Shown here piece by piece: positions 1 to 64,000 of a stretch of 64,000 bases of DNA (position 1 is the stretch's first letter; each line of letters opens with the position of its first letter). Under the pieces are notes generated by a model. The model searched no databases. It saw only the letters and a list, made by a program, of their open reading frames with translations, and was not told the DNA's origin. Position numbers and translations under genes: made by a program. Source of the stretch: Psychromonas sp. Urea-02u-13. Lineage in GTDB: Bacteria; Pseudomonadota; Gammaproteobacteria; Enterobacterales; Psychromonadaceae. The stretch is from positions 1 to 64,000 of the forward strand of contig NZ_PJBZ01000041.1 in NCBI RefSeq assembly GCF_002835995.1. Direction: 5' to 3'.

Positions 1-60
1 TCAGGTATTGCTAAAACAAACTTTAAATCAAAGGGAATACAACGGAAGTATTGAAACGTG

Positions 61-300
61 CATTGTGTAATGACAGACGCTTTGGATTGTGATTTTTGAA
101 TTAGTGCTGAGAAATTAAGAGTAGAAAATACAAACATCAAAACCAGTGAAGTGCGAGTCAAAAAGGTTCGGGTGTCCAATCTTTTCTTTAAGGCGGTGAA
201 AGATGCGAAAGCAACTGGACTTAGCCAAAGTAAAGCTTCTAAAGCAACTGGTTTATCAGTAGCAACGGTTAAACGTTATTGGAATAAAGAAATCGCATAG
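61..300 (+). pseudogene. 3' remnant of a recombinase/HTH gene
   Basis: The reading frame ending at the TAG at 298-300 encodes a C-terminal helix-turn-helix, with residues such as GLSQSKASKATGLSVATVKR, of the kind found at the end of serine resolvases and small DNA-binding proteins. Upstream the frame runs through a copy of the repeat end 'GTCAAAAAGG..CGGGTGTCC' (about 151-177) and meets a stop at about 109. No catalytic domain is in frame, so it reads as a tail fused to a mobile repeat. The family assignment rests on the HTH alone. Confidence 0.4.
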
Positions 301-386
301 ACAAAAAATAACTCGTAACAATTGCTCAAAGTAATTTAGGAATCTACAAAACCATGAGCAGGTTAGTTGAGCACTTTACTTGAAAA

Positions 387-420
387 ATAAAAGGTTTAGG
401 TGCCCCAAAACCTTTTTGTT
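387..420. terminator. Bidirectional rho-independent terminator
   Basis: AAAAGGTTT (389-397) pairs with AAACCTTTT (408-416) and is followed by a T run on the + strand and an A-rich run that gives U's on the minus strand. It lies just past the stop of the leftward membrane-protein gene and would end the reverse-transcriptase operon. Confidence 0.65.
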
Positions 421-453
421 ATTTAATCCTAAAATTACTTACTTGGTGATTAC

Positions 454-1353
454 TTATATTGTTAATAATTTTCTATGCTTTTTAAGCATTAGTTCATTAT
501 CAGTAAACTTATTTTTATTCAGAGAGTTATATACCATTTCTAATTTTTGTTTTTCTATCTGGATTAAAATTGTCCACTCAGAATCTTCAGAAGATAATTC
601 CATTATGCAACCTAACAAGTAATATGCATTTTTTAGAAAGACAAAATACTCAGAACTGTTACTAACTGTTTCTTCAGAGGCTTTATCTTGTTTGTAGTAT
701 TTTGGATGTTTTAGTAAAAGCGTTAAATATTCTTGGTAAAGACTTTCTACTTCACCTAGTCCATTATTATCAGCTTTTTTTTTATTATTTTTGTAATATT
801 TTGACGCTGATGACGAATCAATAATCTTAAGTAGTTCCTGGCTCCAGCCTTGTTGCTTATAGCTACTGTAACTTCCAATTTGCCACATATGAATTCGTAT
901 TTGCCTACTAATTGCTTTTGACCAATCTTTATCTCCATCATTTATCATAATTACTTCTTCGAAATAAAAAAGCATATTAGAAATAAACCAACGATAGTGG
1001 CTATGCATTGCAGAGTCTGACTTTATTAACTCAGGATCTGGATGTGCAAAATGAGGATATTCAAGAGTTAGTTTTAAATATTGACTGTATGCAGTATGAG
1101 AAAAAGACCTGACATTATCCTTTTTAACTTCTCTTAGTTGATTGTTTGCAACATTTAACTGTTCCTTTGCCGATCTCAATTGTGATAAACCAAAAACCAC
1201 TATGAATACAGTTAAAATAGCTATATTTATAGTTGCTAACCCAGAAAGGTCTGCCCAAACTTTGTCTCCTCCTGCTATTTTGTAACAAAAGTAACCGTTA
1301 ATAACGAGCCATACGAAGCTAACAATATATTTAAGCATTTTTGTCAATCTCAT
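454..1353 (-). CDS. Two-helix membrane protein, partner of the RT-nitrilase protein
   Basis: The 299-residue product has two hydrophobic segments (about residues 6-25 and 36-58), then a charged, coiled-coil-like stretch (59-80) and a soluble domain of about 220 residues rich in aromatic and acidic residues. The ATG lies inside the last codons of the upstream gene (overlap 1331-1353, different frame), so the two are almost certainly translated together. The soluble part resembles membrane-anchored DUF4760/DUF6082-type proteins only in general layout, and I do not recognise a family with confidence. Some RT-nitrilase defence systems have a membrane-protein companion, which fits its place here. 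A role as membrane effector or anchor is inference. Confidence 0.8.
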   Translation of the reverse strand: MRLTKMLKYIVSFVWLVINGYFCYKIAGGDKVWADLSGLATINIAILTVFIVVFGLSQLRSAKEQLNVANNQLREVKKDNVRSFSHTAYSQYLKLTLEYPHFAHPDPELIKSDSAMHSHYRWFISNMLFYFEEVIMINDGDKDWSKAISRQIRIHMWQIGSYSSYKQQGWSQELLKIIDSSSASKYYKNNKKKADNNGLGEVESLYQEYLTLLLKHPKYYKQDKASEETVSNSSEYFVFLKNAYYLLGCIMELSSEDSEWTILIQIEKQKLEMVYNSLNKNKFTDNELMLKKHRKLLTI

Positions 1354-4300
1354 TGTCCAGCTCCCACATTTCTTTAGTCGGTATTTGTACGGAAATCCAG
1401 TCTGTTAAAGTAGGTATTCCAACTTGGGGGTTCTTTTCCCAATTTTCCTTCCAATGCCTAATTCTGTCCTTGCAACTTTCGGTAATATGCTTGTGTTGTT
1501 CAATCATATGGATGAATTTTTTTATAGCCTCTTGAGTCTTTTTATTTTCAGGGTTTATGATTTCATTTGGCTTAAGTACAGCTTCTAATTTTTCGAAGGC
1601 TTCTAAAGTACCCTTGTAAGCCGTAGCTAACAAAATATTCTTACTGTATTTATCATCTTTGATGAGTTGAAAATCTTCTGTTCCCATTTTAGGGATTTCA
1701 ATAATAGGTACATGTGCTACTAATTTCATCGGTACTGGTAATGATTGCGGTCTAGGTTTACCTAAACTCATCATTAATGGATCGATATCGACTACAAGCA
1801 ATGCTTGCTCTTTATCTAATGTATCTTTTTTATTGCCGTAATATATACCTTTTGACCAACCACTATATGGTGTAATAAATGTTTGCTCATCTTTCTCAAG
1901 CCAGCTATCTAAACCTATGAAGCAACTACCTCCAGTAGAATGTCGGCCATAAACTGAATTACAAAATATAGTACTACAACCATTTGCTAACATAGCACTT
2001 TGACCAAAAATCCAATAATCTGCTTTACGTGAAGTCATAGCAGGAATAGCAATAATACTTCTTCTATAAGGCTGAAAGCCACGTCCAGTATCTTTATTAA
2101 TACCAGATAAATTACCAGAAAGAGTTTCAATATCTTTCTGAACTTCAGCAAATGATTCTTGTGGATTATTTGAATTTAGAACACCAAACTTATTACATAA
2201 GTTCTTGAACTCAGAGGCAAGGTTCATATAGTTTATAGGATTAGTAAGTAAAAAAAGTTCTGCACAAATTAATTCTTGAAGATAATGTAGAGGTCTAACA
2301 TGAGGTATTTTAAATAATTCTTCTATATCGTCGATACTAAAAGATGGTTTGATACCACTAATTAACTCTCTTATTTTATTTATTTCAGTTGAGAAAATTG
2401 TTTCTTTTTTTAACTGATCTAATTCATTTTCTAATTTAGACTCTAAACTTTCTATGGACCTTAATGCTTCTTTTTCAAAATTATTTATCGTGAACAATGG
2501 ATTAATTGGGTACTGGTGTGGATATATTAATTCGTCAGCGGCGGCTGATGCATATTTTTTGGCTCTATTTAAACAGATAACGCCTTCATTGTATGGGATT
2601 AAAAGACTCATTATCGCCTGATACGGTTTAACCGATTCCGCATAATTTGAATTCGTAAGTTCTATTAATTTTTCATTTGAATAACCATTAGGTAAGCGAT
2701 AAGTCCCCGCTAAGATGGATATATCTTTCTTTATTAATTGCTTTTTTAACCACTCTATCGTATCAGGCTGAACTGAATATTCAGGTAAAATCAATAAATC
2801 CACACCTAGTTTTTCACAGCTACTAATAGCTTTAGTTAAAACTGCTTGTCGCCTCATCTCTTCGTATTTATAGTTATCAACATCTGCAATTTGTGTCTTT
2901 GATGTTGGTAAGTCATAACCCTGTCCGAACTGACCTTTCAGTTCTAACTGAAGTAATGCTATTCGTACATGAGATGGGGATTTATTTACCTTTCTAGAAC
3001 TCCATGCTTTAGTATTCATATTCTTTTGTATTTCTTCTAATTTCCTCCATATTTTTTCATCGAATGGTTTGTTCGAAAACTTTTTATTATTATTTTCAGA
3101 GTACTCCGAGGTAGTATCAATGACAACTTCCTCTGCAAAGCTATCACCAGCTTCTTCAGGTGCAGTGGAAACTTCCTCTGCAGAGCTATCACTAGCTTCT
3201 TCAGGTGCAGTGGAAACTTCCTCTGCAGAGCTAGCACCAGCTTCTTCAGGAACAATGACAACTTCCTCTGCAGAGCTATCACCAGCTTCTTCAGGAGCAA
3301 TGACAACTTCCTCTGCAGAGCTATCACCAGCTTCTTCAGGAGCAATGACAACTTTCTCAGCAGAGCTATCACCAGCTTCTTCAGGAGCAATGACAACTTC
3401 CTCTGCAGAGCTATCACCAGCTTCTTCAGGAGCAATGACAACTTCCTCTGCGGAGCTATCACCAGCTTCTTCAGGAGCAATGACAACTTCCTCTGCAGAG
3501 CTATCACCAGCTTCTTCAGGAGCAATGACAACTTTCTCGGCAGAGCTATCACTAACTTGTATTAAAATTTGTCCGTAAAGGTTGCCACAACTAGAAATAT
3601 ATATAGGTTTATTATCGTGGTGAGTTTCTGTCCATGAACTCACTAATTCATTTTCTATATTGTTGTAATATGGTTTATTGTCATTTGCTGTCGATGCCGC
3701 AATATCAACCTGCCACTTTCTTATAAACCAATCATTTTGAAAATTACATTTTGAAGCCTCATAGCTAAATCGTTTATTTTTGGCTACTGTAATAATATTC
3801 TGAGAAACATAATCGAATGCATCATTGGAGGAAATATAATCTAGGATATTTAGTTGAGATATAATAGTTTCAATATTAATCGTAGGAAGTGTGTGCTCTA
3901 TAGGCCAAACTTCATTCTCATCTGTTTCATATTTAAAAGAAAGCAAGTTAAGAAGCGCAGGCTCATCAAATAATTCTTTAAGGTACTCTGTTGGAGTGGA
4001 AACATTTTTGCCAGAAGAAATCAGTATATTCTTCTTAACTAAAGCTAAAATATACCAACCGAGGGGCGTGATTTCATTAAACGAATTTTGAGTAGCTTTA
4101 TCCTTAAGTAGGCTTAAGTAATACTCACCTAAATCTTTAACACTATTTTCTTCGGTTTTTTGTCTAAGTATTAACGTTTCGACTTCAATAGTTAGCTCTG
4201 CTTCAAGCGGTAACTCAGATAGTTGTTCTATGATATCTATATTTTTATATTCATTTAATGTTCCTGAATTTAACGCTTCAGACTCAAAAACGATAGCTTT

Positions 4301-7300
4301 TAACCATGCTTCTATCAGGTTAAATTGGCAACCTAGTAAAACAATCGATTTAATTCTTTTTACATTTTTATCTTCCAAATTTATACTTGTGCTTGAAAAG
4401 GTACTTAAAAACACTTGGTACAAAGATAGCCAAAAATGACAGCTACTCCGTAAAGTTTTACCACCTGCATTTATATCTTCGGTATTAACTTTATTTAAAT
4501 GAGAAAACCATTCTAACGGTATACGATTCAAGGTCGCCTTAATAGCATTCCCATACAGCTGAAATAAACCACCACCAATCGTAGAAGAAACTTTATTGTC
4601 TAAACGTAAACGCATTAATTGCGTCTCCATCTCAGAAATAAAAGCATATGAATATTCGTCTAATTTATTATTGCCCTCCGGAAATTTTTCTAATAAATTT
4701 AACGTTCTTTCTATTGTTAACGGTAACTGTTTTGTAAAATTCGAAAAAACAGGTTTTGAAAAATAAATAGAGCCATTTAGTTTATTAAGCGAATTTTTAA
4801 GCAATCTTGTTTGTGGTGTTTCAAATACATTATCAGCGTCTTCATTTACACTGGCATATTGATCTAATTCTCTTGTGAATCCCAAAATGTCAGTTAGAGC
4901 GGTACCTGCTTGCCAGTATTGACTATTATGATTTGGAATCTGTAATGGCCTTAATCCCATTCCACCATTACGGATAAAAGCTTGTGGGTATGAATGATTC
5001 ATATTCGATGGCGAGATAATACAAACTGGATTATCTACAAAGTCTCCAACTTTAGAGGGTAACACCTTCATCGCTAAGTTGGACCAAGTCGGAACTCTAG
5101 ACCCTCCTTCATTACATTGTAAAATTGATCTATAGGTATTTGCGGTCCATTTTAAAATATTCGTATCGATAATTTCTAGCATGTTGGGAGGTGACGATAG
5201 AATATTTTTAGCTGAATTCAATGATGAAGCATTGGCAGTCTGAATTAAAACCTGACCTTGATTTTCTGGTGACTTTTCCTTCCAATCAGTTCGAGTAGAG
5301 CTTAAATCTGAAGATACAAATATATCTGAATAACCTATTTCACCATCGGTACTTAACCGTATTAACCCTGAAATATCAGAACTTTGCTCTCTATCTACCG
5401 AACACCCATAAATTGTATTTTCATCAATTGTTGGCAACGGAGTTATTAATTTATAATCACAACTGCCAATGCTCGCATTAATTAACCCATTCCACCTTTT
5501 TGACAATACATCTATTAATTGAGAGTCAGATGTTAAATTACATATAAAATGTAATGCCCTGATTGCAAGATTATTATCTGGATCTTGCATGGCCTTCGTG
5601 TGTGAATCATCTAAAAAAAGATTAAAAAGTTTAATTGATTCTGAAAGATCATTTTCTACCAATGCTAATGCTTCTATCTCTCCTGATATTTGCTTTAATA
5701 CATCATGTTTTATCGAAATATCAGAAGGCAAAGTACTAAACTTTAAATATATCGACTGTAGCAATATGCACAATGATCTTAATATATATTCCCTTGGCAT
5801 TTCTAATTTTTGAATGTTTGTATTTTGCTCACAAATCAATTCTGTAATATGGGTTCTAATTAAACTTAACTTTAAATCATCATTATTTAACTGCGAATTC
5901 ATATCAGAGATTGAGCGTTCAATTTTTTCACTTGATGATGTAGTAAAATTATATTGCCTTGCATGCCATAATAAATTTGTCCGTTTTTGCCAATAAGTTC
6001 TTGTTAACTCGATTTTACTCGATCCCCAACCACCACTGTTTATTAATCCTTGGTCAGACAATATGCCTATAAGATTGTGATCCTTAATTAGATTAATAAT
6101 TTTTACTCTTACATCTAATTTAATTCTTAATTGATTTTCATCTAAATTGGCATCAGTCCAAGAATTTCGTTCTATAACCTGGTCTAAACCGTCTAAGGCA
6201 AGTAAAAGAGGATCTTCCCAAGGACATTCTATTGGGTTTAATTTTTGGTTTAAGTGAGATGTAACTTCATCCCACAAATTTTTATAATCAACAATTAACG
6301 TTGAAATTTCTATATTTGTACTTTTACTTTCTATAATTACCGCAAACCAAATCCATTTAGTTAATTTTTTGATATCAGAAAATCGTAATTGCTTTCCATG
6401 CGCTGCCAAATTTATTTTTAATTTTATCGTAGCAATATCATCGGTATACAGTTGCTTATTATTAAGTAAACCTAAGGCTTCGTACCTTTCAATTTTTTCT
6501 ATAAATTCAATGTCTTCAATTTCTACTAATTCTATATTGCCATCGGGACCAGATGAAGCTAATGCTTTTCCTTGTGTCAAATATAATTCAAACTCTTCAG
6601 CAGACATAGGCATTGGCTGTTCTTTTGCTATCAACTCTAGCTCTAAATTATTAACAGCATCTTCAACTACTACTCTAAGTTGTGCCAACAATGTAGTATC
6701 TTCAGCCAGTAAAACCATATCATCAACATAACGTGCGTACCAGACAGGGCAATAGCCAGCAGAATCGTTGTGCTTTTCTAAAAATTCCCGCGCGACATGA
6801 TCAACTTTGAAAAGGACTAAATTAGCTAGAAATGACGAAAGATCAGGCCCTTGTGGGATACCTTGAAAATAATCAGATTGTTGGACTTTACCCGTTTTAG
6901 GATCATATTTTTCGTAACCAAAACTCTGCTCTAATAACCAATTAATAATCTCAACTTTTTTATCCTCTGCTTTCACTTTAAATAAAGTCATAAAACTATC
7001 GTCTGTCACTTCATCAAAATTGGCAGGCAAACAGTCCCTTAATGCATTTTGCACAACATGTCGTTTCAATCTGTCGTAATAACGTTTTAAATCCAACCTC
7101 ACCATATTAACTTGAGGCATTTTGCTTGCCGCATTGTTTATAGATTTAGTAAACTCTTTCCAGCAGTCGAAATATGGTCTAAACATTCCTGACGTTTGCG
7201 GTACATCACGGCCTTCGACTATTTCCATATCAATTTGATACGCAAAACTTAGTGTTGTCTCATAAGGTATATTTCCGCCTTCTCCAGTGGTTATGGTTAT

Positions 7301-9127
7301 TTTACTTTTACTGTAATAGCGTGTTGCAGGTATATTTAAACTGAAATTATCTATATTGTCGTGTCGCTCAGTTAGCAACTCACTTAATATATATTGGTGA
7401 GACGTTAAATCCTCCAAACAATGCTGAGACATCTCTCGAAATTCCTCACCACCAATATCCCTTGAAACTCGAATTGTATTTAAAGGTTCAATTGGTTTTA
7501 AATCACCTTTAAATACATAAAATCGATCGATTAAAATCATTTCAAGGGCAGAGAAGCACATTTCAACACGTCGCCATTCGGCATCATTAGCAGGGAATGT
7601 TCCGGTACGTGCCATAGAAGATTTTGCAATTGAAAATGCTAATTGTAATCGTTGGCTTTGTTGATAAATAAAACTTTCATCAGAATATACATTTGGAGTG
7701 CTGTGAATATGACTAGCGCTCTGTAAAAATTTAAACCATTCACTTTGATCATATTCTTTTGCATAATTATCTAGAGAAAATTCGGCTTGTGTATGAGCAA
7801 ATAACTTATTCCACTCTTTTGAAGCTCTTATTTTCAAAGAGTATGGAAGGTCTTTGTAATAATCGTTATTTTGAACTTCTTCTGTAGAAATACTTAGTTG
7901 GTTGGCAAGAAATAACGCAGGTAAAGGGTATTCTATCTTATCTATTTTTTCTTCAGCTTCTTTGCAAGTTAAGACTCCCTTCAAATATAAATCAGGATCA
8001 ACTTTTTTACTATCTATTGAGTGAATAACCCTCATTTCGAAGTCACCCGGATTACTAATTTTGTAAAGTTTTTTGATGGCACTAGCTGTTGCTCTAACAC
8101 CTGCACTATCATTATCGAAAAATAGATTAACCTCTAGCAATTTACCGGTACGGCTCAGTTGTAACGCTAAATCATAAATAGATTTACATTGATTTTCTGA
8201 TAAGTTTGCACCAAGTATAGAAACGGCAGGTAAGCCCCATCTTTCAAGCCTAATAGCGTCAAATAACCCTTCACAGACATAGAGTTTTACTAGCTTCTCC
8301 TTGTCTTGGCGTATGTTTTTAAATGCAAATTCCGAACGATATAATAGGCTGGATTTGTTTAAATTTTTAGTAAATAGGTATTTTGGACCAAGATCTATAT
8401 CTGTAAGCCTACCAGCAAAGCCTTTAAGCACGCCTTCACTGGTTCGAATAGGAAACAATAAGCGGTTATTTCTAAAGTGATCATAATACAAATTATCTAA
8501 TAGCAAATTCTTTGTTTTATTTACTTCATTTATTATTTTAGAGCGTTTAATCAATCCTGCACTTTCGTATAAATCAAATACAGAAAGTTTATGGGTATCT
8601 ACAGGATATTCTAAAGAGTTAAGGTGAGTAACAAGTGAATGTTGCCCAGCAATACATAAGTCTGCTTTCTTAACAAAATCTAGGTCATATTCTCTTTCTG
8701 ATAAATATCGGTTAAATTGACTTTCATTTTGGGTACTCTTAAAGAATTCTAAAGCATATTCATAAGCATTCTTTGTGATTTTATCATATACCGTTATCGC
8801 CTTATTTTTACTTCTAGAACTACTTCGGGTAACTGTTACATTATACTCATTAGCAAGCCATTTATGTGCTTCGCTAAAGGTTATACCTTTATTTTCTTTG
8901 ACAAGAGCAAAGATATCTCCATGGGCTCCACATGAAAAACAATGGTATTTAGAAACTCCGTCCGGATTGTTGTCGTATAGCTCCATTGAAGGCTTTGTAT
9001 CTGGATGAAATTGACAAATAGCTTTGATGCTATTCCCACTTCCTTTAGTTTCAATGCCTAATTTTTCACATAAACTATCTAATGAGACTGTAGTTAAAAG
9101 GGTGTTGGTAGCGTCTTTAAAATTCAT
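1331..9127 (-). CDS. DnaG-like primase / reverse transcriptase / nitrilase fusion (putative DRT defence protein)
   Basis: A 2,598-residue multidomain protein. Residues 38-66 hold a CHC2 zinc finger as in DnaG (C38, H41, C63, C66). Residues about 215-255 match the DnaG core (FRNNRLLFPIR..GFAGR..PKYLFTKN), and 282-350 a Toprim domain (E286, D290, D338-N-D340). An RT follows: motif A LDLKRYYDRL with D679, the GIPQGPDLSSF motif at 756-766 and YVDD at 800-803. About 950 mostly helical residues lead to a 15-residue repeat tract (1861-2004), then a nitrilase domain with E2116, K2190 or K2191, and C2389 as probable catalytic triad; the K-C gap is about 160 residues longer than usual. RT plus nitrilase is the layout of UG1/DRT1-type antiphage reverse transcriptases, which are about half this size. 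The weak AAGAAG ribosome site supports the start. Defence function is inferred. Confidence 0.9.
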   Translation of the reverse strand: MNFKDATNTLLTTVSLDSLCEKLGIETKGSGNSIKAICQFHPDTKPSMELYDNNPDGVSKYHCFSCGAHGDIFALVKENKGITFSEAHKWLANEYNVTVTRSSSRSKNKAITVYDKITKNAYEYALEFFKSTQNESQFNRYLSEREYDLDFVKKADLCIAGQHSLVTHLNSLEYPVDTHKLSVFDLYESAGLIKRSKIINEVNKTKNLLLDNLYYDHFRNNRLLFPIRTSEGVLKGFAGRLTDIDLGPKYLFTKNLNKSSLLYRSEFAFKNIRQDKEKLVKLYVCEGLFDAIRLERWGLPAVSILGANLSENQCKSIYDLALQLSRTGKLLEVNLFFDNDSAGVRATASAIKKLYKISNPGDFEMRVIHSIDSKKVDPDLYLKGVLTCKEAEEKIDKIEYPLPALFLANQLSISTEEVQNNDYYKDLPYSLKIRASKEWNKLFAHTQAEFSLDNYAKEYDQSEWFKFLQSASHIHSTPNVYSDESFIYQQSQRLQLAFSIAKSSMARTGTFPANDAEWRRVEMCFSALEMILIDRFYVFKGDLKPIEPLNTIRVSRDIGGEEFREMSQHCLEDLTSHQYILSELLTERHDNIDNFSLNIPATRYYSKSKITITTGEGGNIPYETTLSFAYQIDMEIVEGRDVPQTSGMFRPYFDCWKEFTKSINNAASKMPQVNMVRLDLKRYYDRLKRHVVQNALRDCLPANFDEVTDDSFMTLFKVKAEDKKVEIINWLLEQSFGYEKYDPKTGKVQQSDYFQGIPQGPDLSSFLANLVLFKVDHVAREFLEKHNDSAGYCPVWYARYVDDMVLLAEDTTLLAQLRVVVEDAVNNLELELIAKEQPMPMSAEEFELYLTQGKALASSGPDGNIELVEIEDIEFIEKIERYEALGLLNNKQLYTDDIATIKLKINLAAHGKQLRFSDIKKLTKWIWFAVIIESKSTNIEISTLIVDYKNLWDEVTSHLNQKLNPIECPWEDPLLLALDGLDQVIERNSWTDANLDENQLRIKLDVRVKIINLIKDHNLIGILSDQGLINSGGWGSSKIELTRTYWQKRTNLLWHARQYNFTTSSSEKIERSISDMNSQLNNDDLKLSLIRTHITELICEQNTNIQKLEMPREYILRSLCILLQSIYLKFSTLPSDISIKHDVLKQISGEIEALALVENDLSESIKLFNLFLDDSHTKAMQDPDNNLAIRALHFICNLTSDSQLIDVLSKRWNGLINASIGSCDYKLITPLPTIDENTIYGCSVDREQSSDISGLIRLSTDGEIGYSDIFVSSDLSSTRTDWKEKSPENQGQVLIQTANASSLNSAKNILSSPPNMLEIIDTNILKWTANTYRSILQCNEGGSRVPTWSNLAMKVLPSKVGDFVDNPVCIISPSNMNHSYPQAFIRNGGMGLRPLQIPNHNSQYWQAGTALTDILGFTRELDQYASVNEDADNVFETPQTRLLKNSLNKLNGSIYFSKPVFSNFTKQLPLTIERTLNLLEKFPEGNNKLDEYSYAFISEMETQLMRLRLDNKVSSTIGGGLFQLYGNAIKATLNRIPLEWFSHLNKVNTEDINAGGKTLRSSCHFWLSLYQVFLSTFSSTSINLEDKNVKRIKSIVLLGCQFNLIEAWLKAIVFESEALNSGTLNEYKNIDIIEQLSELPLEAELTIEVETLILRQKTEENSVKDLGEYYLSLLKDKATQNSFNEITPLGWYILALVKKNILISSGKNVSTPTEYLKELFDEPALLNLLSFKYETDENEVWPIEHTLPTINIETIISQLNILDYISSNDAFDYVSQNIITVAKNKRFSYEASKCNFQNDWFIRKWQVDIAASTANDNKPYYNNIENELVSSWTETHHDNKPIYISSCGNLYGQILIQVSDSSAEKVVIAPEEAGDSSAEEVVIAPEEAGDSSAEEVVIAPEEAGDSSAEEVVIAPEEAGDSSAEKVVIAPEEAGDSSAEEVVIAPEEAGDSSAEEVVIVPEEAGASSAEEVSTAPEEASDSSAEEVSTAPEEAGDSFAEEVVIDTTSEYSENNNKKFSNKPFDEKIWRKLEEIQKNMNTKAWSSRKVNKSPSHVRIALLQLELKGQFGQGYDLPTSKTQIADVDNYKYEEMRRQAVLTKAISSCEKLGVDLLILPEYSVQPDTIEWLKKQLIKKDISILAGTYRLPNGYSNEKLIELTNSNYAESVKPYQAIMSLLIPYNEGVICLNRAKKYASAAADELIYPHQYPINPLFTINNFEKEALRSIESLESKLENELDQLKKETIFSTEINKIRELISGIKPSFSIDDIEELFKIPHVRPLHYLQELICAELFLLTNPINYMNLASEFKNLCNKFGVLNSNNPQESFAEVQKDIETLSGNLSGINKDTGRGFQPYRRSIIAIPAMTSRKADYWIFGQSAMLANGCSTIFCNSVYGRHSTGGSCFIGLDSWLEKDEQTFITPYSGWSKGIYYGNKKDTLDKEQALLVVDIDPLMMSLGKPRPQSLPVPMKLVAHVPIIEIPKMGTEDFQLIKDDKYSKNILLATAYKGTLEAFEKLEAVLKPNEIINPENKKTQEAIKKFIHMIEQHKHITESCKDRIRHWKENWEKNPQVGIPTLTDWISVQIPTKEMWELDNEIDKNA
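3116..3547 (-). repeat. 45-bp tandem repeat inside the RT-nitrilase gene
   Basis: Nine full copies and a partial tenth of a 45-bp unit encode SSAEEVVIAPEEAGD with small changes (E/K at position 5; VVIA, VVIV or VSTA in the middle). The copies near the 3' end of the gene differ most. All units are exactly 15 codons, so copy-number change keeps the frame. The tract is acidic and Ser/Pro/Ala-rich and looks like a flexible linker between the helical region and the nitrilase. Confidence 0.95.
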
Positions 9128-9330
9128 TTTTTATCTTCTTATTATGGTGAAGCTATACTGGGATATATATTTACTTTTATAGACAATATTGTTTATTTCA
9201 TTCGGAATGAATCCACCACAATTCCATCAACAGTGGAAGTCCCAAAACTCATACAGTATATTCTTTTAAATCATTATATTTAAAGGAAATATCATATAAA
9301 GGAATTATCATACTCTACTTAGAGCCTGCA
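9128..9330 (-). promoter_or_regulatory. Upstream region of the RT operon with an imperfect palindrome
   Basis: This stretch ahead of the giant gene holds an AT-rich segment (9160-9180, ATATATATTTAC) that could include a -10 element on the minus strand, and a palindrome-like TTCATTCGGAATGAA at 9197-9211 that could be an operator. No convincing -35 is seen. The promoter position is inferred from location and composition. Confidence 0.3.
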
Positions 9331-9447
9331 ATAAATGTTCTTCCGCACCTTCAGTAAATGGCATGCCACTTGAAGTAAATATCGACATTTACAATGTAAA
9401 AGTAAATTTGAATCGGAGTACCCTTTCGCAAATAAAGATGACTGGCG

Positions 9448-9633
9448 ATGTTGAAAGAAAACGAGTCAACAGTAAACCGTATTCTGATATTTTTTATGCT
9501 GATAGGCATATTACTCTTTATGCCACTTGCTCTACTGTTCGATTATAAGAATCACTTAAAATTGAAGCGAGAACTTAAGCAACAGGGTATTGAATATAAA
9601 ATAAGGTATTTAAATGGTGAGTTTTATTCATGA
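9448..9633 (+). CDS. Small single-pass membrane protein, hypothetical
   Basis: A 61-residue product with a strongly hydrophobic segment at about residues 11-31 (RILIFFMLIGILLFMPLALL) followed by a basic, charged tail with KLKRELKQQG. There is no strong ribosome site and no recognisable family. It reads away from the RT gene and stands alone between the RT operon and a repeat array. The clean transmembrane-plus-basic-tail design makes it a plausible small gene, but chance cannot be ruled out. Confidence 0.35.
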   Translation: MLKENESTVNRILIFFMLIGILLFMPLALLFDYKNHLKLKRELKQQGIEYKIRYLNGEFYS

Positions 9634-9765
9634 AAGAATAAACCAACTGAATAGAGATCTCATTTTTTAAATTACTTTGTTGTTCAACAAAATGCAAAAC
9701 CAATGGTTTTACACCTAATATAGCCTGAAATTAATGATTGTATCGGGCGGTGACTTTTTTTCAAA

Positions 9766-9837
9766 GTGGTACCAAAAGTGGTACCAAAAGTGGTACCAAA
9801 AGTGGTACCAAAAGTGGTACCAAAAGTGGTACCAGAA
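9766..9837. repeat. Six-copy 12-bp repeat GTGGTACCAAAA
   Basis: Copies begin at 9766, 9778, 9790, 9802, 9814 and 9826; five are perfect and the sixth ends GTGGTACCAGAA. Each contains the 6-bp palindrome GGTACC. The 12-bp period is the same as the TACAC arrays in front of the integrase start (12069) and at the right junction (23335). An arm-type protein-binding array left by an integrated element is the likeliest reading; the frame through it (repeated WYQK) is not considered a gene. Confidence 0.9.
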
Positions 9838-9894
9838 CAAAACAAGAATAAAAATACCTCTAACTATCAACGACTTAAGAATAATTCAGTCATT

Positions 9895-9913
9895 CCCCCA
9901 TCTCCACCACCTA
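9895..9913 (+). repeat. Attachment-like site, tmRNA 3'-end type
   Basis: CCCCCATCTCCACCACCTA matches the sites at 11945 and 23438. The motif has the form of a tmRNA 3' end (acceptor-stem strand CATCTCC plus encoded CCA). No upstream T-loop sequence adjoins this copy, so it looks like an attR-type remnant of a deleted element. Confidence 0.65.
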
Positions 9914-10341
9914 AAAAAAGATCGTGACACTCATAAACTTAAATTGTTAGTTACTTGATTTAATTGCATTTAAAATAGCTATTCACTATTTTCACAGCGA
10001 ATCTAAGTGGTGGCACAAACTCCCGTTTAAGTTTTCCTTGGCCAGTTAAGCACTTCAGCAACACCTGACATGGAGCGAATTATGCAACAGCATAGTGCAA
10101 TGAGCGCGTTAAGCTCTGCGTACGCTTTGTCAGGTGTAAGATCAGAAGTGCTTAATTGGACAAGATGAGAAAACTTACGGGCAGTTTTCTTTTGGTTCTG
10201 TTTTCTTTGTCTGTATGAAAGAAGCTTACTACTTCACACTGCGAAACTGCGTTTCGGTTGTTCATTCGCTACTCGCCTACAGGCGAAACCTCTGATCATT
10301 AAGATTAAATTCTGCATCGATGAGCGCAAGCGACCTATAAA
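9895..10341 (+). repeat. Long direct repeat, copy 1 (partner 23438-23888)
   Basis: About 447 bp nearly identical to 23438-23888, beginning at the attachment-like core. Inside is an imperfect inverted repeat (about 10036-10145) whose arms carry TTAAGCACTT and ACACCTGAC. Both copies stand immediately right of an ATCTCCACCACCTA site, so the segment either is native DNA downstream of the target gene, duplicated by successive insertions, or is a mobile repeat that prefers this site. Confidence 0.9.
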
Positions 10342-10384
10342 CTAAAAAACTGCGAGATGTTAGTCAAAAAGGCTCGAGTGTCCT
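9920..10384. repeat. Non-autonomous element with GGACACCC-type ends, longest copy
   Basis: The left end reads GATCGTGACACTCATAAAC and the right end GTCAAAAAGGCTCGAGTGTCC; cleaner copies nearby show ends GGACACCCA and TGGGTGTCC, which are inverted repeats. This copy is about 465 bp without a transposase. A matching left end recurs at 23466 and a matching right end at 151-177. Confidence 0.6.
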
Positions 10385-10446
10385 GCCTTTTTCAATATGA
10401 GATACTTGAGCCAAATTTACGCGTTGATTCCTTTAACGCTGGGGAA

Positions 10447-10507
10447 GATCGGGGACACCCATAAACTTAAATTTTTAGTTGCTTGATTTCATTGGCATTA
10501 AATAGCA
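10447..10507. repeat. Left-end fragment of the GGACACCC element
   Basis: GATCGGGGACACCCATAAAC followed by the same 40 bp as the neighbouring copies, then cut by the start of the next copy. About 61 bp remain. Confidence 0.6.
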
Positions 10508-10606
10508 AGATCGGGGACCCTCATAAACTTAAATTGTTAGTTACTTGATTTTATTGGCATTAAAAATAGCTATTCACTAGTTAGTCAAAAAGGTTTGGGT
10601 GTCCTC
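10508..10606. repeat. Short (about 100 bp) deletion copy of the GGACACCC element
   Basis: Both ends are present: GATCGGGGACCCTCATAAAC at the left, TTTGGGTGTCCTC at the right, with only the outer segments retained. It defines the inverted ends of the family best. Confidence 0.65.
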
Positions 10607-10771
10607 TCTTTTCTATGTCTCTTTTCTTTAGATTTATATTCGGATATATATGCAATATAATTTCATGTTACTAATGTATTTTATTTCATCCATATCCTTT
10701 GCTTCTCACGAAACTACAGATTGATTCAACAAAGCGTAAGTTGCCTAAAAAGCATTAAGCATTTTTTTCAT

Positions 10772-11344
10772 CTATCGTAGCCATTTTGCAGGTTGTGGTT
10801 TAAGTTTCAATAGTTCTTTCAACTTAGGGTCAAGCGCATTGTAATGCGCTACCGTGATAGGGTAACGATCAATTAAAACTCCTTTATGCTTCACATGTTC
10901 ACTAACATCATCACCATGTAAAATAGGATCATATTGATCGTAATGTTTATCAATATCTAAATACCCGTCACCTAAACATAACAGGCAATCACTAAGCCAT
11001 TCATCACAAACAACACCACCGCAACCATGACAAGCAACACGAACCATTGATGATCTTTCAAAGTGAAATATAGGCATGTATTCAACCTTCTTACCAGTGG
11101 TAGCCAATACAGACCAATTACCATTTAAAATTTGTTCTTCTGAATACGCTTCCCAACATTGATCTTTATAACCTTTCAGGTCTTTATTAGGCTCTTCTAT
11201 ACCTTGTAGAACATCATTTAACGTTAATGCTTTGCCGCTACCATTACATAGAAAACAAAGCCCATTGTTAACGTGCTTATACTGCTTAAATGATTTACGA
11301 CCACCATTACACCTACCACAAACACCACTATTTTTAAACTGCAT
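10772..11344 (-). CDS. Cysteine-rich zinc-binding hypothetical protein
   Basis: A 190-residue product with four CxxC motifs: CGRC-NGG near the start, CFLC-NGSG, CHGC-GG in the middle and CLLC-LGDG. Several have the CxxCxGxG form of the DnaJ central zinc finger, so it probably binds two zinc ions. There is no J domain, and no enzyme motif is visible. The start is placed at the ATG of MQFKNSGVCG because GAGTGG lies about 8 nt upstream; a GTG 12 nt earlier is also open. It is the last of three leftward small frames in the junction between elements. Function unknown. Confidence 0.7.
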   Translation of the reverse strand: MQFKNSGVCGRCNGGRKSFKQYKHVNNGLCFLCNGSGKALTLNDVLQGIEEPNKDLKGYKDQCWEAYSEEQILNGNWSVLATTGKKVEYMPIFHFERSSMVRVACHGCGGVVCDEWLSDCLLCLGDGYLDIDKHYDQYDPILHGDDVSEHVKHKGVLIDRYPITVAHYNALDPKLKELLKLKPQPAKWLR

Positions 11345-11364
11345 CTTAAACACCACTCAATTTT

Positions 11365-11514
11365 TTATAGTTTTCTGTAAGCAGGTAGCATCTGTTTACT
11401 CACTTTATTTAAACTCATTTTTGGTGTGTTTTCTGGTAAACCCCAGTTGCACGAAATCTGTCTAGGGTGTTCTTTAATAGGTTTAGTTTGTTCAACTTCC
11501 TGAACTTTAACCAC
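11365..11514 (-). CDS. Short hypothetical frame upstream of the zinc-binding gene
   Basis: A 49-codon frame from a GTG (VVKVQEVEQTKPIKEHPRQ..) that ends 9 nt before the alternative start of the next gene. The frame stays open upstream (KWYFLGCQRAGYR) but without an ATG, so the 5' end may have been lost or a TTG may be used. Its position in a leftward series supports it; there is no family match. Confidence 0.3.
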   Translation of the reverse strand: MVKVQEVEQTKPIKEHPRQISCNWGLPENTPKMSLNKVSKQMLPAYRKL

Positions 11515-11562
11515 TCTATAACCTGCCCTCTGACAACCCAAAAAATACCATTTTCAATATGC

Positions 11563-11676
11563 CTATACTTTTGAATCTACTTTTTGTTTCTTATCAGCAG
11601 GTTTCTCGCCAGAGGTAGAACTATCAGAACGATATAAAGTCCAATAGTTAAACTTAATATTTCCAGACCAACACAT
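11563..11676 (-). CDS. 37-residue hypothetical peptide
   Basis: ATG at 11676 with TGAGGT about 8 nt upstream on the minus strand. The product starts MCWSGNIKFNYWTLYRSD and has a lysine-rich tail. It is first in the leftward run toward the cysteine-rich gene. Small and unassigned. Confidence 0.3.
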   Translation of the reverse strand: MCWSGNIKFNYWTLYRSDSSTSGEKPADKKQKVDSKV

Positions 11677-11821
11677 AACAACCTCACAAAAACAATAAAA
11701 TACCACGAACTTTATAATATCAAACTAAAATTGTATATATAAATGCCTGATAAAATACGAATGAAATCGAATGAAAATTCAATGACGACAACGAACAATA
11801 AACTGATTATCAAACAATGCA

Positions 11822-11838
11822 GACGACGGTTCGACTCC
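11822..11838 (+). repeat. T-loop-like half of the attachment site (left)
   Basis: GACGACGGTTCGACTCC has the T-arm form of tmRNA and tRNA genes (GGTTCGACTCC) and matches GACGGCGGTTCGACTCC at 23311. It lies 107 bp left of the ATCTCCACCACCTA core, so the two halves of the target have been separated. Confidence 0.5.
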
Positions 11839-11944
11839 CCAATAGGAATATAGAACCCACATTTTGTACCACAGATTTTAGAATAAAATTTCGAGAGCCA
11901 TATATTACAGATAGTTACGCTAGGTTGGTGGAGACGGTGAGAAT

Positions 11945-11964
11945 CCCCCCATCTCCACCACCTA
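11945..11964 (+). repeat. attL-like site of the 11.5 kb element
   Basis: CCCCCCATCTCCACCACCTA, identical over 20 bases to 23438-23457. Just upstream, GGTGGAGA (11937-11944 region) can pair with TCTCCACC. Followed within 140 bp by an integrase gene, the usual arrangement for elements inserted at the 3' end of an RNA gene. Confidence 0.75.
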
Positions 11965-11993
11965 TGAGGTTCTAAAGTATTAAGAACCGACTA

Positions 11994-12038
11994 AAGCCTG
12001 TCATATCAGCTACCACTGATGTTACAGGCTTTTTTTAT
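11994..12038 (+). terminator. Rho-independent terminator after the attachment core
   Basis: AGCCTGT and ACAGGCT form a stem (about 11995-12030) followed by seven T's; a smaller hairpin GGTTCT..AGAACC (11969-11989) precedes it. This is what would be expected downstream of an RNA gene 3' end carried by the element. Confidence 0.7.
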
Positions 12039-12068
12039 ACCTATAGTTTTTGTTCTAAATGCCATTTT

Positions 12069-12104
12069 GCTACACAACCTGCTACACGAGGTGTTACACA
12101 AATG
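12069..12104 (+). repeat. Three 12-bp direct repeats abutting the integrase start
   Basis: GCTACACAACCT, GCTACACGAGGT and GTTACACAAATG follow one another exactly, and the last three bases are the integrase ATG. The same three-unit array followed by ATG occurs at 23335-23370. Integrase arm-type binding or autoregulation sites are likely. Confidence 0.75.
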
Positions 12105-13559
12105 GCCATCTCCACCAATCTAGCTCTACGCAATAATACTTACTATTTCCGCAAACGAATTCCCTCTGACCTAATTAATCTACTAAAAAAGAAAGAGTTC
12201 ACTGTATCTTTAAAAACAAGTAAACTATCTACTGCGCTTGTAATGACAGATAAACTACTGACTAAAGTAGAGAATCAATTCAAAAGATTAAGGTCACATA
12301 AAATGAGTAAAGGCGGTGTTTACGTTTATGAAGGCACTGCAGTGCTTAATGAGGATAATGGGAAGACTGTGTCAATTCCTTCAATTCGCCAATCAGTAAC
12401 AGCTTCTGACGGTACTAAAACAGAGTTCGTTATTGACCACAATGGAGATGTTGAGGCTGAACGAGAATCAATGTTGCAACTAATTCGTGCAAATATGAGT
12501 AAACCCCCTGCCCCAGTAATTAAACATACCTTAAAACACGTAGTTGATGAATACATTAAATCCAAGCAAGCAAGTGGCTCTCTTAATGAAAAAAGCCTTG
12601 AGTCATACATCAATAGTTTGAAACTGCTTATTGAATACTTTAGTGCTGATTTTGACCCAAGTGAAATAAAGCTTATTAAAGCAGAAGACTTCAGAAACAT
12701 TCTAATGAAGTTACCGCCTAACCGTAATAAAGCAAAGGCACTAAAAGGCTTATCATTACAAGAGATGTCCGAATTAGGATTAGAACCACAATCAGCAACA
12801 ACTGTTAAAGGTTGCGTTGAACGTTGTAGTACTTTTTTTGATTGGGCTGTAAAAGCTGACTTCGTGGATAAAAACTACTTCCACAAGATGAATATTCCGA
12901 TGAAAAAGAAAAAAGAATCAGCAAGTCGAGAACGTTGGATCGATAAAGACCTCAAAACACTATTCAGCACTGATATATACACTAAACACGAAATGGAGCA
13001 CAGCTATTACTACTGGTTACCATTGCTTGGTTTATACACTGGCGCACGAATTAATGAACTAGCTCAACTGCAAACTAGTGACGTTAAGAAAATTGATGAT
13101 ATTTTATGTATTTTTATATCTGCTGATGGTGATGGCCAAAAACTTAAAAATGCTAACTCAGAGCGTATTATTCCAGTACATCAGCACTTAATTGACCTTG
13201 GTTTTATTGATTATGTACAAAACCGTAGTAAGGAAATCCGTTTATTCGCAGGTTTACTTAACAATAAAGGTGAAGTACCTCGTGATGGTTTTAGCACTAA
13301 AGTTAGTAAATGGTTCAACAAATACATTAAGCGCTTCGGCATTAACAATGTTGTATTTCATAGTTTTAGACACACTGTTGCTGATGAATTTAAACAAAAA
13401 CAAGTGCCTGAAACACAAGCAATGGGAATACTTGGTCATAAATCTCAATCAATTACTTATGCGAGATACGGTAAGGATTTGAATGTAAAAATTCAGAAAG
13501 AGACTATTGATTACTTGGACTTTATTGCAGTGTTGGAAAATGTTAAGAAGTGGGAATAA
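12102..13559 (+). CDS. int: Tyrosine recombinase/integrase of the 11.5 kb element
   Basis: 485 residues. The N-terminus (LALRNNTYYFRKRIPSDL) is the DUF6538-type arm-binding domain found in many island integrases; a SAM-like core-binding domain spans about residues 145-260. The catalytic domain follows, with the first Arg in GLYTGARINELAQL, HSFRH (His-x-x-Arg) and LGHKSQSITYARYGK, which gives the second His and the nucleophilic Tyr. All key residues are present, so the enzyme should be active in strand exchange at the flanking sites. The ATG is fixed by the 12-bp repeat array. Codons 2-6 contain CCATCTCCACCA, the attachment core itself. Confidence 0.95.
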   Translation: MAISTNLALRNNTYYFRKRIPSDLINLLKKKEFTVSLKTSKLSTALVMTDKLLTKVENQFKRLRSHKMSKGGVYVYEGTAVLNEDNGKTVSIPSIRQSVTASDGTKTEFVIDHNGDVEAERESMLQLIRANMSKPPAPVIKHTLKHVVDEYIKSKQASGSLNEKSLESYINSLKLLIEYFSADFDPSEIKLIKAEDFRNILMKLPPNRNKAKALKGLSLQEMSELGLEPQSATTVKGCVERCSTFFDWAVKADFVDKNYFHKMNIPMKKKKESASRERWIDKDLKTLFSTDIYTKHEMEHSYYYWLPLLGLYTGARINELAQLQTSDVKKIDDILCIFISADGDGQKLKNANSERIIPVHQHLIDLGFIDYVQNRSKEIRLFAGLLNNKGEVPRDGFSTKVSKWFNKYIKRFGINNVVFHSFRHTVADEFKQKQVPETQAMGILGHKSQSITYARYGKDLNVKIQKETIDYLDFIAVLENVKKWE

Positions 13560-13681
13560 AGTGACAATGCATTATCGAGTATGTGAAATAAACTCCACAT
13601 AAAAACCTTATTTTAATCAAGGGCTTGATTTTAAAACTAGCGCCCCCAACTCTTAATGTCTGATGTTTTAAGGAGTAATAT

Positions 13682-14944
13682 ATGACGATTCACAGTGACT
13701 TTAAATCTTTTTTAATAAACCTCCAAATAAAAGAGGCAGGCCAAATTAGCAGTCGATATGGCAGTATTACACGTCGATTAAACATGCATTTTCGTGATAC
13801 TGAAAGCCGAACATCACATAGCTTACAAGTAGGTTCTTATGGTCGATATACTGGAATAGATGGAATATCTGATTTAGACATGCTTTATATAATGCCCTCT
13901 ACTTCTTGGGATTTATATAAGAATGACCAATCCGGATTACTTGATGCTTGCAAAGAGCAAATTAGAAAGACTTACCCTTCTACCGAAATCAAGAAGGATC
14001 GTAATGTCGTTGTTGTACGTTTCGCTAAATTCCTAATTGAAGTCGTCCCAGTCTTTGAGCAAGTAGGAAAAAAGTATAAGTATCCTGATACGTACAAAGA
14101 TGGTTCTTGGAAGATATGCGATCCTAATGCAGAAATGAAAGCATTTAAAGATAAAAACTCTGAAAGAAACAATAACTTAAGAGCCCTTGCTAGAATGGTT
14201 CGTGCATGGCGCAATAGAAACAATATAGAGATGAGTGGATTTTTAATTGATACTCTGTGTTATCGATTCATCACTGATAATGAAGGTTTTGATAAATCTA
14301 GCTACGGAAAATACGATATTTTGGTAAGAGACTTCTTTGAGTTTTTATCAAATGAACCTGTTCAGAGTTTTTACTTTGCTCCAGGTAGCAACTCAAAAGT
14401 TAAGGTTAAAAAGAATTTTCAAAGTAATGCAGAAACGGCAAAGGAAGCTTGTGATAACGCTATATCAACACGCCAAGAACAAAAAGAGAGTATGTGTACA
14501 CTGCATTATAGAAGTGTGTTCGGAAACAAGTTCCCGAACGCCATAACAGTTACTAAAACAACTACAGAAGAATTTATTCAAGATAAGTACACTTTGAATT
14601 TAAAACATCGCATTTCATTAGATTGTGAAATAAAAAATGATAGCATGACAAGATTTTTATCTCGTCTTTTAAACGCTAAACAAAAAATATCACAAGAAAG
14701 ACAATTGAAGTTTATAGCCAACAACATAGATATTATCGGAGAGTTTAAAGTTGAATGGAAAATCCTTAATCAAGGTAAATTTGCAGAAGATAATCATAAA
14801 ACTCGAGGAGAAATATTGGATGATGATGGATCTAAAACCAGAAATGAAAGATCAAAATTTAATGGTGAACACTTAGTTGAGTGCTACGCGATACAAAATG
14901 ATGTAGTTGTTGCTAGAGAAATAATAGAAGTACCTATCGCTTAA
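13682..14944 (+). CDS. CD-NTase (SMODS) with C-terminal AGS-C domain, CBASS cyclase
   Basis: 420 residues, preceded by AAGGAG. The nucleotidyltransferase signature GSYGRYTGIDGISDLDML gives GS at 51-52 and D64/D66; the third acidic position is probably E120 in FLIEVVPVF. These are the residues that bind metal and NTP in cGAS/DncV-like enzymes, which make cyclic oligonucleotides when phage infection is sensed. The last 100 residues or so (LKFIANNIDIIGEFKVEWKI..) match the AGS-C sensor domain often fused to SMODS enzymes. The next gene, 14 bp downstream, encodes a SLATT membrane protein, a known CBASS effector type. No HORMA/TRIP13 or E1/E2 genes are nearby, so it would be a minimal (type I) system. 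Nucleotide product not predictable. Confidence 0.9.
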   Translation: MTIHSDFKSFLINLQIKEAGQISSRYGSITRRLNMHFRDTESRTSHSLQVGSYGRYTGIDGISDLDMLYIMPSTSWDLYKNDQSGLLDACKEQIRKTYPSTEIKKDRNVVVVRFAKFLIEVVPVFEQVGKKYKYPDTYKDGSWKICDPNAEMKAFKDKNSERNNNLRALARMVRAWRNRNNIEMSGFLIDTLCYRFITDNEGFDKSSYGKYDILVRDFFEFLSNEPVQSFYFAPGSNSKVKVKKNFQSNAETAKEACDNAISTRQEQKESMCTLHYRSVFGNKFPNAITVTKTTTEEFIQDKYTLNLKHRISLDCEIKNDSMTRFLSRLLNAKQKISQERQLKFIANNIDIIGEFKVEWKILNQGKFAEDNHKTRGEILDDDGSKTRNERSKFNGEHLVECYAIQNDVVVAREIIEVPIA

Positions 14945-14958
14945 TACGGACGATTGAC

Positions 14959-15636
14959 ATGACAGAACAAACACTTAAAAAACAAATAGCCAGAGAATAT
15001 TACAATGTAATCTATGGGGCCAAATTACAGCTTTCTTCTTTAGATATTTGTGAAAAGCTACCAAGTGTTATTAGCTTTTTATCATTATCAGTAGGAATCC
15101 TTACGCTATCTTTTGAAGTATTTAATAACAAAGCACTTGCTTCATTTATATTAATAGCAGGTGTTATTGGATTAATGCTTAGACCAAGAGAATCACAAAA
15201 ACCTTTATACCAAACTGCAGGTAGTGAGCTAACTGACATTAGTAAAAAGCTTGAGTTACTTCATTCGCGTGTAGATGAATCAGATCCAGAGTCAGAATCG
15301 AATGGGAGAGCTGAATTGGAAAGACTTCAACTCGAGCATAGTCAAGTACACCTCCCTCCTCCTATTTTATTATCTTCATGGTATGCGCATTACAAAGTAT
15401 TCTCAGAACAAAATAACAAATGGTTTTGTAATGAACTAAATTTGATATGGAAAGATAAGGTTCCACTTACATTTAGGGCATCTATTTTATTATCCTTGAT
15501 AATGGTACTTCTATATATCAACCCATACTGCATTATTAGTAGTACTTGGGATTGCATAAATGCACCTTGCTCAGAGACTTGTTGGAGCAAGAGTATTTGT
15601 GAAAATGATAAAGTTAACTTACCTGAAATCCAATAA
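14959..15636 (+). CDS. SLATT-domain membrane effector of the CBASS pair
   Basis: 225 residues. It has an N-terminal amphipathic helix (LKKQIAREYYNVIYGAK), two closely spaced transmembrane segments (about 36-54 and 59-74) and a following helix LYQTAGSELTDISKKLELLHSR, which together are the SLATT layout. A third hydrophobic segment lies near residues 168-192. SLATT proteins are thought to form pores when a nucleotide second messenger arrives, causing abortive infection. It is co-transcribed with the CD-NTase (14 bp gap). The SLATT subfamily is not assigned; the family call rests on layout and context. Confidence 0.8.
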   Translation: MTEQTLKKQIAREYYNVIYGAKLQLSSLDICEKLPSVISFLSLSVGILTLSFEVFNNKALASFILIAGVIGLMLRPRESQKPLYQTAGSELTDISKKLELLHSRVDESDPESESNGRAELERLQLEHSQVHLPPPILLSSWYAHYKVFSEQNNKWFCNELNLIWKDKVPLTFRASILLSLIMVLLYINPYCIISSTWDCINAPCSETCWSKSICENDKVNLPEIQ

Positions 15637-16093
15637 GTTACTACTAAACGAGTTCCTTAACTCAAACGATAATAAGTAATCCATAAATTGTAAAATAAGC
15701 AAAACCGAGCACACTATGATAGCTGAATTTTGTTCCGCCTGAGTTATTATCTATTGGGATTTATGTACACCCAGAGCAACTTAAAAGTTATCAATCACTA
15801 TCTTGATATGAACTGTATTTACTAAGTAAAGGTTATCTTTGCTTAGTTTCTACAACCCTTTGATTTTTTCAATAGACCGTTCTTTTTAAAAACAACTACC
15901 TTTAGCAATCTGAAGCTGTTGGATAGCTATCCCACTAGTCCCGCCCTATCTTTGTAGAATCACTTGTTCCAATGACGTTTAACAGTGAAATCCTAATACA
16001 TTATGCAATTACTGTTTTAGTTGTTTGTCGATAGCATAACTTCACTGCATTTGTTGAACCTAAATAGTCCGTATACACATAAGGAGCAACCCA
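15637..16093. other. Intergenic region after the CBASS pair
   Basis: 457 bp with no credible gene on either strand. It presumably contains the promoter of the small gene at 16094. No repeats shared with other parts of the window were noticed. Confidence 0.5.
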
Positions 16094-16240
16094 ATGACTA
16101 TTTCAGAAGTAATTAATATTTTAGAACTAAATCACGATACGCAAGACGTGGCATCACTATTCAATCGTGACTGCAAAATCGACGGCTATACGCGAGAAGA
16201 TGTTGAGCAGTATGATAGTTTCTTAGAAGATTTCAGCTAG
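16094..16240 (+). CDS. Small acidic hypothetical protein (48 aa)
   Basis: An ATG preceded by AAGGAG with 7 nt spacing opens a 48-codon frame, MTISEVINILELNHDTQDV.., ending LEDFS. The product is acidic (many D and E) and predicted helical; no family is recognised. A strong terminator begins 17 bp after the stop. The ideal ribosome site and terminator argue it is a real gene; accessory-element regulators or anti-host proteins are often of this kind, but no function can be given. Confidence 0.6.
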   Translation: MTISEVINILELNHDTQDVASLFNRDCKIDGYTREDVEQYDSFLEDFS

Positions 16241-16256
16241 AGATAATAGAATATAG

Positions 16257-16285
16257 AAAAGGCCACTCAATTGAGTGGCCTTTTT
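16257..16285. terminator. Bidirectional terminator
   Basis: GGCCACTCAA and TTGAGTGGCC form a perfect 10-bp stem flanked by A's on the left and T's on the right, so it serves the rightward 48-residue gene and the leftward recombinase. Confidence 0.85.
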
Positions 16286-16287
16286 GC

Positions 16288-16842
16288 TTACATTGCCTTT
16301 TTCACAGTTTGAACTGTACTAGCATTGCAACCGAGTTTCGTTGCTGTCTTACGGATGCTTAAGCCTTTATCTAACTCTACTTTAATTAGTGAGTGTAATT
16401 CACTGTTAGCTTTACGGCCTTTATAAACTCCTTTAGCCTTGGCTTTAGCGATTCCCTCAGCTTGACGTTCTTTTATCATACTACGCTCGAATTGAGCTAC
16501 AGCACCGAGCATTGTGAGCATCAGTTCATTCATTGCAGTGTTGTTCTCACTACTAAACTCTAAGCTTTCTTTGTGGAATTTTACCGATATGTCATTTGCA
16601 ATCCATTCTTTAACAAGTCCCTGTAAATCCATCAAGTCACGTGCGAGCCGATCAATTGAATGAACATGTACTGTATCGCCTTTACGTAAGTAACGACGCA
16701 TCTCTTCAAGTTTAGGTCTGTTAGTTGTTCCTGCACTGCACTTATCTGTAAATGTCTCGTTAAATTCAATTCCAGTATCAGCTAATTGTCTATCTGTGTT
16801 CTGCTCAGTTGATGAAACTCGAATATAAGCTACTTGTGACAT
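16288..16842 (-). CDS. Serine recombinase (resolvase/invertase family)
   Basis: 184 residues, the usual length. The N-terminal catalytic domain begins VAYIRVSSTEQNTDRQL with the nucleophilic serine at about position 10; later come the conserved IDRLARD and the FERSMIKERQAEGIAKAKAKG region that leads into the long helix E. The C-terminal HTH is LSIRKTATKLGCNASTVQTV. It could resolve cointegrates of an element or invert DNA; no invertible segment was seen beside it. It ends against a shared terminator and reads toward the CBASS genes. Confidence 0.93.
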   Translation of the reverse strand: MSQVAYIRVSSTEQNTDRQLADTGIEFNETFTDKCSAGTTNRPKLEEMRRYLRKGDTVHVHSIDRLARDLMDLQGLVKEWIANDISVKFHKESLEFSSENNTAMNELMLTMLGAVAQFERSMIKERQAEGIAKAKAKGVYKGRKANSELHSLIKVELDKGLSIRKTATKLGCNASTVQTVKKAM

Positions 16843-17356
16843 TATTAATTCCTGTATGCATTAAAGCGTATGGTTTTGCCTCTAGAGATTCGAATTATAC
16901 GTATGGATTTTTTAAAAGTAAACCCTAAAACACACACTAATCTGTATGCCTTCACTGTACGACTATAGGTATACCCAAACCAATACAAACTGTGGAAATC
17001 CAAATTTTATGGAAACCTTGTGATTCTTTGTTAAAGCTTATGCTGATTTAGCAGTAGTAAAACAGTAATGAACTTACATTGTCGCTCACGCTAAAAGAAC
17101 AGGTGTTTACTTTCACTAAAATCCACCAGCTACCCACTTTTTATCAAATCAATAAACCGAGCAATATAGTTACTCAGTTTATTGGTTCAGGACAAAATAT
17201 ATGAGTGAGTATTCAAGAAGCAACATAGTGCAGTGTGCAAATGAGCCATTTTGTTGTTGAATGCAGTGTTATTAATTTCAATTATTTTCACAAGTACCCT
17301 TGTATATCAAAATATCACGGTCATATTAAGGAACATACAATAGGTTATAAAAAAAG
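16843..17356. other. Intergenic region with a decayed gene start
   Basis: 514 bp without a credible gene. Near 17201 an ATG opens MSEYSRSN.., resembling the start of the MSEYAKMISVG gene at 17940, but it stops after 19 codons. AAGTACCCTTGTATATCAAAATATC at about 17291 has a close relative at 17819. The stretch looks like degenerate copies of the following duplicated unit. Confidence 0.45.
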
Positions 17357-17621
17357 ATGTTCTTTAATGACGAATTACGAAAGTTAGTAGTGTCTAATAT
17401 TGATGATAAAACGTGGACTCAAAGCATAATGCTATCAGGAGAGCCTGGCAATGGAAAAACCCTGTTCGCAGAGGTGCTTAAAGAGCACCTCAATGTCCAA
17501 GACTGCAATTACCATCGCTATGCTAGCGGGTACGTGCTTCGCAATTTCTGACAAATACGATATTTGTGTTATTTACGATTTATATATCCAAGGGAAGATT
17601 AAAGAGAGAAAGATTAGATAA
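17357..17621 (+). pseudogene. Frameshifted fragment of a P-loop ATPase
   Basis: The first frame (17357-17551) has a Walker A motif SGEPGNGKT at about residues 27-35, then stops after 64 codons. A second frame overlapping the end continues ISDKYDICVIYDLYIQGK with a Walker B-like hydrophobic strand ending in D, and stops at 17621. Joined, they would make only about 88 residues, so the gene is both shifted and truncated. AAA-type ATPases of this kind occur in replication or defence genes; no partner remains here. Confidence 0.5.
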
Positions 17622-17672
17622 TATTAAATACAGGCTTGAAAACCGAAAAAAAGCCAGTATCTATTAAGTACA

Positions 17673-17816
17673 CAAGTGGTTATAAAAAAAGATTCACCCC
17701 ATTAACTATAACCCGCTCAATAAACGAGCACACTTGGAGGCATAATTATGTCTGAATATGCAAAAATGATTAGCGTTGGTTCTTTGAATGTTGAGATTCA
17801 ACTGAAAGAATTTTCT
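17673..17816 (+). repeat. 144-bp direct duplication, copy 1
   Basis: This differs from 17865-18008 by one base. It contains the promoter-proximal region, the GGAGG ribosome site and the first 23 codons of the gene at 17940. Confidence 0.95.
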
Positions 17817-17819
17817 TAA
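17748..17819 (+). pseudogene. Truncated duplicate of the following gene's start
   Basis: Begins MSEYAKMISVGSLNV, one residue different (E for K at position 16) from the full gene, and stops after 23 codons where the duplication ends. It keeps a good ribosome site, so a short peptide could still be made. Confidence 0.7.
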
Positions 17820-17864
17820 GTGCCCTTGCATATCAAAATATCCCTCTCATTTACTATATATCAC

Positions 17865-18008
17865 CAAGTGGTTATAAAAAAAGATTCACCCCATTAACTA
17901 TAACCCGCTCAATAAACGAGCACACTTGGAGGCATAATTATGTCTGAATATGCAAAAATGATTAGCGTTGGTTCTTTGAATGTTAAGATTCAACTGAAAG
18001 AATTTTCT
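17865..18008 (+). repeat. 144-bp direct duplication, copy 2
   Basis: Second copy, 192 bp downstream of the first, leading into the intact gene. The 48-bp spacer contains the AAATTC-poor sequence GCATATCAAAATATCCCTC, related to one near 17300. Confidence 0.95.
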
Positions 18009-18518
18009 GAAACAAGCACACAGCTACAACAAGTATGTTGCACCTACAAAACTGACGATTGGCCTTTTGGCACTATGGGAAGTGTTGATGCTGTAGCTGA
18101 TAAAGAAGTTGATATATTTCTATCTACACTTGATGTTAAAAACTTTGAATTAGTTTTTTCATTCCGCTTGGATAATATCAGATGCTTAGTGTACTCAAAC
18201 GCAGACAGATATGAATCTGACTGGTCTGTTATGGGTGTCATGGGTCATGGTGCTATGCGTTCACGTAACATCAAACAATCCCTACTAGAAAAAGATTGGC
18301 TAACATCGCGTGTGGTTGATTTGATGGCGTGGTGGAATGGTGCTGAAATGTGTGCCGATGCACAACTGCTAGCAGAAACTGGATACACTATTGATCGTGT
18401 ACTTGAAGAATTTGGTGGTGAAGTTCACACAGTCGAAGCGTGTACTGAGTGCGGAAAGTATATTATCCCTGATTCTTTTGGTGATGTAGATAAATGCGTA
18501 TGTGTGGAGGCGAAATAA
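17940..18518 (+). CDS. Hypothetical element protein with C-terminal zinc ribbon-like motif
   Basis: 192 residues, preceded by GGAGG. The body has no recognised domain; it is acidic with aromatic-rich segments (SDWSVMGVMGHGAMRSRN, LMAWWNGAEMCADAQLL). The end carries CTECG..KCVCV, a possible zinc-binding hook. Its stop overlaps the ATG of the next gene (TAATG), so the two form a coupled pair. A partial copy of its start lies just upstream. Function unknown; accessory-element gene by context. Confidence 0.7.
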   Translation: MSEYAKMISVGSLNVKIQLKEFSETSTQLQQVCCTYKTDDWPFGTMGSVDAVADKEVDIFLSTLDVKNFELVFSFRLDNIRCLVYSNADRYESDWSVMGVMGHGAMRSRNIKQSLLEKDWLTSRVVDLMAWWNGAEMCADAQLLAETGYTIDRVLEEFGGEVHTVEACTECGKYIIPDSFGDVDKCVCVEAK

Positions 18519-18859
18519 TGCAGGGATCAATTGAAATTAAAGACCAGTACGGATCAGTGTTTATATACTTGCACAGCTCAGAACGCGATTTAGATGTAAG
18601 ACTTAAAGACCCAATTAAGTTTGCTTTAAGTACGCGCAGAGCAAGGGATCACGCATATTTTGCTCGCATTATATTAAGTCGCTTAATGAATCAAGATAAT
18701 GCCCTGTTAGATGATAACGGATACGGCTTAAGCGGAAGTTCGATGGCTAATGATGTGTTCACTATTGATTGCGATGCAGGGACAATATTCAGCTACGATG
18801 ATGTGTATGATGTTGATTGTTCACTAGTGGATTTTCTAAAGCTTAAGCCGAAGTTTTAA
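18518..18859 (+). CDS. Hypothetical protein coupled to the preceding gene
   Basis: 113 residues from the ATG in the TAATG overlap, which has GGAGG 8 nt upstream; an in-frame ATG at 18494 inside the preceding gene is less likely. The product (MQGSIEIKDQYGSVFIYL..) is acidic with several predicted strands, and no family is recognised. It ends 45 bp before a strong terminator, so 17940-18859 is one transcription unit. Confidence 0.65.
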   Translation: MQGSIEIKDQYGSVFIYLHSSERDLDVRLKDPIKFALSTRRARDHAYFARIILSRLMNQDNALLDDNGYGLSGSSMANDVFTIDCDAGTIFSYDDVYDVDCSLVDFLKLKPKF

Positions 18860-18903
18860 GGAAATTACGGTACTTTAAGCAATTTAGGGTACTTACACTG
18901 CGT

Positions 18904-18944
18904 GCGCAGAAATGGCTGATTTTCAGCCATTTCTGCGCGTTTTT
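18904..18944 (+). terminator. Strong rho-independent terminator
   Basis: GCGCAGAAATGGCTGA pairs perfectly with TCAGCCATTTCTGCGC (16 bp, 3-base loop), followed by GTTTTT. Ends the 17940-18859 unit. Confidence 0.85.
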
Positions 18945-19058
18945 AGCTAAAATAAGCACTGAATCCTGCCAAAAATGAACTACGATTTTCTATTTTCAGG
19001 TGAATTCAGTTTTATTTTAAATCTCCTAATACGTCACTAATTTGATTGCTCTTTTGCT

Positions 19059-19135
19059 CACCAAAACGCGTAAGTTTGTACGCACCCCTTACTAATATAT
19101 AGTAACGACCTCGTACAAACTTACGCGTTTTGGTG
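19059..19135. repeat. Perfect 24-bp inverted repeat with AT-rich centre
   Basis: The arm at 19059-19082 (starts CACCAAAACGCG) is the exact reverse complement of 19112-19135. The 29-base centre contains a second near-palindrome, TTACTAATATATAGTAA. No T run follows, so it is not a simple terminator. It stands ahead of the HTH/helicase operon and may be an origin, a regulatory cruciform or the remnant of a repeat element. Confidence 0.9.
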
Positions 19136-19266
19136 CGTCTCAAGCACAACAGGCTTAGTGGTTAGCAAATACGATCCACTAATAAAATGTTATAATATAA
19201 AGTAACGCAATATATTGTTTTACAACTAAATAAGGATGGAAGTTATTAAAATATAGGAACTCAGAT

Positions 19267-19455
19267 ATGAACCAGAAAGTAGTAATCAAAAAAGGCCGTA
19301 AGCCTCTTCACACAGACAAAATCCCACAAGTAATTGAACTCTTCAAGCAAGGCAAACCAATGCGCCACATTGCCAAAATTGTAGGCATATCAGCACCAAC
19401 TGTTAGACGTTTACTTGATAACGCAGGCATTACAGAACCAAGTAAGGGCAAGTAA
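19267..19455 (+). CDS. Small helix-turn-helix protein
   Basis: 62 residues; the central segment IPQVIELFKQGKPMRHIAKIVGISAPTVRRLLDNAGI is a clear HTH like the C-terminal domain of resolvases. The basic N-terminus (KKGRKPLHTDK) may add DNA contact. Its stop overlaps the next ATG (TAATG). It begins a three-gene operon and is a candidate regulator or origin-binding protein for the element. That role is inference. Confidence 0.7.
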   Translation: MNQKVVIKKGRKPLHTDKIPQVIELFKQGKPMRHIAKIVGISAPTVRRLLDNAGITEPSKGK

Positions 19456-19625
19456 TGAACTTAGATTTTAGCAAGCCGTTATATGACGCTCTTATCAATG
19501 AAGCAAACAAGCAAGATAAGCCTCTCAAACGCTTAATCACGGATGAATTAAGCAAATTAGTTAACTTAAAAACAGCAAGCACATCAGTCAAGGATGACAC
19601 TTATGGAAACAACAAAAAACGGTAA
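19455..19625 (+). CDS. 56-residue hypothetical protein
   Basis: Coupled at both ends: its ATG overlaps the stop of the HTH gene and its last codons overlap the start of the helicase-like gene. Product MNLDFSKPLYDALINEANK..LKRLITDELSKLVNLKT is helical and charged, with a pattern that could be a short DNA-binding or adaptor helix pair. No family is recognised. Operon position is the main support. Confidence 0.55.
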   Translation: MNLDFSKPLYDALINEANKQDKPLKRLITDELSKLVNLKTASTSVKDDTYGNNKKR

Positions 19626-21402
19626 TGTATACATCTTAGACGCTATAGCAGGTCTAGGAAAAACAACAGCAGTAATCGCAAAAACAATTGAGCAAGCATA
19701 CTCAGGCAAGCGAGTGTTAATAGTCCAAGAGACAATGGATTTGCTTAAACAGACAGAGAAAGATTTAAAAGCAAAAGCGCGTGATACAGGCTCATCAGGC
19801 ATCTATATCAATTCTTATCACTCAGGTAATACAGATGCACCAATCAGCGATAAAGTTATTGCTAAAGTGAATAATGGAGAATACAAAAAACAAGTAATCC
19901 TAATTACTAAAGAGACATTCTTTGAATCTATGTCAAACGGCTTGAATGGAAGTGATTGTGTTTTGTATTTTGATGAATACTTTTCACCTTTCAATATGAC
20001 TTCTTTAAGCGTTGAATGGGAATCTAAGAAAGCATTTGAGCACTTATATACAACCAAAGATACTGGTAAATATAAACGTATTAAAGCATCAGCCGAACTT
20101 CATAATCTACGTAAAACAAACCCAAATGATTATGCTTATAAAGCTTTTAAGAGCGCAGGAGTAATTAGGGCACTGAGCTCTGATTATATGGAATGCTATT
20201 TGCGTGATGGAAAGAAAACTAGTTCGCTATATACGCTTATTACACCTGATATTTTTAAGTCATTTATTGAAGTTACACTTATTGGCGCTAAGTATGAATA
20301 TCACGAACTAAGCTACTTTTGGAAAGATGCGAACATACAGCTATCACCTCTAATGAAGCAACTCAGAGCAATAACACCTAAATTTAATTTAGCGATTGGA
20401 TACTTCACTAATCAAAAGTATTCACTAAGTATGAAAACTAGCTCGTTTCAGCAATGCGTTGGTTCTGCTTTGAATTCATACTTTGCTAATGACAATTACA
20501 TCCTGACTGAAACTAAATCCAATAGAAAATACGACTTGTTATGCGTAGACAAATATTCAGCAAATCCATTTAATAACAATAAAATTACAAAAGGAGCTAT
20601 TGATATTGGCTGTAAAGTCGCAGGGATGAATTCATATAGCTCTTGCTCTAATGCTGTTTACTTGAACTCAATGACGATGCCTGATGAGTGGTATAAAGCA
20701 TCAAAAGAAATAATGAACTTTGGCGCACAGGAATTATATGAATTAGAACTTCATGGACATATTTCTTATTATGCTTATCAATACATTTACAGAACGAGTA
20801 TTAGAAATCCAGAGTATTCAGGAGCAGTTAACGCTGTTGTAGGATCTAGTAAGATTGCTGATGTGTTAATGAACATGATTGACTCAGATAACATTATTAT
20901 TCAAGAAGTTCCGAATACTTTACCTAAAGAAATTAAAGAGCTAGAGCCATCATTCGCGGCAATGCGCCTTATTGATGAATCAGCCAAGGAAAGTAAAGTA
21001 TTAGCTAAAAAAGCAATTAAGGACGAGTGTAAGGCACTTGCTAAAATAGCTAGAAATGAAATAAAGAAAGAAGACGGTCGTTTGAGATATAAGAAATCAG
21101 CAGGAAGTATTACTAATAGCGAGTTGATTGGCTTAGCTCAGCTAAACGCATACAAAGCAGATATTAAGGACGCGTTAAAAGCAAGTGACAAGCAATACCT
21201 AGTAGAAATCACTACTAAAATCCCTAACAAAAATAAAGACATACCCTATATAAAGCGTATAGACAAAAACTTGTTAGGAACAGGACTGGTTGATTCAACT
21301 GAAAGTGTTGCGTTACCGCCTGAAGTTACTCAAACAACTAAGTTAACAGAGAACGAACTTAAAATTAAAGTAATAATTCAATCAATGGATACTAGAAAAT
21401 GA
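19603..21402 (+). CDS. P-loop helicase-like protein of the mobile element
   Basis: 599 residues from the second ATG, which has AAGGA 8 nt upstream; an ATG 9 nt earlier is also possible. Walker A is DAIAGLGKTTAVI (about residues 12-24) and Walker B is VLYFDEYF (near 126), the DExx form of SF1/SF2 helicases. Later motifs are weak, so it is a divergent member. The C-terminal third is lysine-rich (KKAIKDECKALAKIARNEIKKEDGR). It is last in an operon with a small HTH protein, downstream of a large palindrome, an arrangement seen in replication modules of phage satellites and integrative elements. Replication function is inference. Confidence 0.7.
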   Translation: METTKNGNVYILDAIAGLGKTTAVIAKTIEQAYSGKRVLIVQETMDLLKQTEKDLKAKARDTGSSGIYINSYHSGNTDAPISDKVIAKVNNGEYKKQVILITKETFFESMSNGLNGSDCVLYFDEYFSPFNMTSLSVEWESKKAFEHLYTTKDTGKYKRIKASAELHNLRKTNPNDYAYKAFKSAGVIRALSSDYMECYLRDGKKTSSLYTLITPDIFKSFIEVTLIGAKYEYHELSYFWKDANIQLSPLMKQLRAITPKFNLAIGYFTNQKYSLSMKTSSFQQCVGSALNSYFANDNYILTETKSNRKYDLLCVDKYSANPFNNNKITKGAIDIGCKVAGMNSYSSCSNAVYLNSMTMPDEWYKASKEIMNFGAQELYELELHGHISYYAYQYIYRTSIRNPEYSGAVNAVVGSSKIADVLMNMIDSDNIIIQEVPNTLPKEIKELEPSFAAMRLIDESAKESKVLAKKAIKDECKALAKIARNEIKKEDGRLRYKKSAGSITNSELIGLAQLNAYKADIKDALKASDKQYLVEITTKIPNKNKDIPYIKRIDKNLLGTGLVDSTESVALPPEVTQTTKLTENELKIKVIIQSMDTRK

Positions 21403-21534
21403 TAAATAAAAAGTTGAATAAAATACAGACAAAACCATTACAGCTGAGGTAGTTTAAAACGCCTCAACTGATCATATAAATTGATTTTATAAGGGATAAC
21501 TACTGGTAAAAACGAGAATTTACACTTCCAAGTT

Positions 21535-21834
21535 TTATTTTAACTTAATAAAACCCAGCTCATATAATAGAACAAGCGAATCACCATAAGATGTTAGTTC
21601 TACATTGTATTCTTGCTCAATCTCATTGAGACATGCATGGAATTCAAAAGCGCCTACTAGGGCATATTCCCCTAGCTCCTTAGCATTCACCTTATAACCA
21701 GATACGCACTTTTCCTTGTCTATACCAAGAATTACGAAATCATACCCAGATGATACTTTATCAGCTATACCAATATCATAACCTGTTATTGATAAGGCGA
21801 TTACCACACCTAGTAATATCAAAATTTTTTGCAT
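21535..21834 (-). CDS. Small exported hypothetical protein
   Basis: 99 residues with an N-terminal hydrophobic segment (ILILLGVVIALSITGY) that would be a signal peptide or anchor. The remainder has two cysteines (EKCVSGY and FHACLNE) that could form a disulfide in the periplasm. No family is recognised. It is the most distal of the leftward exported-protein genes at the right end of the element and has its own upstream region with a hairpin. Confidence 0.55.
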   Translation of the reverse strand: MQKILILLGVVIALSITGYDIGIADKVSSGYDFVILGIDKEKCVSGYKVNAKELGEYALVGAFEFHACLNEIEQEYNVELTSYGDSLVLLYELGFIKLK

Positions 21835-21863
21835 TTCACTTAACCTTTACTATTTTATCTGTT

Positions 21864-21905
21864 ATTTGGTAACTTACTTAAAACTAAAAAGTATGTTACC
21901 AAAAT
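21864..21905. repeat. Inverted repeat ATTTGGTAAC / GTTACCAAAAT
   Basis: Ten-base arms separated by 21 bp, lying 30 bp upstream of the leftward exported-protein gene. It could be an operator or a weak terminator for the lipoprotein genes. Confidence 0.5.
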
Positions 21906-21940
21906 GGAAAATTAGGATTTACACTACGAACTTTATTGAG

Positions 21941-22063
21941 TTACATAATTAAATCTAAACACTTCAAATTAGCATAACCTAGTGCGTAGTTACTCTCGTC
22001 CTTACTTGCTCCATAACCAACCGAATTAGTCTTATGTAGCTTCTTGGCTGTTATAAGCCTCAT
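21941..22063 (-). CDS. 40-residue peptide coupled to the lipoprotein gene
   Basis: Its ATG overlaps the stop codon of the upstream lipoprotein gene (TAATG). The product MRLITAKKLHKTNSVGYGAS..NYALGYANLKCLDLIM is basic at the start and contains one Cys. The coupling suggests it is translated. No function is assignable. Confidence 0.4.
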   Translation of the reverse strand: MRLITAKKLHKTNSVGYGASKDESNYALGYANLKCLDLIM

Positions 22064-22488
22064 TACTTCTCTCGTTCTATAAGTTCTTTATATTCCAGTT
22101 CGATCTCGGCCTGCAGGATATCTGCTTTAATAGTGTTTAATTTACCACGGTATAACTTTGACCAATCATCCAAGCGAGTAGCCTCTTTGTATGTACATTC
22201 AACCTCTTGCGTTAGTTTTAAATCTCCGCATGGTTCCTTACCTTCAGGGTATCGTGTCGCTTTCACTTCATCCATCACCCCATCATATTGATTAACTTTA
22301 TCCTTGTTAGATAACTCATAACTAACATGTGTCATAATAACGAGACTAGCAACACCAGCTGCATTTTTGATGCTTAGCTTGTGTATCTGCTTTGCTTTCC
22401 ACAGATCCTCTTGCGTCGCTTGTGGCTCCTGAACCATGCAACCACTTAGTAATACGAATACCGACACAGCTAAAAGTAATTGATTCAT
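22063..22488 (-). CDS. Hypothetical lipoprotein
   Basis: 141 residues with a lipoprotein signal (LLLAVSVFVLLSGC, lipobox LSGC with Cys17), so probably attached to the inner or outer membrane. The mature part is helical with two further cysteines in EPCGDLKLTQEVECTYKE. It starts 10 bp after another lipoprotein gene. There is no known family; surface exclusion or phage exclusion are possible roles for lipoproteins in such elements but nothing in the sequence shows it. Confidence 0.7.
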   Translation of the reverse strand: MNQLLLAVSVFVLLSGCMVQEPQATQEDLWKAKQIHKLSIKNAAGVASLVIMTHVSYELSNKDKVNQYDGVMDEVKATRYPEGKEPCGDLKLTQEVECTYKEATRLDDWSKLYRGKLNTIKADILQAEIELEYKELIEREK

Positions 22489-22498
22489 TTTAGAGCCT

Positions 22499-23158
22499 CT
22501 AATTAAAGTGCTTAGTTATGGTGTAATTAATTATTGTATTTGTTGCCTTTTGTATTGACATAACAGCTCCCTTGTAAGCAATTACGTTACTTTCACTAAG
22601 ATCGTATTCAACATCAACACTAAATGCACCTCGAGCCATTCCGTTAGAGTACTCGCGATAAGTAAATCGAATTTTATCACCAACCTTACCTGTATAAATT
22701 AGCTCTTGTTTGAAACTGTCAGGACTATAAATTGCTTTATCTGTAACAACAGGTTTGTACGAAGAACATGGACTAATTCCAAATATTCCAACAAAACAAA
22801 CCTCACCTGTTTTACCATCAATGTAGATAGGGTACATATAAGGAGCGCCAAGCACTGGAGATTTAACTGTTACCCCTCCATCAGTTCTACTGTACATACC
22901 GTCTACGCCATTAATACCTGTTAAGAAATACTCACCAGCAACTATGTCAGCGCCATCACTTGTTGAAGTATCTGAATTCAGAGTGAATGATTTCTTAGTT
23001 GTAATCCTTCCTGATTCAAGCATCGATTCGCCTAGGCTAACTGAATTTTTAGTATTAACTTTTGGTGTTTTATGTTCAGTTACTTTTGCTGGAATTCTCT
23101 GCGTTGAACTACACGCAGTTAATGACATTACTACGATTGCTAGAATTAATTTTTTCAT
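22499..23158 (-). CDS. Hypothetical lipoprotein
   Basis: 219 residues from MKKLILAIVVMSLTAC, a lipoprotein signal with Cys16; an ATG 12 nt upstream is less likely. The mature protein has a beta-rich body and a cysteine pair in GEVCFVGIFGISPCSS. First gene of a leftward set with the 141-residue lipoprotein. No family recognised; probable cell-envelope protein carried by the element. Confidence 0.7.
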   Translation of the reverse strand: MKKLILAIVVMSLTACSSTQRIPAKVTEHKTPKVNTKNSVSLGESMLESGRITTKKSFTLNSDTSTSDGADIVAGEYFLTGINGVDGMYSRTDGGVTVKSPVLGAPYMYPIYIDGKTGEVCFVGIFGISPCSSYKPVVTDKAIYSPDSFKQELIYTGKVGDKIRFTYREYSNGMARGAFSVDVEYDLSESNVIAYKGAVMSIQKATNTIINYTITKHFN

Positions 23159-23310
23159 GCTTTTTCCCAAATAAGATTCAATGTACTTTTAAAAGGGATG
23201 ATATATTAAAATGTGTTCCACATCACGTTATTATTTACTCGATATCTCTTCGAATCTCTTTATTGAATGTTGTCATGAAGGTATATGTAGTTTGCATTAT
23301 ACTTAATACG

Positions 23311-23327
23311 GACGGCGGTTCGACTCC
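23311..23327 (+). repeat. T-loop-like half of the attachment site (right)
   Basis: GACGGCGGTTCGACTCC, matching 11822-11838 with one difference. It lies 111 bp left of the attR-like core. Confidence 0.5.
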
Positions 23328-23334
23328 TCAACCT

Positions 23335-23400
23335 GTTACACATTTTGTTACACGAAGTGCTACACAAATGCTATCATCTAGGTTCACAGGCATTAAGAAA
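23335..23400 (+). pseudogene. Remnant start of a second integrase with its 12-bp array
   Basis: GTTACACATTTT, GTTACACGAAGT and GCTACACAAATG repeat the arrangement in front of the active integrase, with the last three bases being ATG (23368-23370). Codons after it (MLSSRFTGIKK..) do not match an integrase beyond the first few, so almost the whole gene has been deleted. Confidence 0.55.
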
Positions 23401-23420
23401 CAAAGGCTTATAGTGATAGA

Positions 23421-23455
23421 GGTGGAGATGCGCGTTTCCCCCCATCTCCACCACC
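23421..23455. repeat. Hairpin GGTGGAGATG / CATCTCCACC around the attachment core
   Basis: A 10-bp perfect inverted repeat whose right arm is the attachment core, so the core can fold as a tmRNA-like acceptor stem. The equivalent at 11937 has 8 bp. Confidence 0.65.
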
Positions 23456-23457
23456 TA
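23438..23457 (+). repeat. attR-like site of the 11.5 kb element
   Basis: CCCCCCATCTCCACCACCTA, identical to 11945-11964, marking the right boundary of the element against chromosomal DNA. Confidence 0.75.
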
Positions 23458-23888
23458 AAAAAAGATCGTGACACTCATAAACTTAAATTGTTAGTCATTT
23501 GATTTCATTAGCATTAAAAATAGCTATTCACTATTTTTACAGCGAATCTAAGTGGCTGCATAAACTCCCGTTTAAGTTTTCCTTGGCCAGTTAAGCACTT
23601 CAGCAACACCTGACATGGAGCGAATTATGCGACAGCATAGTGCAATGAGCGCATTAAGCTCTGCGTACGCTTTGTCAGGTGTAAGCTCAAAAGTGCTTAA
23701 TTGGACAAGATTAGAAAACTTACGGGCAGGTTTCTTTTGGTTCCGTTTTCTTTGTCTGTATGAAAGAAGCTTACTACTTCACACTGCGAAACTGCGTTTC
23801 GGTTGTTCATTCGCTACTCGCCTACAGGCGAAACCTCTGATAATTAAGGTTAAATTCAGCCTCAATGAGCGCCAGCGAACTAACAACT
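23438..23888 (+). repeat. Long direct repeat, copy 2 (partner 9895-10341)
   Basis: About 451 bp almost identical to the copy 13.5 kb to the left, starting at the attachment core and including the left end of the GGACACCC element (23466). The right end of that element is missing here. Confidence 0.9.
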
Positions 23889-23902
23889 CCATAGCGACTT
23901 CA

Positions 23903-23990
23903 GCACTGAGATCCCGGCTAAAAGACTACCGGGATGACGGGGCTCTGCACTGAGATCCCGGCTTAAAAGACTACCGAGATAACGGGATTC
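23903..23990. repeat. Two tandem 44-bp hairpin repeats
   Basis: Units start at 23903 and 23947 with GCACTGAGATCCCGGC. Each folds through ATCCCGG and CCGGGAT (second copy degenerate). They look like dispersed REP-type sequences. Confidence 0.75.
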
Positions 23991-24159
23991 TATCCAGAAA
24001 GGTCGGGGCTACACAAACACGAATTTAACTGATTTCCATCAGTCCCGTATTCCCCTTTCGCCTTAGGTAACAGAACCTAAAAGAGATAAGCGAACTTAAC
24101 TATTTTAACTTGGAAAAGTAACTAAACAGGATTACCCTCTTTAGGGTAGAAAAACATGC

Positions 24160-24256
24160 CCTGAGTAATGCCAATCGGAAGATATAACGACCTGATTAAT
24201 GATCAATTTTACAGGTTAAATGACCTGTAAGTTCGTGAATGGCATTACCCCCTAAA
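24160..24256 (+). promoter_or_regulatory. Structured leader of the carboxypeptidase gene
   Basis: An outer inverted repeat TAATGCCA (24167-24174) / TGGCATTA (24240-24247) encloses an inner one, ACAGGT (24210) / ACCTGT (24222). It could be a regulatory RNA fold or an operator pair 30 bp before the start codon. No known riboswitch is recognised. Confidence 0.35.
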
Positions 24257-24276
24257 ATTAAATATAGGATGCAACA

Positions 24277-25407
24277 ATGCGCATAAGTTCAAATTTTGAT
24301 GGTGGCAATATTAACGTCATCAACACTGACAATATCAATGATATTCAGTTAGCGATTCGTCCTGATGAAGGCGATGAATTTTTTCAATGGTTTAACTTTA
24401 AACTTGATGGCCATGTGGGTAATGTCTATACGCTGAATATCATCAATGCTGGCAGTTCTTCTTATCCTGAAGGGTGGGAAGATTATCAAGCCGTCGCAAG
24501 TTACGATCGCCAGCATTGGTTCAGACTACCAACAGAATATAAAGATGGCATCTTAAGCATTAATGTTGCTTTAGAATGCGACCAAATTCAAATTGCCTAT
24601 TTCGCCCCTTATAGTTATGAGCGCCATCAAGACTTGCTCGCTAGTGTGCAACAACATTCACTAGTCACACTTGAGCACCTCGGCTTAACATTAGATAACC
24701 GAGACATTACACTGGTTCAAATTGGCGATGGCGATCCTCAAAAAGAAAATGTTTGGATCACTGCGCGTCAGCATCCAGGTGAAACCATGGCGGAATGGTT
24801 AGTTGATGGTTTATTACATAATCTATTAGACAGTGATTGCCCAAGCGCGAAGTCTTTATTAGACAAGGCCAATTTTTATATCGTGCCAAATATGAATCCT
24901 GATGGCAGTGTACGTGGTCATCTTCGCACTAATGCGGCCGGTGTAAATTTAAATCGTGAATGGCAAACGCCAACATTAGAGAAAAGCCCAGAAGTGTATT
25001 ATGTCGTTGAAAAAATGAAACAAACTGGCGTTGATTTTTATTACGATGTGCACGGCGATGAAGCATTACCCTACGTATTTTTCGCCGGTTGTGAAGGTAT
25101 TCCAAGTTATACCGACGCGCTTGCTGCAAAACAGAAAAAATTCATTGATGCATTAATGTTAGTGAGCCCTGATTTTCAAGATACCTTTGGTTACCCTAAA
25201 GATGCACCGAAACAGGCCAACCTTAGCATCGCTAACAATTGGGTGGCTGAAACCTTCCACTGTTTATCCAATACAGTAGAAATGCCTTTTAAAGACAATG
25301 CTCAATTACCTGATGCCCACATGGGATGGTCACCTGAACGTTGTATTTATTTTGGTGAAGCCTCGTTAATTGCGATGAATGCGGTGATTGAATTAAAGAA
25401 CCCATAA
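24277..25407 (+). CDS. M14 family zinc carboxypeptidase (cytosolic CCP/AGBL-like)
   Basis: 376 residues. The N-terminal 120 residues form the beta-rich M14_N domain typical of cytosolic carboxypeptidases; the catalytic part has the zinc ligands H166 and E169 in HPGETMAEW and H259 in DVHGDE, and the likely catalytic glutamate in NTVEMPFKDN near residue 343. NPDGSVRGHLRTNAAGVNLNREW is a strongly conserved segment of this bacterial group. There is no signal peptide, so it acts in the cytoplasm; the natural substrate in bacteria is not established. AGGA lies 8 nt ahead of the ATG. It is the first core gene right of the island. Confidence 0.9.
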   Translation: MRISSNFDGGNINVINTDNINDIQLAIRPDEGDEFFQWFNFKLDGHVGNVYTLNIINAGSSSYPEGWEDYQAVASYDRQHWFRLPTEYKDGILSINVALECDQIQIAYFAPYSYERHQDLLASVQQHSLVTLEHLGLTLDNRDITLVQIGDGDPQKENVWITARQHPGETMAEWLVDGLLHNLLDSDCPSAKSLLDKANFYIVPNMNPDGSVRGHLRTNAAGVNLNREWQTPTLEKSPEVYYVVEKMKQTGVDFYYDVHGDEALPYVFFAGCEGIPSYTDALAAKQKKFIDALMLVSPDFQDTFGYPKDAPKQANLSIANNWVAETFHCLSNTVEMPFKDNAQLPDAHMGWSPERCIYFGEASLIAMNAVIELKNP

Positions 25408-25496
25408 CCAAGTAGATAGAAAGTAGTGGCTGAAGTGGCTAAGTAACATTAGCCACTTATTTTGATAAAATACAAAGCGTAAATAAAGATGACTAA

Positions 25497-26432
25497 ATGA
25501 TAATTTCCGAGCACCCTTCCAAACTGAGCTTGCCACAGATTAACCCCGGCGTAGAGACAGTACTCGAATACCTCATTATTAAGTTTCCCTATATTGATGC
25601 ACAAATTTGGCATCAGCGAATGACAGATGGCAAAGTGCACCGCCACGACGGCACACTGATCACGGCTAATTCTCCTTTTAAAGCACAACAACGGATTTAC
25701 TATTATCGAGAAGTCGAAAGTGAGCCCATTATCCCCTTTCAAGAAACGATATTATTTCAGGATGAGCATATTCTGGTCGCTTATAAACCGCACTTTTTAG
25801 CCGTTGTGCCAGCGGGGATTTATGTCAATGAATGTTTACAAAACCGCTTACGACGTCGAACGGGCATTAACACCTTACAAGCCGTGCACCGTTTGGACAG
25901 AGTGACCGCCGGTTTGGTTATTTTTTCTGTTAACCCTGCAACACGTCATTGTTATCATGCGTTATTTGAAACACGAAAAATCCGTAAAACCTACCAAGCG
26001 ATTGCTAATATTGGTGGCAATGTTGATGACAGTATTAATGACAATGTTAATGATGATAATAGAAGCTTAATAGGTCAGGAATGGCAGGTTAAAAATCGTA
26101 TCGTACAATCCCAACCTCGGTTTTGCATGCAGATAATCGAGGGCGAGGCCAACAGCCATTCTGTGATTCGCTGTTTACAACAAACGGCTGATAAAGCGTT
26201 ATTTGAATTAAACCCTATTACGGGTAAAACACATCAATTACGTGTTCATATGCAATCACTGGGTTGGCCAATACTCAATGACAAATACTACCCAATATTG
26301 CAGCCCCTCTGTGCTGATAACTATTCTGCCCCTTTACAGTTACTCGCAAAAGAGCTGCAATTTATCGACCCTGTGACTTTGCAAGCAAGGCATTTTAAGT
26401 ATGACGGTAACTTGCGCTTGCATGAGGCATAA
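25497..26432 (+). CDS. RluA-family pseudouridine synthase
   Basis: 311 residues. The N-terminal 75 residues have an S4-like RNA-binding pattern (YIDAQIWHQRMTDGKVHRHDG). The catalytic signature HRLDRVTAGL gives D134 as the nucleophilic aspartate that isomerises uridine in rRNA or tRNA; ITGKTHQLRVHM near the end is the second conserved block. The exact target cannot be told; it resembles the unspecific RluA/RluD-like branch rather than the TruC group. A short Asn/Asp-rich insertion (GGNVDDSINDNVNDDNR) sits in the middle of the catalytic domain. Confidence 0.88.
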   Translation: MIISEHPSKLSLPQINPGVETVLEYLIIKFPYIDAQIWHQRMTDGKVHRHDGTLITANSPFKAQQRIYYYREVESEPIIPFQETILFQDEHILVAYKPHFLAVVPAGIYVNECLQNRLRRRTGINTLQAVHRLDRVTAGLVIFSVNPATRHCYHALFETRKIRKTYQAIANIGGNVDDSINDNVNDDNRSLIGQEWQVKNRIVQSQPRFCMQIIEGEANSHSVIRCLQQTADKALFELNPITGKTHQLRVHMQSLGWPILNDKYYPILQPLCADNYSAPLQLLAKELQFIDPVTLQARHFKYDGNLRLHEA

Positions 26433-26812
26433 CAAACAACACCAGATTGAGTATTGTTTGAATAAGTTCAAAGGTAATCAACCACGAAGGTGCGAAGTAA
26501 AAGAAGAAAGAAGGTCTTTTTTTAATACCCTCTGTGTAACGCTGTAGCTTTGTGCTCGTCTTGCTTTGCTTATCGTCACTACTCAGTCTTAAACTAAATG
26601 ACTTACAAATTTCATTTTAAACACAACGGTAAACGCGTTTAATTTTAGAATACATCCGCTGGTATTTTCATTCAAAAAAGCATCGTTTCCCTCCTCTTAA
26701 TAGATGCGTTTTATGCATGTAGTTTATGATTATTTTTCACTATCCACATGGCGCATTGAGGTTTACACTCTATGCATATTCAATTTCCCCTTAGCATTCT
26801 CGGAGTCAACGT
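26433..26812. other. Intergenic region before the acuI-like gene
   Basis: 380 bp with no gene. AT-rich near 26690-26780, where the promoter of the following gene must lie; no regulator site is recognised. Confidence 0.5.
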
Positions 26813-27793
26813 ATGTTTAAAGCACTTATTCTTAATCAACAAGACAAAAATACAACGGCAGAAATTCAACAAATCAATGAATCGCAACTTCCAGAAAACG
26901 AAGTCCTCATTGATGTAGATTACTCCTCTTTAAATTATAAAGACGGCTTAGCAATCACCGGTAAAGGTCGTATTGTTCGTGAGTTTCCTATGGTCCCAGG
27001 GATTGATTTAGCGGGTCGTGTTATTGAATCAAAAGATGCACGTTACCAAGCTGGCGATAATGTTGTATTAACAGGCTGGGGAGTGGGTGAATCTCACTGG
27101 GGCGGCATGGCAGAAAAAGCGAGTTTAAAAGCCGATTGGTTAGTGCCTCAACCCGCGGGAATGAGCAGCAAACAAGCAATGATGATTGGTACTGCTGGAT
27201 TAACTGCGATGTTGTGCGTTCAGGCATTAGTTGATGCAGGCGTAACACCTGAAAGTGGTGAGATTCTAGTGACCGGTGCCAGTGGCGGTGTAGGTTCAAC
27301 AGCTGTGACGTTATTAGCACAACTCGGTTATCAAGTGGTTGCTGTAACAGGTCGCGTTGATCAAAATAGTGAATTATTAACACAACTGGGTGCGAGCCGC
27401 ATTATTGCCCGTGAAGAATTACAAGAGCCAGCACGCGCGTTAGAAAAACAGTTATGGGCAGGCGCAATTGATACCGTAGGCAGTAAGATATTAGCCAAAG
27501 TCTTAGCGCAAATGGATTATAACGGCGCAGTGGCAGCCTGTGGTTTAGCCGGTGGTTTTGATTTACCAACCACTGTGATGCCGTTTATTTTACGCGGTGT
27601 GAAATTATTAGGCATCGATTCTGTTTCATGTGCTTATGATAAACGTGTTCAAGCTTGGAATCGTTTAGTTGAAATTTTACCGGTCTCTTTTTATGATCAA
27701 GCTTGCCGTGAAATCACCTTAGAGCAAACACCTGAATATGCAGATGCCATTACTAATGGTCAAGTAACAGGTCGTATCGTTATCAAGCTGTAA
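26813..27793 (+). CDS. acuI: AcuI/YhdH-type NADPH acrylyl-CoA reductase (MDR family)
   Basis: 326 residues, the usual length for AcuI/YhdH. The GroES-like N-terminal domain includes SSLNYKDGLAITGKG and PGIDLAGRV; the Rossmann domain has VTGASGGVGSTAV (about residues 154-166), the NADP-binding loop. GWGVGESHWGGMAEKA is diagnostic for this subgroup, which lacks zinc. AcuI reduces acrylyl-CoA to propionyl-CoA, protecting cells in DMSP or 3-hydroxypropionate metabolism, which would suit a marine organism. There is no dmd or prp gene beside it, so the physiological role is inferred from the family. Confidence 0.88.
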   Translation: MFKALILNQQDKNTTAEIQQINESQLPENEVLIDVDYSSLNYKDGLAITGKGRIVREFPMVPGIDLAGRVIESKDARYQAGDNVVLTGWGVGESHWGGMAEKASLKADWLVPQPAGMSSKQAMMIGTAGLTAMLCVQALVDAGVTPESGEILVTGASGGVGSTAVTLLAQLGYQVVAVTGRVDQNSELLTQLGASRIIAREELQEPARALEKQLWAGAIDTVGSKILAKVLAQMDYNGAVAACGLAGGFDLPTTVMPFILRGVKLLGIDSVSCAYDKRVQAWNRLVEILPVSFYDQACREITLEQTPEYADAITNGQVTGRIVIKL

Positions 27794-27839
27794 AGCTAGA
27801 ACGCAAGAAGCTAGTAGCTAGTAGCTAGTAGCTCGAAAG

Positions 27840-27878
27840 AAGCCCTTAAATCCTATAACAATATAAGATTTAAGGCGC
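27840..27878. terminator. Hairpin between convergent genes
   Basis: CCTTAAATC and GATTTAAGG form a 9-bp stem (27845-27874) between acuI and trxC. There is no clear T run, so termination is inferred from location. A 7-bp repeat GCTAGTA (three copies) lies just before it at 27810-27830. Confidence 0.45.
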
Positions 27879-27904
27879 CTCAACACACGTGCGTCTTCTC
27901 TCTC

Positions 27905-28336
27905 TTATTTGCGTAACGCTTGCGCTAACCACTCTTTAAATTGTGTTTTAGGCAGTGCGCCATTGAGTGTATCCACCACTTTACCCTGTTTAAATACCAT
28001 CAATGTTGGAATACTGCGGATATTATACTGCGCGCCTAATTGTTGCTGCGCCTCTGTATCTACTTTCACAAAACGAGCACCATTCTGCTCTGTTGCGACT
28101 TCTGAAAATACCGGTGCGAAATTAGTACAAGGACCACACCAGGGCGCCCAAAAATCGATAACTACAGGTTTATCCCCTTTAATTAAGGCACCTAAATTTA
28201 CAGCAGTACCTTCAATAGGTGCCCCCTGTAATAAATCCATTTTACAGCGTCCGCAATTCGGTGTTGCGTCAATGCGCTCAGTAGGTAAACGGTTCATTGA
28301 TTGGCAATGTGGGCAACGGGTTGTGATCATAGTCAT
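27905..28336 (-). CDS. trxC: Thioredoxin 2
   Basis: 143 residues from MTMITTRCPHC. Two CxxC pairs at the N-terminus (C8/C11 and C28/C31) form the zinc finger specific to TrxC, and the active site WCGPC is at 66-70. TrxC reduces cytoplasmic protein disulfides and is tied to oxidative stress. The frame stays open upstream (28414), but the zinc-finger start and family length fix the ATG at 28336. Downstream of the MocR gene start region, it reads leftward independently. Confidence 0.95.
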   Translation of the reverse strand: MTMITTRCPHCQSMNRLPTERIDATPNCGRCKMDLLQGAPIEGTAVNLGALIKGDKPVVIDFWAPWCGPCTNFAPVFSEVATEQNGARFVKVDTEAQQQLGAQYNIRSIPTLMVFKQGKVVDTLNGALPKTQFKEWLAQALRK

Positions 28337-28421
28337 TATTAATATCTCGTCAGTAATTTTTATTAGGTTGTATTGGTCTGTACCATCGTTTCTGTAGCGT
28401 TTCTGTAGCGTCACTTCTGCG

Positions 28422-29873
28422 CTAGTTTTTTAATGTCGTCTTGATATTGGCATCTAAGCTAACTGCCACTTGCTGATTAATATAAAACGCCAATTGGCGA
28501 ATGCCCTGCTCACGTTCAATCTCAGTTTGTTCACTAAAATTAAGGCGCATACAACTTCGATATTTACCCGTAGCAGAAAAAATGGGCCCAGCAGCAATGC
28601 TCACCGCCCCCGCTTTACATTGCGAGGCGAGTTTTACCGTGTCGTATTGTTTGTTTAATTCGACCCATAATATGTAACCTCCCTGCGGAAAACTAATACG
28701 TGTATCCTGCGGGAAATAACGTTTAATACAGGCAATTAAATGATCCCGACCTTGCTTATATAACAAACGCACACGGCGTGTATGTTTATTATAACCACCT
28801 GATTTAATGAAATCGGCAATCGCCATTTGAGGCAAAGTAGGACACATTGAACTGCTGACATATTTAATATGCGTTACTTTATCACGATAACGACCCGGCG
28901 CAATCCAACCCACACGAATACCCGGCGCCACTGTTTTAGAGAAAGAGCTACACAGTAAGACACGGCCGTCTTCATCAAAAGATTTAATGGTTCTGGGGCG
29001 TGGAGATTGATAACTAATGTCGCCGTAGATATCGTCTTCAATAATGCTAATATCGTAGCTTTGTGCCAATTGATAAAGGCGCTTTTTAGCCTCTTCTGGC
29101 ATGGTATAACCCATCGGATTATTACAGGTTGGGGTCACTAAAATCGCTTTAATCGGCCATTGCTCAAGCGCTAATTCTAAGGCTTCTAAACTCAAACCAC
29201 TTTCTGCATTAGTGGGTATTTCTATCGCTTTTAAGTTAGCGGCTTTAATGGCCTGCATCGCACCATAAAAACTCGGTGATTCAACTGCGACAATATCACC
29301 GGGCTCAGTGACCGCGCGTAAACACACCGACAATGCCTCTTGGCAACCCGAGGTGATCACTAAGTCATCCGGGTGTAATGCACAGCCCGATGTAGCCGCT
29401 AATTTAACAATTTGTTCACGCAATGCAAGTACGCCATTGATATCACCATAGGGCAAACTCAACTCAACATGATGACGCATCAATTCAGTCATTTTTTTAA
29501 GCAACGGTTTTAAGCTGACTTCGCTCATGTTGGGCATCGCATGTTGCAGCTGTATGGTGTCCACCCCTTGCTTGGTTAATAACACCTCTAGCACTTCTTG
29601 CCATTGTGAAACATCAATAGGCCGTTGCGCGGGCCGAGAGGTTTCTGGTTTAGCAGGAATGGGTGTACTGACAGAGACAAAATAACCCGACTTAGGGCGC
29701 GCTTCTATGAGGCTCTCCATTTCTAATTGGTGATAAGCCTGTTGGATGGTTGAAATACTCACGCTGTATTGCGCCGTTAATTGACGAATAGAGGGTAATT
29801 TATCACCCACCACAAACAAACCAGCATGGATGTTCTCACGCAGATCGTTAGCCACCTTATCGTATAAATTCAT
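28422..29873 (-). CDS. MocR-type regulator (GntR HTH + aminotransferase domain)
   Basis: 483 residues. Residues 1-70 are a GntR winged helix (VGDKLPSIRQLTAQYSVSISTIQQAYHQLE). Residues from about 100 are a fold-type I aminotransferase with NNPMGY, the Asp in IIEDDIYGD and the PLP lysine K313 in SSFSKTVAPG. MocR proteins sense PLP or amino compounds and control nearby transport or metabolic genes. The divergent genes at 30073 encode a DUF1127 protein and a LysE exporter, the likely targets; the shared 200-bp region would contain the operator. Confidence 0.92.
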   Translation of the reverse strand: MNLYDKVANDLRENIHAGLFVVGDKLPSIRQLTAQYSVSISTIQQAYHQLEMESLIEARPKSGYFVSVSTPIPAKPETSRPAQRPIDVSQWQEVLEVLLTKQGVDTIQLQHAMPNMSEVSLKPLLKKMTELMRHHVELSLPYGDINGVLALREQIVKLAATSGCALHPDDLVITSGCQEALSVCLRAVTEPGDIVAVESPSFYGAMQAIKAANLKAIEIPTNAESGLSLEALELALEQWPIKAILVTPTCNNPMGYTMPEEAKKRLYQLAQSYDISIIEDDIYGDISYQSPRPRTIKSFDEDGRVLLCSSFSKTVAPGIRVGWIAPGRYRDKVTHIKYVSSSMCPTLPQMAIADFIKSGGYNKHTRRVRLLYKQGRDHLIACIKRYFPQDTRISFPQGGYILWVELNKQYDTVKLASQCKAGAVSIAAGPIFSATGKYRSCMRLNFSEQTEIEREQGIRQLAFYINQQVAVSLDANIKTTLKN

Positions 29874-30072
29874 GTTTTTATCACCTAAATTAAACTCAAC
29901 GATTCTACATTACGTAAAAAAGAGATAAATTTACCATACAGATCTCTCTAAATAGCACAATACAGCGCTATTTTTGTGTATCTGTATCTAAACATTAATT
30001 AAATTTGAATCTGTATTGAAAAATAGAATTATTTAAAATGATTATTCAATGAGCTATTACAGGGGAGTTACC

Positions 30073-30267
30073 ATGAATAATTTAAACCAGCAGCCAGTAT
30101 TAAACAGACTCAAAAGACTAAGCAGACAATATCAAACACGTAAGCAACTACGAAACTTACCCAGCTATCTATTAAATGATATTGCGCTAACAACAGAAAG
30201 CAGTCGCACAGAGCTAAAGAAAAATCGCCTTGTGGTATTGTTATTCAATGCGTTAAAAGGAGATTAA
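30073..30267 (+). CDS. DUF1127 small basic protein
   Basis: 64 residues from MNNLNQQPVL, with GGGGAG 7 nt upstream; an ATG 24 nt earlier lacks such a site. The segment KQLRNLPSYLLNDIALT is the DUF1127 signature (YjiS-like), arginine-rich small proteins linked in some bacteria to RNA binding and phosphate or stress metabolism. It is 1 bp from the LysE exporter gene, so they are co-expressed. Confidence 0.85.
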   Translation: MNNLNQQPVLNRLKRLSRQYQTRKQLRNLPSYLLNDIALTTESSRTELKKNRLVVLLFNALKGD

Positions 30268-30268
30268 T

Positions 30269-30877
30269 ATGGAAATTTCATTGTTATTGGCTATTTCGTT
30301 GTTTGCCTTTGTTATGTCAGTAACACCTGGCCCGAATAATATTATGTTACTGGCGTCCGGTGCACAGTTTGGTTATCAAAAAACCTTACCGCATATCTTT
30401 GGCATTATCTTAGGCATCGCCGCGTTACTGGCCTCTGTGCTATTAGGTTTGGGCTTGATGTTTGAGCGCTATCCACAACTTTATGATGTGTTAAAAGTAG
30501 TTGGCTCGCTTTATCTATTTTGGCTAGCTTGGAAAATAGCCAGCGCCTCAACCGATGACAATGCACTGGCCAGCAAAGCACAAAACAGTCGCCCGATGAC
30601 GGTAATAGGCGCTGCACTCTTTCAATTTGTGAATCCTAAAGCCTGGGCAATGGTGATCGGCAGTATCAGCAGTTTTACCTTAGCCGGCGATCGTTATATC
30701 GAATCGGGTTTGTGGATCATGCTTTGTTTTGCATTAATGGGTTTTGTCGCGATCAGTTTGTGGGCTTATCTAGGCGTTGCCATTAAACGCCTATTAACCA
30801 CCCCAAAACGCAGAAAATCCTTTAACTATACGATGGGTGCAATGACAGTCGCGACGCTGTTTTTCATCTTAAACTAA
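30269..30877 (+). CDS. LysE/RhtB family amino-acid exporter
   Basis: 202 residues with about six transmembrane helices. The N-terminal block SVTPGPNNIMLLASGAQFGYQKTLPH is the LysE family signature. It exports amino acids or related compounds across the inner membrane; the substrate cannot be told. AAGGAG precedes the ATG. The pairing with a divergent MocR regulator suggests induction by an amino compound. Confidence 0.92.
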   Translation: MEISLLLAISLFAFVMSVTPGPNNIMLLASGAQFGYQKTLPHIFGIILGIAALLASVLLGLGLMFERYPQLYDVLKVVGSLYLFWLAWKIASASTDDNALASKAQNSRPMTVIGAALFQFVNPKAWAMVIGSISSFTLAGDRYIESGLWIMLCFALMGFVAISLWAYLGVAIKRLLTTPKRRKSFNYTMGAMTVATLFFILN

Positions 30878-30898
30878 ATGCTATTAGCGCTGAACAAA

Positions 30899-30932
30899 CG
30901 GGCTTTCTCTTACATGGAAGAAGCCCTTTATT
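30899..30932. terminator. Bidirectional terminator
   Basis: GGGCTTTCT and AGAAGCCC pair (one bulge) with TTTATT after it, between the convergent exporter and polB genes. Confidence 0.7.
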
Positions 30933-33324
30933 AGAATAAAGGCATCTGCTCTGAGACCAGTGTTTCAAAGTCAGTATCAACCGCTAAAAAAGGCAAAATG
31001 GCATCGGCAATCGGTTTTAATTGTTTATCAATATAATGCTGATAGTCGATGCTTGAATCACGGTATTCTACGGGTTCAGGGCCGTTATGGGTCATAAAAT
31101 AGGCGATGCGTCCTCGGCGTTGATAACGCAGTGGACGCCCTAATTTTCTATTTTGTGCATCAGCAAGGCGTGCGGCACGTACCTGCGGCGGGACATTTTT
31201 AACATAAGCATCAAGGGGACGACGTAAGCGTTTATGATAAATAAGTTGTGCATCTAACTGGCCTGCTTTGAGTTTACTCACCGTATCAAGCATAAACTCG
31301 GTGACACTTTGTTGTGAGAAGACTTTTTCAAATAACGTTTCCTGAAACTCTCGCGCCAGTTCAGTCCAATCACTGCGCACACTCTCCAAACCTTTGAAGA
31401 TAATTTCACTGCCCTGCTCTGTGGTTTTTAGGCCCGCATAACGTTTTTTAGAGCCTGAATCAGAGCCACGTAACGTGGGCATAAAAAAGCGACTAAAACA
31501 GGTTTCATATTCAATTTCTAACAGTGATGGCAGGTCAAATTCATCGGCGATTTTCTGCTGCCAATGATCGTTAATAGCCTGAGCGAGCATTTTTCCTTTT
31601 TCATCTGCCGTTGTTAATGAATCACAGCCTTTTAACCACACAAAGGTTGAGTCCGTATCACCGTAAATAACATCAAACCCTAACCCTTCAATAAAAGCGC
31701 CTGTTTCTATCATAATTTGATGTCCGCGCAGGGTAATAGAGCTGGCTAAACGTGTATCATGGAAACGGCAACCTGCAGAGCCTAATACCCCGTACATACT
31801 GTTCATGATGATTTTGATGGCGTGTGAAAAGGGTTTGTTATTCACTTTTTTGGCTTGCTCACGGGCAGCCGTTAAGCGGTCTAATATTTTAGGTAAATGG
31901 TGTTTTTCTCGGCTAAAACGCGCGCCTCTAAAACCTGCAATGGTTTCTTCTTCTGGCGCTTTCAGGCCTTCAATCATGCCTAAAGGATCGATTTTAAAGG
32001 TGCGAATAATTGAGGGGTACAGTGATTTAAAATCAAGCACTAAGACCCAATCATACAAGCCGGGTTTGGAGTCCATCACAAAACCACCGGGCGAATGCTG
32101 CGCCTCGATGTCACCGATATTCGGTGCGATATAACCACTGCGGTGTAATAAAGGCAGGTATAAGTTAGTAAAGGCGGCCACCGATGCCCCCCGTCTGTCG
32201 AGTGCGAGCCCTGTTAGCTCCGCACGTTGAATGGCATATTCAACTAAATGCGCATGTGCAAAAATTTTATCCACCAGCAGGCAATCTTGAAGATTGTACG
32301 CCGCTAATTTGATGGGAGTGTTTTCATATTGATGCTTTATTTCAAGGCCTTTATCAACAAACACGCTGTTCTCTTCGGTGATTAACTTGCCTTCAGAGAA
32401 TAGCGCTTGGCTGACAAACTCCAAACTAAAGCTTTCAAAGTGCCAACTACTGTTTCTCAGTTGCTCAATGCCATCTAAGACCACACGACCATTTAACATC
32501 AGCGTGCCTTGATCGTCGGACTCTTGATGAGAAAACCAGTGTAGCGGGCTATTATCACGGCCAAGACATAACTTAAAATGATGCAATTTAGCGCGTTCGG
32601 CTAATAAACGCATATCGAAGTTCACCACCGCCCAACCAATAATGACATCGGGATCGTAGGCTCTAAACCAATTTTGTAGTGCGATTAAGAGGCTTAATTC
32701 ATCGGCAACCCAAATAATATTGAGCGTTTCGCAAGGTTGCGCTTCACCGATCATAATCACACAGTTTTCACTGGCATCTTCAACACTCAAACCCACACTG
32801 TAGAGCGCTTGTTCAGGACTACATTCAATGTCTAGCGAGACCGTGCGTAACTGACCACTATTTTTACCCGCGCTGAGTTTAGGATTTTGACAACCCCAGT
32901 GCTCACCCTGTTTATAAATATCGCCACTGACCTTAACGCTTCCATAAATAAAACGTTCCATTAAATAACGATCACTGACCTTAATATCCGCTTCGTAAAT
33001 CGCTAAAGCATGATCAGAAAGAGGCTGTTGTAACAGTCTTGAATGGGCCGTCGATAAACTATAAATAGCCACGACATTTTGTTGACTGAAGTTACTTAAT
33101 GCGAGCGGGCGCACTTCTGCAGCACTGAGTGACTTATTTGCCCAAAGCGCTAAAGCACGGGTTAAATCTTCTTGTTTGATTAAAAAAACAGCACGTAATC
33201 CAGTCAGGACCACTTGGCAGGCACCCATTTCACTTTTAATCCACAGAGAAAGCTCGATGCCAGTGGCTGTATCACGTTGTTTACGTGATAATATTAGACC
33301 TTCAAATTGCGTTAATTTTTCCAT
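30931..33324 (-). CDS. polB: DNA polymerase II (family B)
   Basis: 797 residues, close to the E. coli enzyme (783). The 3'-5' exonuclease domain starts with SLDIECSPEQ (D165, E167); the polymerase domain has DFKSLYPSIIRTFKIDPLG (motif A) and VIYGDTDSTF (motif C). It acts in replication restart and translesion repair. In E. coli polB is LexA-controlled; no CTG-N10-CAG sequence was seen in the 130 bp upstream here, unlike the sulA-like gene at 59536. Confidence 0.97.
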   Translation of the reverse strand: MEKLTQFEGLILSRKQRDTATGIELSLWIKSEMGACQVVLTGLRAVFLIKQEDLTRALALWANKSLSAAEVRPLALSNFSQQNVVAIYSLSTAHSRLLQQPLSDHALAIYEADIKVSDRYLMERFIYGSVKVSGDIYKQGEHWGCQNPKLSAGKNSGQLRTVSLDIECSPEQALYSVGLSVEDASENCVIMIGEAQPCETLNIIWVADELSLLIALQNWFRAYDPDVIIGWAVVNFDMRLLAERAKLHHFKLCLGRDNSPLHWFSHQESDDQGTLMLNGRVVLDGIEQLRNSSWHFESFSLEFVSQALFSEGKLITEENSVFVDKGLEIKHQYENTPIKLAAYNLQDCLLVDKIFAHAHLVEYAIQRAELTGLALDRRGASVAAFTNLYLPLLHRSGYIAPNIGDIEAQHSPGGFVMDSKPGLYDWVLVLDFKSLYPSIIRTFKIDPLGMIEGLKAPEEETIAGFRGARFSREKHHLPKILDRLTAAREQAKKVNNKPFSHAIKIIMNSMYGVLGSAGCRFHDTRLASSITLRGHQIMIETGAFIEGLGFDVIYGDTDSTFVWLKGCDSLTTADEKGKMLAQAINDHWQQKIADEFDLPSLLEIEYETCFSRFFMPTLRGSDSGSKKRYAGLKTTEQGSEIIFKGLESVRSDWTELAREFQETLFEKVFSQQSVTEFMLDTVSKLKAGQLDAQLIYHKRLRRPLDAYVKNVPPQVRAARLADAQNRKLGRPLRYQRRGRIAYFMTHNGPEPVEYRDSSIDYQHYIDKQLKPIADAILPFLAVDTDFETLVSEQMPLF

Positions 33325-33388
33325 AAAGACTCAAATATTAGAGAGAGCTCAAGTTTAACACAGCCCGTGTAAACACAAAGGTGTGAAC

Positions 33389-33405
33389 TAGTCTATATTA
33401 GACTA
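33389..33405. promoter_or_regulatory. Perfect palindrome TAGTCTA-TAT-TAGACTA
   Basis: A 7-bp perfect inverted repeat with a 3-bp centre in the divergent region between polB and the acyl-CoA ligase gene, 50 bp before the ligase ATG. A likely repressor operator for fatty-acid genes. It does not match the FadR, FabR or PsrA consensus sequences that I know. Confidence 0.4.
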
Positions 33406-33454
33406 ATAGAGCTAACTGTCTCATTAATCTACATTATTTACACTGAGGATCATT

Positions 33455-35212
33455 ATGATCAACTATCAAACACTTCCCGAAATGATCCAACATGTAGTCA
33501 ATACCTACACAAATTCTAGTGCGCTAAATTATAAATACCACGGTCAATGGAAATCACTTTCAAGTGAGAAATTCTCTGAAACAATTCGTCGATTAGCCCT
33601 TGGTTTACGCTCACTCGGTGTTGACGAATATGACGGTTTTGCCATTATTTCACCCCCTTCTCCACAGTGGGTCATGATTGATCTTGCTATCATGTTGAAC
33701 CGCGCTATTTCGGTGCCAATGTTTGCTAATGTCTCAAGCAAGCACTTTGCATTTCAGAAAAAAGATAGCAATATTAAGTATATTTTCATTAGTGACAGTA
33801 ACCTGCTTGATGACAATATTTGCGCAGAGTTAAAAAGTTTTCGTAAGGTGATTTCACTCGAAAATAATTACAACGCAAAAAACGGATTAAGCTTCCAAAA
33901 ATTACTTGAATTAGGTGATGAATTATCTAATCAACAGCCACAACTCTTTGCCTTAATGCGCAACGCGGTTAAACCCGAAGATGTTGCCACTATTATTTAT
34001 ACCAGTGGTTCAACGGGCGAGCCTAAAGGTGTTGAAATCAGCCACCAGAACCTTATTTCACAAATCAAAGCTACTCATGAGCGTTTTCCGCTAGACCCAC
34101 AAAAAGATAAAATACTCACTTGTTTACCGTTAGCCCACGTTTTTGAACGTATGGTTGGTTATTATTATATTTCCACGGGGACGCCACTCTATTTTGCCGA
34201 TGATATTAAAAAAGTAGGTGATTTATTACGTGAGATAAAACCCACGGTGATCACCTTAGTGCCTCGTTTGTTAGAAAAAGTGTACGCTAAAATGAACAGC
34301 CGTATCGAGGACCAAAGTGGTTTAAAACGTAAACTCATGAGCAGTGCTTTTGAGCGTGCCATTGATAAAATACCCGCTAAAAATAGTTTATCGGATAAGA
34401 TTTTTGACAAGCTGATTTATAGTAAATTACGTGCCGCATTGGGTGGTAACTTAACAATGCTAATTGTCGGTGGCTCAGCGCTCAGTGAAAGCATGGAACA
34501 CTTCTTTAAAAACATCGGTTTTAATGTTTACCAAGGTTACGGTTTAACAGAAAGTTCGCCGGTACTTGCGGTGAATTTCCCGGGTAATGTACGTTATCGC
34601 ACCGTGGGGAAAATATACCCCGGTGTAGAAGTTAAAATTGCCAGTGATAATGAAATATTAGCCAAAGGCCCTAATGTGATGGTCGGTTATCATAATAACG
34701 AGCAAGCGACCAATGAGGTTATCGACAGTGACGGCTGGTTACATACCGGCGATTTAGGATCACTCGATGCTGATGGTTACCTGACGATTACCGGGCGTAA
34801 AAAAGAGTTGTTTAAAACCTCTAATGGTAAATATGTCAGTCCGGTGCCTATCGAGCAGCGCTTATGTAAATCTCCGTTAATTGATATGGCCGCCATTATT
34901 GGTGAGAATCACCGTTTTGTATCGTGCTTGCTGTTTCCTGATTATGAAAACTTAGATGCGATTCGTGAACACCGTGGTTATGGGGACATGAGTAACAGTG
35001 ACTTTTTAAATTCCAGTGAAGTTAAACATGAGATTAAAGAAGCCGTTCAAGCCGTTAATGATCAACTGAGCGCCTGGGAAAAAATCCAAAAATACAAGTT
35101 TGTTAAGCACCCTATTACCATTGAAACAGGCGAGTTAACACCCACAATGAAATTACGTCGCCATGTAATAGAAGCCAAGTTCAAAGATATCATTGATGAT
35201 TTTTACGCTTAA
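33455..35212 (+). CDS. Long-chain fatty acid-CoA ligase (AMP-forming)
   Basis: 585 residues. The ANL-superfamily motifs are in order: TIIYTSGSTGEPKGVEISH (P-loop, about 180-198), YQGYGLTESSPV (about 360), GWLHTGDLG and the hinge lysine region GRKKELFKTSNGKY. It activates fatty acids to acyl-CoA for beta-oxidation. The layout is of the membrane-associated FadD15/LACS-like branch rather than classical FadD. It is followed by thiolase, FadJ-type and acyl-CoA dehydrogenase genes, each separated by about 150 bp except the last pair, which supports a fatty-acid degradation role. Confidence 0.9.
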   Translation: MINYQTLPEMIQHVVNTYTNSSALNYKYHGQWKSLSSEKFSETIRRLALGLRSLGVDEYDGFAIISPPSPQWVMIDLAIMLNRAISVPMFANVSSKHFAFQKKDSNIKYIFISDSNLLDDNICAELKSFRKVISLENNYNAKNGLSFQKLLELGDELSNQQPQLFALMRNAVKPEDVATIIYTSGSTGEPKGVEISHQNLISQIKATHERFPLDPQKDKILTCLPLAHVFERMVGYYYISTGTPLYFADDIKKVGDLLREIKPTVITLVPRLLEKVYAKMNSRIEDQSGLKRKLMSSAFERAIDKIPAKNSLSDKIFDKLIYSKLRAALGGNLTMLIVGGSALSESMEHFFKNIGFNVYQGYGLTESSPVLAVNFPGNVRYRTVGKIYPGVEVKIASDNEILAKGPNVMVGYHNNEQATNEVIDSDGWLHTGDLGSLDADGYLTITGRKKELFKTSNGKYVSPVPIEQRLCKSPLIDMAAIIGENHRFVSCLLFPDYENLDAIREHRGYGDMSNSDFLNSSEVKHEIKEAVQAVNDQLSAWEKIQKYKFVKHPITIETGELTPTMKLRRHVIEAKFKDIIDDFYA

Positions 35213-35364
35213 TGATTCATCACTTTCACCTTGTAGGTGATAAACCCGGCGAGTTAATCTCAAAGTAGTTATCTCGCCCTATTATTGAAAAGTACTACCA
35301 TTTTTACCCTTAGCCGTTCGATTAATGTTGTCACCGTATATTTGTTGTAAATCGGGAGAGAAGC

Positions 35365-36654
35365 ATGAAAGAAAGATTAGCGATTGTAGAAGGAATACGT
35401 AGCCCATTTTGCAAAGCAGGTAGCGAGATGGCTTCCATTGCCCCCGATGACTTAGGGGCTGTGATTGTAAAAGAGTTACTGGCCAAAACAGACATCGATG
35501 TGCGCTTGATTGATGAACTCATCATGGGTAATGTCGGCCAGCCTTCTAATGCCTGTAATATTGCCCGTGTGGTTGCCTTAAAAGCCGGCTTGCCTGAAGA
35601 CCTTATCGCGTATACCGTGCATCGCAATTGCGCTTCCGGTATGCAATCTATTACCACGGGGTTTGAGAAATTACTCGCAGGTAGCGGTGAAATTGTTATT
35701 GCAGGTGGCACAGAAAGCATGAGCCAATACCCGCTCAAGTTTGGCAGTAAAATGACCAAGCTGTTTGGCGATTTAATGAAAGCCAAAACAACCCCACAAA
35801 AACTCTCCACACTTGCCCAATTTAGACCCGCTTACCTCAAACCTATTATCTCGATTGTGGAAGGATTAACCGATCCTATTTGCGGATTAAACATGGGGCA
35901 AACAGCAGAAGTATTAGCGCGTGAGTTTAGTATTAGCCGTGCAGAGCAAGATAGCTACGCATTAAATTCACACTTAAAAGCCGCCAGTGCGCAGCAAAGT
36001 GGATTTTTTGAAGATGAAATTCATCCTATTTTATTACCCCCTCATTACAATAATGTGCAAACAACCGATAACTCAATACGTCCCGACCAAAGCCTTGAGA
36101 AACTGGCCAAACTCAGACCCTTTTTTGACCGTAGCGCGGGCACCATTACAGTGGCAAACGCTTGCCCGATAACCGATGGTGCAGGTGCTGTATTGGTCAT
36201 GTTAGAAAGCAAGGCCAAAGCGTTAGGTTATAAACCATTAGGTTACCTAAGAGATTACGCCTATGCAGGATTAGGTCCTGATCGCATGGGATTAGGCCCC
36301 GTTTATGCCACCAGCAAGTTGCTCGACAAATCAGGTCTGTCGATGAGTGACTTTGACTTAATTGAGCTTAATGAAGCCTTTGCAGCCCAAGTTATTGCAA
36401 ACGAGCGCGCCTTTGCATCGGATCTGTTTTCACAAACCTACCTTAATAAAGACAAAGCCATTGGCGCAATTGATAGCGACAAACTAAATGTACATGGGGG
36501 CGCCATCGCATTAGGTCATCCCGTTGGCGCCACGGGCACTCGATTAGTGATCACTATGCTCAAAGCACTGCGCGCGAAAAAACAAAACTGTGGATTAGTC
36601 ACGCTGTGTATTGGTGGCGGGCAAGGTGCTGCATTGGCCCTAGAAGTAGAGTAG
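35365..36654 (+). CDS. Acetyl-CoA C-acyltransferase (thiolase)
   Basis: 429 residues. The catalytic cysteine is C89 in HRNCASGMQS; the C-terminal motifs NVHGGAIALGHPVGATG (His) and LCIGGGQGAA (second Cys) complete the active site. It cleaves 3-ketoacyl-CoA to acetyl-CoA and a shortened acyl-CoA. The length and an extra loop of about 30 residues after residue 140 resemble FadI (anaerobic/long-chain thiolase) more than FadA. GGGAGAG precedes the ATG. It works with the FadJ-like enzyme encoded next. Confidence 0.93.
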   Translation: MKERLAIVEGIRSPFCKAGSEMASIAPDDLGAVIVKELLAKTDIDVRLIDELIMGNVGQPSNACNIARVVALKAGLPEDLIAYTVHRNCASGMQSITTGFEKLLAGSGEIVIAGGTESMSQYPLKFGSKMTKLFGDLMKAKTTPQKLSTLAQFRPAYLKPIISIVEGLTDPICGLNMGQTAEVLAREFSISRAEQDSYALNSHLKAASAQQSGFFEDEIHPILLPPHYNNVQTTDNSIRPDQSLEKLAKLRPFFDRSAGTITVANACPITDGAGAVLVMLESKAKALGYKPLGYLRDYAYAGLGPDRMGLGPVYATSKLLDKSGLSMSDFDLIELNEAFAAQVIANERAFASDLFSQTYLNKDKAIGAIDSDKLNVHGGAIALGHPVGATGTRLVITMLKALRAKKQNCGLVTLCIGGGQGAALALEVE

Positions 36655-36664
36655 AAGTAAGTGC

Positions 36665-36776
36665 ACAGGCCGTTGCTATTTAAGCCCATTTCATCGTTGA
36701 AAAATACGCATTTAAAAGACTAAACTGCGCTTTTTCGCCTCGAACTGAGCATAAATAGCTTAGCCCTGAACACTTA
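36665..36776. repeat. Partial inverted copy of the 59082-59355 MITE
   Basis: CAGGCCGTTGCTATTTAAG and about 70 bp ending TAGCCCTGAACACTTAC are reverse-complement matches to parts of the element at 59138-59347, with the interior missing. It occupies most of the gap between the thiolase and FadJ-like genes. Confidence 0.75.
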
Positions 36777-36816
36777 CAATATAAATTATTATGAGAAATG
36801 ATCAGGAGTAAGCGTC

Positions 36817-38988
36817 ATGAACTTCAAGTTATCTACAAATACTGAAACAGGTGTTGCCACCCTACTGTTTGATTTTGAAAATGAAAAAATCAACAAGCTC
36901 GATGGCAAAACGCTCCTTGAACTTAAAGAGCACCTTACTGCACTTGCCTCTGATAAAAGCATGAAACTGTTAGTCTTTGAAAGCGCCAAAAAAGGCATCT
37001 TTATCGCTGGCGCCGATATTAATGAAATAAAAGATATCCGTGGCAAAGAGGAAGCTTACGAAAAGGCACGTTTTGGACAGCAGGTATTACACCAAATCGC
37101 GTTATTACCTTTCCCAAGTTTAGCGGTCATTAATGGCGCTTGTGTCGGCGGAGGTTGTGAACTCGCCCTTGCCTGTGACTATCGTATTATTAGCGATGAT
37201 AAAAAATCGGTGATTGGATTACCTGAGGTGAGCTTAGGTATTATTCCTGGGTTTGGTGGCTGTGTACGTTTACCCAAACTGATCGGTTTACAAGCAGCCT
37301 TGCAGTTAATTTTAGCGGCCAAAGTGATAGCGGCTAAAAAAGCATTACGTCTAAAACTCGTTGATGCTATTTATAATCACACGCTTGATCGCGCTTTCAT
37401 CGATGACTTTATTAACAGCCTGTTAACCGAACCGTTATTTGTCAAAAAAATCATTCAGAAACGTAATAAACCCTTCGCGCAAAAATTATTAGAAGATAAT
37501 GTATTTGGACAAAAACTCATTTTCAAAAAAGCCCATCAAAACCTGCTCGCCAAAACCAAGGGGCACTACCCTGCTCCCTTTAAAGCATTACAAGTCATTG
37601 AAAGCATAACCGATATGTCCATAGACGACGCCTTAGAAGAAGAGTTACGAGGATTTTCAGAGGTCGCTATCACCGATATCAGTAAAAACTTGATCCAACT
37701 GTTTTTCACCAGTGAAGCCCTGAAAAAAGAGACAGGTATAAACGATAATAGTATTACCCCACAAGTCATGAATAAAACGGCAGTATTAGGCGCAGGCGTG
37801 ATGGGCGGTGGTATCGCGTGGTTATTTTCTAATAAAGATATTAACGTACGCCTTAAGGATATTGAATGGGGAGCGGTCGCTAAAGGTTATCAAACGGCCA
37901 ATCTGTATTATCAGCAGATGAAGAAGTTTCGTAAAATCAAACCGAATCAAATTCGCTACAAAATGAACCATATTGCGGGCTGTGTTAATTACAATGGTTT
38001 CCAGCAGATTGACCTTGTTGTAGAAGCGGTTGTTGAAAATATTAAAGTAAAAAAAATGGTGTTAGCAGAAGTAGAAGCGCAACTACCAGAGCATGCTATT
38101 TTAGCTTCAAACACTTCAAGCCTTTCTATTACGGAGATGGCAGAAGGCTTGAAGCGTCCTGAAAATATGATTGGTATGCATTTCTTTAATCCCGTTAATC
38201 GTATGCCCTTAGTTGAAATTATCCCCGGCGAAAAAACCAGCCAACAAACCATTGCTAACACAGTAAAACTCGCTAAACAACTTGGTAAAACCCCGATTGT
38301 AGTGGGTAACTGTGCAGGTTTCTTAGTGAACCGCATTCTGATTCCGATGCTTAACGAAGCGGCCCTAATTTTACAAGAAGGCGGTAATGTACTGGCTATT
38401 GATAAAAGCATCGAAGCGTTTGGACTGCCAATGGGGCCGTTTGTACTAGCTGATGAAGTGGGTATCGATATTGGTTTTCATGTCGCCACTATTTTAGAAG
38501 AAGCCTATGGACCACGCATGAAAGTAGCGGGTATTTTCCACCCTATTTTTAATGAAGAAAAACTATTAGGTAAAAAATCGGGCACCGGTTTTTATCAACA
38601 TATCAAAAAGTCAGCACCCCGCTATAACAAGAACATCGACACACTTTTAACTTTTTATCGTTCAGAAAATAATATCAGCCCACAGCAGTTTAATCATGAA
38701 CAGATAGTTGATCGCTGTATTTTAGTGATGGTCAATGAAGCGGTGCGCTGTTTAGAAGAAGGCATTATTACTAATCCTGCTTACTTAGATATGGCAATGT
38801 TAATGGGTACGGGTTTCCCTGCCTTTCATGGCGGACTATTAAAATATGCCGATAACCGAGGGTTAAAAAATGTCTGTGACACACTAACAAAATTAAGCGC
38901 GCTTTACGGTGAACGTTTTAGCCCTGCGCAGTTGTTAATAGATAAAGCGAACAATCAGCAAACATTTTATGAGGGAGATGCACAATGA
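36817..38988 (+). CDS. fadJ: Multifunctional enoyl-CoA hydratase / 3-hydroxyacyl-CoA dehydrogenase (FadJ-like)
   Basis: 723 residues, the size of FadJ/FadB. The crotonase domain (1-190) has GIFIAGADINEI and the oxyanion segment NGACVGGGCELALACDYR plus the glutamate in GLPEVSLGIIPGFGG. The dehydrogenase domain starts with VLGAGVMGGGIAW (NAD-binding, about 327) and has the catalytic HFFNPVNRMPLVE. It carries out the second and third steps of beta-oxidation and pairs with the thiolase upstream. Its last 4 bases overlap the acyl-CoA dehydrogenase start (ATGA). Confidence 0.92.
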   Translation: MNFKLSTNTETGVATLLFDFENEKINKLDGKTLLELKEHLTALASDKSMKLLVFESAKKGIFIAGADINEIKDIRGKEEAYEKARFGQQVLHQIALLPFPSLAVINGACVGGGCELALACDYRIISDDKKSVIGLPEVSLGIIPGFGGCVRLPKLIGLQAALQLILAAKVIAAKKALRLKLVDAIYNHTLDRAFIDDFINSLLTEPLFVKKIIQKRNKPFAQKLLEDNVFGQKLIFKKAHQNLLAKTKGHYPAPFKALQVIESITDMSIDDALEEELRGFSEVAITDISKNLIQLFFTSEALKKETGINDNSITPQVMNKTAVLGAGVMGGGIAWLFSNKDINVRLKDIEWGAVAKGYQTANLYYQQMKKFRKIKPNQIRYKMNHIAGCVNYNGFQQIDLVVEAVVENIKVKKMVLAEVEAQLPEHAILASNTSSLSITEMAEGLKRPENMIGMHFFNPVNRMPLVEIIPGEKTSQQTIANTVKLAKQLGKTPIVVGNCAGFLVNRILIPMLNEAALILQEGGNVLAIDKSIEAFGLPMGPFVLADEVGIDIGFHVATILEEAYGPRMKVAGIFHPIFNEEKLLGKKSGTGFYQHIKKSAPRYNKNIDTLLTFYRSENNISPQQFNHEQIVDRCILVMVNEAVRCLEEGIITNPAYLDMAMLMGTGFPAFHGGLLKYADNRGLKNVCDTLTKLSALYGERFSPAQLLIDKANNQQTFYEGDAQ

Positions 38989-40898
38989 ATAAACAAACAG
39001 ATAACGTTAAAGAGCAGCCTGAAGAGCAGTCTGTTATTGATACCTCTAAAATGAATGCGGATAAAGCAGCTGCTATGCAACTTGCAGAAGCGGCCCGTGA
39101 TAATAACCTACAACAAAATAGTTTTGCCGGTCAGCTATTTATGGGCAATTGCCAAACCGATCTCATTTTTCCTTTTCCAACACAGAGTCCTGAAGAGCAA
39201 AAAATAGGTGATGATCTTGTTAAAGAGGTCTGTGAATTTTTGATTAATCACCTTGATGGTGAAGAAGTGGACGCAACACAAATCATTCCCGATGAGGTTA
39301 TAAAAGGATTGACTGACATGGGCCTGTTTGCCATGAAAGTACCTAAAGAATATAACGGATTAGGACTCTCTCAGGTTAATTATAATCGCATCATGATGGC
39401 GGTTTCCGCGCATTGTGGCGCGACTGCGGTTTTATTAAGTGCGCATCAATCGATTGGTGTGCCACAGCCGTTAAAAATGTTTGGTACAAAAGCGCAGAAA
39501 GAAAAATACTTACCGCAATTTCGCGAAGGCAAGATATCCGCTTTTGCGTTAACCGAGCCTGAAGTCGGTTCAGACCCTGCCAAAATGGAAACCACCGCAA
39601 CCTTAACCGAGGATGGAAAACACTATTTAATCAACGGTATCAAACTCTGGTGTACCAATGGATTAATTGCCGATGTATTAGTGGTGATGGCACAAACCGC
39701 CCCTAAAATCTTAAAAAGTGGTAAACAAGTCAAACAGATCACCGCCTTTATTGTAGAAAAAGAGATGGGTGGTATGGAGGTATTACATCGCTGTGACTTT
39801 ATGGGTATTCGTGGCATTCAAAATGGGTTAATGAAATTTACTAATGTAAAAGTGCCCGTTGAAAATATCATTCTCGGTGAAGGGAAAGGCTTGAAATTGG
39901 CCCTCGCAACCCTTAATACCGGTCGTTTAACACTGCCAGCGGCCTCTGCCGGCATGGGAAAATACTGTTTAGCGGTTGCCCGCGATTGGGGTAATGAACG
40001 TGTGCAATGGGGTATGCCCATTGGTAAACACGAAGCGGGTGCCAAAAAAATCGCCTTTATCGCCTCAAGCACTTTTGCCATGGAAGCCGTTACCTATTTA
40101 ACCTCACATATGGCGGATGATCCTAAATTGGACCTGCGCATTGAAGCGGCCATGGCAAAACTGTTCTGCTCTGAACTCGCCTGGGAAGTGGTTGATACCA
40201 CCATGCAATTACGTGGCGGTCGTGGTTACGAAAAAGCCTCTTCATTAAAAGCCCGTGGCGAGAAACCCTACCCGATTGAGCGTCTGATGCGTGATTGCCG
40301 CATTAACCGTATTATTGAAGGCACCACGGATATCATGAAGCTATTTTTAGCGCGTGAAGCGATGGATCCCCATTTAAAAGTAGCAGCCGATTTACTTAAG
40401 AAAAATGTGCCTGTCGGTCAAAAAATTCAAGCTGGCGTAAAATTAGCAGCCTTTTACAGTAGTTGGTATCCAACACAATGGGTGAATAGCTCATTATGGA
40501 GTTCACACCCAGAGCTTGGAAAACTCGCTAAGCATATCTCTTATGTTGAAAGTAGCGCGCATAAATTAGCGCGTACGATTTTCCATTACATCGGTTTATA
40601 TCAAGATAGATTAGAGCGTAAGCAACATATTTTAGGTTTACTGATGGAGATTGGCACTGAGCTATTTGCCATATCGGCCACCTGCTCCTTTGCAAAATCC
40701 AAACTTGATAAACAACCTGACGACTTAACACCTCAGTATCTTGCGGATGTATTTTGCTTAAACAGCAAACGAAAAATAGATAGATTGTTTGACGAATTAA
40801 CCAATAATGATGATAACAAAGAGAATAAACTCGCCAGAAGTGTCTTAAATGGCGAAATGAAATGGTTAGAAGAAGGCGTGCCTTGGGTTGATTATTAA
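38985..40898 (+). CDS. Acyl-CoA dehydrogenase
   Basis: 637 residues. After a 60-residue extension, the acyl-CoA dehydrogenase fold is clear: FALTEPEVGSDPAKM (FAD/substrate), LINGIKLWCTNG, and the C-terminal MRDCRINRIIEGTTDIM, where the glutamate in IIEGT is the usual catalytic base position of the long-chain class. It makes the first double bond of beta-oxidation. The extra C-terminal 150 residues are those of the VLCAD/ACAD9-like branch. Start codon overlaps the preceding gene, GAGGGAG lies upstream, so it is translationally coupled. Confidence 0.93.
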   Translation: MNKQTDNVKEQPEEQSVIDTSKMNADKAAAMQLAEAARDNNLQQNSFAGQLFMGNCQTDLIFPFPTQSPEEQKIGDDLVKEVCEFLINHLDGEEVDATQIIPDEVIKGLTDMGLFAMKVPKEYNGLGLSQVNYNRIMMAVSAHCGATAVLLSAHQSIGVPQPLKMFGTKAQKEKYLPQFREGKISAFALTEPEVGSDPAKMETTATLTEDGKHYLINGIKLWCTNGLIADVLVVMAQTAPKILKSGKQVKQITAFIVEKEMGGMEVLHRCDFMGIRGIQNGLMKFTNVKVPVENIILGEGKGLKLALATLNTGRLTLPAASAGMGKYCLAVARDWGNERVQWGMPIGKHEAGAKKIAFIASSTFAMEAVTYLTSHMADDPKLDLRIEAAMAKLFCSELAWEVVDTTMQLRGGRGYEKASSLKARGEKPYPIERLMRDCRINRIIEGTTDIMKLFLAREAMDPHLKVAADLLKKNVPVGQKIQAGVKLAAFYSSWYPTQWVNSSLWSSHPELGKLAKHISYVESSAHKLARTIFHYIGLYQDRLERKQHILGLLMEIGTELFAISATCSFAKSKLDKQPDDLTPQYLADVFCLNSKRKIDRLFDELTNNDDNKENKLARSVLNGEMKWLEEGVPWVDY

Positions 40899-40948
40899 CC
40901 GTAGCGAGGGTTGAAATTTAATCACTAATATTAGCCTAACAAGCTGAT

Positions 40949-41020
40949 AACTTGGTTCGATTTCCGCTACTCGAACCAAGTTTCACATCTACTAAATCAA
41001 CCTATAATGGTTGATTTTTT
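40949..41020 (+). terminator. Two consecutive terminator hairpins
   Basis: AACTTGGTTCGA / TCGAACCAAGTT (12-bp stem, 40949-40982), then AAATCAACC / GGTTGATTT followed by TTT (40994-41020). They end the fatty-acid oxidation operon. Confidence 0.8.
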
Positions 41021-41120
41021 GTTTCTGGCTCCCATAAAAATTCATTTTGGCCAATTTTTAGTACGCACTGCTTTTCCATTTTTCTCGTTAAGGCAGACAG
41101 ACACAATACAAATTACCCAC

Positions 41121-41190
41121 TACAGCGTGTAAAACTTGGTTTACCTGCTATACAGTGTAATAATTTATTTACTTGTTATAGCGTGTAAGG
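41121..41190 (+). promoter_or_regulatory. hipB promoter with 28-bp-spaced operator repeats
   Basis: TACAGCGTGTAA (41121), TATACAGTGTAA (41149) and TATAGCGTGTAA (41177) lie exactly 28 bp apart, and the spacers share TTTAC-TG. GTGTAAA and TTTAC make small inverted repeats within each unit. This is the pattern of an autorepressor binding on one face of the helix. Confidence 0.7.
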
Positions 41191-41195
41191 TAAAT

Positions 41196-41450
41196 ATGAA
41201 AATCTCCACAACAAAACAACTTAGTGCATATTTAAAGGATGTTCGTTTAGATAATGAATTATCGCAAACGGATGTCGCTAAAAAAGTTGGAGTACGCCAA
41301 GATACTGTTTCAAATTTTGAGTTGAGAGCAGGAACAACCAAGATGGATACTTTTTTTAAACTGCTTTCTGCGCTTGAATTAGATTTTGAAATCACACCTC
41401 GTAATAGCAAAACTGGCGATGATGAGTCGGGCTGGAAAGAGGAGTGGTAA
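41196..41450 (+). CDS. hipB: HipB-like antitoxin / XRE regulator
   Basis: 84 residues from MKISTTKQLSAYL, with TAAGG upstream; the longer frame from 41136 reads through the operators. The HTH is LSQTDVAKKVGVRQDTVSNFE (about 22-42), followed by MDTFFKLLSALELDFEITPR as in HipB. It would repress its own operon through the upstream repeats. Its partner toxin HipA is missing: the next ATG (41450, overlapping the stop, TAATG) opens only ten codons. Confidence 0.85.
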   Translation: MKISTTKQLSAYLKDVRLDNELSQTDVAKKVGVRQDTVSNFELRAGTTKMDTFFKLLSALELDFEITPRNSKTGDDESGWKEEW

Positions 41451-41550
41451 TGGCTACCTTAGATGTCTACCTCACTCAGTGACATTAAAACGAGTACTGA
41501 ACAAATAATTATAGATGTTCAAGCTCGCTTACCAGTAAATTTTAGGCAAA
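41450..41550 (+). pseudogene. hipA: Deleted hipA toxin gene
   Basis: The start MATLDVYLTQ is that of a HipA kinase and stops at codon 11. The following frame from 41463 reads SLSDIKTSTEQIIIDVQARL-PVNF, which matches the HipA C-terminus (..DVQARLPANFP). Everything between, about 400 codons, is gone, so the toxin is dead. Confidence 0.7.
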
Positions 41551-41592
41551 AAAAACCACGTTACTTTTTATATCAAGTAACGTGGTTTTTTA
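41550..41592. terminator. Bidirectional terminator
   Basis: AAAAACCACGTTAC and GTAACGTGGTTTTT form a 14-bp stem between the hip remnant and the leftward leuB gene. Confidence 0.9.
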
Positions 41593-41621
41593 TTAACTTT
41601 TCAGTTATTCATCCAGTAGGA

Positions 41622-42725
41622 TTAAACAGGCATTTTAGCCAATTTAGCGCAGACTAGATCACCAAATTCAGCCGTGCTTACTAAGTTCGCTTCGCCCGCT
41701 TTAGAAAGGTCAGATGTTGAATAACCATCTTCAAATACACCTTGCATAGCAGCCCAAAGATTTTTAGCTTCTTTTTCCATACCAAAGCTCATTTCAAGCA
41801 TTAGCGCAACAGAGCCAATCATTGAGTATGGGTTTGCAATACCTTTACCCGCGATGTCTGGCGCAGAACCATGTGATGGTTCGTAGTAAGATTTTTCAGG
41901 ACCTTTACAAGCAGAAGGCATAAGGCCTAAAGAACCTAAGATACCGCCGCCTTGGTCGCTTAAGATATCACCAAACATGTTTTCCATAACCATTACATCA
42001 AACATCGTTGGTTTTAAACATAGGTAAGTCGCTGCAGCATCAACTAATATATTGATAACTTCAACTTCAGGGAAATTAACTTTCTCTTCTTCTACGATTT
42101 CATTCCATAAAACGCTTGATTTTAATACGTTTGATTTATGGATGTTGTGCATTACTTTTTTACGTTTCATTGAAACTTCAAAACCAACACGTACGATTTG
42201 ACGGATTTGATCTTCATCGTATTCAAGTACTTCACGTACAAAACGACGACCTTGTGCATCAACGCCTGTTTCTTTCTCGCCGAAGTACAAACCACCCACT
42301 AATTCACGAATAAGCATAATGTCGATACCTTCACCAACAACAGATGCTTTAAGTGGTGAAAAGTGTGCAAGACCTTTTGGCAGGTAAACAGGACGGAAGT
42401 TAGCGTAAGTATTGTAACGACGACGAAGTGGTAATAATGCGCCACGTTCAGGTTGCTCATCAACAGGGATTTTTTTAGAATCTTCGTGGTTAAGGCCAAT
42501 CGTACCTTTAAGAATTGCATCCGCTTTATCACAAGCAGCTTTAGTTTCATCAGGGAATGCTTTACCCGTTTCAAAGTAAGCAACAGCACCAAACAATACG
42601 TCGTTTAGTTCAAAGTTTACATCAGCGTTACGCTGTTCAACTAATTTTAATACTTTTACTGCTTCAACCATTACTTCTGGACCGATACCGTCACCAGCAA
42701 GTAATGCGATGTTATATGTTGTCAT
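41622..42725 (-). CDS. leuB: 3-isopropylmalate dehydrogenase
   Basis: 367 residues, standard length. GDGIGPEVMVEAVKVL at the N-terminus, the substrate arginines in the RGALLPLRRRYNTYANFRPVY segment, and the metal/NAD motif DILSDQGGGILGSLGLMPSA followed by GSAPDIAGKGIANPY identify it. It oxidises and decarboxylates 3-isopropylmalate in leucine biosynthesis. GGGAATT precedes the ATG. leuA, leuC and leuD are not in the window, so leuB stands alone here. Confidence 0.97.
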   Translation of the reverse strand: MTTYNIALLAGDGIGPEVMVEAVKVLKLVEQRNADVNFELNDVLFGAVAYFETGKAFPDETKAACDKADAILKGTIGLNHEDSKKIPVDEQPERGALLPLRRRYNTYANFRPVYLPKGLAHFSPLKASVVGEGIDIMLIRELVGGLYFGEKETGVDAQGRRFVREVLEYDEDQIRQIVRVGFEVSMKRKKVMHNIHKSNVLKSSVLWNEIVEEEKVNFPEVEVINILVDAAATYLCLKPTMFDVMVMENMFGDILSDQGGGILGSLGLMPSACKGPEKSYYEPSHGSAPDIAGKGIANPYSMIGSVALMLEMSFGMEKEAKNLWAAMQGVFEDGYSTSDLSKAGEANLVSTAEFGDLVCAKLAKMPV

Positions 42726-43028
42726 TTTAATTCCCTGAATGATAAATGTAGATTGTTTGAAATTCTTGCATGCATCATAAGGAAAAGTGCCCCTAGTTTC
42801 AAACTTCGCGACACTTTTTTACTCTTTAGGTGATTATTTATGCAGTTTTGTTGAATACTAATAGTGATAAGCAATATCCAAAAGTGACGCATTTTTGTTT
42901 CAGCTAAAAAACAACAAGTGCATTATCTCATCCTGTTTAACGCCGATTAATAGCAAGTGCATTAAAGCAGTGATCTTATATTGCATAAGAAAAACGCGTT
43001 TTAACCGGCAAGGTTGATCACAGATTAA
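42726..43028. other. Intergenic region upstream of leuB
   Basis: 303 bp without a gene. It carries the leuB promoter region and an AT-rich segment; CTTTTTTACTC and short inverted pieces are present but no leader peptide rich in leucine codons was found. Confidence 0.45.
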
Positions 43029-44786
43029 TTAGGTTGCTATAAGTAATAGGTAAAACTCGATGACGGCGATAACAAAAAACACCGACGACAGTGCTTGCCA
43101 AAACTTGAGCGGATGCCTTTCCATAAACGACAGCTTGGGCAACGACACAGCGCTATTGCACGTCACTCTATCAAGTTCAGTGATAAATTCACTCATCGAG
43201 CTATAACGCTTATCGATATTAGGGTGTGTCGCACTACTCAGCACCACATCTAAATGTTTGGGCAGTCCAATTCTAAAGCGTTGAATATCACGATATAACC
43301 AATCTGAATTGGCCACTTTATGTAACGATTGCAGATTATTCTCTTGATAGGGTAAACCGCCAGAAAGTAACTCATAGGTGATCACGGCAATCGAAAAAAG
43401 ATCCGATAACACACTGGTTTCGCCCTTATAAAGGTACTCGGGTGCAATATAATCCGCAGCCCCTAGTGGCACCTCTTCTACTGTTTTTGATATCTCGTCT
43501 AACCCTTTGATTTTAACGGTTCCAAAATCGATAAGAGTAATGTGATTATGCTGAGAGATAAGTATGTTTTCCGGTTTTAAATCTCGATGCACCATCGCTG
43601 AACGTTGTAAAACACGCACCGCATTAACCACTTTTTTAACAATAACCACCACCTCTTCAAAGGCAGGTTGCGGGTTTTCATACATCCATTGACGTAATGT
43701 GATGCCCTCAATATATTCACAAATATGATAAAGAAAGGGGGATTTTTCAATGCGCGCTTGAATGGCCATAATATTAGGGTGTTTTAATCGTTGCCCTACC
43801 CACTGCTCTTTGTAAAATCCATCAAGGTAAGTTTGGTCGTGCGCATAATTCAAAGAGGGCATTTTTAATACCACTTGTTTATGGGTACTTTTTCCCGTGG
43901 CTAAATAGACATGGCTACGTGTCCCTTCGTGCAATACTTTATCGACTTTAAAGCCGTCAATTTCATTGCCTTGTTGCATCGCTGGCGGGATCACCAACTT
44001 ACTTAGGTTTTTAAATACCTCATTAAGACCGGGGTTAGGTAATGGCCCCACTGTCAGCAATAAACAACTCAAATTATCGATGCTACCGTGATTAAGCGCA
44101 TCATTACAAATGGCTTTAGAGAGCGCTTCTAACGTCTTTGCAGTAACCTCAATATCTTGATGACAACGAAGGTGTTCAATGATCATTTTACTCGTTAGTA
44201 CATCGTGTAAACCATCGCTGGACAATAAAAAAACATCTCCTTGCTGCAGAGACAGGCTACGATAATCAATATCGATATGCCAATCCATGCCTAGCGCACG
44301 TGTTAAAACACGGCTATCACCACCAGCAGAGCGGCAATGGTCTTGCGTGAGTTGCGTTAAACTACCTGCTCGGAAGCGGTAAATACGACTATCTCCTACA
44401 TGAAAAATATGCGCCGTTGTTGACTTAAAAATAACGCTACTAAAAGTCGTGATCAAACCGTTATGGCGAGCATCTGCTTGACTGTGATGATACAACCAAG
44501 CATTTAATGCGTTTAATACCTTGCCGGCCGATTTCTTTACATCCCAGCTTTGCTCCGTACTGTAATAGTCACTGATAAATTGTGTCACACTGGTCTGACT
44601 AGCTTGTTGCCCATTATTGCTGCAGCTAACACCATCTGCAAGACAGGCAACAACCCCTTTAAATTGTTTCTCTGAATATGAGCTTGGGTCTTTAACCGCA
44701 AAGGCATCTTGGTTAACATCACGTTTCCCTGCTGTTGAATATCCGCCAATACAAATGTCCAGCTTTGTGGTCATTATTTTACTCAT
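43029..44786 (-). CDS. PP2C phosphatase / Ser-Thr protein kinase fusion
   Basis: 585 residues. The first 240 are a PP2C phosphatase (GKRDVNQDAFAV, VACLADGVSCSNNGQ, FHVGDSRIYR, LLSSDGLHDVL), and residues 270-540 a protein kinase with the ATP lysine in VVLKMPS, the catalytic loop MVHRDLKPENILI and LIDFGTVKI (D of DFG). A transmembrane helix ends the protein (WQALSSVFFVIAVIEFYLLLIA). It is fourth gene of the nirB operon, 27 bp after the nitrate transporter. This fusion recurs in nitrate-assimilation clusters of marine gammaproteobacteria and probably tunes transport or reduction, but its substrate is not known. Confidence 0.92.
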   Translation of the reverse strand: MSKIMTTKLDICIGGYSTAGKRDVNQDAFAVKDPSSYSEKQFKGVVACLADGVSCSNNGQQASQTSVTQFISDYYSTEQSWDVKKSAGKVLNALNAWLYHHSQADARHNGLITTFSSVIFKSTTAHIFHVGDSRIYRFRAGSLTQLTQDHCRSAGGDSRVLTRALGMDWHIDIDYRSLSLQQGDVFLLSSDGLHDVLTSKMIIEHLRCHQDIEVTAKTLEALSKAICNDALNHGSIDNLSCLLLTVGPLPNPGLNEVFKNLSKLVIPPAMQQGNEIDGFKVDKVLHEGTRSHVYLATGKSTHKQVVLKMPSLNYAHDQTYLDGFYKEQWVGQRLKHPNIMAIQARIEKSPFLYHICEYIEGITLRQWMYENPQPAFEEVVVIVKKVVNAVRVLQRSAMVHRDLKPENILISQHNHITLIDFGTVKIKGLDEISKTVEEVPLGAADYIAPEYLYKGETSVLSDLFSIAVITYELLSGGLPYQENNLQSLHKVANSDWLYRDIQRFRIGLPKHLDVVLSSATHPNIDKRYSSMSEFITELDRVTCNSAVSLPKLSFMERHPLKFWQALSSVFFVIAVIEFYLLLIAT

Positions 44787-44812
44787 ATCAAATTTCCCAA
44801 TTTATACTTGTA

Positions 44813-46285
44813 TTAATGACTGCCAACATCAATTAATGTGACACTACCATCTTCATTTATTTCGGCTATTTTTCCTTTTGGCTCAGTCATAAAGAGCAAG
44901 GTTACTAAACCAGCAAATGCGGTAACAGCGATCACATAAAAGAAGGTTTGGTAATCAACAAACGACAAGATAGTCAGGTAGACAACCGCTCCAACATTAC
45001 CGTAAGCCCCTGTCATGCCCGCGATTTGTCCTGTCATACGACGCTTTATTAACGGTACCGTTGCGAAGACAGCGCCTTCACCGGCTTGTACAAAGAAAGA
45101 ACATAACATCGCAGCAGCAACGGCTAGCCATAACGTCCATTGCCCTGTGATTTGTGCCATTAATAAATAACCTAAGGCTAAACCTGCAGTCAAAATAATC
45201 AAGGTTGATTTACGACCAAAGCGATCGGAAAGCCAACCACCACCAGGACGTGAAACTAAGTTCATAAAGGCGTAAGCAGATGCCACCATACCGGCAACCA
45301 CCGGCGTTAATTCGAAGGTTTCTAAGAAGAATAATGGCAACATCGAAACAACCGCTAATTCAGATCCAAAGGTCGCAAAATAAAGCACATTTAACACCGC
45401 CACTTGTTTGAATTTATAACGATGAATCTCTTCGACAGGTGTCGTAAAAATGTGTTTATTCACTTTCCACACCTGAGTCCATTCATAGACATAAAGTAAA
45501 ACTAACAGGGTATAGATAACATAACAGGCTCCCGTTGAGAGCATATCGATATTCGTCGGTGATAACTTCCAGGTTAACAGTGCTAATGCCGCATACATGG
45601 GTATTTTCATCAACAATAAAAGAAAGAAATCGCCCTTAGAAGTGACTTCCATGGCGGTTAAATTAGCCGGTTTGAAATACGTGGCGCCCTTAGGGGTATC
45701 ACGAATGTTGTGATAAAAAACAAAGGAAAAAGCTAAGCTTAATAACCCAGTGACCACCATGGCATAACGCCAGCCTTCATCGCCACCAAATAACAACGCC
45801 ACCGTAGGTAATGTAAACGCGGCAGCCGCACTACCAAAGTTACCCCATCCACCATAAATACCCTCTGCGGTGCCTAGCTCGTTATGCGGGAACCACTCTG
45901 AAACAAGGCGAATACCAATCACAAAACCTGCACCAATAAAACCTAATGCAAAACGTGAAATCGCAGCTTCTAAAAACGTCTCAGAAAATGCGAAGGTAAA
46001 ACAAGGGATAGCACAGAGAAAAAGCAAGGCTGAATAAACGATGCGTGGCCCATATTTATCGGTTAGCGAACCGACAATAACTCGCGCTGGAATCGTGATG
46101 GCGACATTAAGAATCAATAACGTTTTAATTTGCTCAGTGGTTAACCCTAGTGTTTCTTTTACCGATTGTAATAAAGGGGCAAAGTTAAACCACACGGCAA
46201 AGGTAATAAAAAAGGCCATCCAGCTTAGGTGTAATGTTTTCATCTTTCCTTGAAAAGAAAAAATGTTAAATGAGCTTTTACTCAT
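44813..46285 (-). CDS. narK: Nitrate/nitrite transporter (NarK/NasA-type MFS)
   Basis: 490 residues with 12 predicted transmembrane helices. The N-terminal segment HLSWMAFFITFAVWFNFAPLL and the nitrate signature region GGWGNFGSAAAAFTLP, as well as GAYGNVGAVVYL in the second half, identify the nitrate-nitrite porter family. A central cytoplasmic loop of about 60 residues separates the two halves. It imports nitrate for the reductases encoded on either side. It lies about 106 bp after nirD. Confidence 0.93.
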   Translation of the reverse strand: MSKSSFNIFSFQGKMKTLHLSWMAFFITFAVWFNFAPLLQSVKETLGLTTEQIKTLLILNVAITIPARVIVGSLTDKYGPRIVYSALLFLCAIPCFTFAFSETFLEAAISRFALGFIGAGFVIGIRLVSEWFPHNELGTAEGIYGGWGNFGSAAAAFTLPTVALLFGGDEGWRYAMVVTGLLSLAFSFVFYHNIRDTPKGATYFKPANLTAMEVTSKGDFFLLLLMKIPMYAALALLTWKLSPTNIDMLSTGACYVIYTLLVLLYVYEWTQVWKVNKHIFTTPVEEIHRYKFKQVAVLNVLYFATFGSELAVVSMLPLFFLETFELTPVVAGMVASAYAFMNLVSRPGGGWLSDRFGRKSTLIILTAGLALGYLLMAQITGQWTLWLAVAAAMLCSFFVQAGEGAVFATVPLIKRRMTGQIAGMTGAYGNVGAVVYLTILSFVDYQTFFYVIAVTAFAGLVTLLFMTEPKGKIAEINEDGSVTLIDVGSH

Positions 46286-46391
46286 AGTAAATTCCTGTTT
46301 TAAACTTTATTTGGGTAACGGTCCTATTAATGAAATAGAGCCTTAATAATTTAGAGAGCGTTAATAACTTAGAGAGCGTTAAAGGCGCTTA

Positions 46392-46745
46392 TTAACTCGC
46401 CTCTTTAAGCTGTACTTGATTACTTTCAATCCGCACATTAAAGGTTTTTAACCTATGCTCTGAAGAATCTAAACACTCTCCCGTACTCAAATTAAAACGC
46501 TGCTTATATAAAGGAGAGGCCACATAGGTAATATCTTCTGTTGATCCAATTAAGCCTCGAGACAGTACATTTGCTTCACCGAATGGGTCAAAATTAGCGA
46601 CGGCATAAACATTATCAGTTTGCTTACACAAAAAAATAGCCACTTGTTGTTTGTTAAAAAGTGCGCAGACCCCCGCATTAGGCGTTAAGTCGCTCAAAGT
46701 ACAGATATCAGTCCATGTTGTATTATTTAAGTTATTTTCCATCAT
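46392..46745 (-). CDS. nirD: Assimilatory nitrite reductase small subunit
   Basis: 117 residues. A Rieske-like fold without the Fe-S ligands, with NVYAVANFDPFGEANVLSRGLIG and the following PLYKQRFNLSTGECLD as in NirD. It works with NirB to reduce nitrite to ammonium using NADH. Ten bp separate it from nirB. Confidence 0.95.
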   Translation of the reverse strand: MMENNLNNTTWTDICTLSDLTPNAGVCALFNKQQVAIFLCKQTDNVYAVANFDPFGEANVLSRGLIGSTEDITYVASPLYKQRFNLSTGECLDSSEHRLKTFNVRIESNQVQLKEAS

Positions 46746-46755
46746 TTTTCTCCTT

Positions 46756-49305
46756 TTAGACTAATTCTGTGATGTGAATTTTGTTATCATTTTTAGTGGT
46801 AGGGAAACGCTGTTCTCTCTCAACTTTAAATTCAAGACCCGCATCAGCTTCATGACTATTGATGTAATGTTTGAAACGCTTTAGTTTTTCAGGATCTTCA
46901 ATGGTTGTTTTCCATTCACACTGGTAGTTTTCAATGTTACTTTCCATTTCCGCTTCTAACTCAGCATTAATGTTTAGAGAATCATTGATGATGACATCTC
47001 TTAGGTATTCAATCCCACCTTCTAAATTCTCCAACCATACAGAGGTACGTTGTAGACGATCAGCAGTACGAATATAAAACATGTAAATACGGTCTACATA
47101 AGTGCGTAATTGTTCATCGGTTAGATCAGATGCAAACAAATCACCATGGCGAGGACGCATACCGCCATTACCACCAAAAAACAGATTCCAACCGTTGTCT
47201 GTTGCAATCAAACCAAAGTCTTTGCCTTGCGCTTCAGCACATTCACGCGTACAACCAGACACACCAAACTTAACTTTGTGTGGAGAGCGTAATCCTTTGT
47301 AACGATTTTCTAGATCAATCGCAAAACCGATACTATTTTTAACGCCGTAACGGCACCAAGTGCTACCAACACAAGCCTTAACTGTACGTAATGACTTACC
47401 GTATGCATGCCCTGTTTCAAAACCGGCATCAACTAACCTCTTCCAAATAGCAGGGAGTTCATTTAACTGCGCACCAAATAGATCGACACGTGCTCCACCG
47501 GTAATTTTTGTATAAAGGTCGAACTCTTTAGCAACTTGCCCGATAACGATTAAACCATCTGGTGTAATTTCACCACCCGGAATACGTGGAACAACAGAGT
47601 AAGTCCCATCTTTTTGCATATTACCTAGGTAGTTATCATTAGTGTCTTGTAAACCAACATGTTCGTCTTCTAGTACATAATCATTCCAGTAAGAAGCTAA
47701 TATATTAGCAACGGCAGGTTTACATATTTCACACCCGAGTCCAGAGCCACATTCAGTTAATAATACAGAAAATGTTTTAATTTTTTTAACGCGGATAATA
47801 TCGGCTAGTTGTTGACGAGAATAAGCAAAATGCTCACAGATATCATTTTTAACTTCAAAACCCAGAGAAGCTAACTCACTATCCAATACTTGTTTTGCTA
47901 AAGGAGCACAACCACCACACCCAGTCGCCGCTTTGGTTGAGCTTTTGAGATCTCCCATATTGCAGCAGCCAGCTGCAACCGCTTGTTTAATATCCCCTTT
48001 ACTGACATCGAAACATGAACAAATAGCAGCAGTATCAGGTAGCGCATCAACACCTAAACCAGTAGATTGCTCATCATCTGAGCTTGGTAAAATAAGTGCA
48101 CTAGGGTTATCCGGTAACACCATGTCGTTTAACTTTAATTGCAATAACGTGCCGTAAGCATCCACGTCACCCACTAAGACTGCGCCCACCAGCTTCTTGC
48201 CATCTTGCGAAACAATCAAACGTTTATAAACTTGCTCAATTTCATCATGATAAGTATATGACTGCGCACCTTCAGTTTTTCCATGTACCTCACCAATACT
48301 GGCAACATCAATCCCTAATAACTTCAATTTAGTACTCATATCGGCACCAGTAAACGCAAGATCAGTGTTGCCGTTAATATGTGCAGCCACCACTTTTGCC
48401 ATCTGATAACTCGGTGCCACTAAACCAAAAATAAAGTTCTCCCATAACGCACATTCACCAATCGCATACACATTGTCAGCACTGGTTTGGCAGTGATTAT
48501 TGATAACAATGCCACCACGCTCACCAATATCGATACCCGATAAACGGGCTAATTCATCCTGTGGGCGAATGCCGGCGGAAAAGATAATCGTATCCGTTTC
48601 TAAAAAACTGCCATCTGCAAAGTTCATACGATAACGACAAAATTCCCCAGCAATAATTTCAGTGGTGGCTTTTCCGGTATGCACTTTTACGCCAATCTCT
48701 TCAATTTTACGGCGTAATAATGCACCACCCCCTTCGTCTAACTGCACCGCCATTAAACGTGGTGCAAACTCTACAATATGTGTTTCTAAACCTAAGTTGA
48801 CTAATGCATTACCCGCCTCAAGGCCGAGTAAACCGCCACCAATAACAACACCCACTTTGCTTGTTTTGCCCGATTCAGTGATCGCTTCTAAATCATCAAT
48901 AGTACGATAGACATGGCAATGTGCTTGGTCATTACCCGGGATAGGCGGCACAAAAGGAAAGGAGCCCGTGGCTAAGACTAATTTGTCGTAACTTTCGATA
49001 CGGCCACTTGCTGTGATGATGTGTTTGTTGGCAAAGTCGAGCTCAACCACTTTGTCATTGAGTACAAATTTAATGCCATTTTCGTGGTAATAATTATCAT
49101 CCGTTAACGATAAATCATCCGCTGTTTTTCCCGAAAAGAAGTAACTTAATTGCACACGATCATAAGCAAGGCGTGATTCCTCTGAAAAGGTGATCACCTC
49201 ATAATTACTCAGCCCATCGTTACCTTTTTTGTCTTGAATAAGGTTATCAATAAACTTGTGCCCGACCATACCGTTGCCAACCACAACAATGCGTTGTTTG
49301 CTCAT
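46756..49305 (-). CDS. nirB: Assimilatory NAD(P)H nitrite reductase large subunit
   Basis: 849 residues. An N-terminal FAD/NAD domain (VVVGNGMVGHKFIDNL; GVVIGGGLLGLEAGNAL at about 152-168; YAIGECA), a BFD-like [2Fe-2S] segment (CSCFDVSKGDIKQAV..GCGGCAPL), a ferredoxin-like repeat and the siroheme/[4Fe-4S] module (CVGSTWCRYG and GVSGCTRECAEAQGKDFG, with four cysteines). It reduces nitrite to ammonium in the cytoplasm. It is the first gene of the leftward operon behind a sigma-54 promoter and divergent from nasA. Confidence 0.97.
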   Translation of the reverse strand: MSKQRIVVVGNGMVGHKFIDNLIQDKKGNDGLSNYEVITFSEESRLAYDRVQLSYFFSGKTADDLSLTDDNYYHENGIKFVLNDKVVELDFANKHIITASGRIESYDKLVLATGSFPFVPPIPGNDQAHCHVYRTIDDLEAITESGKTSKVGVVIGGGLLGLEAGNALVNLGLETHIVEFAPRLMAVQLDEGGGALLRRKIEEIGVKVHTGKATTEIIAGEFCRYRMNFADGSFLETDTIIFSAGIRPQDELARLSGIDIGERGGIVINNHCQTSADNVYAIGECALWENFIFGLVAPSYQMAKVVAAHINGNTDLAFTGADMSTKLKLLGIDVASIGEVHGKTEGAQSYTYHDEIEQVYKRLIVSQDGKKLVGAVLVGDVDAYGTLLQLKLNDMVLPDNPSALILPSSDDEQSTGLGVDALPDTAAICSCFDVSKGDIKQAVAAGCCNMGDLKSSTKAATGCGGCAPLAKQVLDSELASLGFEVKNDICEHFAYSRQQLADIIRVKKIKTFSVLLTECGSGLGCEICKPAVANILASYWNDYVLEDEHVGLQDTNDNYLGNMQKDGTYSVVPRIPGGEITPDGLIVIGQVAKEFDLYTKITGGARVDLFGAQLNELPAIWKRLVDAGFETGHAYGKSLRTVKACVGSTWCRYGVKNSIGFAIDLENRYKGLRSPHKVKFGVSGCTRECAEAQGKDFGLIATDNGWNLFFGGNGGMRPRHGDLFASDLTDEQLRTYVDRIYMFYIRTADRLQRTSVWLENLEGGIEYLRDVIINDSLNINAELEAEMESNIENYQCEWKTTIEDPEKLKRFKHYINSHEADAGLEFKVEREQRFPTTKNDNKIHITELV

Positions 49306-49749
49306 AATGCTATTTCCTTTCTCAATGATATTACTTACTGTTTAATTTGATTTATTCAGTAGCGATTCATTTAGGGTTATAGCAATGCAGATGCCACTTT
49401 CAAAAGGCCTCGTTAAAAAGGATTTATAACCCCATAAAATTCAACAACTTAAATCGCGATAAAATTTAAGTGTCGTTAAATAGCGGGTATTCCACGGGTT
49501 GATTTGTTATAAAAATGTAACAATTTAGTGCGTCACGCACCAAAAGAGAGCGCTTTCTTTACTTTTTAACTTACCGCTAATGGGCCATCGACCATAAAGG
49601 GATTGCCGAGAAGCAAGCTGTTACCTATTGATTTTGTTGGCAATAGTTAAATTTAATTATTTTATATTAAATTGTTGCCCTAGTTGGTGTGGTCTTTGCT
49701 CTATCTGTTTATTAATCAATACAAGCAAATGACCATTAAGAGAGTGCAT
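49306..49749. promoter_or_regulatory. Divergent nirB/nasA control region
   Basis: 444 bp between the two nitrate-assimilation operons. It includes the sigma-54 promoter of nirB (49381-49397) and an inverted repeat GTGCG-TCA-CGCAC (49530-49542) about 135 bp upstream of it, the right distance for an enhancer-binding protein. No clean sigma-54 or sigma-70 promoter was recognised for nasA. The AGAGAG at 49739 serves the chosen nasA start. Confidence 0.6.
49381..49397 (-). promoter_or_regulatory. Sigma-54 promoter of nirB
   Basis: On the minus strand the sequence reads GTGGCATCTGCATTGCT: TGGCA and TTGCT with exactly 10 bases between the GG and GC dinucleotides, the spacing that RpoN requires. Transcription would start about 65 nt before the nirB ATG. 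Confidence 0.7.
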
Positions 49750-52452
49750 ATGACAATAAAAAAAAGCTTATGGACAAAAACAACCTGTGCATATTGTGGT
49801 GTTGGTTGTGGCATTGAAGCCAAAGTAAATAGACAAGGCACACTCGATATACAAGGCGATAAAGGCCATCCTGCCAATTATGGCCAGTTATGCTCTAAAG
49901 GTTACGCGCTTGGAGAAACGGTCGGCCATCAAGGACGATTATTAACCCCAAGCATTGATGGTGTTGACAGTGATTGGGCAAGCGCACTTGAATATGTGGC
50001 CTCGCAATTTTCTGAAACCATTAAAAAACACGGACCCGATTCAGTTGCGTTTTATGTCTCTGGACAGTTATTGACTGAAGATTATTATGTCGCAAACAAA
50101 TTAATGAAAGGTTTTATCGGTAGCGCGAATATCGATACAAACTCACGATTATGCATGTCCTCGGCGGTTGCTGGGCATAAACGTGCTTTTGGCAGTGATA
50201 CGGTGCCAATTTGTTATGAAGATATTGAAATGGCTGATTTGGTGGTCATTACCGGCTCTAATTTGGCCTGGTGTCATCCGGTTTTATTTCAACGTTTAAA
50301 AGCGGCTAAAAAGCAACGCCCTGAGTTATTCATTGTGGTCATTGATCCAAGAAAAACCGATACCTGCTCCATTGCAGATTTACATTTAGCCATTCAACCA
50401 GACACAGATGTCGCTCTTTTTAATGGCCTATTGCGCTATTTAGCCAAGCATAAAAAAATAGATACGGATTATATAGAAAAATACACAGAAGGGTTTGAGG
50501 AAGCGTTAACCAGTGCAATCAACGACAGTACAGATCAACAGCAATTATTAAACACATTAATGATTAACGACGTTGATTTAAATACGTTTTACCAGAAATT
50601 TTCTAATACCGATAAAACCCTGAGCATCTACTCACAAGGTGTTAATCAGTCTACACAGGGAACCGATAAAGTAAACAGCATTATCAACTGTCATATCGCC
50701 ACGGGTCGCATCGGTAAGCCGGGTATGGGCCCCTTTTCAGTGACCGGGCAACCCAATGCGATGGGCGGTCGAGAAGTGGGTGGACTTGCTAATACGCTAG
50801 CTGCACATATGGAGTTTGGCGATAACCAGGCTCAGCAACTAATCAGTGATTTTTGGAAAACAGACACCTTAGCAAGCCGCCCTGGTCTTAAAGCCATCGA
50901 CCTATTTGAGGCGATGGGTGAAGGTAAGATTAAAGCCATATGGATAATGGCGACCAACCCTGTCGTGAGTTTACCCGATAGCACAAGCATTATTGCGGCA
51001 CTTAAAAAATGTCCCTTAGTGGTTGTTTCAGATTGCATCAAAGACACCGCCACCACACAGTTGGCGAATGTATTATTACCCGCACAAGGTTGGAGTGAAA
51101 AGTCAGGCACAGTGACCAATTCAGAACGACGTATATCTCGTCAGCGCAGAATTTTAGCCAGCCCAGGCGAAGCTAAAGCGGATTGGTGGATAATTTGTGA
51201 AGTTGCCAAACGAATGGGATTTACACAGGCCTTTAACTATTTTCACGAAGGGGAAATCTTTTCTGAGTATGCAAAAATGACCACACTGGGTAACCAAGAT
51301 GGATTAACACAATTAGATGCGCAGGGTTACAGTCAGTTAACACCGCAACAATGGCCCGTCACCACGTTACAGACTGCGATTATCCAACAACGCATGTTTA
51401 CCGATAATCGTTTTTTTAGCGCCAATAACAAAGCACAATTTATTGCTGTTGCTGTACAAAAATCCGTACTGGCGCCTTGTGAAGAGTATCCCTTACAAAT
51501 GAACAGTGGGCGCATTCGTGATCACTGGCACACTATGACAAGAACAGGCCTTTCAAGTCGATTAAGCGCCCATATTAGTGAGCCTTTTGTCTCCATTAAT
51601 CATGATGATGCACAGCATAAAAACGTACAAGATGGCGATTTAGCCAGCGTAAGCAGTGCGCAAGGTGCCATTTTAGTACGTGTCTCGATATCAAAAAAGA
51701 TACCTAAAGGACAAGTGTTTATTCCTATTCATTGGAATCAACAAACAGCCAGTAACGCCAGTGTCTGCACGTTAATTACTAACAGTAATGTCGACCCAAT
51801 CTCTGGGCAACCGGCGTTTAAGTCCAGCGCCGTTAATATTAAAAAATGGCATTACCAGAGTGAAGCCATTTTTTTAAGTCGTCAGCAACTTGATATCAGT
51901 GAATTAGGCTTAAGTCAGTTTGATTACTGGGTTAAACAGAAAGTTGAAAATGGCTATTTGTATCGACTTGCAGACGCGATGTCACCTGAACGCTTGAATG
52001 AGCGATTAAAACAATTAATTAACCGATATTCACTGGTGAATCAACAGGCGCATAAAACCCTTGATTATGCTAATCAGCAAAAGACACTGTACCGCTATGC
52101 TCGCCTTCATCAGGAGCAAATTTTGGGTGCTTATATTGTGGCGACACAATTACAAAATAATGCCTTTGATTGGATAGAAAACCTGTTTGCACACCCTGTT
52201 GATCTGAGCACAGAACGCTCACTGCTATCAGGATGTGCACAAGGTCAATTAGTCTCAGGCAAGATTATTTGTGCGTGTAAACAAGTTGGGCTAAACACCC
52301 TTAACAATGCCATTAACAGTGCTATTAACAACTGCATTGCAACACCAGGTAAATCTTCACTTGAACAACTCTGTCAAACCACAGGGGCAGGCACAGGTTG
52401 TGGCAGCTGTCTGCCAGAAATCACTGAACTATTAAATGAGCAAACTGTTTAG
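49750..52452 (+). CDS. nasA: Assimilatory nitrate reductase, molybdopterin catalytic subunit
   Basis: 900 residues from MTIKKSLWTKTTCAYCG; an ATG 18 nt earlier lacks a ribosome site. The N-terminal [4Fe-4S] uses C13, C16, C20 and C48. SRLCMSSAVAGHKRAFGSD has the cysteine ligand to molybdenum, and the molybdopterin-dinucleotide-binding C-terminal domain includes NSGRIRDHWHTMTRTG. The last 65 residues are a BFD-like [2Fe-2S] domain (CACKQVG..GCGSCLPE), which receives electrons. It reduces nitrate to nitrite, the substrate of NirBD encoded divergently. Confidence 0.96.
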   Translation: MTIKKSLWTKTTCAYCGVGCGIEAKVNRQGTLDIQGDKGHPANYGQLCSKGYALGETVGHQGRLLTPSIDGVDSDWASALEYVASQFSETIKKHGPDSVAFYVSGQLLTEDYYVANKLMKGFIGSANIDTNSRLCMSSAVAGHKRAFGSDTVPICYEDIEMADLVVITGSNLAWCHPVLFQRLKAAKKQRPELFIVVIDPRKTDTCSIADLHLAIQPDTDVALFNGLLRYLAKHKKIDTDYIEKYTEGFEEALTSAINDSTDQQQLLNTLMINDVDLNTFYQKFSNTDKTLSIYSQGVNQSTQGTDKVNSIINCHIATGRIGKPGMGPFSVTGQPNAMGGREVGGLANTLAAHMEFGDNQAQQLISDFWKTDTLASRPGLKAIDLFEAMGEGKIKAIWIMATNPVVSLPDSTSIIAALKKCPLVVVSDCIKDTATTQLANVLLPAQGWSEKSGTVTNSERRISRQRRILASPGEAKADWWIICEVAKRMGFTQAFNYFHEGEIFSEYAKMTTLGNQDGLTQLDAQGYSQLTPQQWPVTTLQTAIIQQRMFTDNRFFSANNKAQFIAVAVQKSVLAPCEEYPLQMNSGRIRDHWHTMTRTGLSSRLSAHISEPFVSINHDDAQHKNVQDGDLASVSSAQGAILVRVSISKKIPKGQVFIPIHWNQQTASNASVCTLITNSNVDPISGQPAFKSSAVNIKKWHYQSEAIFLSRQQLDISELGLSQFDYWVKQKVENGYLYRLADAMSPERLNERLKQLINRYSLVNQQAHKTLDYANQQKTLYRYARLHQEQILGAYIVATQLQNNAFDWIENLFAHPVDLSTERSLLSGCAQGQLVSGKIICACKQVGLNTLNNAINSAINNCIATPGKSSLEQLCQTTGAGTGCGSCLPEITELLNEQTV

Positions 52453-52453
52453 T

Positions 52454-52472
52454 TAGCCTTTCGAAGGCTAAT
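52454..52472 (+). terminator. Short hairpin after nasA
   Basis: TAGCCTT-TCG-AAGGCTA immediately after the stop codon with a weak T run (ATTTAG). Probable terminator. Confidence 0.5.
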
Positions 52473-52487
52473 TTAGCAATAATGAAC

Positions 52488-52650
52488 AATACCAATTCCA
52501 TTAATTTATGGATCTAATATTACATAGGAAAAAGGAGCTAGTTCAAGGCGGAAGTTGCCGTAAATGGTTGTTCCCTTTACAAAACTTACAACGCGGAAAT
52601 AGCTTCTTTTAACCAGTAAGATTGATCAGTTAGTTAGTGGTATTGGTATA
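52488..52650. repeat. MITE-like repeat with ATACCAAT ends
   Basis: AATACCAATTCC at the left and GGTATTGGTAT at the right are inverted repeats enclosing about 163 bp without a frame. It lies between nasA and the CBS-domain gene. A non-autonomous element is inferred. Confidence 0.5.
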
Positions 52651-52667
52651 ATCTATAGGGATATAAA

Positions 52668-53344
52668 ATGAAAGAACAAACCATTAAACAAATCATGACA
52701 ACAAGCCCAGTCACGGTGCAATACCAAACACCCTTAAAGGAGATTATCAATATACTCGCGAAGGTGAAGCAAGCCCATTTACCGGTGGTTAATGAAGCCA
52801 ATAAGTTAATTGGTTTAGTCTCACAAATAGACTGCCACAAAGCGTTGTTTAGCAGTGTTTATCATGGTGAGCAAACTGTAAAAGTGAACGACATTATGCT
52901 TAGTTTATATACCCATGCTACTTCAAGATGCAAAGTCAGCAAGGGAAATTGTGCTGATATACTAGGCATAAAATTGAAGCCTAGTCATTCTAAGTCGAAA
53001 TTTTATAACGACGTAGATTGGTACAAGTTACCTTGCCCTACGGGGCGCAAGCTCGAAAACCAGCCCAGCGTTACAACAATCGAAAAGTGAATAACAATTA
53101 CCTCATGTTGTGCCTTGCTCTGGTTATCGAGCTTGTGCCTGACAAAGCATCTTGAGGTAGCATGGGTATAGATCACCCTCGCGCCCGATGATAATGTGAC
53201 AGAGGTATTTCTAAAAACTCGCGAGGAAACGGCAAACGTATTTCCTGTATTAGAAAAGGGTATTTTAGTCGGTATGGTTAATCGCGTGGATTTATTATCG
53301 CTACTCAATATATTAACCTGCCACAATGCACGCCGGATTAAATA
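52668..53344 (+). pseudogene. CBS-domain gene split by a MITE
   Basis: The left part (52668-52908) encodes the first CBS motif (IKQIMTTSPVTVQYQTPLKEIINILAKVKQAHLPVVN..) and the right part (from about 53175) the second (APDDNVTEVFLKTREETANVFPVLEKGILVGMVNRVDLLSLL), ending at the TAG near 53344. A 266-bp insertion with inverted ends lies between, and removing it does not restore a single frame cleanly. Intact, it would be a paired CBS protein of about 140 residues that binds adenosyl ligands. It is now probably inactive, although the left frame runs to 53090. Confidence 0.75.
52908..53173. mobile_element. MITE with 24-bp terminal inverted repeats
   Basis: The left end TATACCCATGCTACTTCAAG.. (52908-52931) and right end ..TTGAGGTAGCATGGGTATA (53150-53173) are reverse complements over 24 bases with one mismatch. 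There is no transposase. Ends beginning TA suit an IS630/Tc1-like mobiliser. Confidence 0.85.
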
Positions 53345-53399
53345 GTGCGACAGTGAAACGGTGTCCATAACGTAATACAAGACAGAAAATGTAAGACAA

Positions 53400-53434
53400 A
53401 AAAATGCACTGCTAATAGCAGTGCATTTTAATTA
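53400..53434. terminator. Bidirectional terminator
   Basis: AAAATGCACTGC and GCAGTGCATTTT pair with a 4-base loop, between the split CBS gene and the leftward Nif3 gene. Confidence 0.85.
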
Positions 53435-53463
53435 AGCGCCATGATGTCACTAATACCTTTAGC

Positions 53464-54219
53464 CTACACCGGGTTATCGATATCAATATAAGTGACATCA
53501 AACTCTAATTCGTCGCTTAACCATTGCCCTAATGCTTGTACGCCGTAGCGCTCGGTTGCATGATGCCCAGCTGCAAAATAGTGAATACCCATTTCACGTG
53601 CGATATGTGTTGTACGCTCTGATATTTCGCCACTGATAAAGGCATCGATGCCCTGCTCTGCTGCAATAGTAATGTAATCTTGTCCGCCACCGGTGCACCA
53701 TGCGATGGTTTTTATCTCTTTTTTACCGCCATCAATATGCATTGGCGCGCGATCTAATACTTGCTCAATACGTGTGCTTAGTTCATCTGGCGTGATCGCC
53801 TCTTCAAATTTACCCACACGGCCTACGCTGCGTTTATCCCAAGGTTCAAGGGGGCGTCTATCGGTGATTTGTAATAATTTAGCCAGCTGTGCGTTGTTGC
53901 CTAATTCAGGGTGAACATCCAGTGGCAAGTGATAAGCATATAAGTTGATACCATTTTCAATCAGCGCTTTAATACGCTTGTATTTCATGCCGATAATTTC
54001 TTGCTTTTCGCCTTTCCAGAAAAAACCGTGATGCACTAAAATAGCATCCGCTTGTTGCTCAATCGCGGCATCAATTAACGCTTGGTTAGCGGTTACACCT
54101 GTGATTATTTTTTTAACTTCTTCACGCCCTTCAATTTGTAAACCATTAGGGCAGTAATCTTTGAATTGATGAATTTCTAAGAATTGGTCAAGTTTATTGG
54201 CAAGTTTTCTGTTTTTCAT
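53464..54219 (-). CDS. Nif3-family dinuclear metal protein (YbgI-like)
   Basis: 251 residues, family length. Metal-binding residues are visible in VHHGFFWKGE, the YAYHLPLDVHPELGNNAQLAKLL block and the C-terminal FAAGHHATERYGVQALG. The family (often annotated GTP cyclohydrolase I type 2) forms hexameric rings with two metals per subunit; the cellular role remains unclear. It stands alone, between a terminator and phoR. Confidence 0.92.
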   Translation of the reverse strand: MKNRKLANKLDQFLEIHQFKDYCPNGLQIEGREEVKKIITGVTANQALIDAAIEQQADAILVHHGFFWKGEKQEIIGMKYKRIKALIENGINLYAYHLPLDVHPELGNNAQLAKLLQITDRRPLEPWDKRSVGRVGKFEEAITPDELSTRIEQVLDRAPMHIDGGKKEIKTIAWCTGGGQDYITIAAEQGIDAFISGEISERTTHIAREMGIHYFAAGHHATERYGVQALGQWLSDELEFDVTYIDIDNPV

Positions 54220-54272
54220 GGTTAGCTCATAATAAGAAAATGAATAATTATGAGCTATTGTAGCGGAACGCT

Positions 54273-55562
54273 TTACAGCAGGTAACTATTTGGAATAATA
54301 AATGAGAATTGGCTCCCCTCTCCTAAGTTACTTTCGATGTTTAGCTCGCTGTCATAATGACTTAATGCGTGTTTCACAATCGACAACCCTAACCCTGAGC
54401 CTCCGGTATCACGTGAACGAGATTCATCAACACGATAAAAACGTTCAGTCAGATGTAAAATGTGCTCTGGTGCAATACCATCACCGTTATCCATCACACA
54501 AAAATATGCCCCGGTTTCACAAGCGCGCCAAATCACTTTAATCGCACCATTTTTAGGCGTGTAATTTACTGCGTTATAAACAAGGTTTGCCATCGCACTG
54601 CGTAATTGCATCTCGTCGCCAAGCAGTTGTAATTTATCTTCCACTGCAAAGTTGAGTTGTAATTTTTTATCTTTAGACAGCGTGTGTGCTTCATTTTCAA
54701 TTTGTTTCAACATCGCTGGCACATTAACTTCGTCATCAAAATCGATGCTAGCAGCACCTTCTATTTTTGACAGCGTCATTAATTGCTCGACTAACGAACA
54801 CATACGCGATGTTTGTTGATCTAATACAGTAATGGCTTTTTCTTGGCGTGATCCGGCTTCACTTTGCATACCGAGTATCTCAATATAGCCTTGTAATACC
54901 GTTAATGGCGTACGTAACTCATGGGAAACATTGGCTACAAACTGGCGTCGTTGCTCGTCTAATTGGCGGTAAGTGGTCACATCACGAACAATCAAAATAC
55001 GCTGATGTTTGGCGTAAGGCATCACGCGGAACTCAAGCATTTTTTCTGCGTTAATGGGTGACGTAAGATCTAACGGTTGGTCATAATCACTGCTTTTAAG
55101 ATGTTCAACAAAAAGAGGATTACGTATCAGGTTGGTAATATTGTCACCAGAATCTTCTGGCCACTTAAAGCCAAGTTGGAACTGAGCTAAACGGTTGCAC
55201 CAGATTATCTCGCCACTTTTATGGAACACCACCACGGCATCGGGTAAGGCTTCTGAGCCCTCACGAAATCGGCTGATCACAGAGGCTAAATTATTACGCC
55301 TTTTACGATGACGTTGTTGCATATTATGAATACCAATAAAGGCATGTTCCCACTCAGATTTCCCATGGGGTAAAACGGTACTGTGGCTATTCCATAACCA
55401 ATTATTTAGGATTTTCAGATAATAATAATGCCAAATAATGTGCACAAAAAAAGACACTAATAATAATTCTTGTAAACAATCAAATAGCGCGCCCACAATA
55501 ATAACCGGCAGGTATACAAATACCAGCCCCCACATCAATGCCTTCCATGAATAGATTTTCAA
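54273..55562 (-). CDS. phoR: Phosphate sensor histidine kinase
   Basis: 429 residues, as E. coli PhoR (431). Two N-terminal transmembrane helices (about 9-28 and 30-50), a PAS domain (105-200), HisKA with H214 in NVSHELRTPLT, and a HATPase domain with VYNAVNYTPK, DNGDGIAPEH and GGSGLGLSIV. It phosphorylates PhoB when phosphate is low. It starts 17 bp after phoB. Confidence 0.95.
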   Translation of the reverse strand: MKIYSWKALMWGLVFVYLPVIIVGALFDCLQELLLVSFFVHIIWHYYYLKILNNWLWNSHSTVLPHGKSEWEHAFIGIHNMQQRHRKRRNNLASVISRFREGSEALPDAVVVFHKSGEIIWCNRLAQFQLGFKWPEDSGDNITNLIRNPLFVEHLKSSDYDQPLDLTSPINAEKMLEFRVMPYAKHQRILIVRDVTTYRQLDEQRRQFVANVSHELRTPLTVLQGYIEILGMQSEAGSRQEKAITVLDQQTSRMCSLVEQLMTLSKIEGAASIDFDDEVNVPAMLKQIENEAHTLSKDKKLQLNFAVEDKLQLLGDEMQLRSAMANLVYNAVNYTPKNGAIKVIWRACETGAYFCVMDNGDGIAPEHILHLTERFYRVDESRSRDTGGSGLGLSIVKHALSHYDSELNIESNLGEGSQFSFIIPNSYLL

Positions 55563-55579
55563 TTTTTAGTCTTCTATGG

Positions 55580-56263
55580 TTATTGCTTGGTCGAGAAACG
55601 GTAACCTGAGCCACGTACTGTTTGCACAAGATAATCATGATCTTTTAATGCTTTGCGTAAACGTCTGATATGCACATCAACCGTGCGATCTTCAACGTAA
55701 ACGTTAGTACCCCAGACATTATTAAGTAATTGCTCACGGCTATAAACACGTTCAGGATGAGTCATAAAGAAGTGTAATAATTTAAACTCTGTTGGCCCCA
55801 TGTCTAATGGCGAGTCATCGAGTGTGGCACGATGTGAAATGGGGTCTAACTTCAGTTTTCCAACTTCTAATGTATCATCAAGTGACGTTGGATTAACGCG
55901 GCGTAATACCGATTTAAGGCGCGCCATTAACTCTTTAGGTGAAAAAGGTTTAGTCACATAATCATCGGCGCCATTTTCAAGGCCACGGACTTTATCTTCT
56001 TCTTCGCCACGAGCCGTCAACATCACCACAGGAATTTGGCGTAACATTTCATCGACTTTAAGATATTTAAGTAGCTTGATACCGCTGCCACCTGGGAACA
56101 TCCAATCTAATAGAATAAGGTCAGGGTAAGGTTCACCAAGTTGCTCTAATGCGACTTGATAACTATCAGCTTCTATACACTCGTAGCCATGTTGTTCAAG
56201 AACAAAACATAACATATCACGGATTGCGACTTCATCTTCGACTACTAATATACGACTTGCCAT
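55580..56263 (-). CDS. phoB: Phosphate regulon response regulator
   Basis: 227 residues from [11 protein letters not shown]; the longer frame to 56341 has no support and AGGTAAG precedes the chosen ATG. The receiver domain has acidic residues at 10-11, D53 as the phospho-acceptor and the conserved K in YVTKPFSP; the OmpR-type winged helix ([29 protein letters not shown]) follows. It activates high-affinity phosphate uptake and is autoregulated through the Pho box upstream. Confidence 0.96.
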
Positions 56264-56315
56264 AGTACTTACCTGTCTATCTAAATTTAAAGTGGCGCTA
56301 TTATTACCTCGCATT

Positions 56316-56332
56316 ATGACACTTATATGACA
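56316..56332 (-). promoter_or_regulatory. Pho box upstream of phoB
   Basis: On the minus strand TGTCAT-ATAAG-TGTCAT: two TGTCAT repeats 11 bp apart, the classical PhoB site, about 55 bp before the ATG. A further CTGTCAT lies on the other strand at 56346. Confidence 0.75.
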
Positions 56333-56341
56333 AAAGCTCAT

Positions 56342-56797
56342 AAACTGTCATAAATACCAACCACATTTAATTTGTGATCAGCCTTACTTGTTAAAACGAG
56401 CACTATCTACGTTATGAATTTTATTCAAAACGTCCTATTCTTCACCACGTTGTGGCCAGCTAAAGCTGTTCAAAATCATTCCATACGATTTTGTGAAAGG
56501 AGAATAACTACTTCCTACAACTCATGCCTTGATAGCACTCATTTTTCCTACGCAATACAAGATCACATATTTAATGCACTTGGTATAACAACGAGTAAAC
56601 ATCAACAATTGCTCAGTTCGGCTATCTTAGCGTATCTATTCACGAAAAAGTGCGACTTTACAAAATTAATCGGTGCGCTTTTACATTTTAAACGAGCAAT
56701 AAAATGTGTTGTTCTGAGCATTTATTAAAAAATGGTAAACTCTTTTTCAAATTTCATTTACACTCTTCCCTCTGATTTTTATTTTAAGGTGTTTCCC
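56342..56797. other. Intergenic region between phoB and rdgC
   Basis: About 450 bp. A 104-codon frame at 56414-56728 was judged not to be a gene because it lacks a ribosome site and has unlikely composition. ACATTTT..AAAATGT (56683-56708) is a small inverted repeat before rdgC. Confidence 0.5.
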
Positions 56798-57706
56798 ATG
56801 TTTTTCAAAAACCTACAAGTTTATCGTTTTACCCGTCCACTAGAGCAAGATGAAAAAGCGTTAGAGCGAAACTTAGAAGAGTTTAAATTTAAACCTTGCG
56901 GAAGCCAAGATGTCTCAAAATTAGGCTGGATATTCCCAATGGGAAAAATCGGCGCAATGTACACCCATACAGCCAATAAACAAATTCTTATCTGCCTTAA
57001 AAAAGAAGAAAAAATGGTACCGGCAGGTGTGATTAAAGATCAGCTAAATGAACGTGTTGAAGCGATTGAAGCTGAGCAAGGTCGCGCATTAAAGAAAAAA
57101 GAAAAAGACTCTTTAAAAGAAGAGATCATGATGCAGTTATTGCCACGTGCCTTTAGCCGTACTTCACAAACGTATGCGTGGATAGACCCTGAATCAGATA
57201 TGCTTTATGTTGATGCTTCAAGCGCGCGTAAAGCCGAAGAGCTAATCTCGTTATTACGTAAAACATTAGGTAGTTTACCGGTTGTGCCAATTCAACTTAA
57301 AAACCAAGCTGATGTTGTGATGACTGACTGGTTAGTAGAAGGTAATATTCCAACAAATTTCAAATTAGAAGATGAAGCTGAATTGTGCTCTGCATTAGAA
57401 GGCGGCGGTATTATTCGTTGTAAGCAACAAGACCTGCTTTCAGATGAAATAAAAAATCATCTTTCATCGGATAAATTTGTGACTAAACTTGCGCTGAACT
57501 GGGCTGATAGCATCTCGTTTATCATTGGTGAAGAGTTTATGCTGAAACGCATTAAATTCTCTGATGTATTACAAGAGCAAAATGAAGACATTGAAAAAGA
57601 TGACTTTGCAGCCCGTTTCGATGCAGATTTTGCGTTAATGACAGGTGAAATCAAACTGCTTGTTCCAGCTGTGATTGAGGCTTTTGGTGGTCAACAGACA
57701 CTATAA
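56798..57706 (+). CDS. rdgC: Recombination-associated protein RdgC
   Basis: 302 residues from MFFKNLQVYRFTRP, matching the E. coli length (303); TTAAGGTG precedes the ATG. The N-terminal KNLQVYRFT and the conserved FKPCGSQDVSKLGWIFPMG are characteristic. RdgC forms a ring dimer on DNA and restrains RecA. Hydrophobic and charged segments are distributed as in the family. Confidence 0.95.
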   Translation: MFFKNLQVYRFTRPLEQDEKALERNLEEFKFKPCGSQDVSKLGWIFPMGKIGAMYTHTANKQILICLKKEEKMVPAGVIKDQLNERVEAIEAEQGRALKKKEKDSLKEEIMMQLLPRAFSRTSQTYAWIDPESDMLYVDASSARKAEELISLLRKTLGSLPVVPIQLKNQADVVMTDWLVEGNIPTNFKLEDEAELCSALEGGGIIRCKQQDLLSDEIKNHLSSDKFVTKLALNWADSISFIIGEEFMLKRIKFSDVLQEQNEDIEKDDFAARFDADFALMTGEIKLLVPAVIEAFGGQQTL

Positions 57707-57781
57707 GCAAACACACACAACGTCGTACAAAATGACGCAAAAGAGGCTTTCACTCAATAGCCTCTCTAAAAAACAAACCTT

Positions 57782-57813
57782 AGAAAAACCGCTTAAAAAA
57801 AGCGGTTTTTCTG
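57782..57813 (+). terminator. Terminator after rdgC
   Basis: AAAAACCGCTT and AAGCGGTTTTT form an 11-bp stem followed by T's. Confidence 0.85.
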
Positions 57814-57861
57814 TTATTATTCTCGCTTAATTTTCCCATCAATTAAATGAGATTTATTAAC

Positions 57862-59052
57862 ATGAGTGTATCAATATTTGGTAGTGCTAAATCCCCCAGT
57901 GCAACAAAAGCCCTTTTACTCGGTTCGGGGGAGTTAGGTAAAGAAGTCGCGATTGAACTACAACGCTTTGGCATTGAAGTGGTAGCGGCAGACAGTTATG
58001 AAAATGCCCCAGCAATGCAAGTTGCCCATTCATCTCACGTAGTATCAATGCTTGATGGCGATAAGCTAGAGCAGATTATCCGCGCAGAAAAACCTGATTT
58101 TATCATTCCTGAAGTCGAAGCGATTGCCACTGATACCCTTGTTAAGCTAGAAAAAGAAGGCTTTAATATTATCCCTTCTGCACGTGCCACTAAGCTCACC
58201 ATGGACAGAGAAGGCATTCGTCGCCTTGTCGCAGAAACACTTAGCGTTAAAACCTCTCCTTATTTCTTTACTGATATAAAAGAACAATATCTACAAGCCG
58301 TCAAAGAAGTCGGTATTCCCTGCGTCGTTAAACCGGTCATGAGTAGCTCAGGTAAAGGACAAACCGTGATTAAATCTGATACAGATTTAGATGCTGCCTG
58401 GGACTATTCACAAGAAGGCGGTCGTACTGGCGCCGGTCGCGTTATTGTAGAAGGATTTGTACCCTTTGATTATGAAATCACGCTACTGACGATCAGTGCG
58501 ATTGATGGCGTACATTTTTGCGCGCCTATTGGTCATCGCCAAGAAAATGGAGATTACCGTGAGTCATGGCAGCCACAAGTAATGTCTGATATTGCACTTC
58601 AACAAGCACAAGACATTGCAAAAAAAGTGGTCACTGAATTAGGCGGTTATGGCCTGTTTGGTATGGAGTTCTTTATTAAAGGTGATGAGGTTTACTTTAA
58701 TGAAGTTTCACCACGTCCACACGACACCGGTTTAGTAACTTTACTTTCCCAGGATGCGTCAGAGTTTGCATTGCACGTTCGTGCCATTTTGGGCTTCCCT
58801 ATTGGCACTATCACGCAATATGGCCCAACGGCATCGAGTGTTATTTTAGGTAATGGTAAATCAGAAGATATTCAATACAGTAATATCGCCCAAGCATTAG
58901 GTCTGGTTAATGGCGCACAAATTCGTCTTTTTGCAAAACCCGATATTAATGGCTCACGCCGCTTAGGTGTTGCGATTGCCCGTGGCGATGATACCAACAG
59001 CGCCGTTATTAATGCCAAACTGGTTTCTGATGCCGTCAATATTAAGTATTAG
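57862..59052 (+). CDS. purT: Formate-dependent GAR transformylase
   Basis: 396 residues from [12 protein letters not shown] (E. coli 392); a 5-codon longer start is less likely because TGAGAT precedes this ATG. ATP-grasp enzyme: [19 protein letters not shown] at the N-terminus, [16 protein letters not shown] (ATP-binding loop) and [21 protein letters not shown] with the metal-binding glutamates. It uses formate and ATP to formylate GAR in purine synthesis. A MITE sits between the gene and its terminator. Confidence 0.97.
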
Positions 59053-59081
59053 TACTGGATAACAGGCAATAAAATAGATTC

Positions 59082-59355
59082 GTAATTACTCAGCACCCGG
59101 CTAAAACGTGTGCTTTTCATACGAAAATAGACAGTAACTGTTCAGGGCTAAGCTATTTATGCTTAGTTCAAGGCGAAAAAGCGCAGTTTAGTCGTTTAAA
59201 TACTTCGTACATCCTGTACTACGCCCTTCGGGCCAACCTACGGATGTTCAAATTTATTCCCGATAAATTTGTGAGCATTTTTAAACACGGTTATCGTCAG
59301 ATAACTGAAACTTTACCTTGAACAGACCTTAAATAGCGACGGCCTGAGTAGTTAC
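59082..59355. mobile_element. 274-bp MITE with 12-bp ends and 8-bp target duplication
   Basis: Ends GTAATTACTCAG and CTGAGTAGTTAC are inverted repeats with one mismatch. Directly outside, ATAGATTC occurs at 59074-59081 and again at 59356-59363, an 8-bp target-site duplication. It contains no reading frame. A shortened inverted copy is at 36665. Confidence 0.9.
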
Positions 59356-59368
59356 ATAGATTCAATTG

Positions 59369-59400
59369 TAAAAAAGGTAACTTCGGTTACCTTTTTTTAT
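59369..59400 (+). terminator. purT terminator, displaced by the MITE
   Basis: AAAAAAGGTAAC-TTCG-GTTACCTTTTTTT with a T-rich tail. It lies beyond the MITE, 320 bp after the purT stop. Confidence 0.85.
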
Positions 59401-59484
59401 GCCTACAAAACCCCTTTATGCTCATAAAAACAGCACCTTCTCTATAAAACTGTAAATAAAGCTTGAAATATAGACAAAATAATG

Positions 59485-59504
59485 TACTGTTGTTTTATAC
59501 AGTG
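59485..59504 (+). promoter_or_regulatory. LexA (SOS) box
   Basis: TACTGTTGTTTTATACAGTG contains CTG-N10-CAG in the full LexA consensus, 32 bp before the sulA-like ATG. A second half-site pair ACAGTG..ATACAGTA overlaps it to the right. Confidence 0.8.
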
Positions 59505-59535
59505 TTTATTCATACAGTATTTGTAAGGTGGTTTT

Positions 59536-59952
59536 ATGTTATCTCGCTATCAGCAACAGGCAAACAACAATTCATTCAATGTTAGACATATTGATTCACA
59601 TATCAGCAAGTCGCAAAACAGATTAACCTTGAGTTATGATCTGAATAACTATCACCCGCTTCTGCAGCACTTACAAACCTCAGAGGATCCAAGGTGGATC
59701 CTATTTATTGCGCCACCAGGAAAACCTAACTTTCAGTTTTTACAGCAAGCAGGTATTAATAAAAGCCGTATTATTACGCTTAACCAAAAGCAGCTAAATG
59801 ATCCGGATCAGCTTTTTAAAGACGCACTCGCGAGTAATAATTACGCGGCCGTTATTCGTTGGGTAGCGAAGTGTAATAAACCACTAATGAATGAGATAAA
59901 TCAATTAACAGCCGATTCTAATACCCACTGTTTTGTTTATTGCGCACAATAA
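59536..59952 (+). CDS. sulA: SulA-like SOS cell-division inhibitor
   Basis: 138 residues. The central RecA-like half-fold RWILFIAPPGKPNFQFLQQAGINKSRIITLN resembles SulA (..W..FIAPPGKP.. motif), which blocks FtsZ after DNA damage. Sequence identity to E. coli SulA is low, so the name rests on the motif, the length and the LexA box upstream. AAGGTGG is the ribosome site. Confidence 0.8.
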   Translation: MLSRYQQQANNNSFNVRHIDSHISKSQNRLTLSYDLNNYHPLLQHLQTSEDPRWILFIAPPGKPNFQFLQQAGINKSRIITLNQKQLNDPDQLFKDALASNNYAAVIRWVAKCNKPLMNEINQLTADSNTHCFVYCAQ

Positions 59953-59995
59953 ACGGTATAATAAGTGCTTATTAAATACTTTCTAGGAAGCACCT

Positions 59996-60199
59996 ATGTA
60001 CCCATACTGCGATAAAACAAAAAATATCATCAATATGATTGGAAGTGGCGATGCAGCTTACGTACCAAAAGCAATCACCTGCGCGATTAAAGCCTTAGAT
60101 GCGATAGCAGCCAATGAGCAACTAGATAACACCACACGTGAAGATGCCGCCTTTGCAGCGGCTAACTTAGTATTAAGTGATTATAACGACAACGATTAA
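59996..60199 (+). CDS. yaeP: UPF0253 family protein YaeP
   Basis: 67 residues. SGDAAYVPKAITCAIKALDAIAANE..REDAAFAAANLVLSDY aligns with E. coli YaeP. A small conserved cytoplasmic protein of unknown function. It lies 43 bp after the sulA-like gene with AGGA as ribosome site. Confidence 0.88.
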   Translation: MYPYCDKTKNIINMIGSGDAAYVPKAITCAIKALDAIAANEQLDNTTREDAAFAAANLVLSDYNDND

Positions 60200-60229
60200 T
60201 CGAGACTTATGTTGTTAGAGAAGATCTGT

Positions 60230-60350
60230 AGAGAAGGTTATTAGAGAAAGCTGTTGTGACGATTGTAGCGAAGGTTGTAAGTGACTATCGTTAGAGACAG
60301 CTGTCATCGAAGGTTGTAAGTGACTATCGTTAGAAACGGCTGTTAGTGAA
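60230..60350. repeat. 39-bp tandem repeats after yaeP
   Basis: CGAAGGTTGTAAGTGACTAT starts at 60269 and 60308 (two near-perfect 39-bp units), with a degenerate unit before and the start of another after. Noncoding. Confidence 0.8.
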
Positions 60351-60375
60351 GGAAACAGCAGGCTAAAGGCAGGCA

Positions 60376-60417
60376 AAAAAAAAGTAAGAAAACACTGTGT
60401 GTTTGCTTACTTTTTCT
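60376..60417. terminator. Bidirectional terminator
   Basis: AAAAGTAAGAAAACAC and GTGTTTGCTTACTTTT form a long stem between the rightward yaeP and leftward nlpI genes. Confidence 0.8.
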
Positions 60418-60447
60418 CGTTTCAGGCATAAGCCAAAGTGAAACGAA

Positions 60448-61368
60448 TTAATTAACGGTTTTTAACGCTTGCTCTTGTAACTCTTTTTGAATTGAAGCCA
60501 GCTCCATTAACGCATATTTATATTCAATAAACTCATGGATATTAGTGGTTGTGGTGAGTTTAAAGTAATAAATCGCCTTGTCTAAATTACCCGATAGTTT
60601 ATGAAAATGACCCAGGTAAAAATACGCTTCACAAAGACGCTGCGCGATCTCTTTGTTTGTTTCTACGCCATTACCAATAGTTTCAAAAAAGGCTTTCTCT
60701 GAGGTACGTCCCGCAATCACATCAATCAATGACCAGACATAACGATTGTCACTGCCTGTTGATTGCTCTTCTTGTAATGTAATCAGTGCTTTCTCAGGGT
60801 CAATCTTACTGTCGATAATGTAACGCCATAATGTACGGTAAGGGTCGCTTTTATCCATTTCGTAAAAAGTATTAATATCACGTGATGCCAGTGGGTAACG
60901 CTTCACTTGATAAAGCCCTACTGCACGGTGTAAATAACTGTATTGCATTTTACCATTGAGCTCGATAGCTGCATCAAAGGCATCAAAAGCTTCGTCATAT
61001 GACTGACCTAATAACAGGTAAATCCCAAGAGAATTGTAAGCATCTGGAAATGCGGGATCAGCATTGATAGATTGTGTGAAATCGTAACGACTGTGAGCAC
61101 TTAACCCCATGCGGTCATAAATAATGCCACGTTCATAAAAGAGCAATGCTTTCTGTTTTGAATCCCCTTTATGTTCTGCAATAAGCTGATTAAGGCGTAA
61201 TAATTTAACTTCATCTTGATAATCAATCTGTACTGCTGTTGCAACCGGTAATACGACCATCGGGTTGGTTTTTTCTTTATGGCGGGTATTATTTTGAGGC
61301 ACTGATTCACAGGCAGTTAAAACAGCAATAAGAGGCAATAAAGTGAGTGCTGATAGTTTCAATTTCAT
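60448..61368 (-). CDS. nlpI: Lipoprotein NlpI
   Basis: 306 residues (E. coli 294). A lipoprotein signal with lipobox LTAC (Cys19), then TPR repeats such as AHSRYDFTQSINADPAFPDAYNSLGIYLLLGQSYDEAFDAF. NlpI is an outer-membrane adaptor for murein hydrolases and the Prc protease. The terminator at 60376 is its end. Confidence 0.92.
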   Translation of the reverse strand: MKLKLSALTLLPLIAVLTACESVPQNNTRHKEKTNPMVVLPVATAVQIDYQDEVKLLRLNQLIAEHKGDSKQKALLFYERGIIYDRMGLSAHSRYDFTQSINADPAFPDAYNSLGIYLLLGQSYDEAFDAFDAAIELNGKMQYSYLHRAVGLYQVKRYPLASRDINTFYEMDKSDPYRTLWRYIIDSKIDPEKALITLQEEQSTGSDNRYVWSLIDVIAGRTSEKAFFETIGNGVETNKEIAQRLCEAYFYLGHFHKLSGNLDKAIYYFKLTTTTNIHEFIEYKYALMELASIQKELQEQALKTVN

Positions 61369-61513
61369 GAATAAAGCCTTATGGATAAGAGTTTTAAGAG
61401 TGAACTATAATAATAACAAAGTAAAGGTAGATAATGATTTGAGGACAAAAAGTCGTGAATAGAAGTAGGTTTAATGGTACTTAGACAGGTTTAATGGCGC
61501 TTAGAAAGCTTTA

Positions 61514-62215
61514 TTACAGACAAGTCCCCGCTCTGCATAATTTCACATCTTCTTGCAAATACTTTTTAGCGATACTTATTTTTTGTTTTTGCAATTTATC
61601 TTCAAGAATAGTTAGGGGCTCTCCTGCTGTTATTGTAAAGGGAGTAACTGCCCAAATAACCGCCATCATATAAATACTATTTTCACCGCGCATTATTTTG
61701 TAATAACCCAATTCACCTTGTTTAGTATCACGTCTATATGAACAAGCATATTGCCCATAAAAAACCTTTTCAGGTACCCATGATGGTGAACTTGGTTGGT
61801 AAATAATGGCGTTTGCACAAATGCTTTCAATGATGTCTTCAACCGAAACAGCAAAACGCTGTACGCTCATCGATTGTGGCAAATTAGTCAATTTTTGTTT
61901 ATTAATGTGTGTCAGCTTATCGGCTTCATCCGGTTTGATCGGCTCATATTCAATTTCAAAAAAACGTTCTAATTTGAGATCCTTTGTTTTCTGCCAACCA
62001 TTCGCCCAACCAGGATACGTCGGTGCAAAAAAACGTTCTTCTTGAACAAGCTCATCGGCAATGGATTCATCGCCTAGTTCTAAGTCAATTAATAAGTTAT
62101 TACAAGGTGTTGTAGAGTAGTGAATAGTTCCTTCGTCGTCGCACTTATAGACCTCAGCATAAAGAGGCGCAGTGAATATAAATAGAAAAATATAAATGAA
62201 CGGTTTATAGAACAT
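61514..62215 (-). CDS. Exported DUF4124-like hypothetical protein
   Basis: 233 residues with a signal peptide (FIYIFLFIFTAPLYA), then EVYKCDDEGTIHYSTTPC, the N-terminal DUF4124 motif of envelope proteins. The remaining 180 residues contain paired cysteines (SICANAI, QYACSYRR, KLCRAGTC) and are unassigned. Periplasmic location is likely. It is a solitary leftward gene. Confidence 0.75.
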   Translation of the reverse strand: MFYKPFIYIFLFIFTAPLYAEVYKCDDEGTIHYSTTPCNNLLIDLELGDESIADELVQEERFFAPTYPGWANGWQKTKDLKLERFFEIEYEPIKPDEADKLTHINKQKLTNLPQSMSVQRFAVSVEDIIESICANAIIYQPSSPSWVPEKVFYGQYACSYRRDTKQGELGYYKIMRGENSIYMMAVIWAVTPFTITAGEPLTILEDKLQKQKISIAKKYLQEDVKLCRAGTCL

Positions 62216-62300
62216 AAAAATTAAAGGAACCTTTTATTTTATAATAAGTTATTTTAGCTTACTTCTTATTTTGAAAAACGGTGAAAGAAAATAGCCTTAT

Positions 62301-62573
62301 TTATAAATCAAGTTTATGAATGTCATCTTGAGAGAAACGTTTTTGTAAAACTGATTTTTTTTCCATGTACATCTCTCCACCTTTTGCAATACTAAAATGA
62401 TCTGGATTATCATTATGCAAACTTTGGTATGCCATAATTATCTGTAACGTATCCGCTTTTTGTTTTTCATCAAGTGGGTTACCATCTAGCCATCGACCTG
62501 TCTCAACTGATTGTTTTAACTTACTATATAGTGATGGCGATAGCTTTTTAGCATACTCAGTAATATTTGACAC
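62301..62573 (-). CDS. yeaC: DUF1315 family protein (YeaC-like)
   Basis: 90 residues, identical in length to E. coli YeaC. LSPSLYSKLKQSVETGRWLDGNPLDEKQKADTLQIIMAYQ matches the family. Cytoplasmic protein of unknown function. Confidence 0.85.
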   Translation of the reverse strand: MSNITEYAKKLSPSLYSKLKQSVETGRWLDGNPLDEKQKADTLQIIMAYQSLHNDNPDHFSIAKGGEMYMEKKSVLQKRFSQDDIHKLDL

Positions 62574-62641
62574 TGTAAATTCCCATTAATTACAAAAATT
62601 ATCTATGCTAAGTATATTGATTTAACGGAATATTTCTACTG

Positions 62642-63484
62642 ATGATTATTAAGACAGCGATGAAACTCTCACTTGTGTGCTCTGCACTGCTATTAACAGC
62701 GTGTAAACCTTGGGTGAGTGACAATATTGGTAGTATTTGTAAAGACTCACCTGAGCTTTGCGAAGACCTACACAAAATTGGAGATTGTCGTTTTAAGCGT
62801 ACTACTGTCATTCGTGCACGCTATTACGACAAAATTGATCCCACTGAAATAAACAAACGAGACTTACTCACAGAGCTCGATGAATATGAATCATGTTTAG
62901 AACTCACTTTGTTTATGCAATATACACGTAATAAAAATCGTAAAAAATTACGTTTAGAGAATTACCTTAAAGCGCAGGAACTCATTCAAATAAATCTCAA
63001 AGAAAGCAAAGGCACTAAAGATCCCATGCTCGCTTATTATCTTTGGACACATCATCAAGACATGCAGGCTCGGAGAGTATTTTTAACCTTCGCAACCAAA
63101 GAGGATATCCGCGATCCTAAAATATTGTTTAAACTCGCAACGATTTATTCCAAAGACAATGCGCAAACATCACTCAATCTATTTTATAAAGCCTTGCGTT
63201 ATACGACCTCATTAAAGCAAACGTCTCCCGCGACCTTTACCATGATCATGACGATTTTTTACCAGAAAAAATTATTTGAAGAAGCTTATGTCTGGGCGTT
63301 AATCGCTAAAAAAGAAGATGAAAATGATGAGTACCCTATTAATTTAGAATTAATATTACAAAAGGGGAAAAGCCACGGTGATAGGTTAATTTTGAATGAA
63401 GTACAACTGAGGGAAAGAGCGCAGCAATATTATCTACAGTTAAGTGAGGGTAAGTTTCAAATAGAAGCGCCTATTTTACCCTAG
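62642..63484 (+). CDS. DUF2989 lipoprotein
   Basis: 280 residues with lipobox LLTAC (Cys21), followed by KPWVSDNIGSICKDSPELCEDLHKIGDCRFKR, the conserved start of the DUF2989 family known in Shewanella, Vibrio and relatives. The body is TPR-like and helical. An internal ATG at 62660 would give a shorter signal peptide. Function unknown. Confidence 0.82.
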   Translation: MIIKTAMKLSLVCSALLLTACKPWVSDNIGSICKDSPELCEDLHKIGDCRFKRTTVIRARYYDKIDPTEINKRDLLTELDEYESCLELTLFMQYTRNKNRKKLRLENYLKAQELIQINLKESKGTKDPMLAYYLWTHHQDMQARRVFLTFATKEDIRDPKILFKLATIYSKDNAQTSLNLFYKALRYTTSLKQTSPATFTMIMTIFYQKKLFEEAYVWALIAKKEDENDEYPINLELILQKGKSHGDRLILNEVQLRERAQQYYLQLSEGKFQIEAPILP

Positions 63485-63491
63485 TAAAAAA

Positions 63492-64000
63492 GGCTATGTC
63501 TGAGTAAACTGTTGTAAACCTGCCATACTTTATTTATGTGTTAATTACTATCAAGGTGATACTCATGAATGAACAACAATTTACTCCTTTTTTACAACAG
63601 CTTAAGTTGTTAAATCCCAGCCAAAAACAACGTCTTCACCATAATCTAGAAGCTCTCGAAACCTCAGCTGAAGAAGTATTAACAGTCAAAGCGACTTTAC
63701 GCGAGTGTCCTCATTGCCAATCTGAAAAATTAAAGCCTTGGGGTTCAAGCCATGGTTTGCCTCGTTATCGATGTGTAAAGTGCCTCAAAACGTGCAACCC
63801 ACTAACAAAATCACCGCTCGCAAGACTACGTAAACGAGATAAATGGTTACTCTATGCTCAGGCTTTAATTGATGGTTTAAGTATTAGAAAGGCCGCTAAA
63901 TTATGTGGTGTAAATAAGAATACCGCTTTTCAGTGGCGTCATCGATTTCTAGCCTTGGCAAATACTCATCAAGCAATACATGAAGAGGGAATTGTTGAAG
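63492..64000 (+). mobile_element. IS1595-type insertion sequence (5' part)
   Basis: The transposase gene starts at 63565, and the IS left end should lie just before, near 63492-63510 (GTCTGAGTAAACTGTTGTAA). The right end lies outside the window, so the exact boundary and target duplication cannot be checked. Confidence 0.55.
63565..64000 (+). CDS. IS1595 family transposase (partial)
   Basis: 145 codons are visible before the window ends. A zinc ribbon CPHC..RYRCVKC (about residues 49-74) precedes an HTH ([29 protein letters not shown]), the N-terminal layout of IS1595 transposases; the DDE/DDN catalytic domain would follow. AAGGTG precedes the ATG. Confidence 0.85.

Follow-up and report, generated by a model that had tools for sequence, protein, structure and literature searches.

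Three-unit 12-bp arrays at both ends of an ssrA island as probable arm-type sites of a DUF6538 tyrosine integrase

The arrays of 12-bp units that flank an ssrA-associated island of Psychromonas sp. Urea-02u-13 are very probably arm-type binding sites of the island's own integrase, a tyrosine recombinase with a DUF6538 domain. Judged from the sequence, a single island of ~11.5 kb, 11944-23457, inserted at ssrA, has its ends marked by the two arrays of the window (the whole 64,000-nucleotide stretch analysed here). By comparison the arm role is well supported, and binding by the integrase, the number of molecules involved and repression of the integrase gene are what we infer. The features on which the argument turns are these:

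9763..9834, + strand: six perfect 12-bp units (AAAGTGGTACCA, i.e. TGGTACCAAAAG), 58 bp ahead of the att core at 9893
9893..9913, + strand: third att core copy, with one mismatch; right end of an upstream island
11944..11964, + strand: left island end, att core copy TCCCCCCATCTCCACCACCTA, with which the island restores the ssrA 3' end
11993..12036, + strand: hairpin and T-run behind the restored ssrA end, terminator-like by eye
12069..12104, + strand: integrase-proximal array of three 12-bp units; covers GAGGT, and the third unit ends in the integrase ATG
12102..13559, + strand: 485-aa tyrosine integrase with DUF6538 (residues 6-64) and Phage_integrase (residues 302-457)
23335..23370, + strand: far (right-end) array of three 12-bp units, in the orientation of the near array
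23421..23452, + strand: inverted repeat GGTGGAGATG-N12-CATCTCCACC around the right core, found by eye
23437..23457, + strand: att core copy, right island end

How regular are the arrays? The first-pass annotation had described three units reaching the integrase start, and these are real: the near array consists of GCTACAC (12069), GCTACAC (12081) and GTTACAC (12093), the G-Y-TACAC word being exact in all three units while the 5-base spacers vary (AACCT, GAGGT, AAATG). The integrase ATG (12102-12104) forms the final three bases of the third unit, and GAGGT is a ribosome-binding-like stretch ahead of it. The second array that had been pointed out is present too, with GTTACAC at 23335 and 23347 and GCTACAC at 23359, and its third spacer likewise ends in ATG. 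A two-unit pattern has four matches in the window, every one exact; when up to two mismatches are tolerated, shuffled versions of the window have a mean of 1.01, and a count of four is attained in 3 out of 100. A search of all 320 contigs of the genome (4.75 Mb) with the three-unit pattern gave three exact matches plus one with two mismatches on contig C291, the same pattern read backwards has a single match at up to two mismatches, and all four forward sites adjoin the 3' end of ssrA (tmRNA) or a copy of it. Chance was rejected as the origin of the arrays on the strength of the shuffles, the backward pattern and the family control windows given below. The arrays were also considered as coding sequence and rejected, as 12102 is the first in-frame ATG, GTG or TTG after a stop (ORF finder) and a further array, on contig C20, runs into a TAA just ahead of its ATG. 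A host-protein site was set aside in turn, the array word varying among islands within one genome.

ssrA proper lies on C20. A 17-base stretch over its 3' end is found exactly at window positions 9896, 11947 and 23440, and with two mismatches on C291; the cores at 11944 and 23437 are identical 21-bp copies. Scans of the window for tRNA genes and with Rfam (gathering thresholds) returned nothing, and a terminator scan flagged none at 11993-12036, where the hairpin resembles one behind the true ssrA on C20. Within the window, an ssrA-end copy is followed by hairpin, array, integrase, a CBASS pair and other genes, the second array and the second ssrA-end copy; the order on C20 is ssrA, terminator-like hairpin, array and integrase, the last broken into two pieces that are 59% and 63% identical to the window's. 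An integrase protein search of the genome gave four matches, namely the window gene, the two C20 pieces and a 31-residue remnant on C291, and found no further window-like integrase. The C291 locus (C291:15060-15307, G000) is a decayed relative of the island in which an ssrA-end-like core and a degenerate array accompany the 31 residues. The predicted attP would be composed of the far array, 66 bp, the 21-bp core, 104 bp, the near array and the integrase gene. The inverted repeat at 23421-23452, which has a shorter counterpart (GGTGGAGA/TCTCCACC) at 11927-11959, may be inferred to hold candidate core-type integrase sites.

Two further observations concern the surroundings of the cores. Copies of the tmRNA T-arm (GGACGGCGGTTCGACTCC type) lie at 23310-23327 and 11822-11839, at two right ends, ~120-130 bp ahead of the core in question; among the 32 islands introduced below, T-arm-like boxes are found at 6/32 right ends vs 1/32 interior stretches. 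They are possibly old att halves or additional core-type sites. The flank past the final att core (23456-23888) is duplicated after the 9893 core (9912-10343) with 94% identity, and stretches of it recur at scattered genomic positions (43 matches overall).

If the arrays belong to the integrase, related integrases should carry them, and the first-pass annotation had asked that they be sought there. Relatives were drawn from two sets: 394 genomes of the same order, 55 of which had a match at E <= 1e-20 and from which the best 30 loci were used, and the best 80 of 465 confirmed relatives obtained with an alignment query. Single-protein scans of genome-contig and viral-contig collections gave no relatives. 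The 111 loci, some being one contig fetched twice, yielded 124 ORFs, with start codons assigned by rule; 102 retained the N-terminus and 450 bp of upstream sequence, and 88 were left after a 70% identity filter. They were picked by integrase similarity and so do not sample the DUF6538 proteins at random. The arrays are not absent: a direct repeat matching at 7 of 8 positions with a lag of 11-13, within 60 bp of the start, precedes 62 of these 88 integrases, and 26 have none at this threshold. Lag 13 dominates (37), followed by lag 12 (20) and lag 11 (6); the other lags from 6 to 24 give 0-5 each, with totals of 4, 1 and 2 for lags 7-9, 16-18 and 20-22. Control windows at -140..-80, -240..-180 and -340..-280 contain lag 11-13 repeats in 6, 8 and 7 of the 88, and shuffles give a mean of 0.6-2.0 per lag. 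Among the 62, the last repeat ends a median of 6 nt from the start, and three or more copies are present in 6 by the counting rule used. Built from 92 units, the motif is TGGTACAMA-like with 7.4 bits, and the TGYTACACA-type units of the window fit it. The earlier statement that the arrays mark integrase starts is true only by half, as arrays also mark the integrase-free island end.

A tRNA or tmRNA gene on the same strand ends within 250 bp ahead of 58 of the 88 integrases (tmRNA in 21 of these), at 66-235 bp from the start (median 95.5 bp). One integrase has an RNA gene on the opposite strand, and none was found for 29, a group in which the window is counted because it holds the ssrA 3' end only. 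At three loci (L085, L092 and L106) the repeated att block resembles the 4.5S (SRP) RNA gene, and such integrases may thus target that gene besides tRNA and tmRNA genes. In a P4-type control set (PF13356/DUF4102; drawn from 148 genomes of the same order as the best 30 loci, 29 kept after L156 was dropped, not made non-redundant, and including L173, whose chosen start looks wrong), a lag-12 repeat lies within 60 bp of the start in 11 of 29, and other lags in 0-2. The array layout may hence be general for integrases associated with RNA genes. The P4-like proteins differ from the window integrase, which lacks PF13356, and the repeats of the DUF6538 set mostly have lag 13 or 12 (37 and 19 of 62).

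Does the far end of an island match its integrase start? In a first pass over 12 islands of the same order, a second, downstream copy of the RNA 3' end was found in 8, and repeats resembling those at the integrase start were clear by eye at the far end of six (L025, L026, L027, L029, L030, L032) and less so in L036 and L039. The comparison was then scored over 32 islands with an exact repeat of at least 17 nt beginning at -230 to -60 (L042, one of the 88, was not placed on its long stretch), by taking the best ungapped match of the integrase-start sequence within the 300 bp that precede the far repeat. The mean is 13.9 for own pairs, and 8.5, 8.2 and 9.5 for other pairings, interior stretches and reverse complements; none of 100,000 random pairings reached 13.9, the maximum being 10.97. 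Only 12 of the 32 islands have their own pair as the outright best, partly because the arms share the family motif. The right end of the window island ranks 1 of 32 for its left array, and that of L032, convincing by eye, ranks 21 of 32 by this score. A motif of the left arrays, trained with the right arms excluded though with their own left arms mostly included, reaches at least 8 nats at 18/32 right ends vs 1/32 interior stretches; it scores higher at the right end than in the interior in 27 of 32, and 14 right ends miss 8 nats. Where both ends score, the lag is equal at the two ends in 10 of 14 islands (4.6 expected, 0.0008), and in the window the arrays share one orientation at both ends. 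By sequence comparison, arm sites flank the core on both sides in the window and, though not in every island, across the 32 islands as a set.

Which part of the integrase do the repeats follow? For the left arrays (n=62), array distance correlates with the distance between the first 66 residues (r = 0.364). In partial Mantel tests the link to the N-terminus given the catalytic part is 0.280 (0/4000 permutations), and that to the catalytic part given the N-terminus is 0.064 (698/4000); uncontrolled, the catalytic part gives 0.250 (0/4000). The N-terminal partial value is 0.258 (0/4000; reverse -0.020) without the large GTACTAA clade (n=51), and 0.255 (1/4000) when N-termini are below 50% identity (n=47). 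The right arms offer a cleaner test, since the left array physically abuts the N-terminal codons. There (n=32) the partial values are 0.196 (27/5000) for the N-terminus and 0.080 (932/5000) for the catalytic part, with uncontrolled values of 0.351 and 0.307 (the latter at 1/5000). With the 18 right arms of at least 8 nats the N-terminal partial value is 0.295 (4/5000), and for the 15 of those outside the GTACTA clade it is 0.198 (246/5000), which is borderline. In these comparisons the repeat sequence appears to follow the DUF6538 part, with no significant link to the catalytic part once the N-terminus is held constant. The earlier suggestion of integrase arm sites is borne out to this extent, similar repeats being found at both ends of the window island and of many relatives.

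Could the arrays serve a recombination directionality factor (RDF, or excisionase) instead of the integrase? Phage 186 Apl and other RDFs are described as binding direct repeats one turn apart (PMC7498355), the location near att fits, and a 62-aa ORF at 19267 has an invertase-type helix-turn-helix match. The repeats nevertheless occur at both ends and their sequence follows the integrase N-terminus, for the left arms and more weakly for the right; moreover, no RDF family was seen among 8 window proteins (Pfam) or 3 (PHROGs), in a scan that covered part of the island ORFs. We regard RDF sites as unlikely.

Of 65 aligned proteins, 61 have DUF6538 and 64 have Phage_integrase; R316, K349 and H420 are invariant in the 65 sequences, and R423, H446 and Y456 are at >=90%. 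We take each of these six residues to have its catalytic role in the RKHRH set with its tyrosine nucleophile. The window integrase matches DUF6538 and Phage_integrase only, with no match to PF13356 (Arm-DNA-bind_3, DUF4102). Its N-domain is predicted to have strands at 7-10, 13-19 and 32-36, a helix at 22-28 and a long helix at 42-69, mostly with pLDDT >90; the arm-binding domains described in PMC8138268 have three strands and one helix. In the VIA alignment the N-domain of a P4-like integrase (3rmp; Z 4.9, 50 residues, 2.1 Å) ranks third and lambda Int (1z1g; Z 4.9, 60 residues, 6.7 Å) fourth, a score that ties with those of unrelated chains at 5.2 and 4.8, and no further integrase arm domain is prominent among the 50 VIA rows. 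A Foldseek search with the N-domain returned nothing significant (best E 0.53). A PDB sequence search with the whole family gave 21 hits whose best stretches all start from profile position >=255, the N-terminal part being unmatched, and NCBIfam matches were all far under the cut-offs. The resemblance of the predicted DUF6538 fold to known arm-binding domains is suggestive only, the structural matches being weak. As a separate matter, five islands (L029, which equals L089, L030, L096, L100 and L122) have a second integrase-like ORF downstream of, and in line with, the integrase that bears the array, and these ORFs match the family profile only from model position ~70-93 onward.

How would the arrays work as arm sites? 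The DUF6538 domain would read the units (TGGTACAMA-like in the family consensus, TGYTACACA or close to it here), with several integrase molecules lying adjacent on units spaced 11-13 bp apart. The catalytic domains would act at the core while DUF6538 holds the arms, and bridging from arm to core would fold the two island ends onto each other when the element integrates or excises. Devices of this kind are already known; the assignment to DUF6538, the regularity and the matched far end are the new part. In phage lambda the neighbouring arm sites P'1-P'2-P'3 lie about one turn apart and are bound by the N-terminal domains of several Int molecules, and the int start is not known to lie at them. 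The integrase of ICEMlSymR7A is of the P4/SXT type and is not known to belong to the DUF6538 type. Like the window island, that element has repeated arm sites on attP beside int; five TGKTGGTATC sites are described in its 283-bp attP, all needed for efficient integration (PMC11963761), compared with two arrays of three in the window. The Dehalococcoides islands presented in PMC3146451 also lie in tandem at ssrA and are bounded by copies of its 3' end; their recombinase is of the serine type, the window's a tyrosine integrase. The term DUF6538 does not occur in the open PMC literature, and no description of such arrays was found there in titles and abstract beginnings.

The near array overlies the ribosome-binding and start region, so bound integrase would likely repress its own gene. 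Autorepression by the near array is plausible from this position and by analogy with integrases in the literature. IntS of ICEMlSymR7A is stated to reduce its own expression by ~25% (PMC11963761). The KplE1 prophage intS is regulated by IntS and TorI, with autorepression shown, and a survey of 1273 RNA-adjacent integrases, based on three Pfam domains that do not include DUF6538, predicted autoregulation for 61.5% (PMC2951348). KplE1 shares with the present family the order of tRNA then int on the same strand ('STI'), and its arm sites overlap the int control region; intS was not derepressed when arm sites were mutated one at a time, P'1 being treated apart in that account (PMC2951348). The KplE1 arm motif contains TAAA and its promoter and transcription starts are mapped in the same article (PMC2951348), whereas a scan of the window at 11900-12200 showed none that is promoter-like on the + strand. 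Might the array then be an operator and nothing else, an autorepressor site at the integrase start with no role in recombination? Its position over the start codon, the short distance of the last repeat from the start in the 62 integrases and the autoregulation of other integrases (PMC2951348, PMC11963761) would agree with this, but matching arrays stand at the integrase-free island end, near the core, here and in other islands, which makes it very unlikely.

That the array at 23335 marks a deleted integrase, as the first-pass annotation had it, is hardly credible: an array with an ATG does resemble an integrase start and C291 shows that such decay happens, but the genome search gave nothing integrase-like past 23370, an att core follows the array at 66 bp as it does at right ends elsewhere, and an integrase is already present at the left end of the island. 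The C291 remnant shows how integrase loss looks in sequence, and nothing of that kind is seen after 23370; the array there reads as the far arm of the same island.

Arm-type sites at both ends lead to the question of how stacked islands are kept apart. The core is common to all islands at one ssrA, and for that reason it gives an integrase no clue as to which ends pair. The array words, by contrast, vary among islands of this genome that have the same core: TGYTACAC on C20 and at 12069/23335, and TGGTACCA six times at 9763-9834. The latter array is probably the expanded right-arm array of another island, and no other exact copy of this six-copy TGGTACC array was found in the assembly. Tentatively, and with more doubt than confidence, we suggest that arm arrays and DUF6538 form an address code that keeps stacked islands apart, in which the two, co-varying beyond the catalytic part, would supply identity. 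If this were true, tandem islands could excise singly, islands with the same word could mobilise each other, and the code would be readable from sequence for the entire DUF6538 family. With the arm-site reading itself, DUF6538, a domain of unknown function, gains a testable job, the reading of arm sites, and a motif to go with it. The pairing of an array at the integrase start with one at the far end offers a sequence-only aid to locate the far ends of islands with these integrases, and to predict which stacked islands an integrase can mobilise.

As for the genes around the arrays, the island cargo includes, at 13682..15636 on the + strand, a CBASS pair made up of a CD-NTase (SMODS + AGS_C) and a 2TM SLATT_6 effector. 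Outside the island, the window encodes on the - strand (1331-9127) a 2598-aa reverse transcriptase of the UG29 candidate-defence type, with PADLOC RT_UG29 matching over nearly its entire length, and this protein has a DnaG-like zinc finger, a Toprim domain and an in-frame 9.7-copy array of 45 bp.
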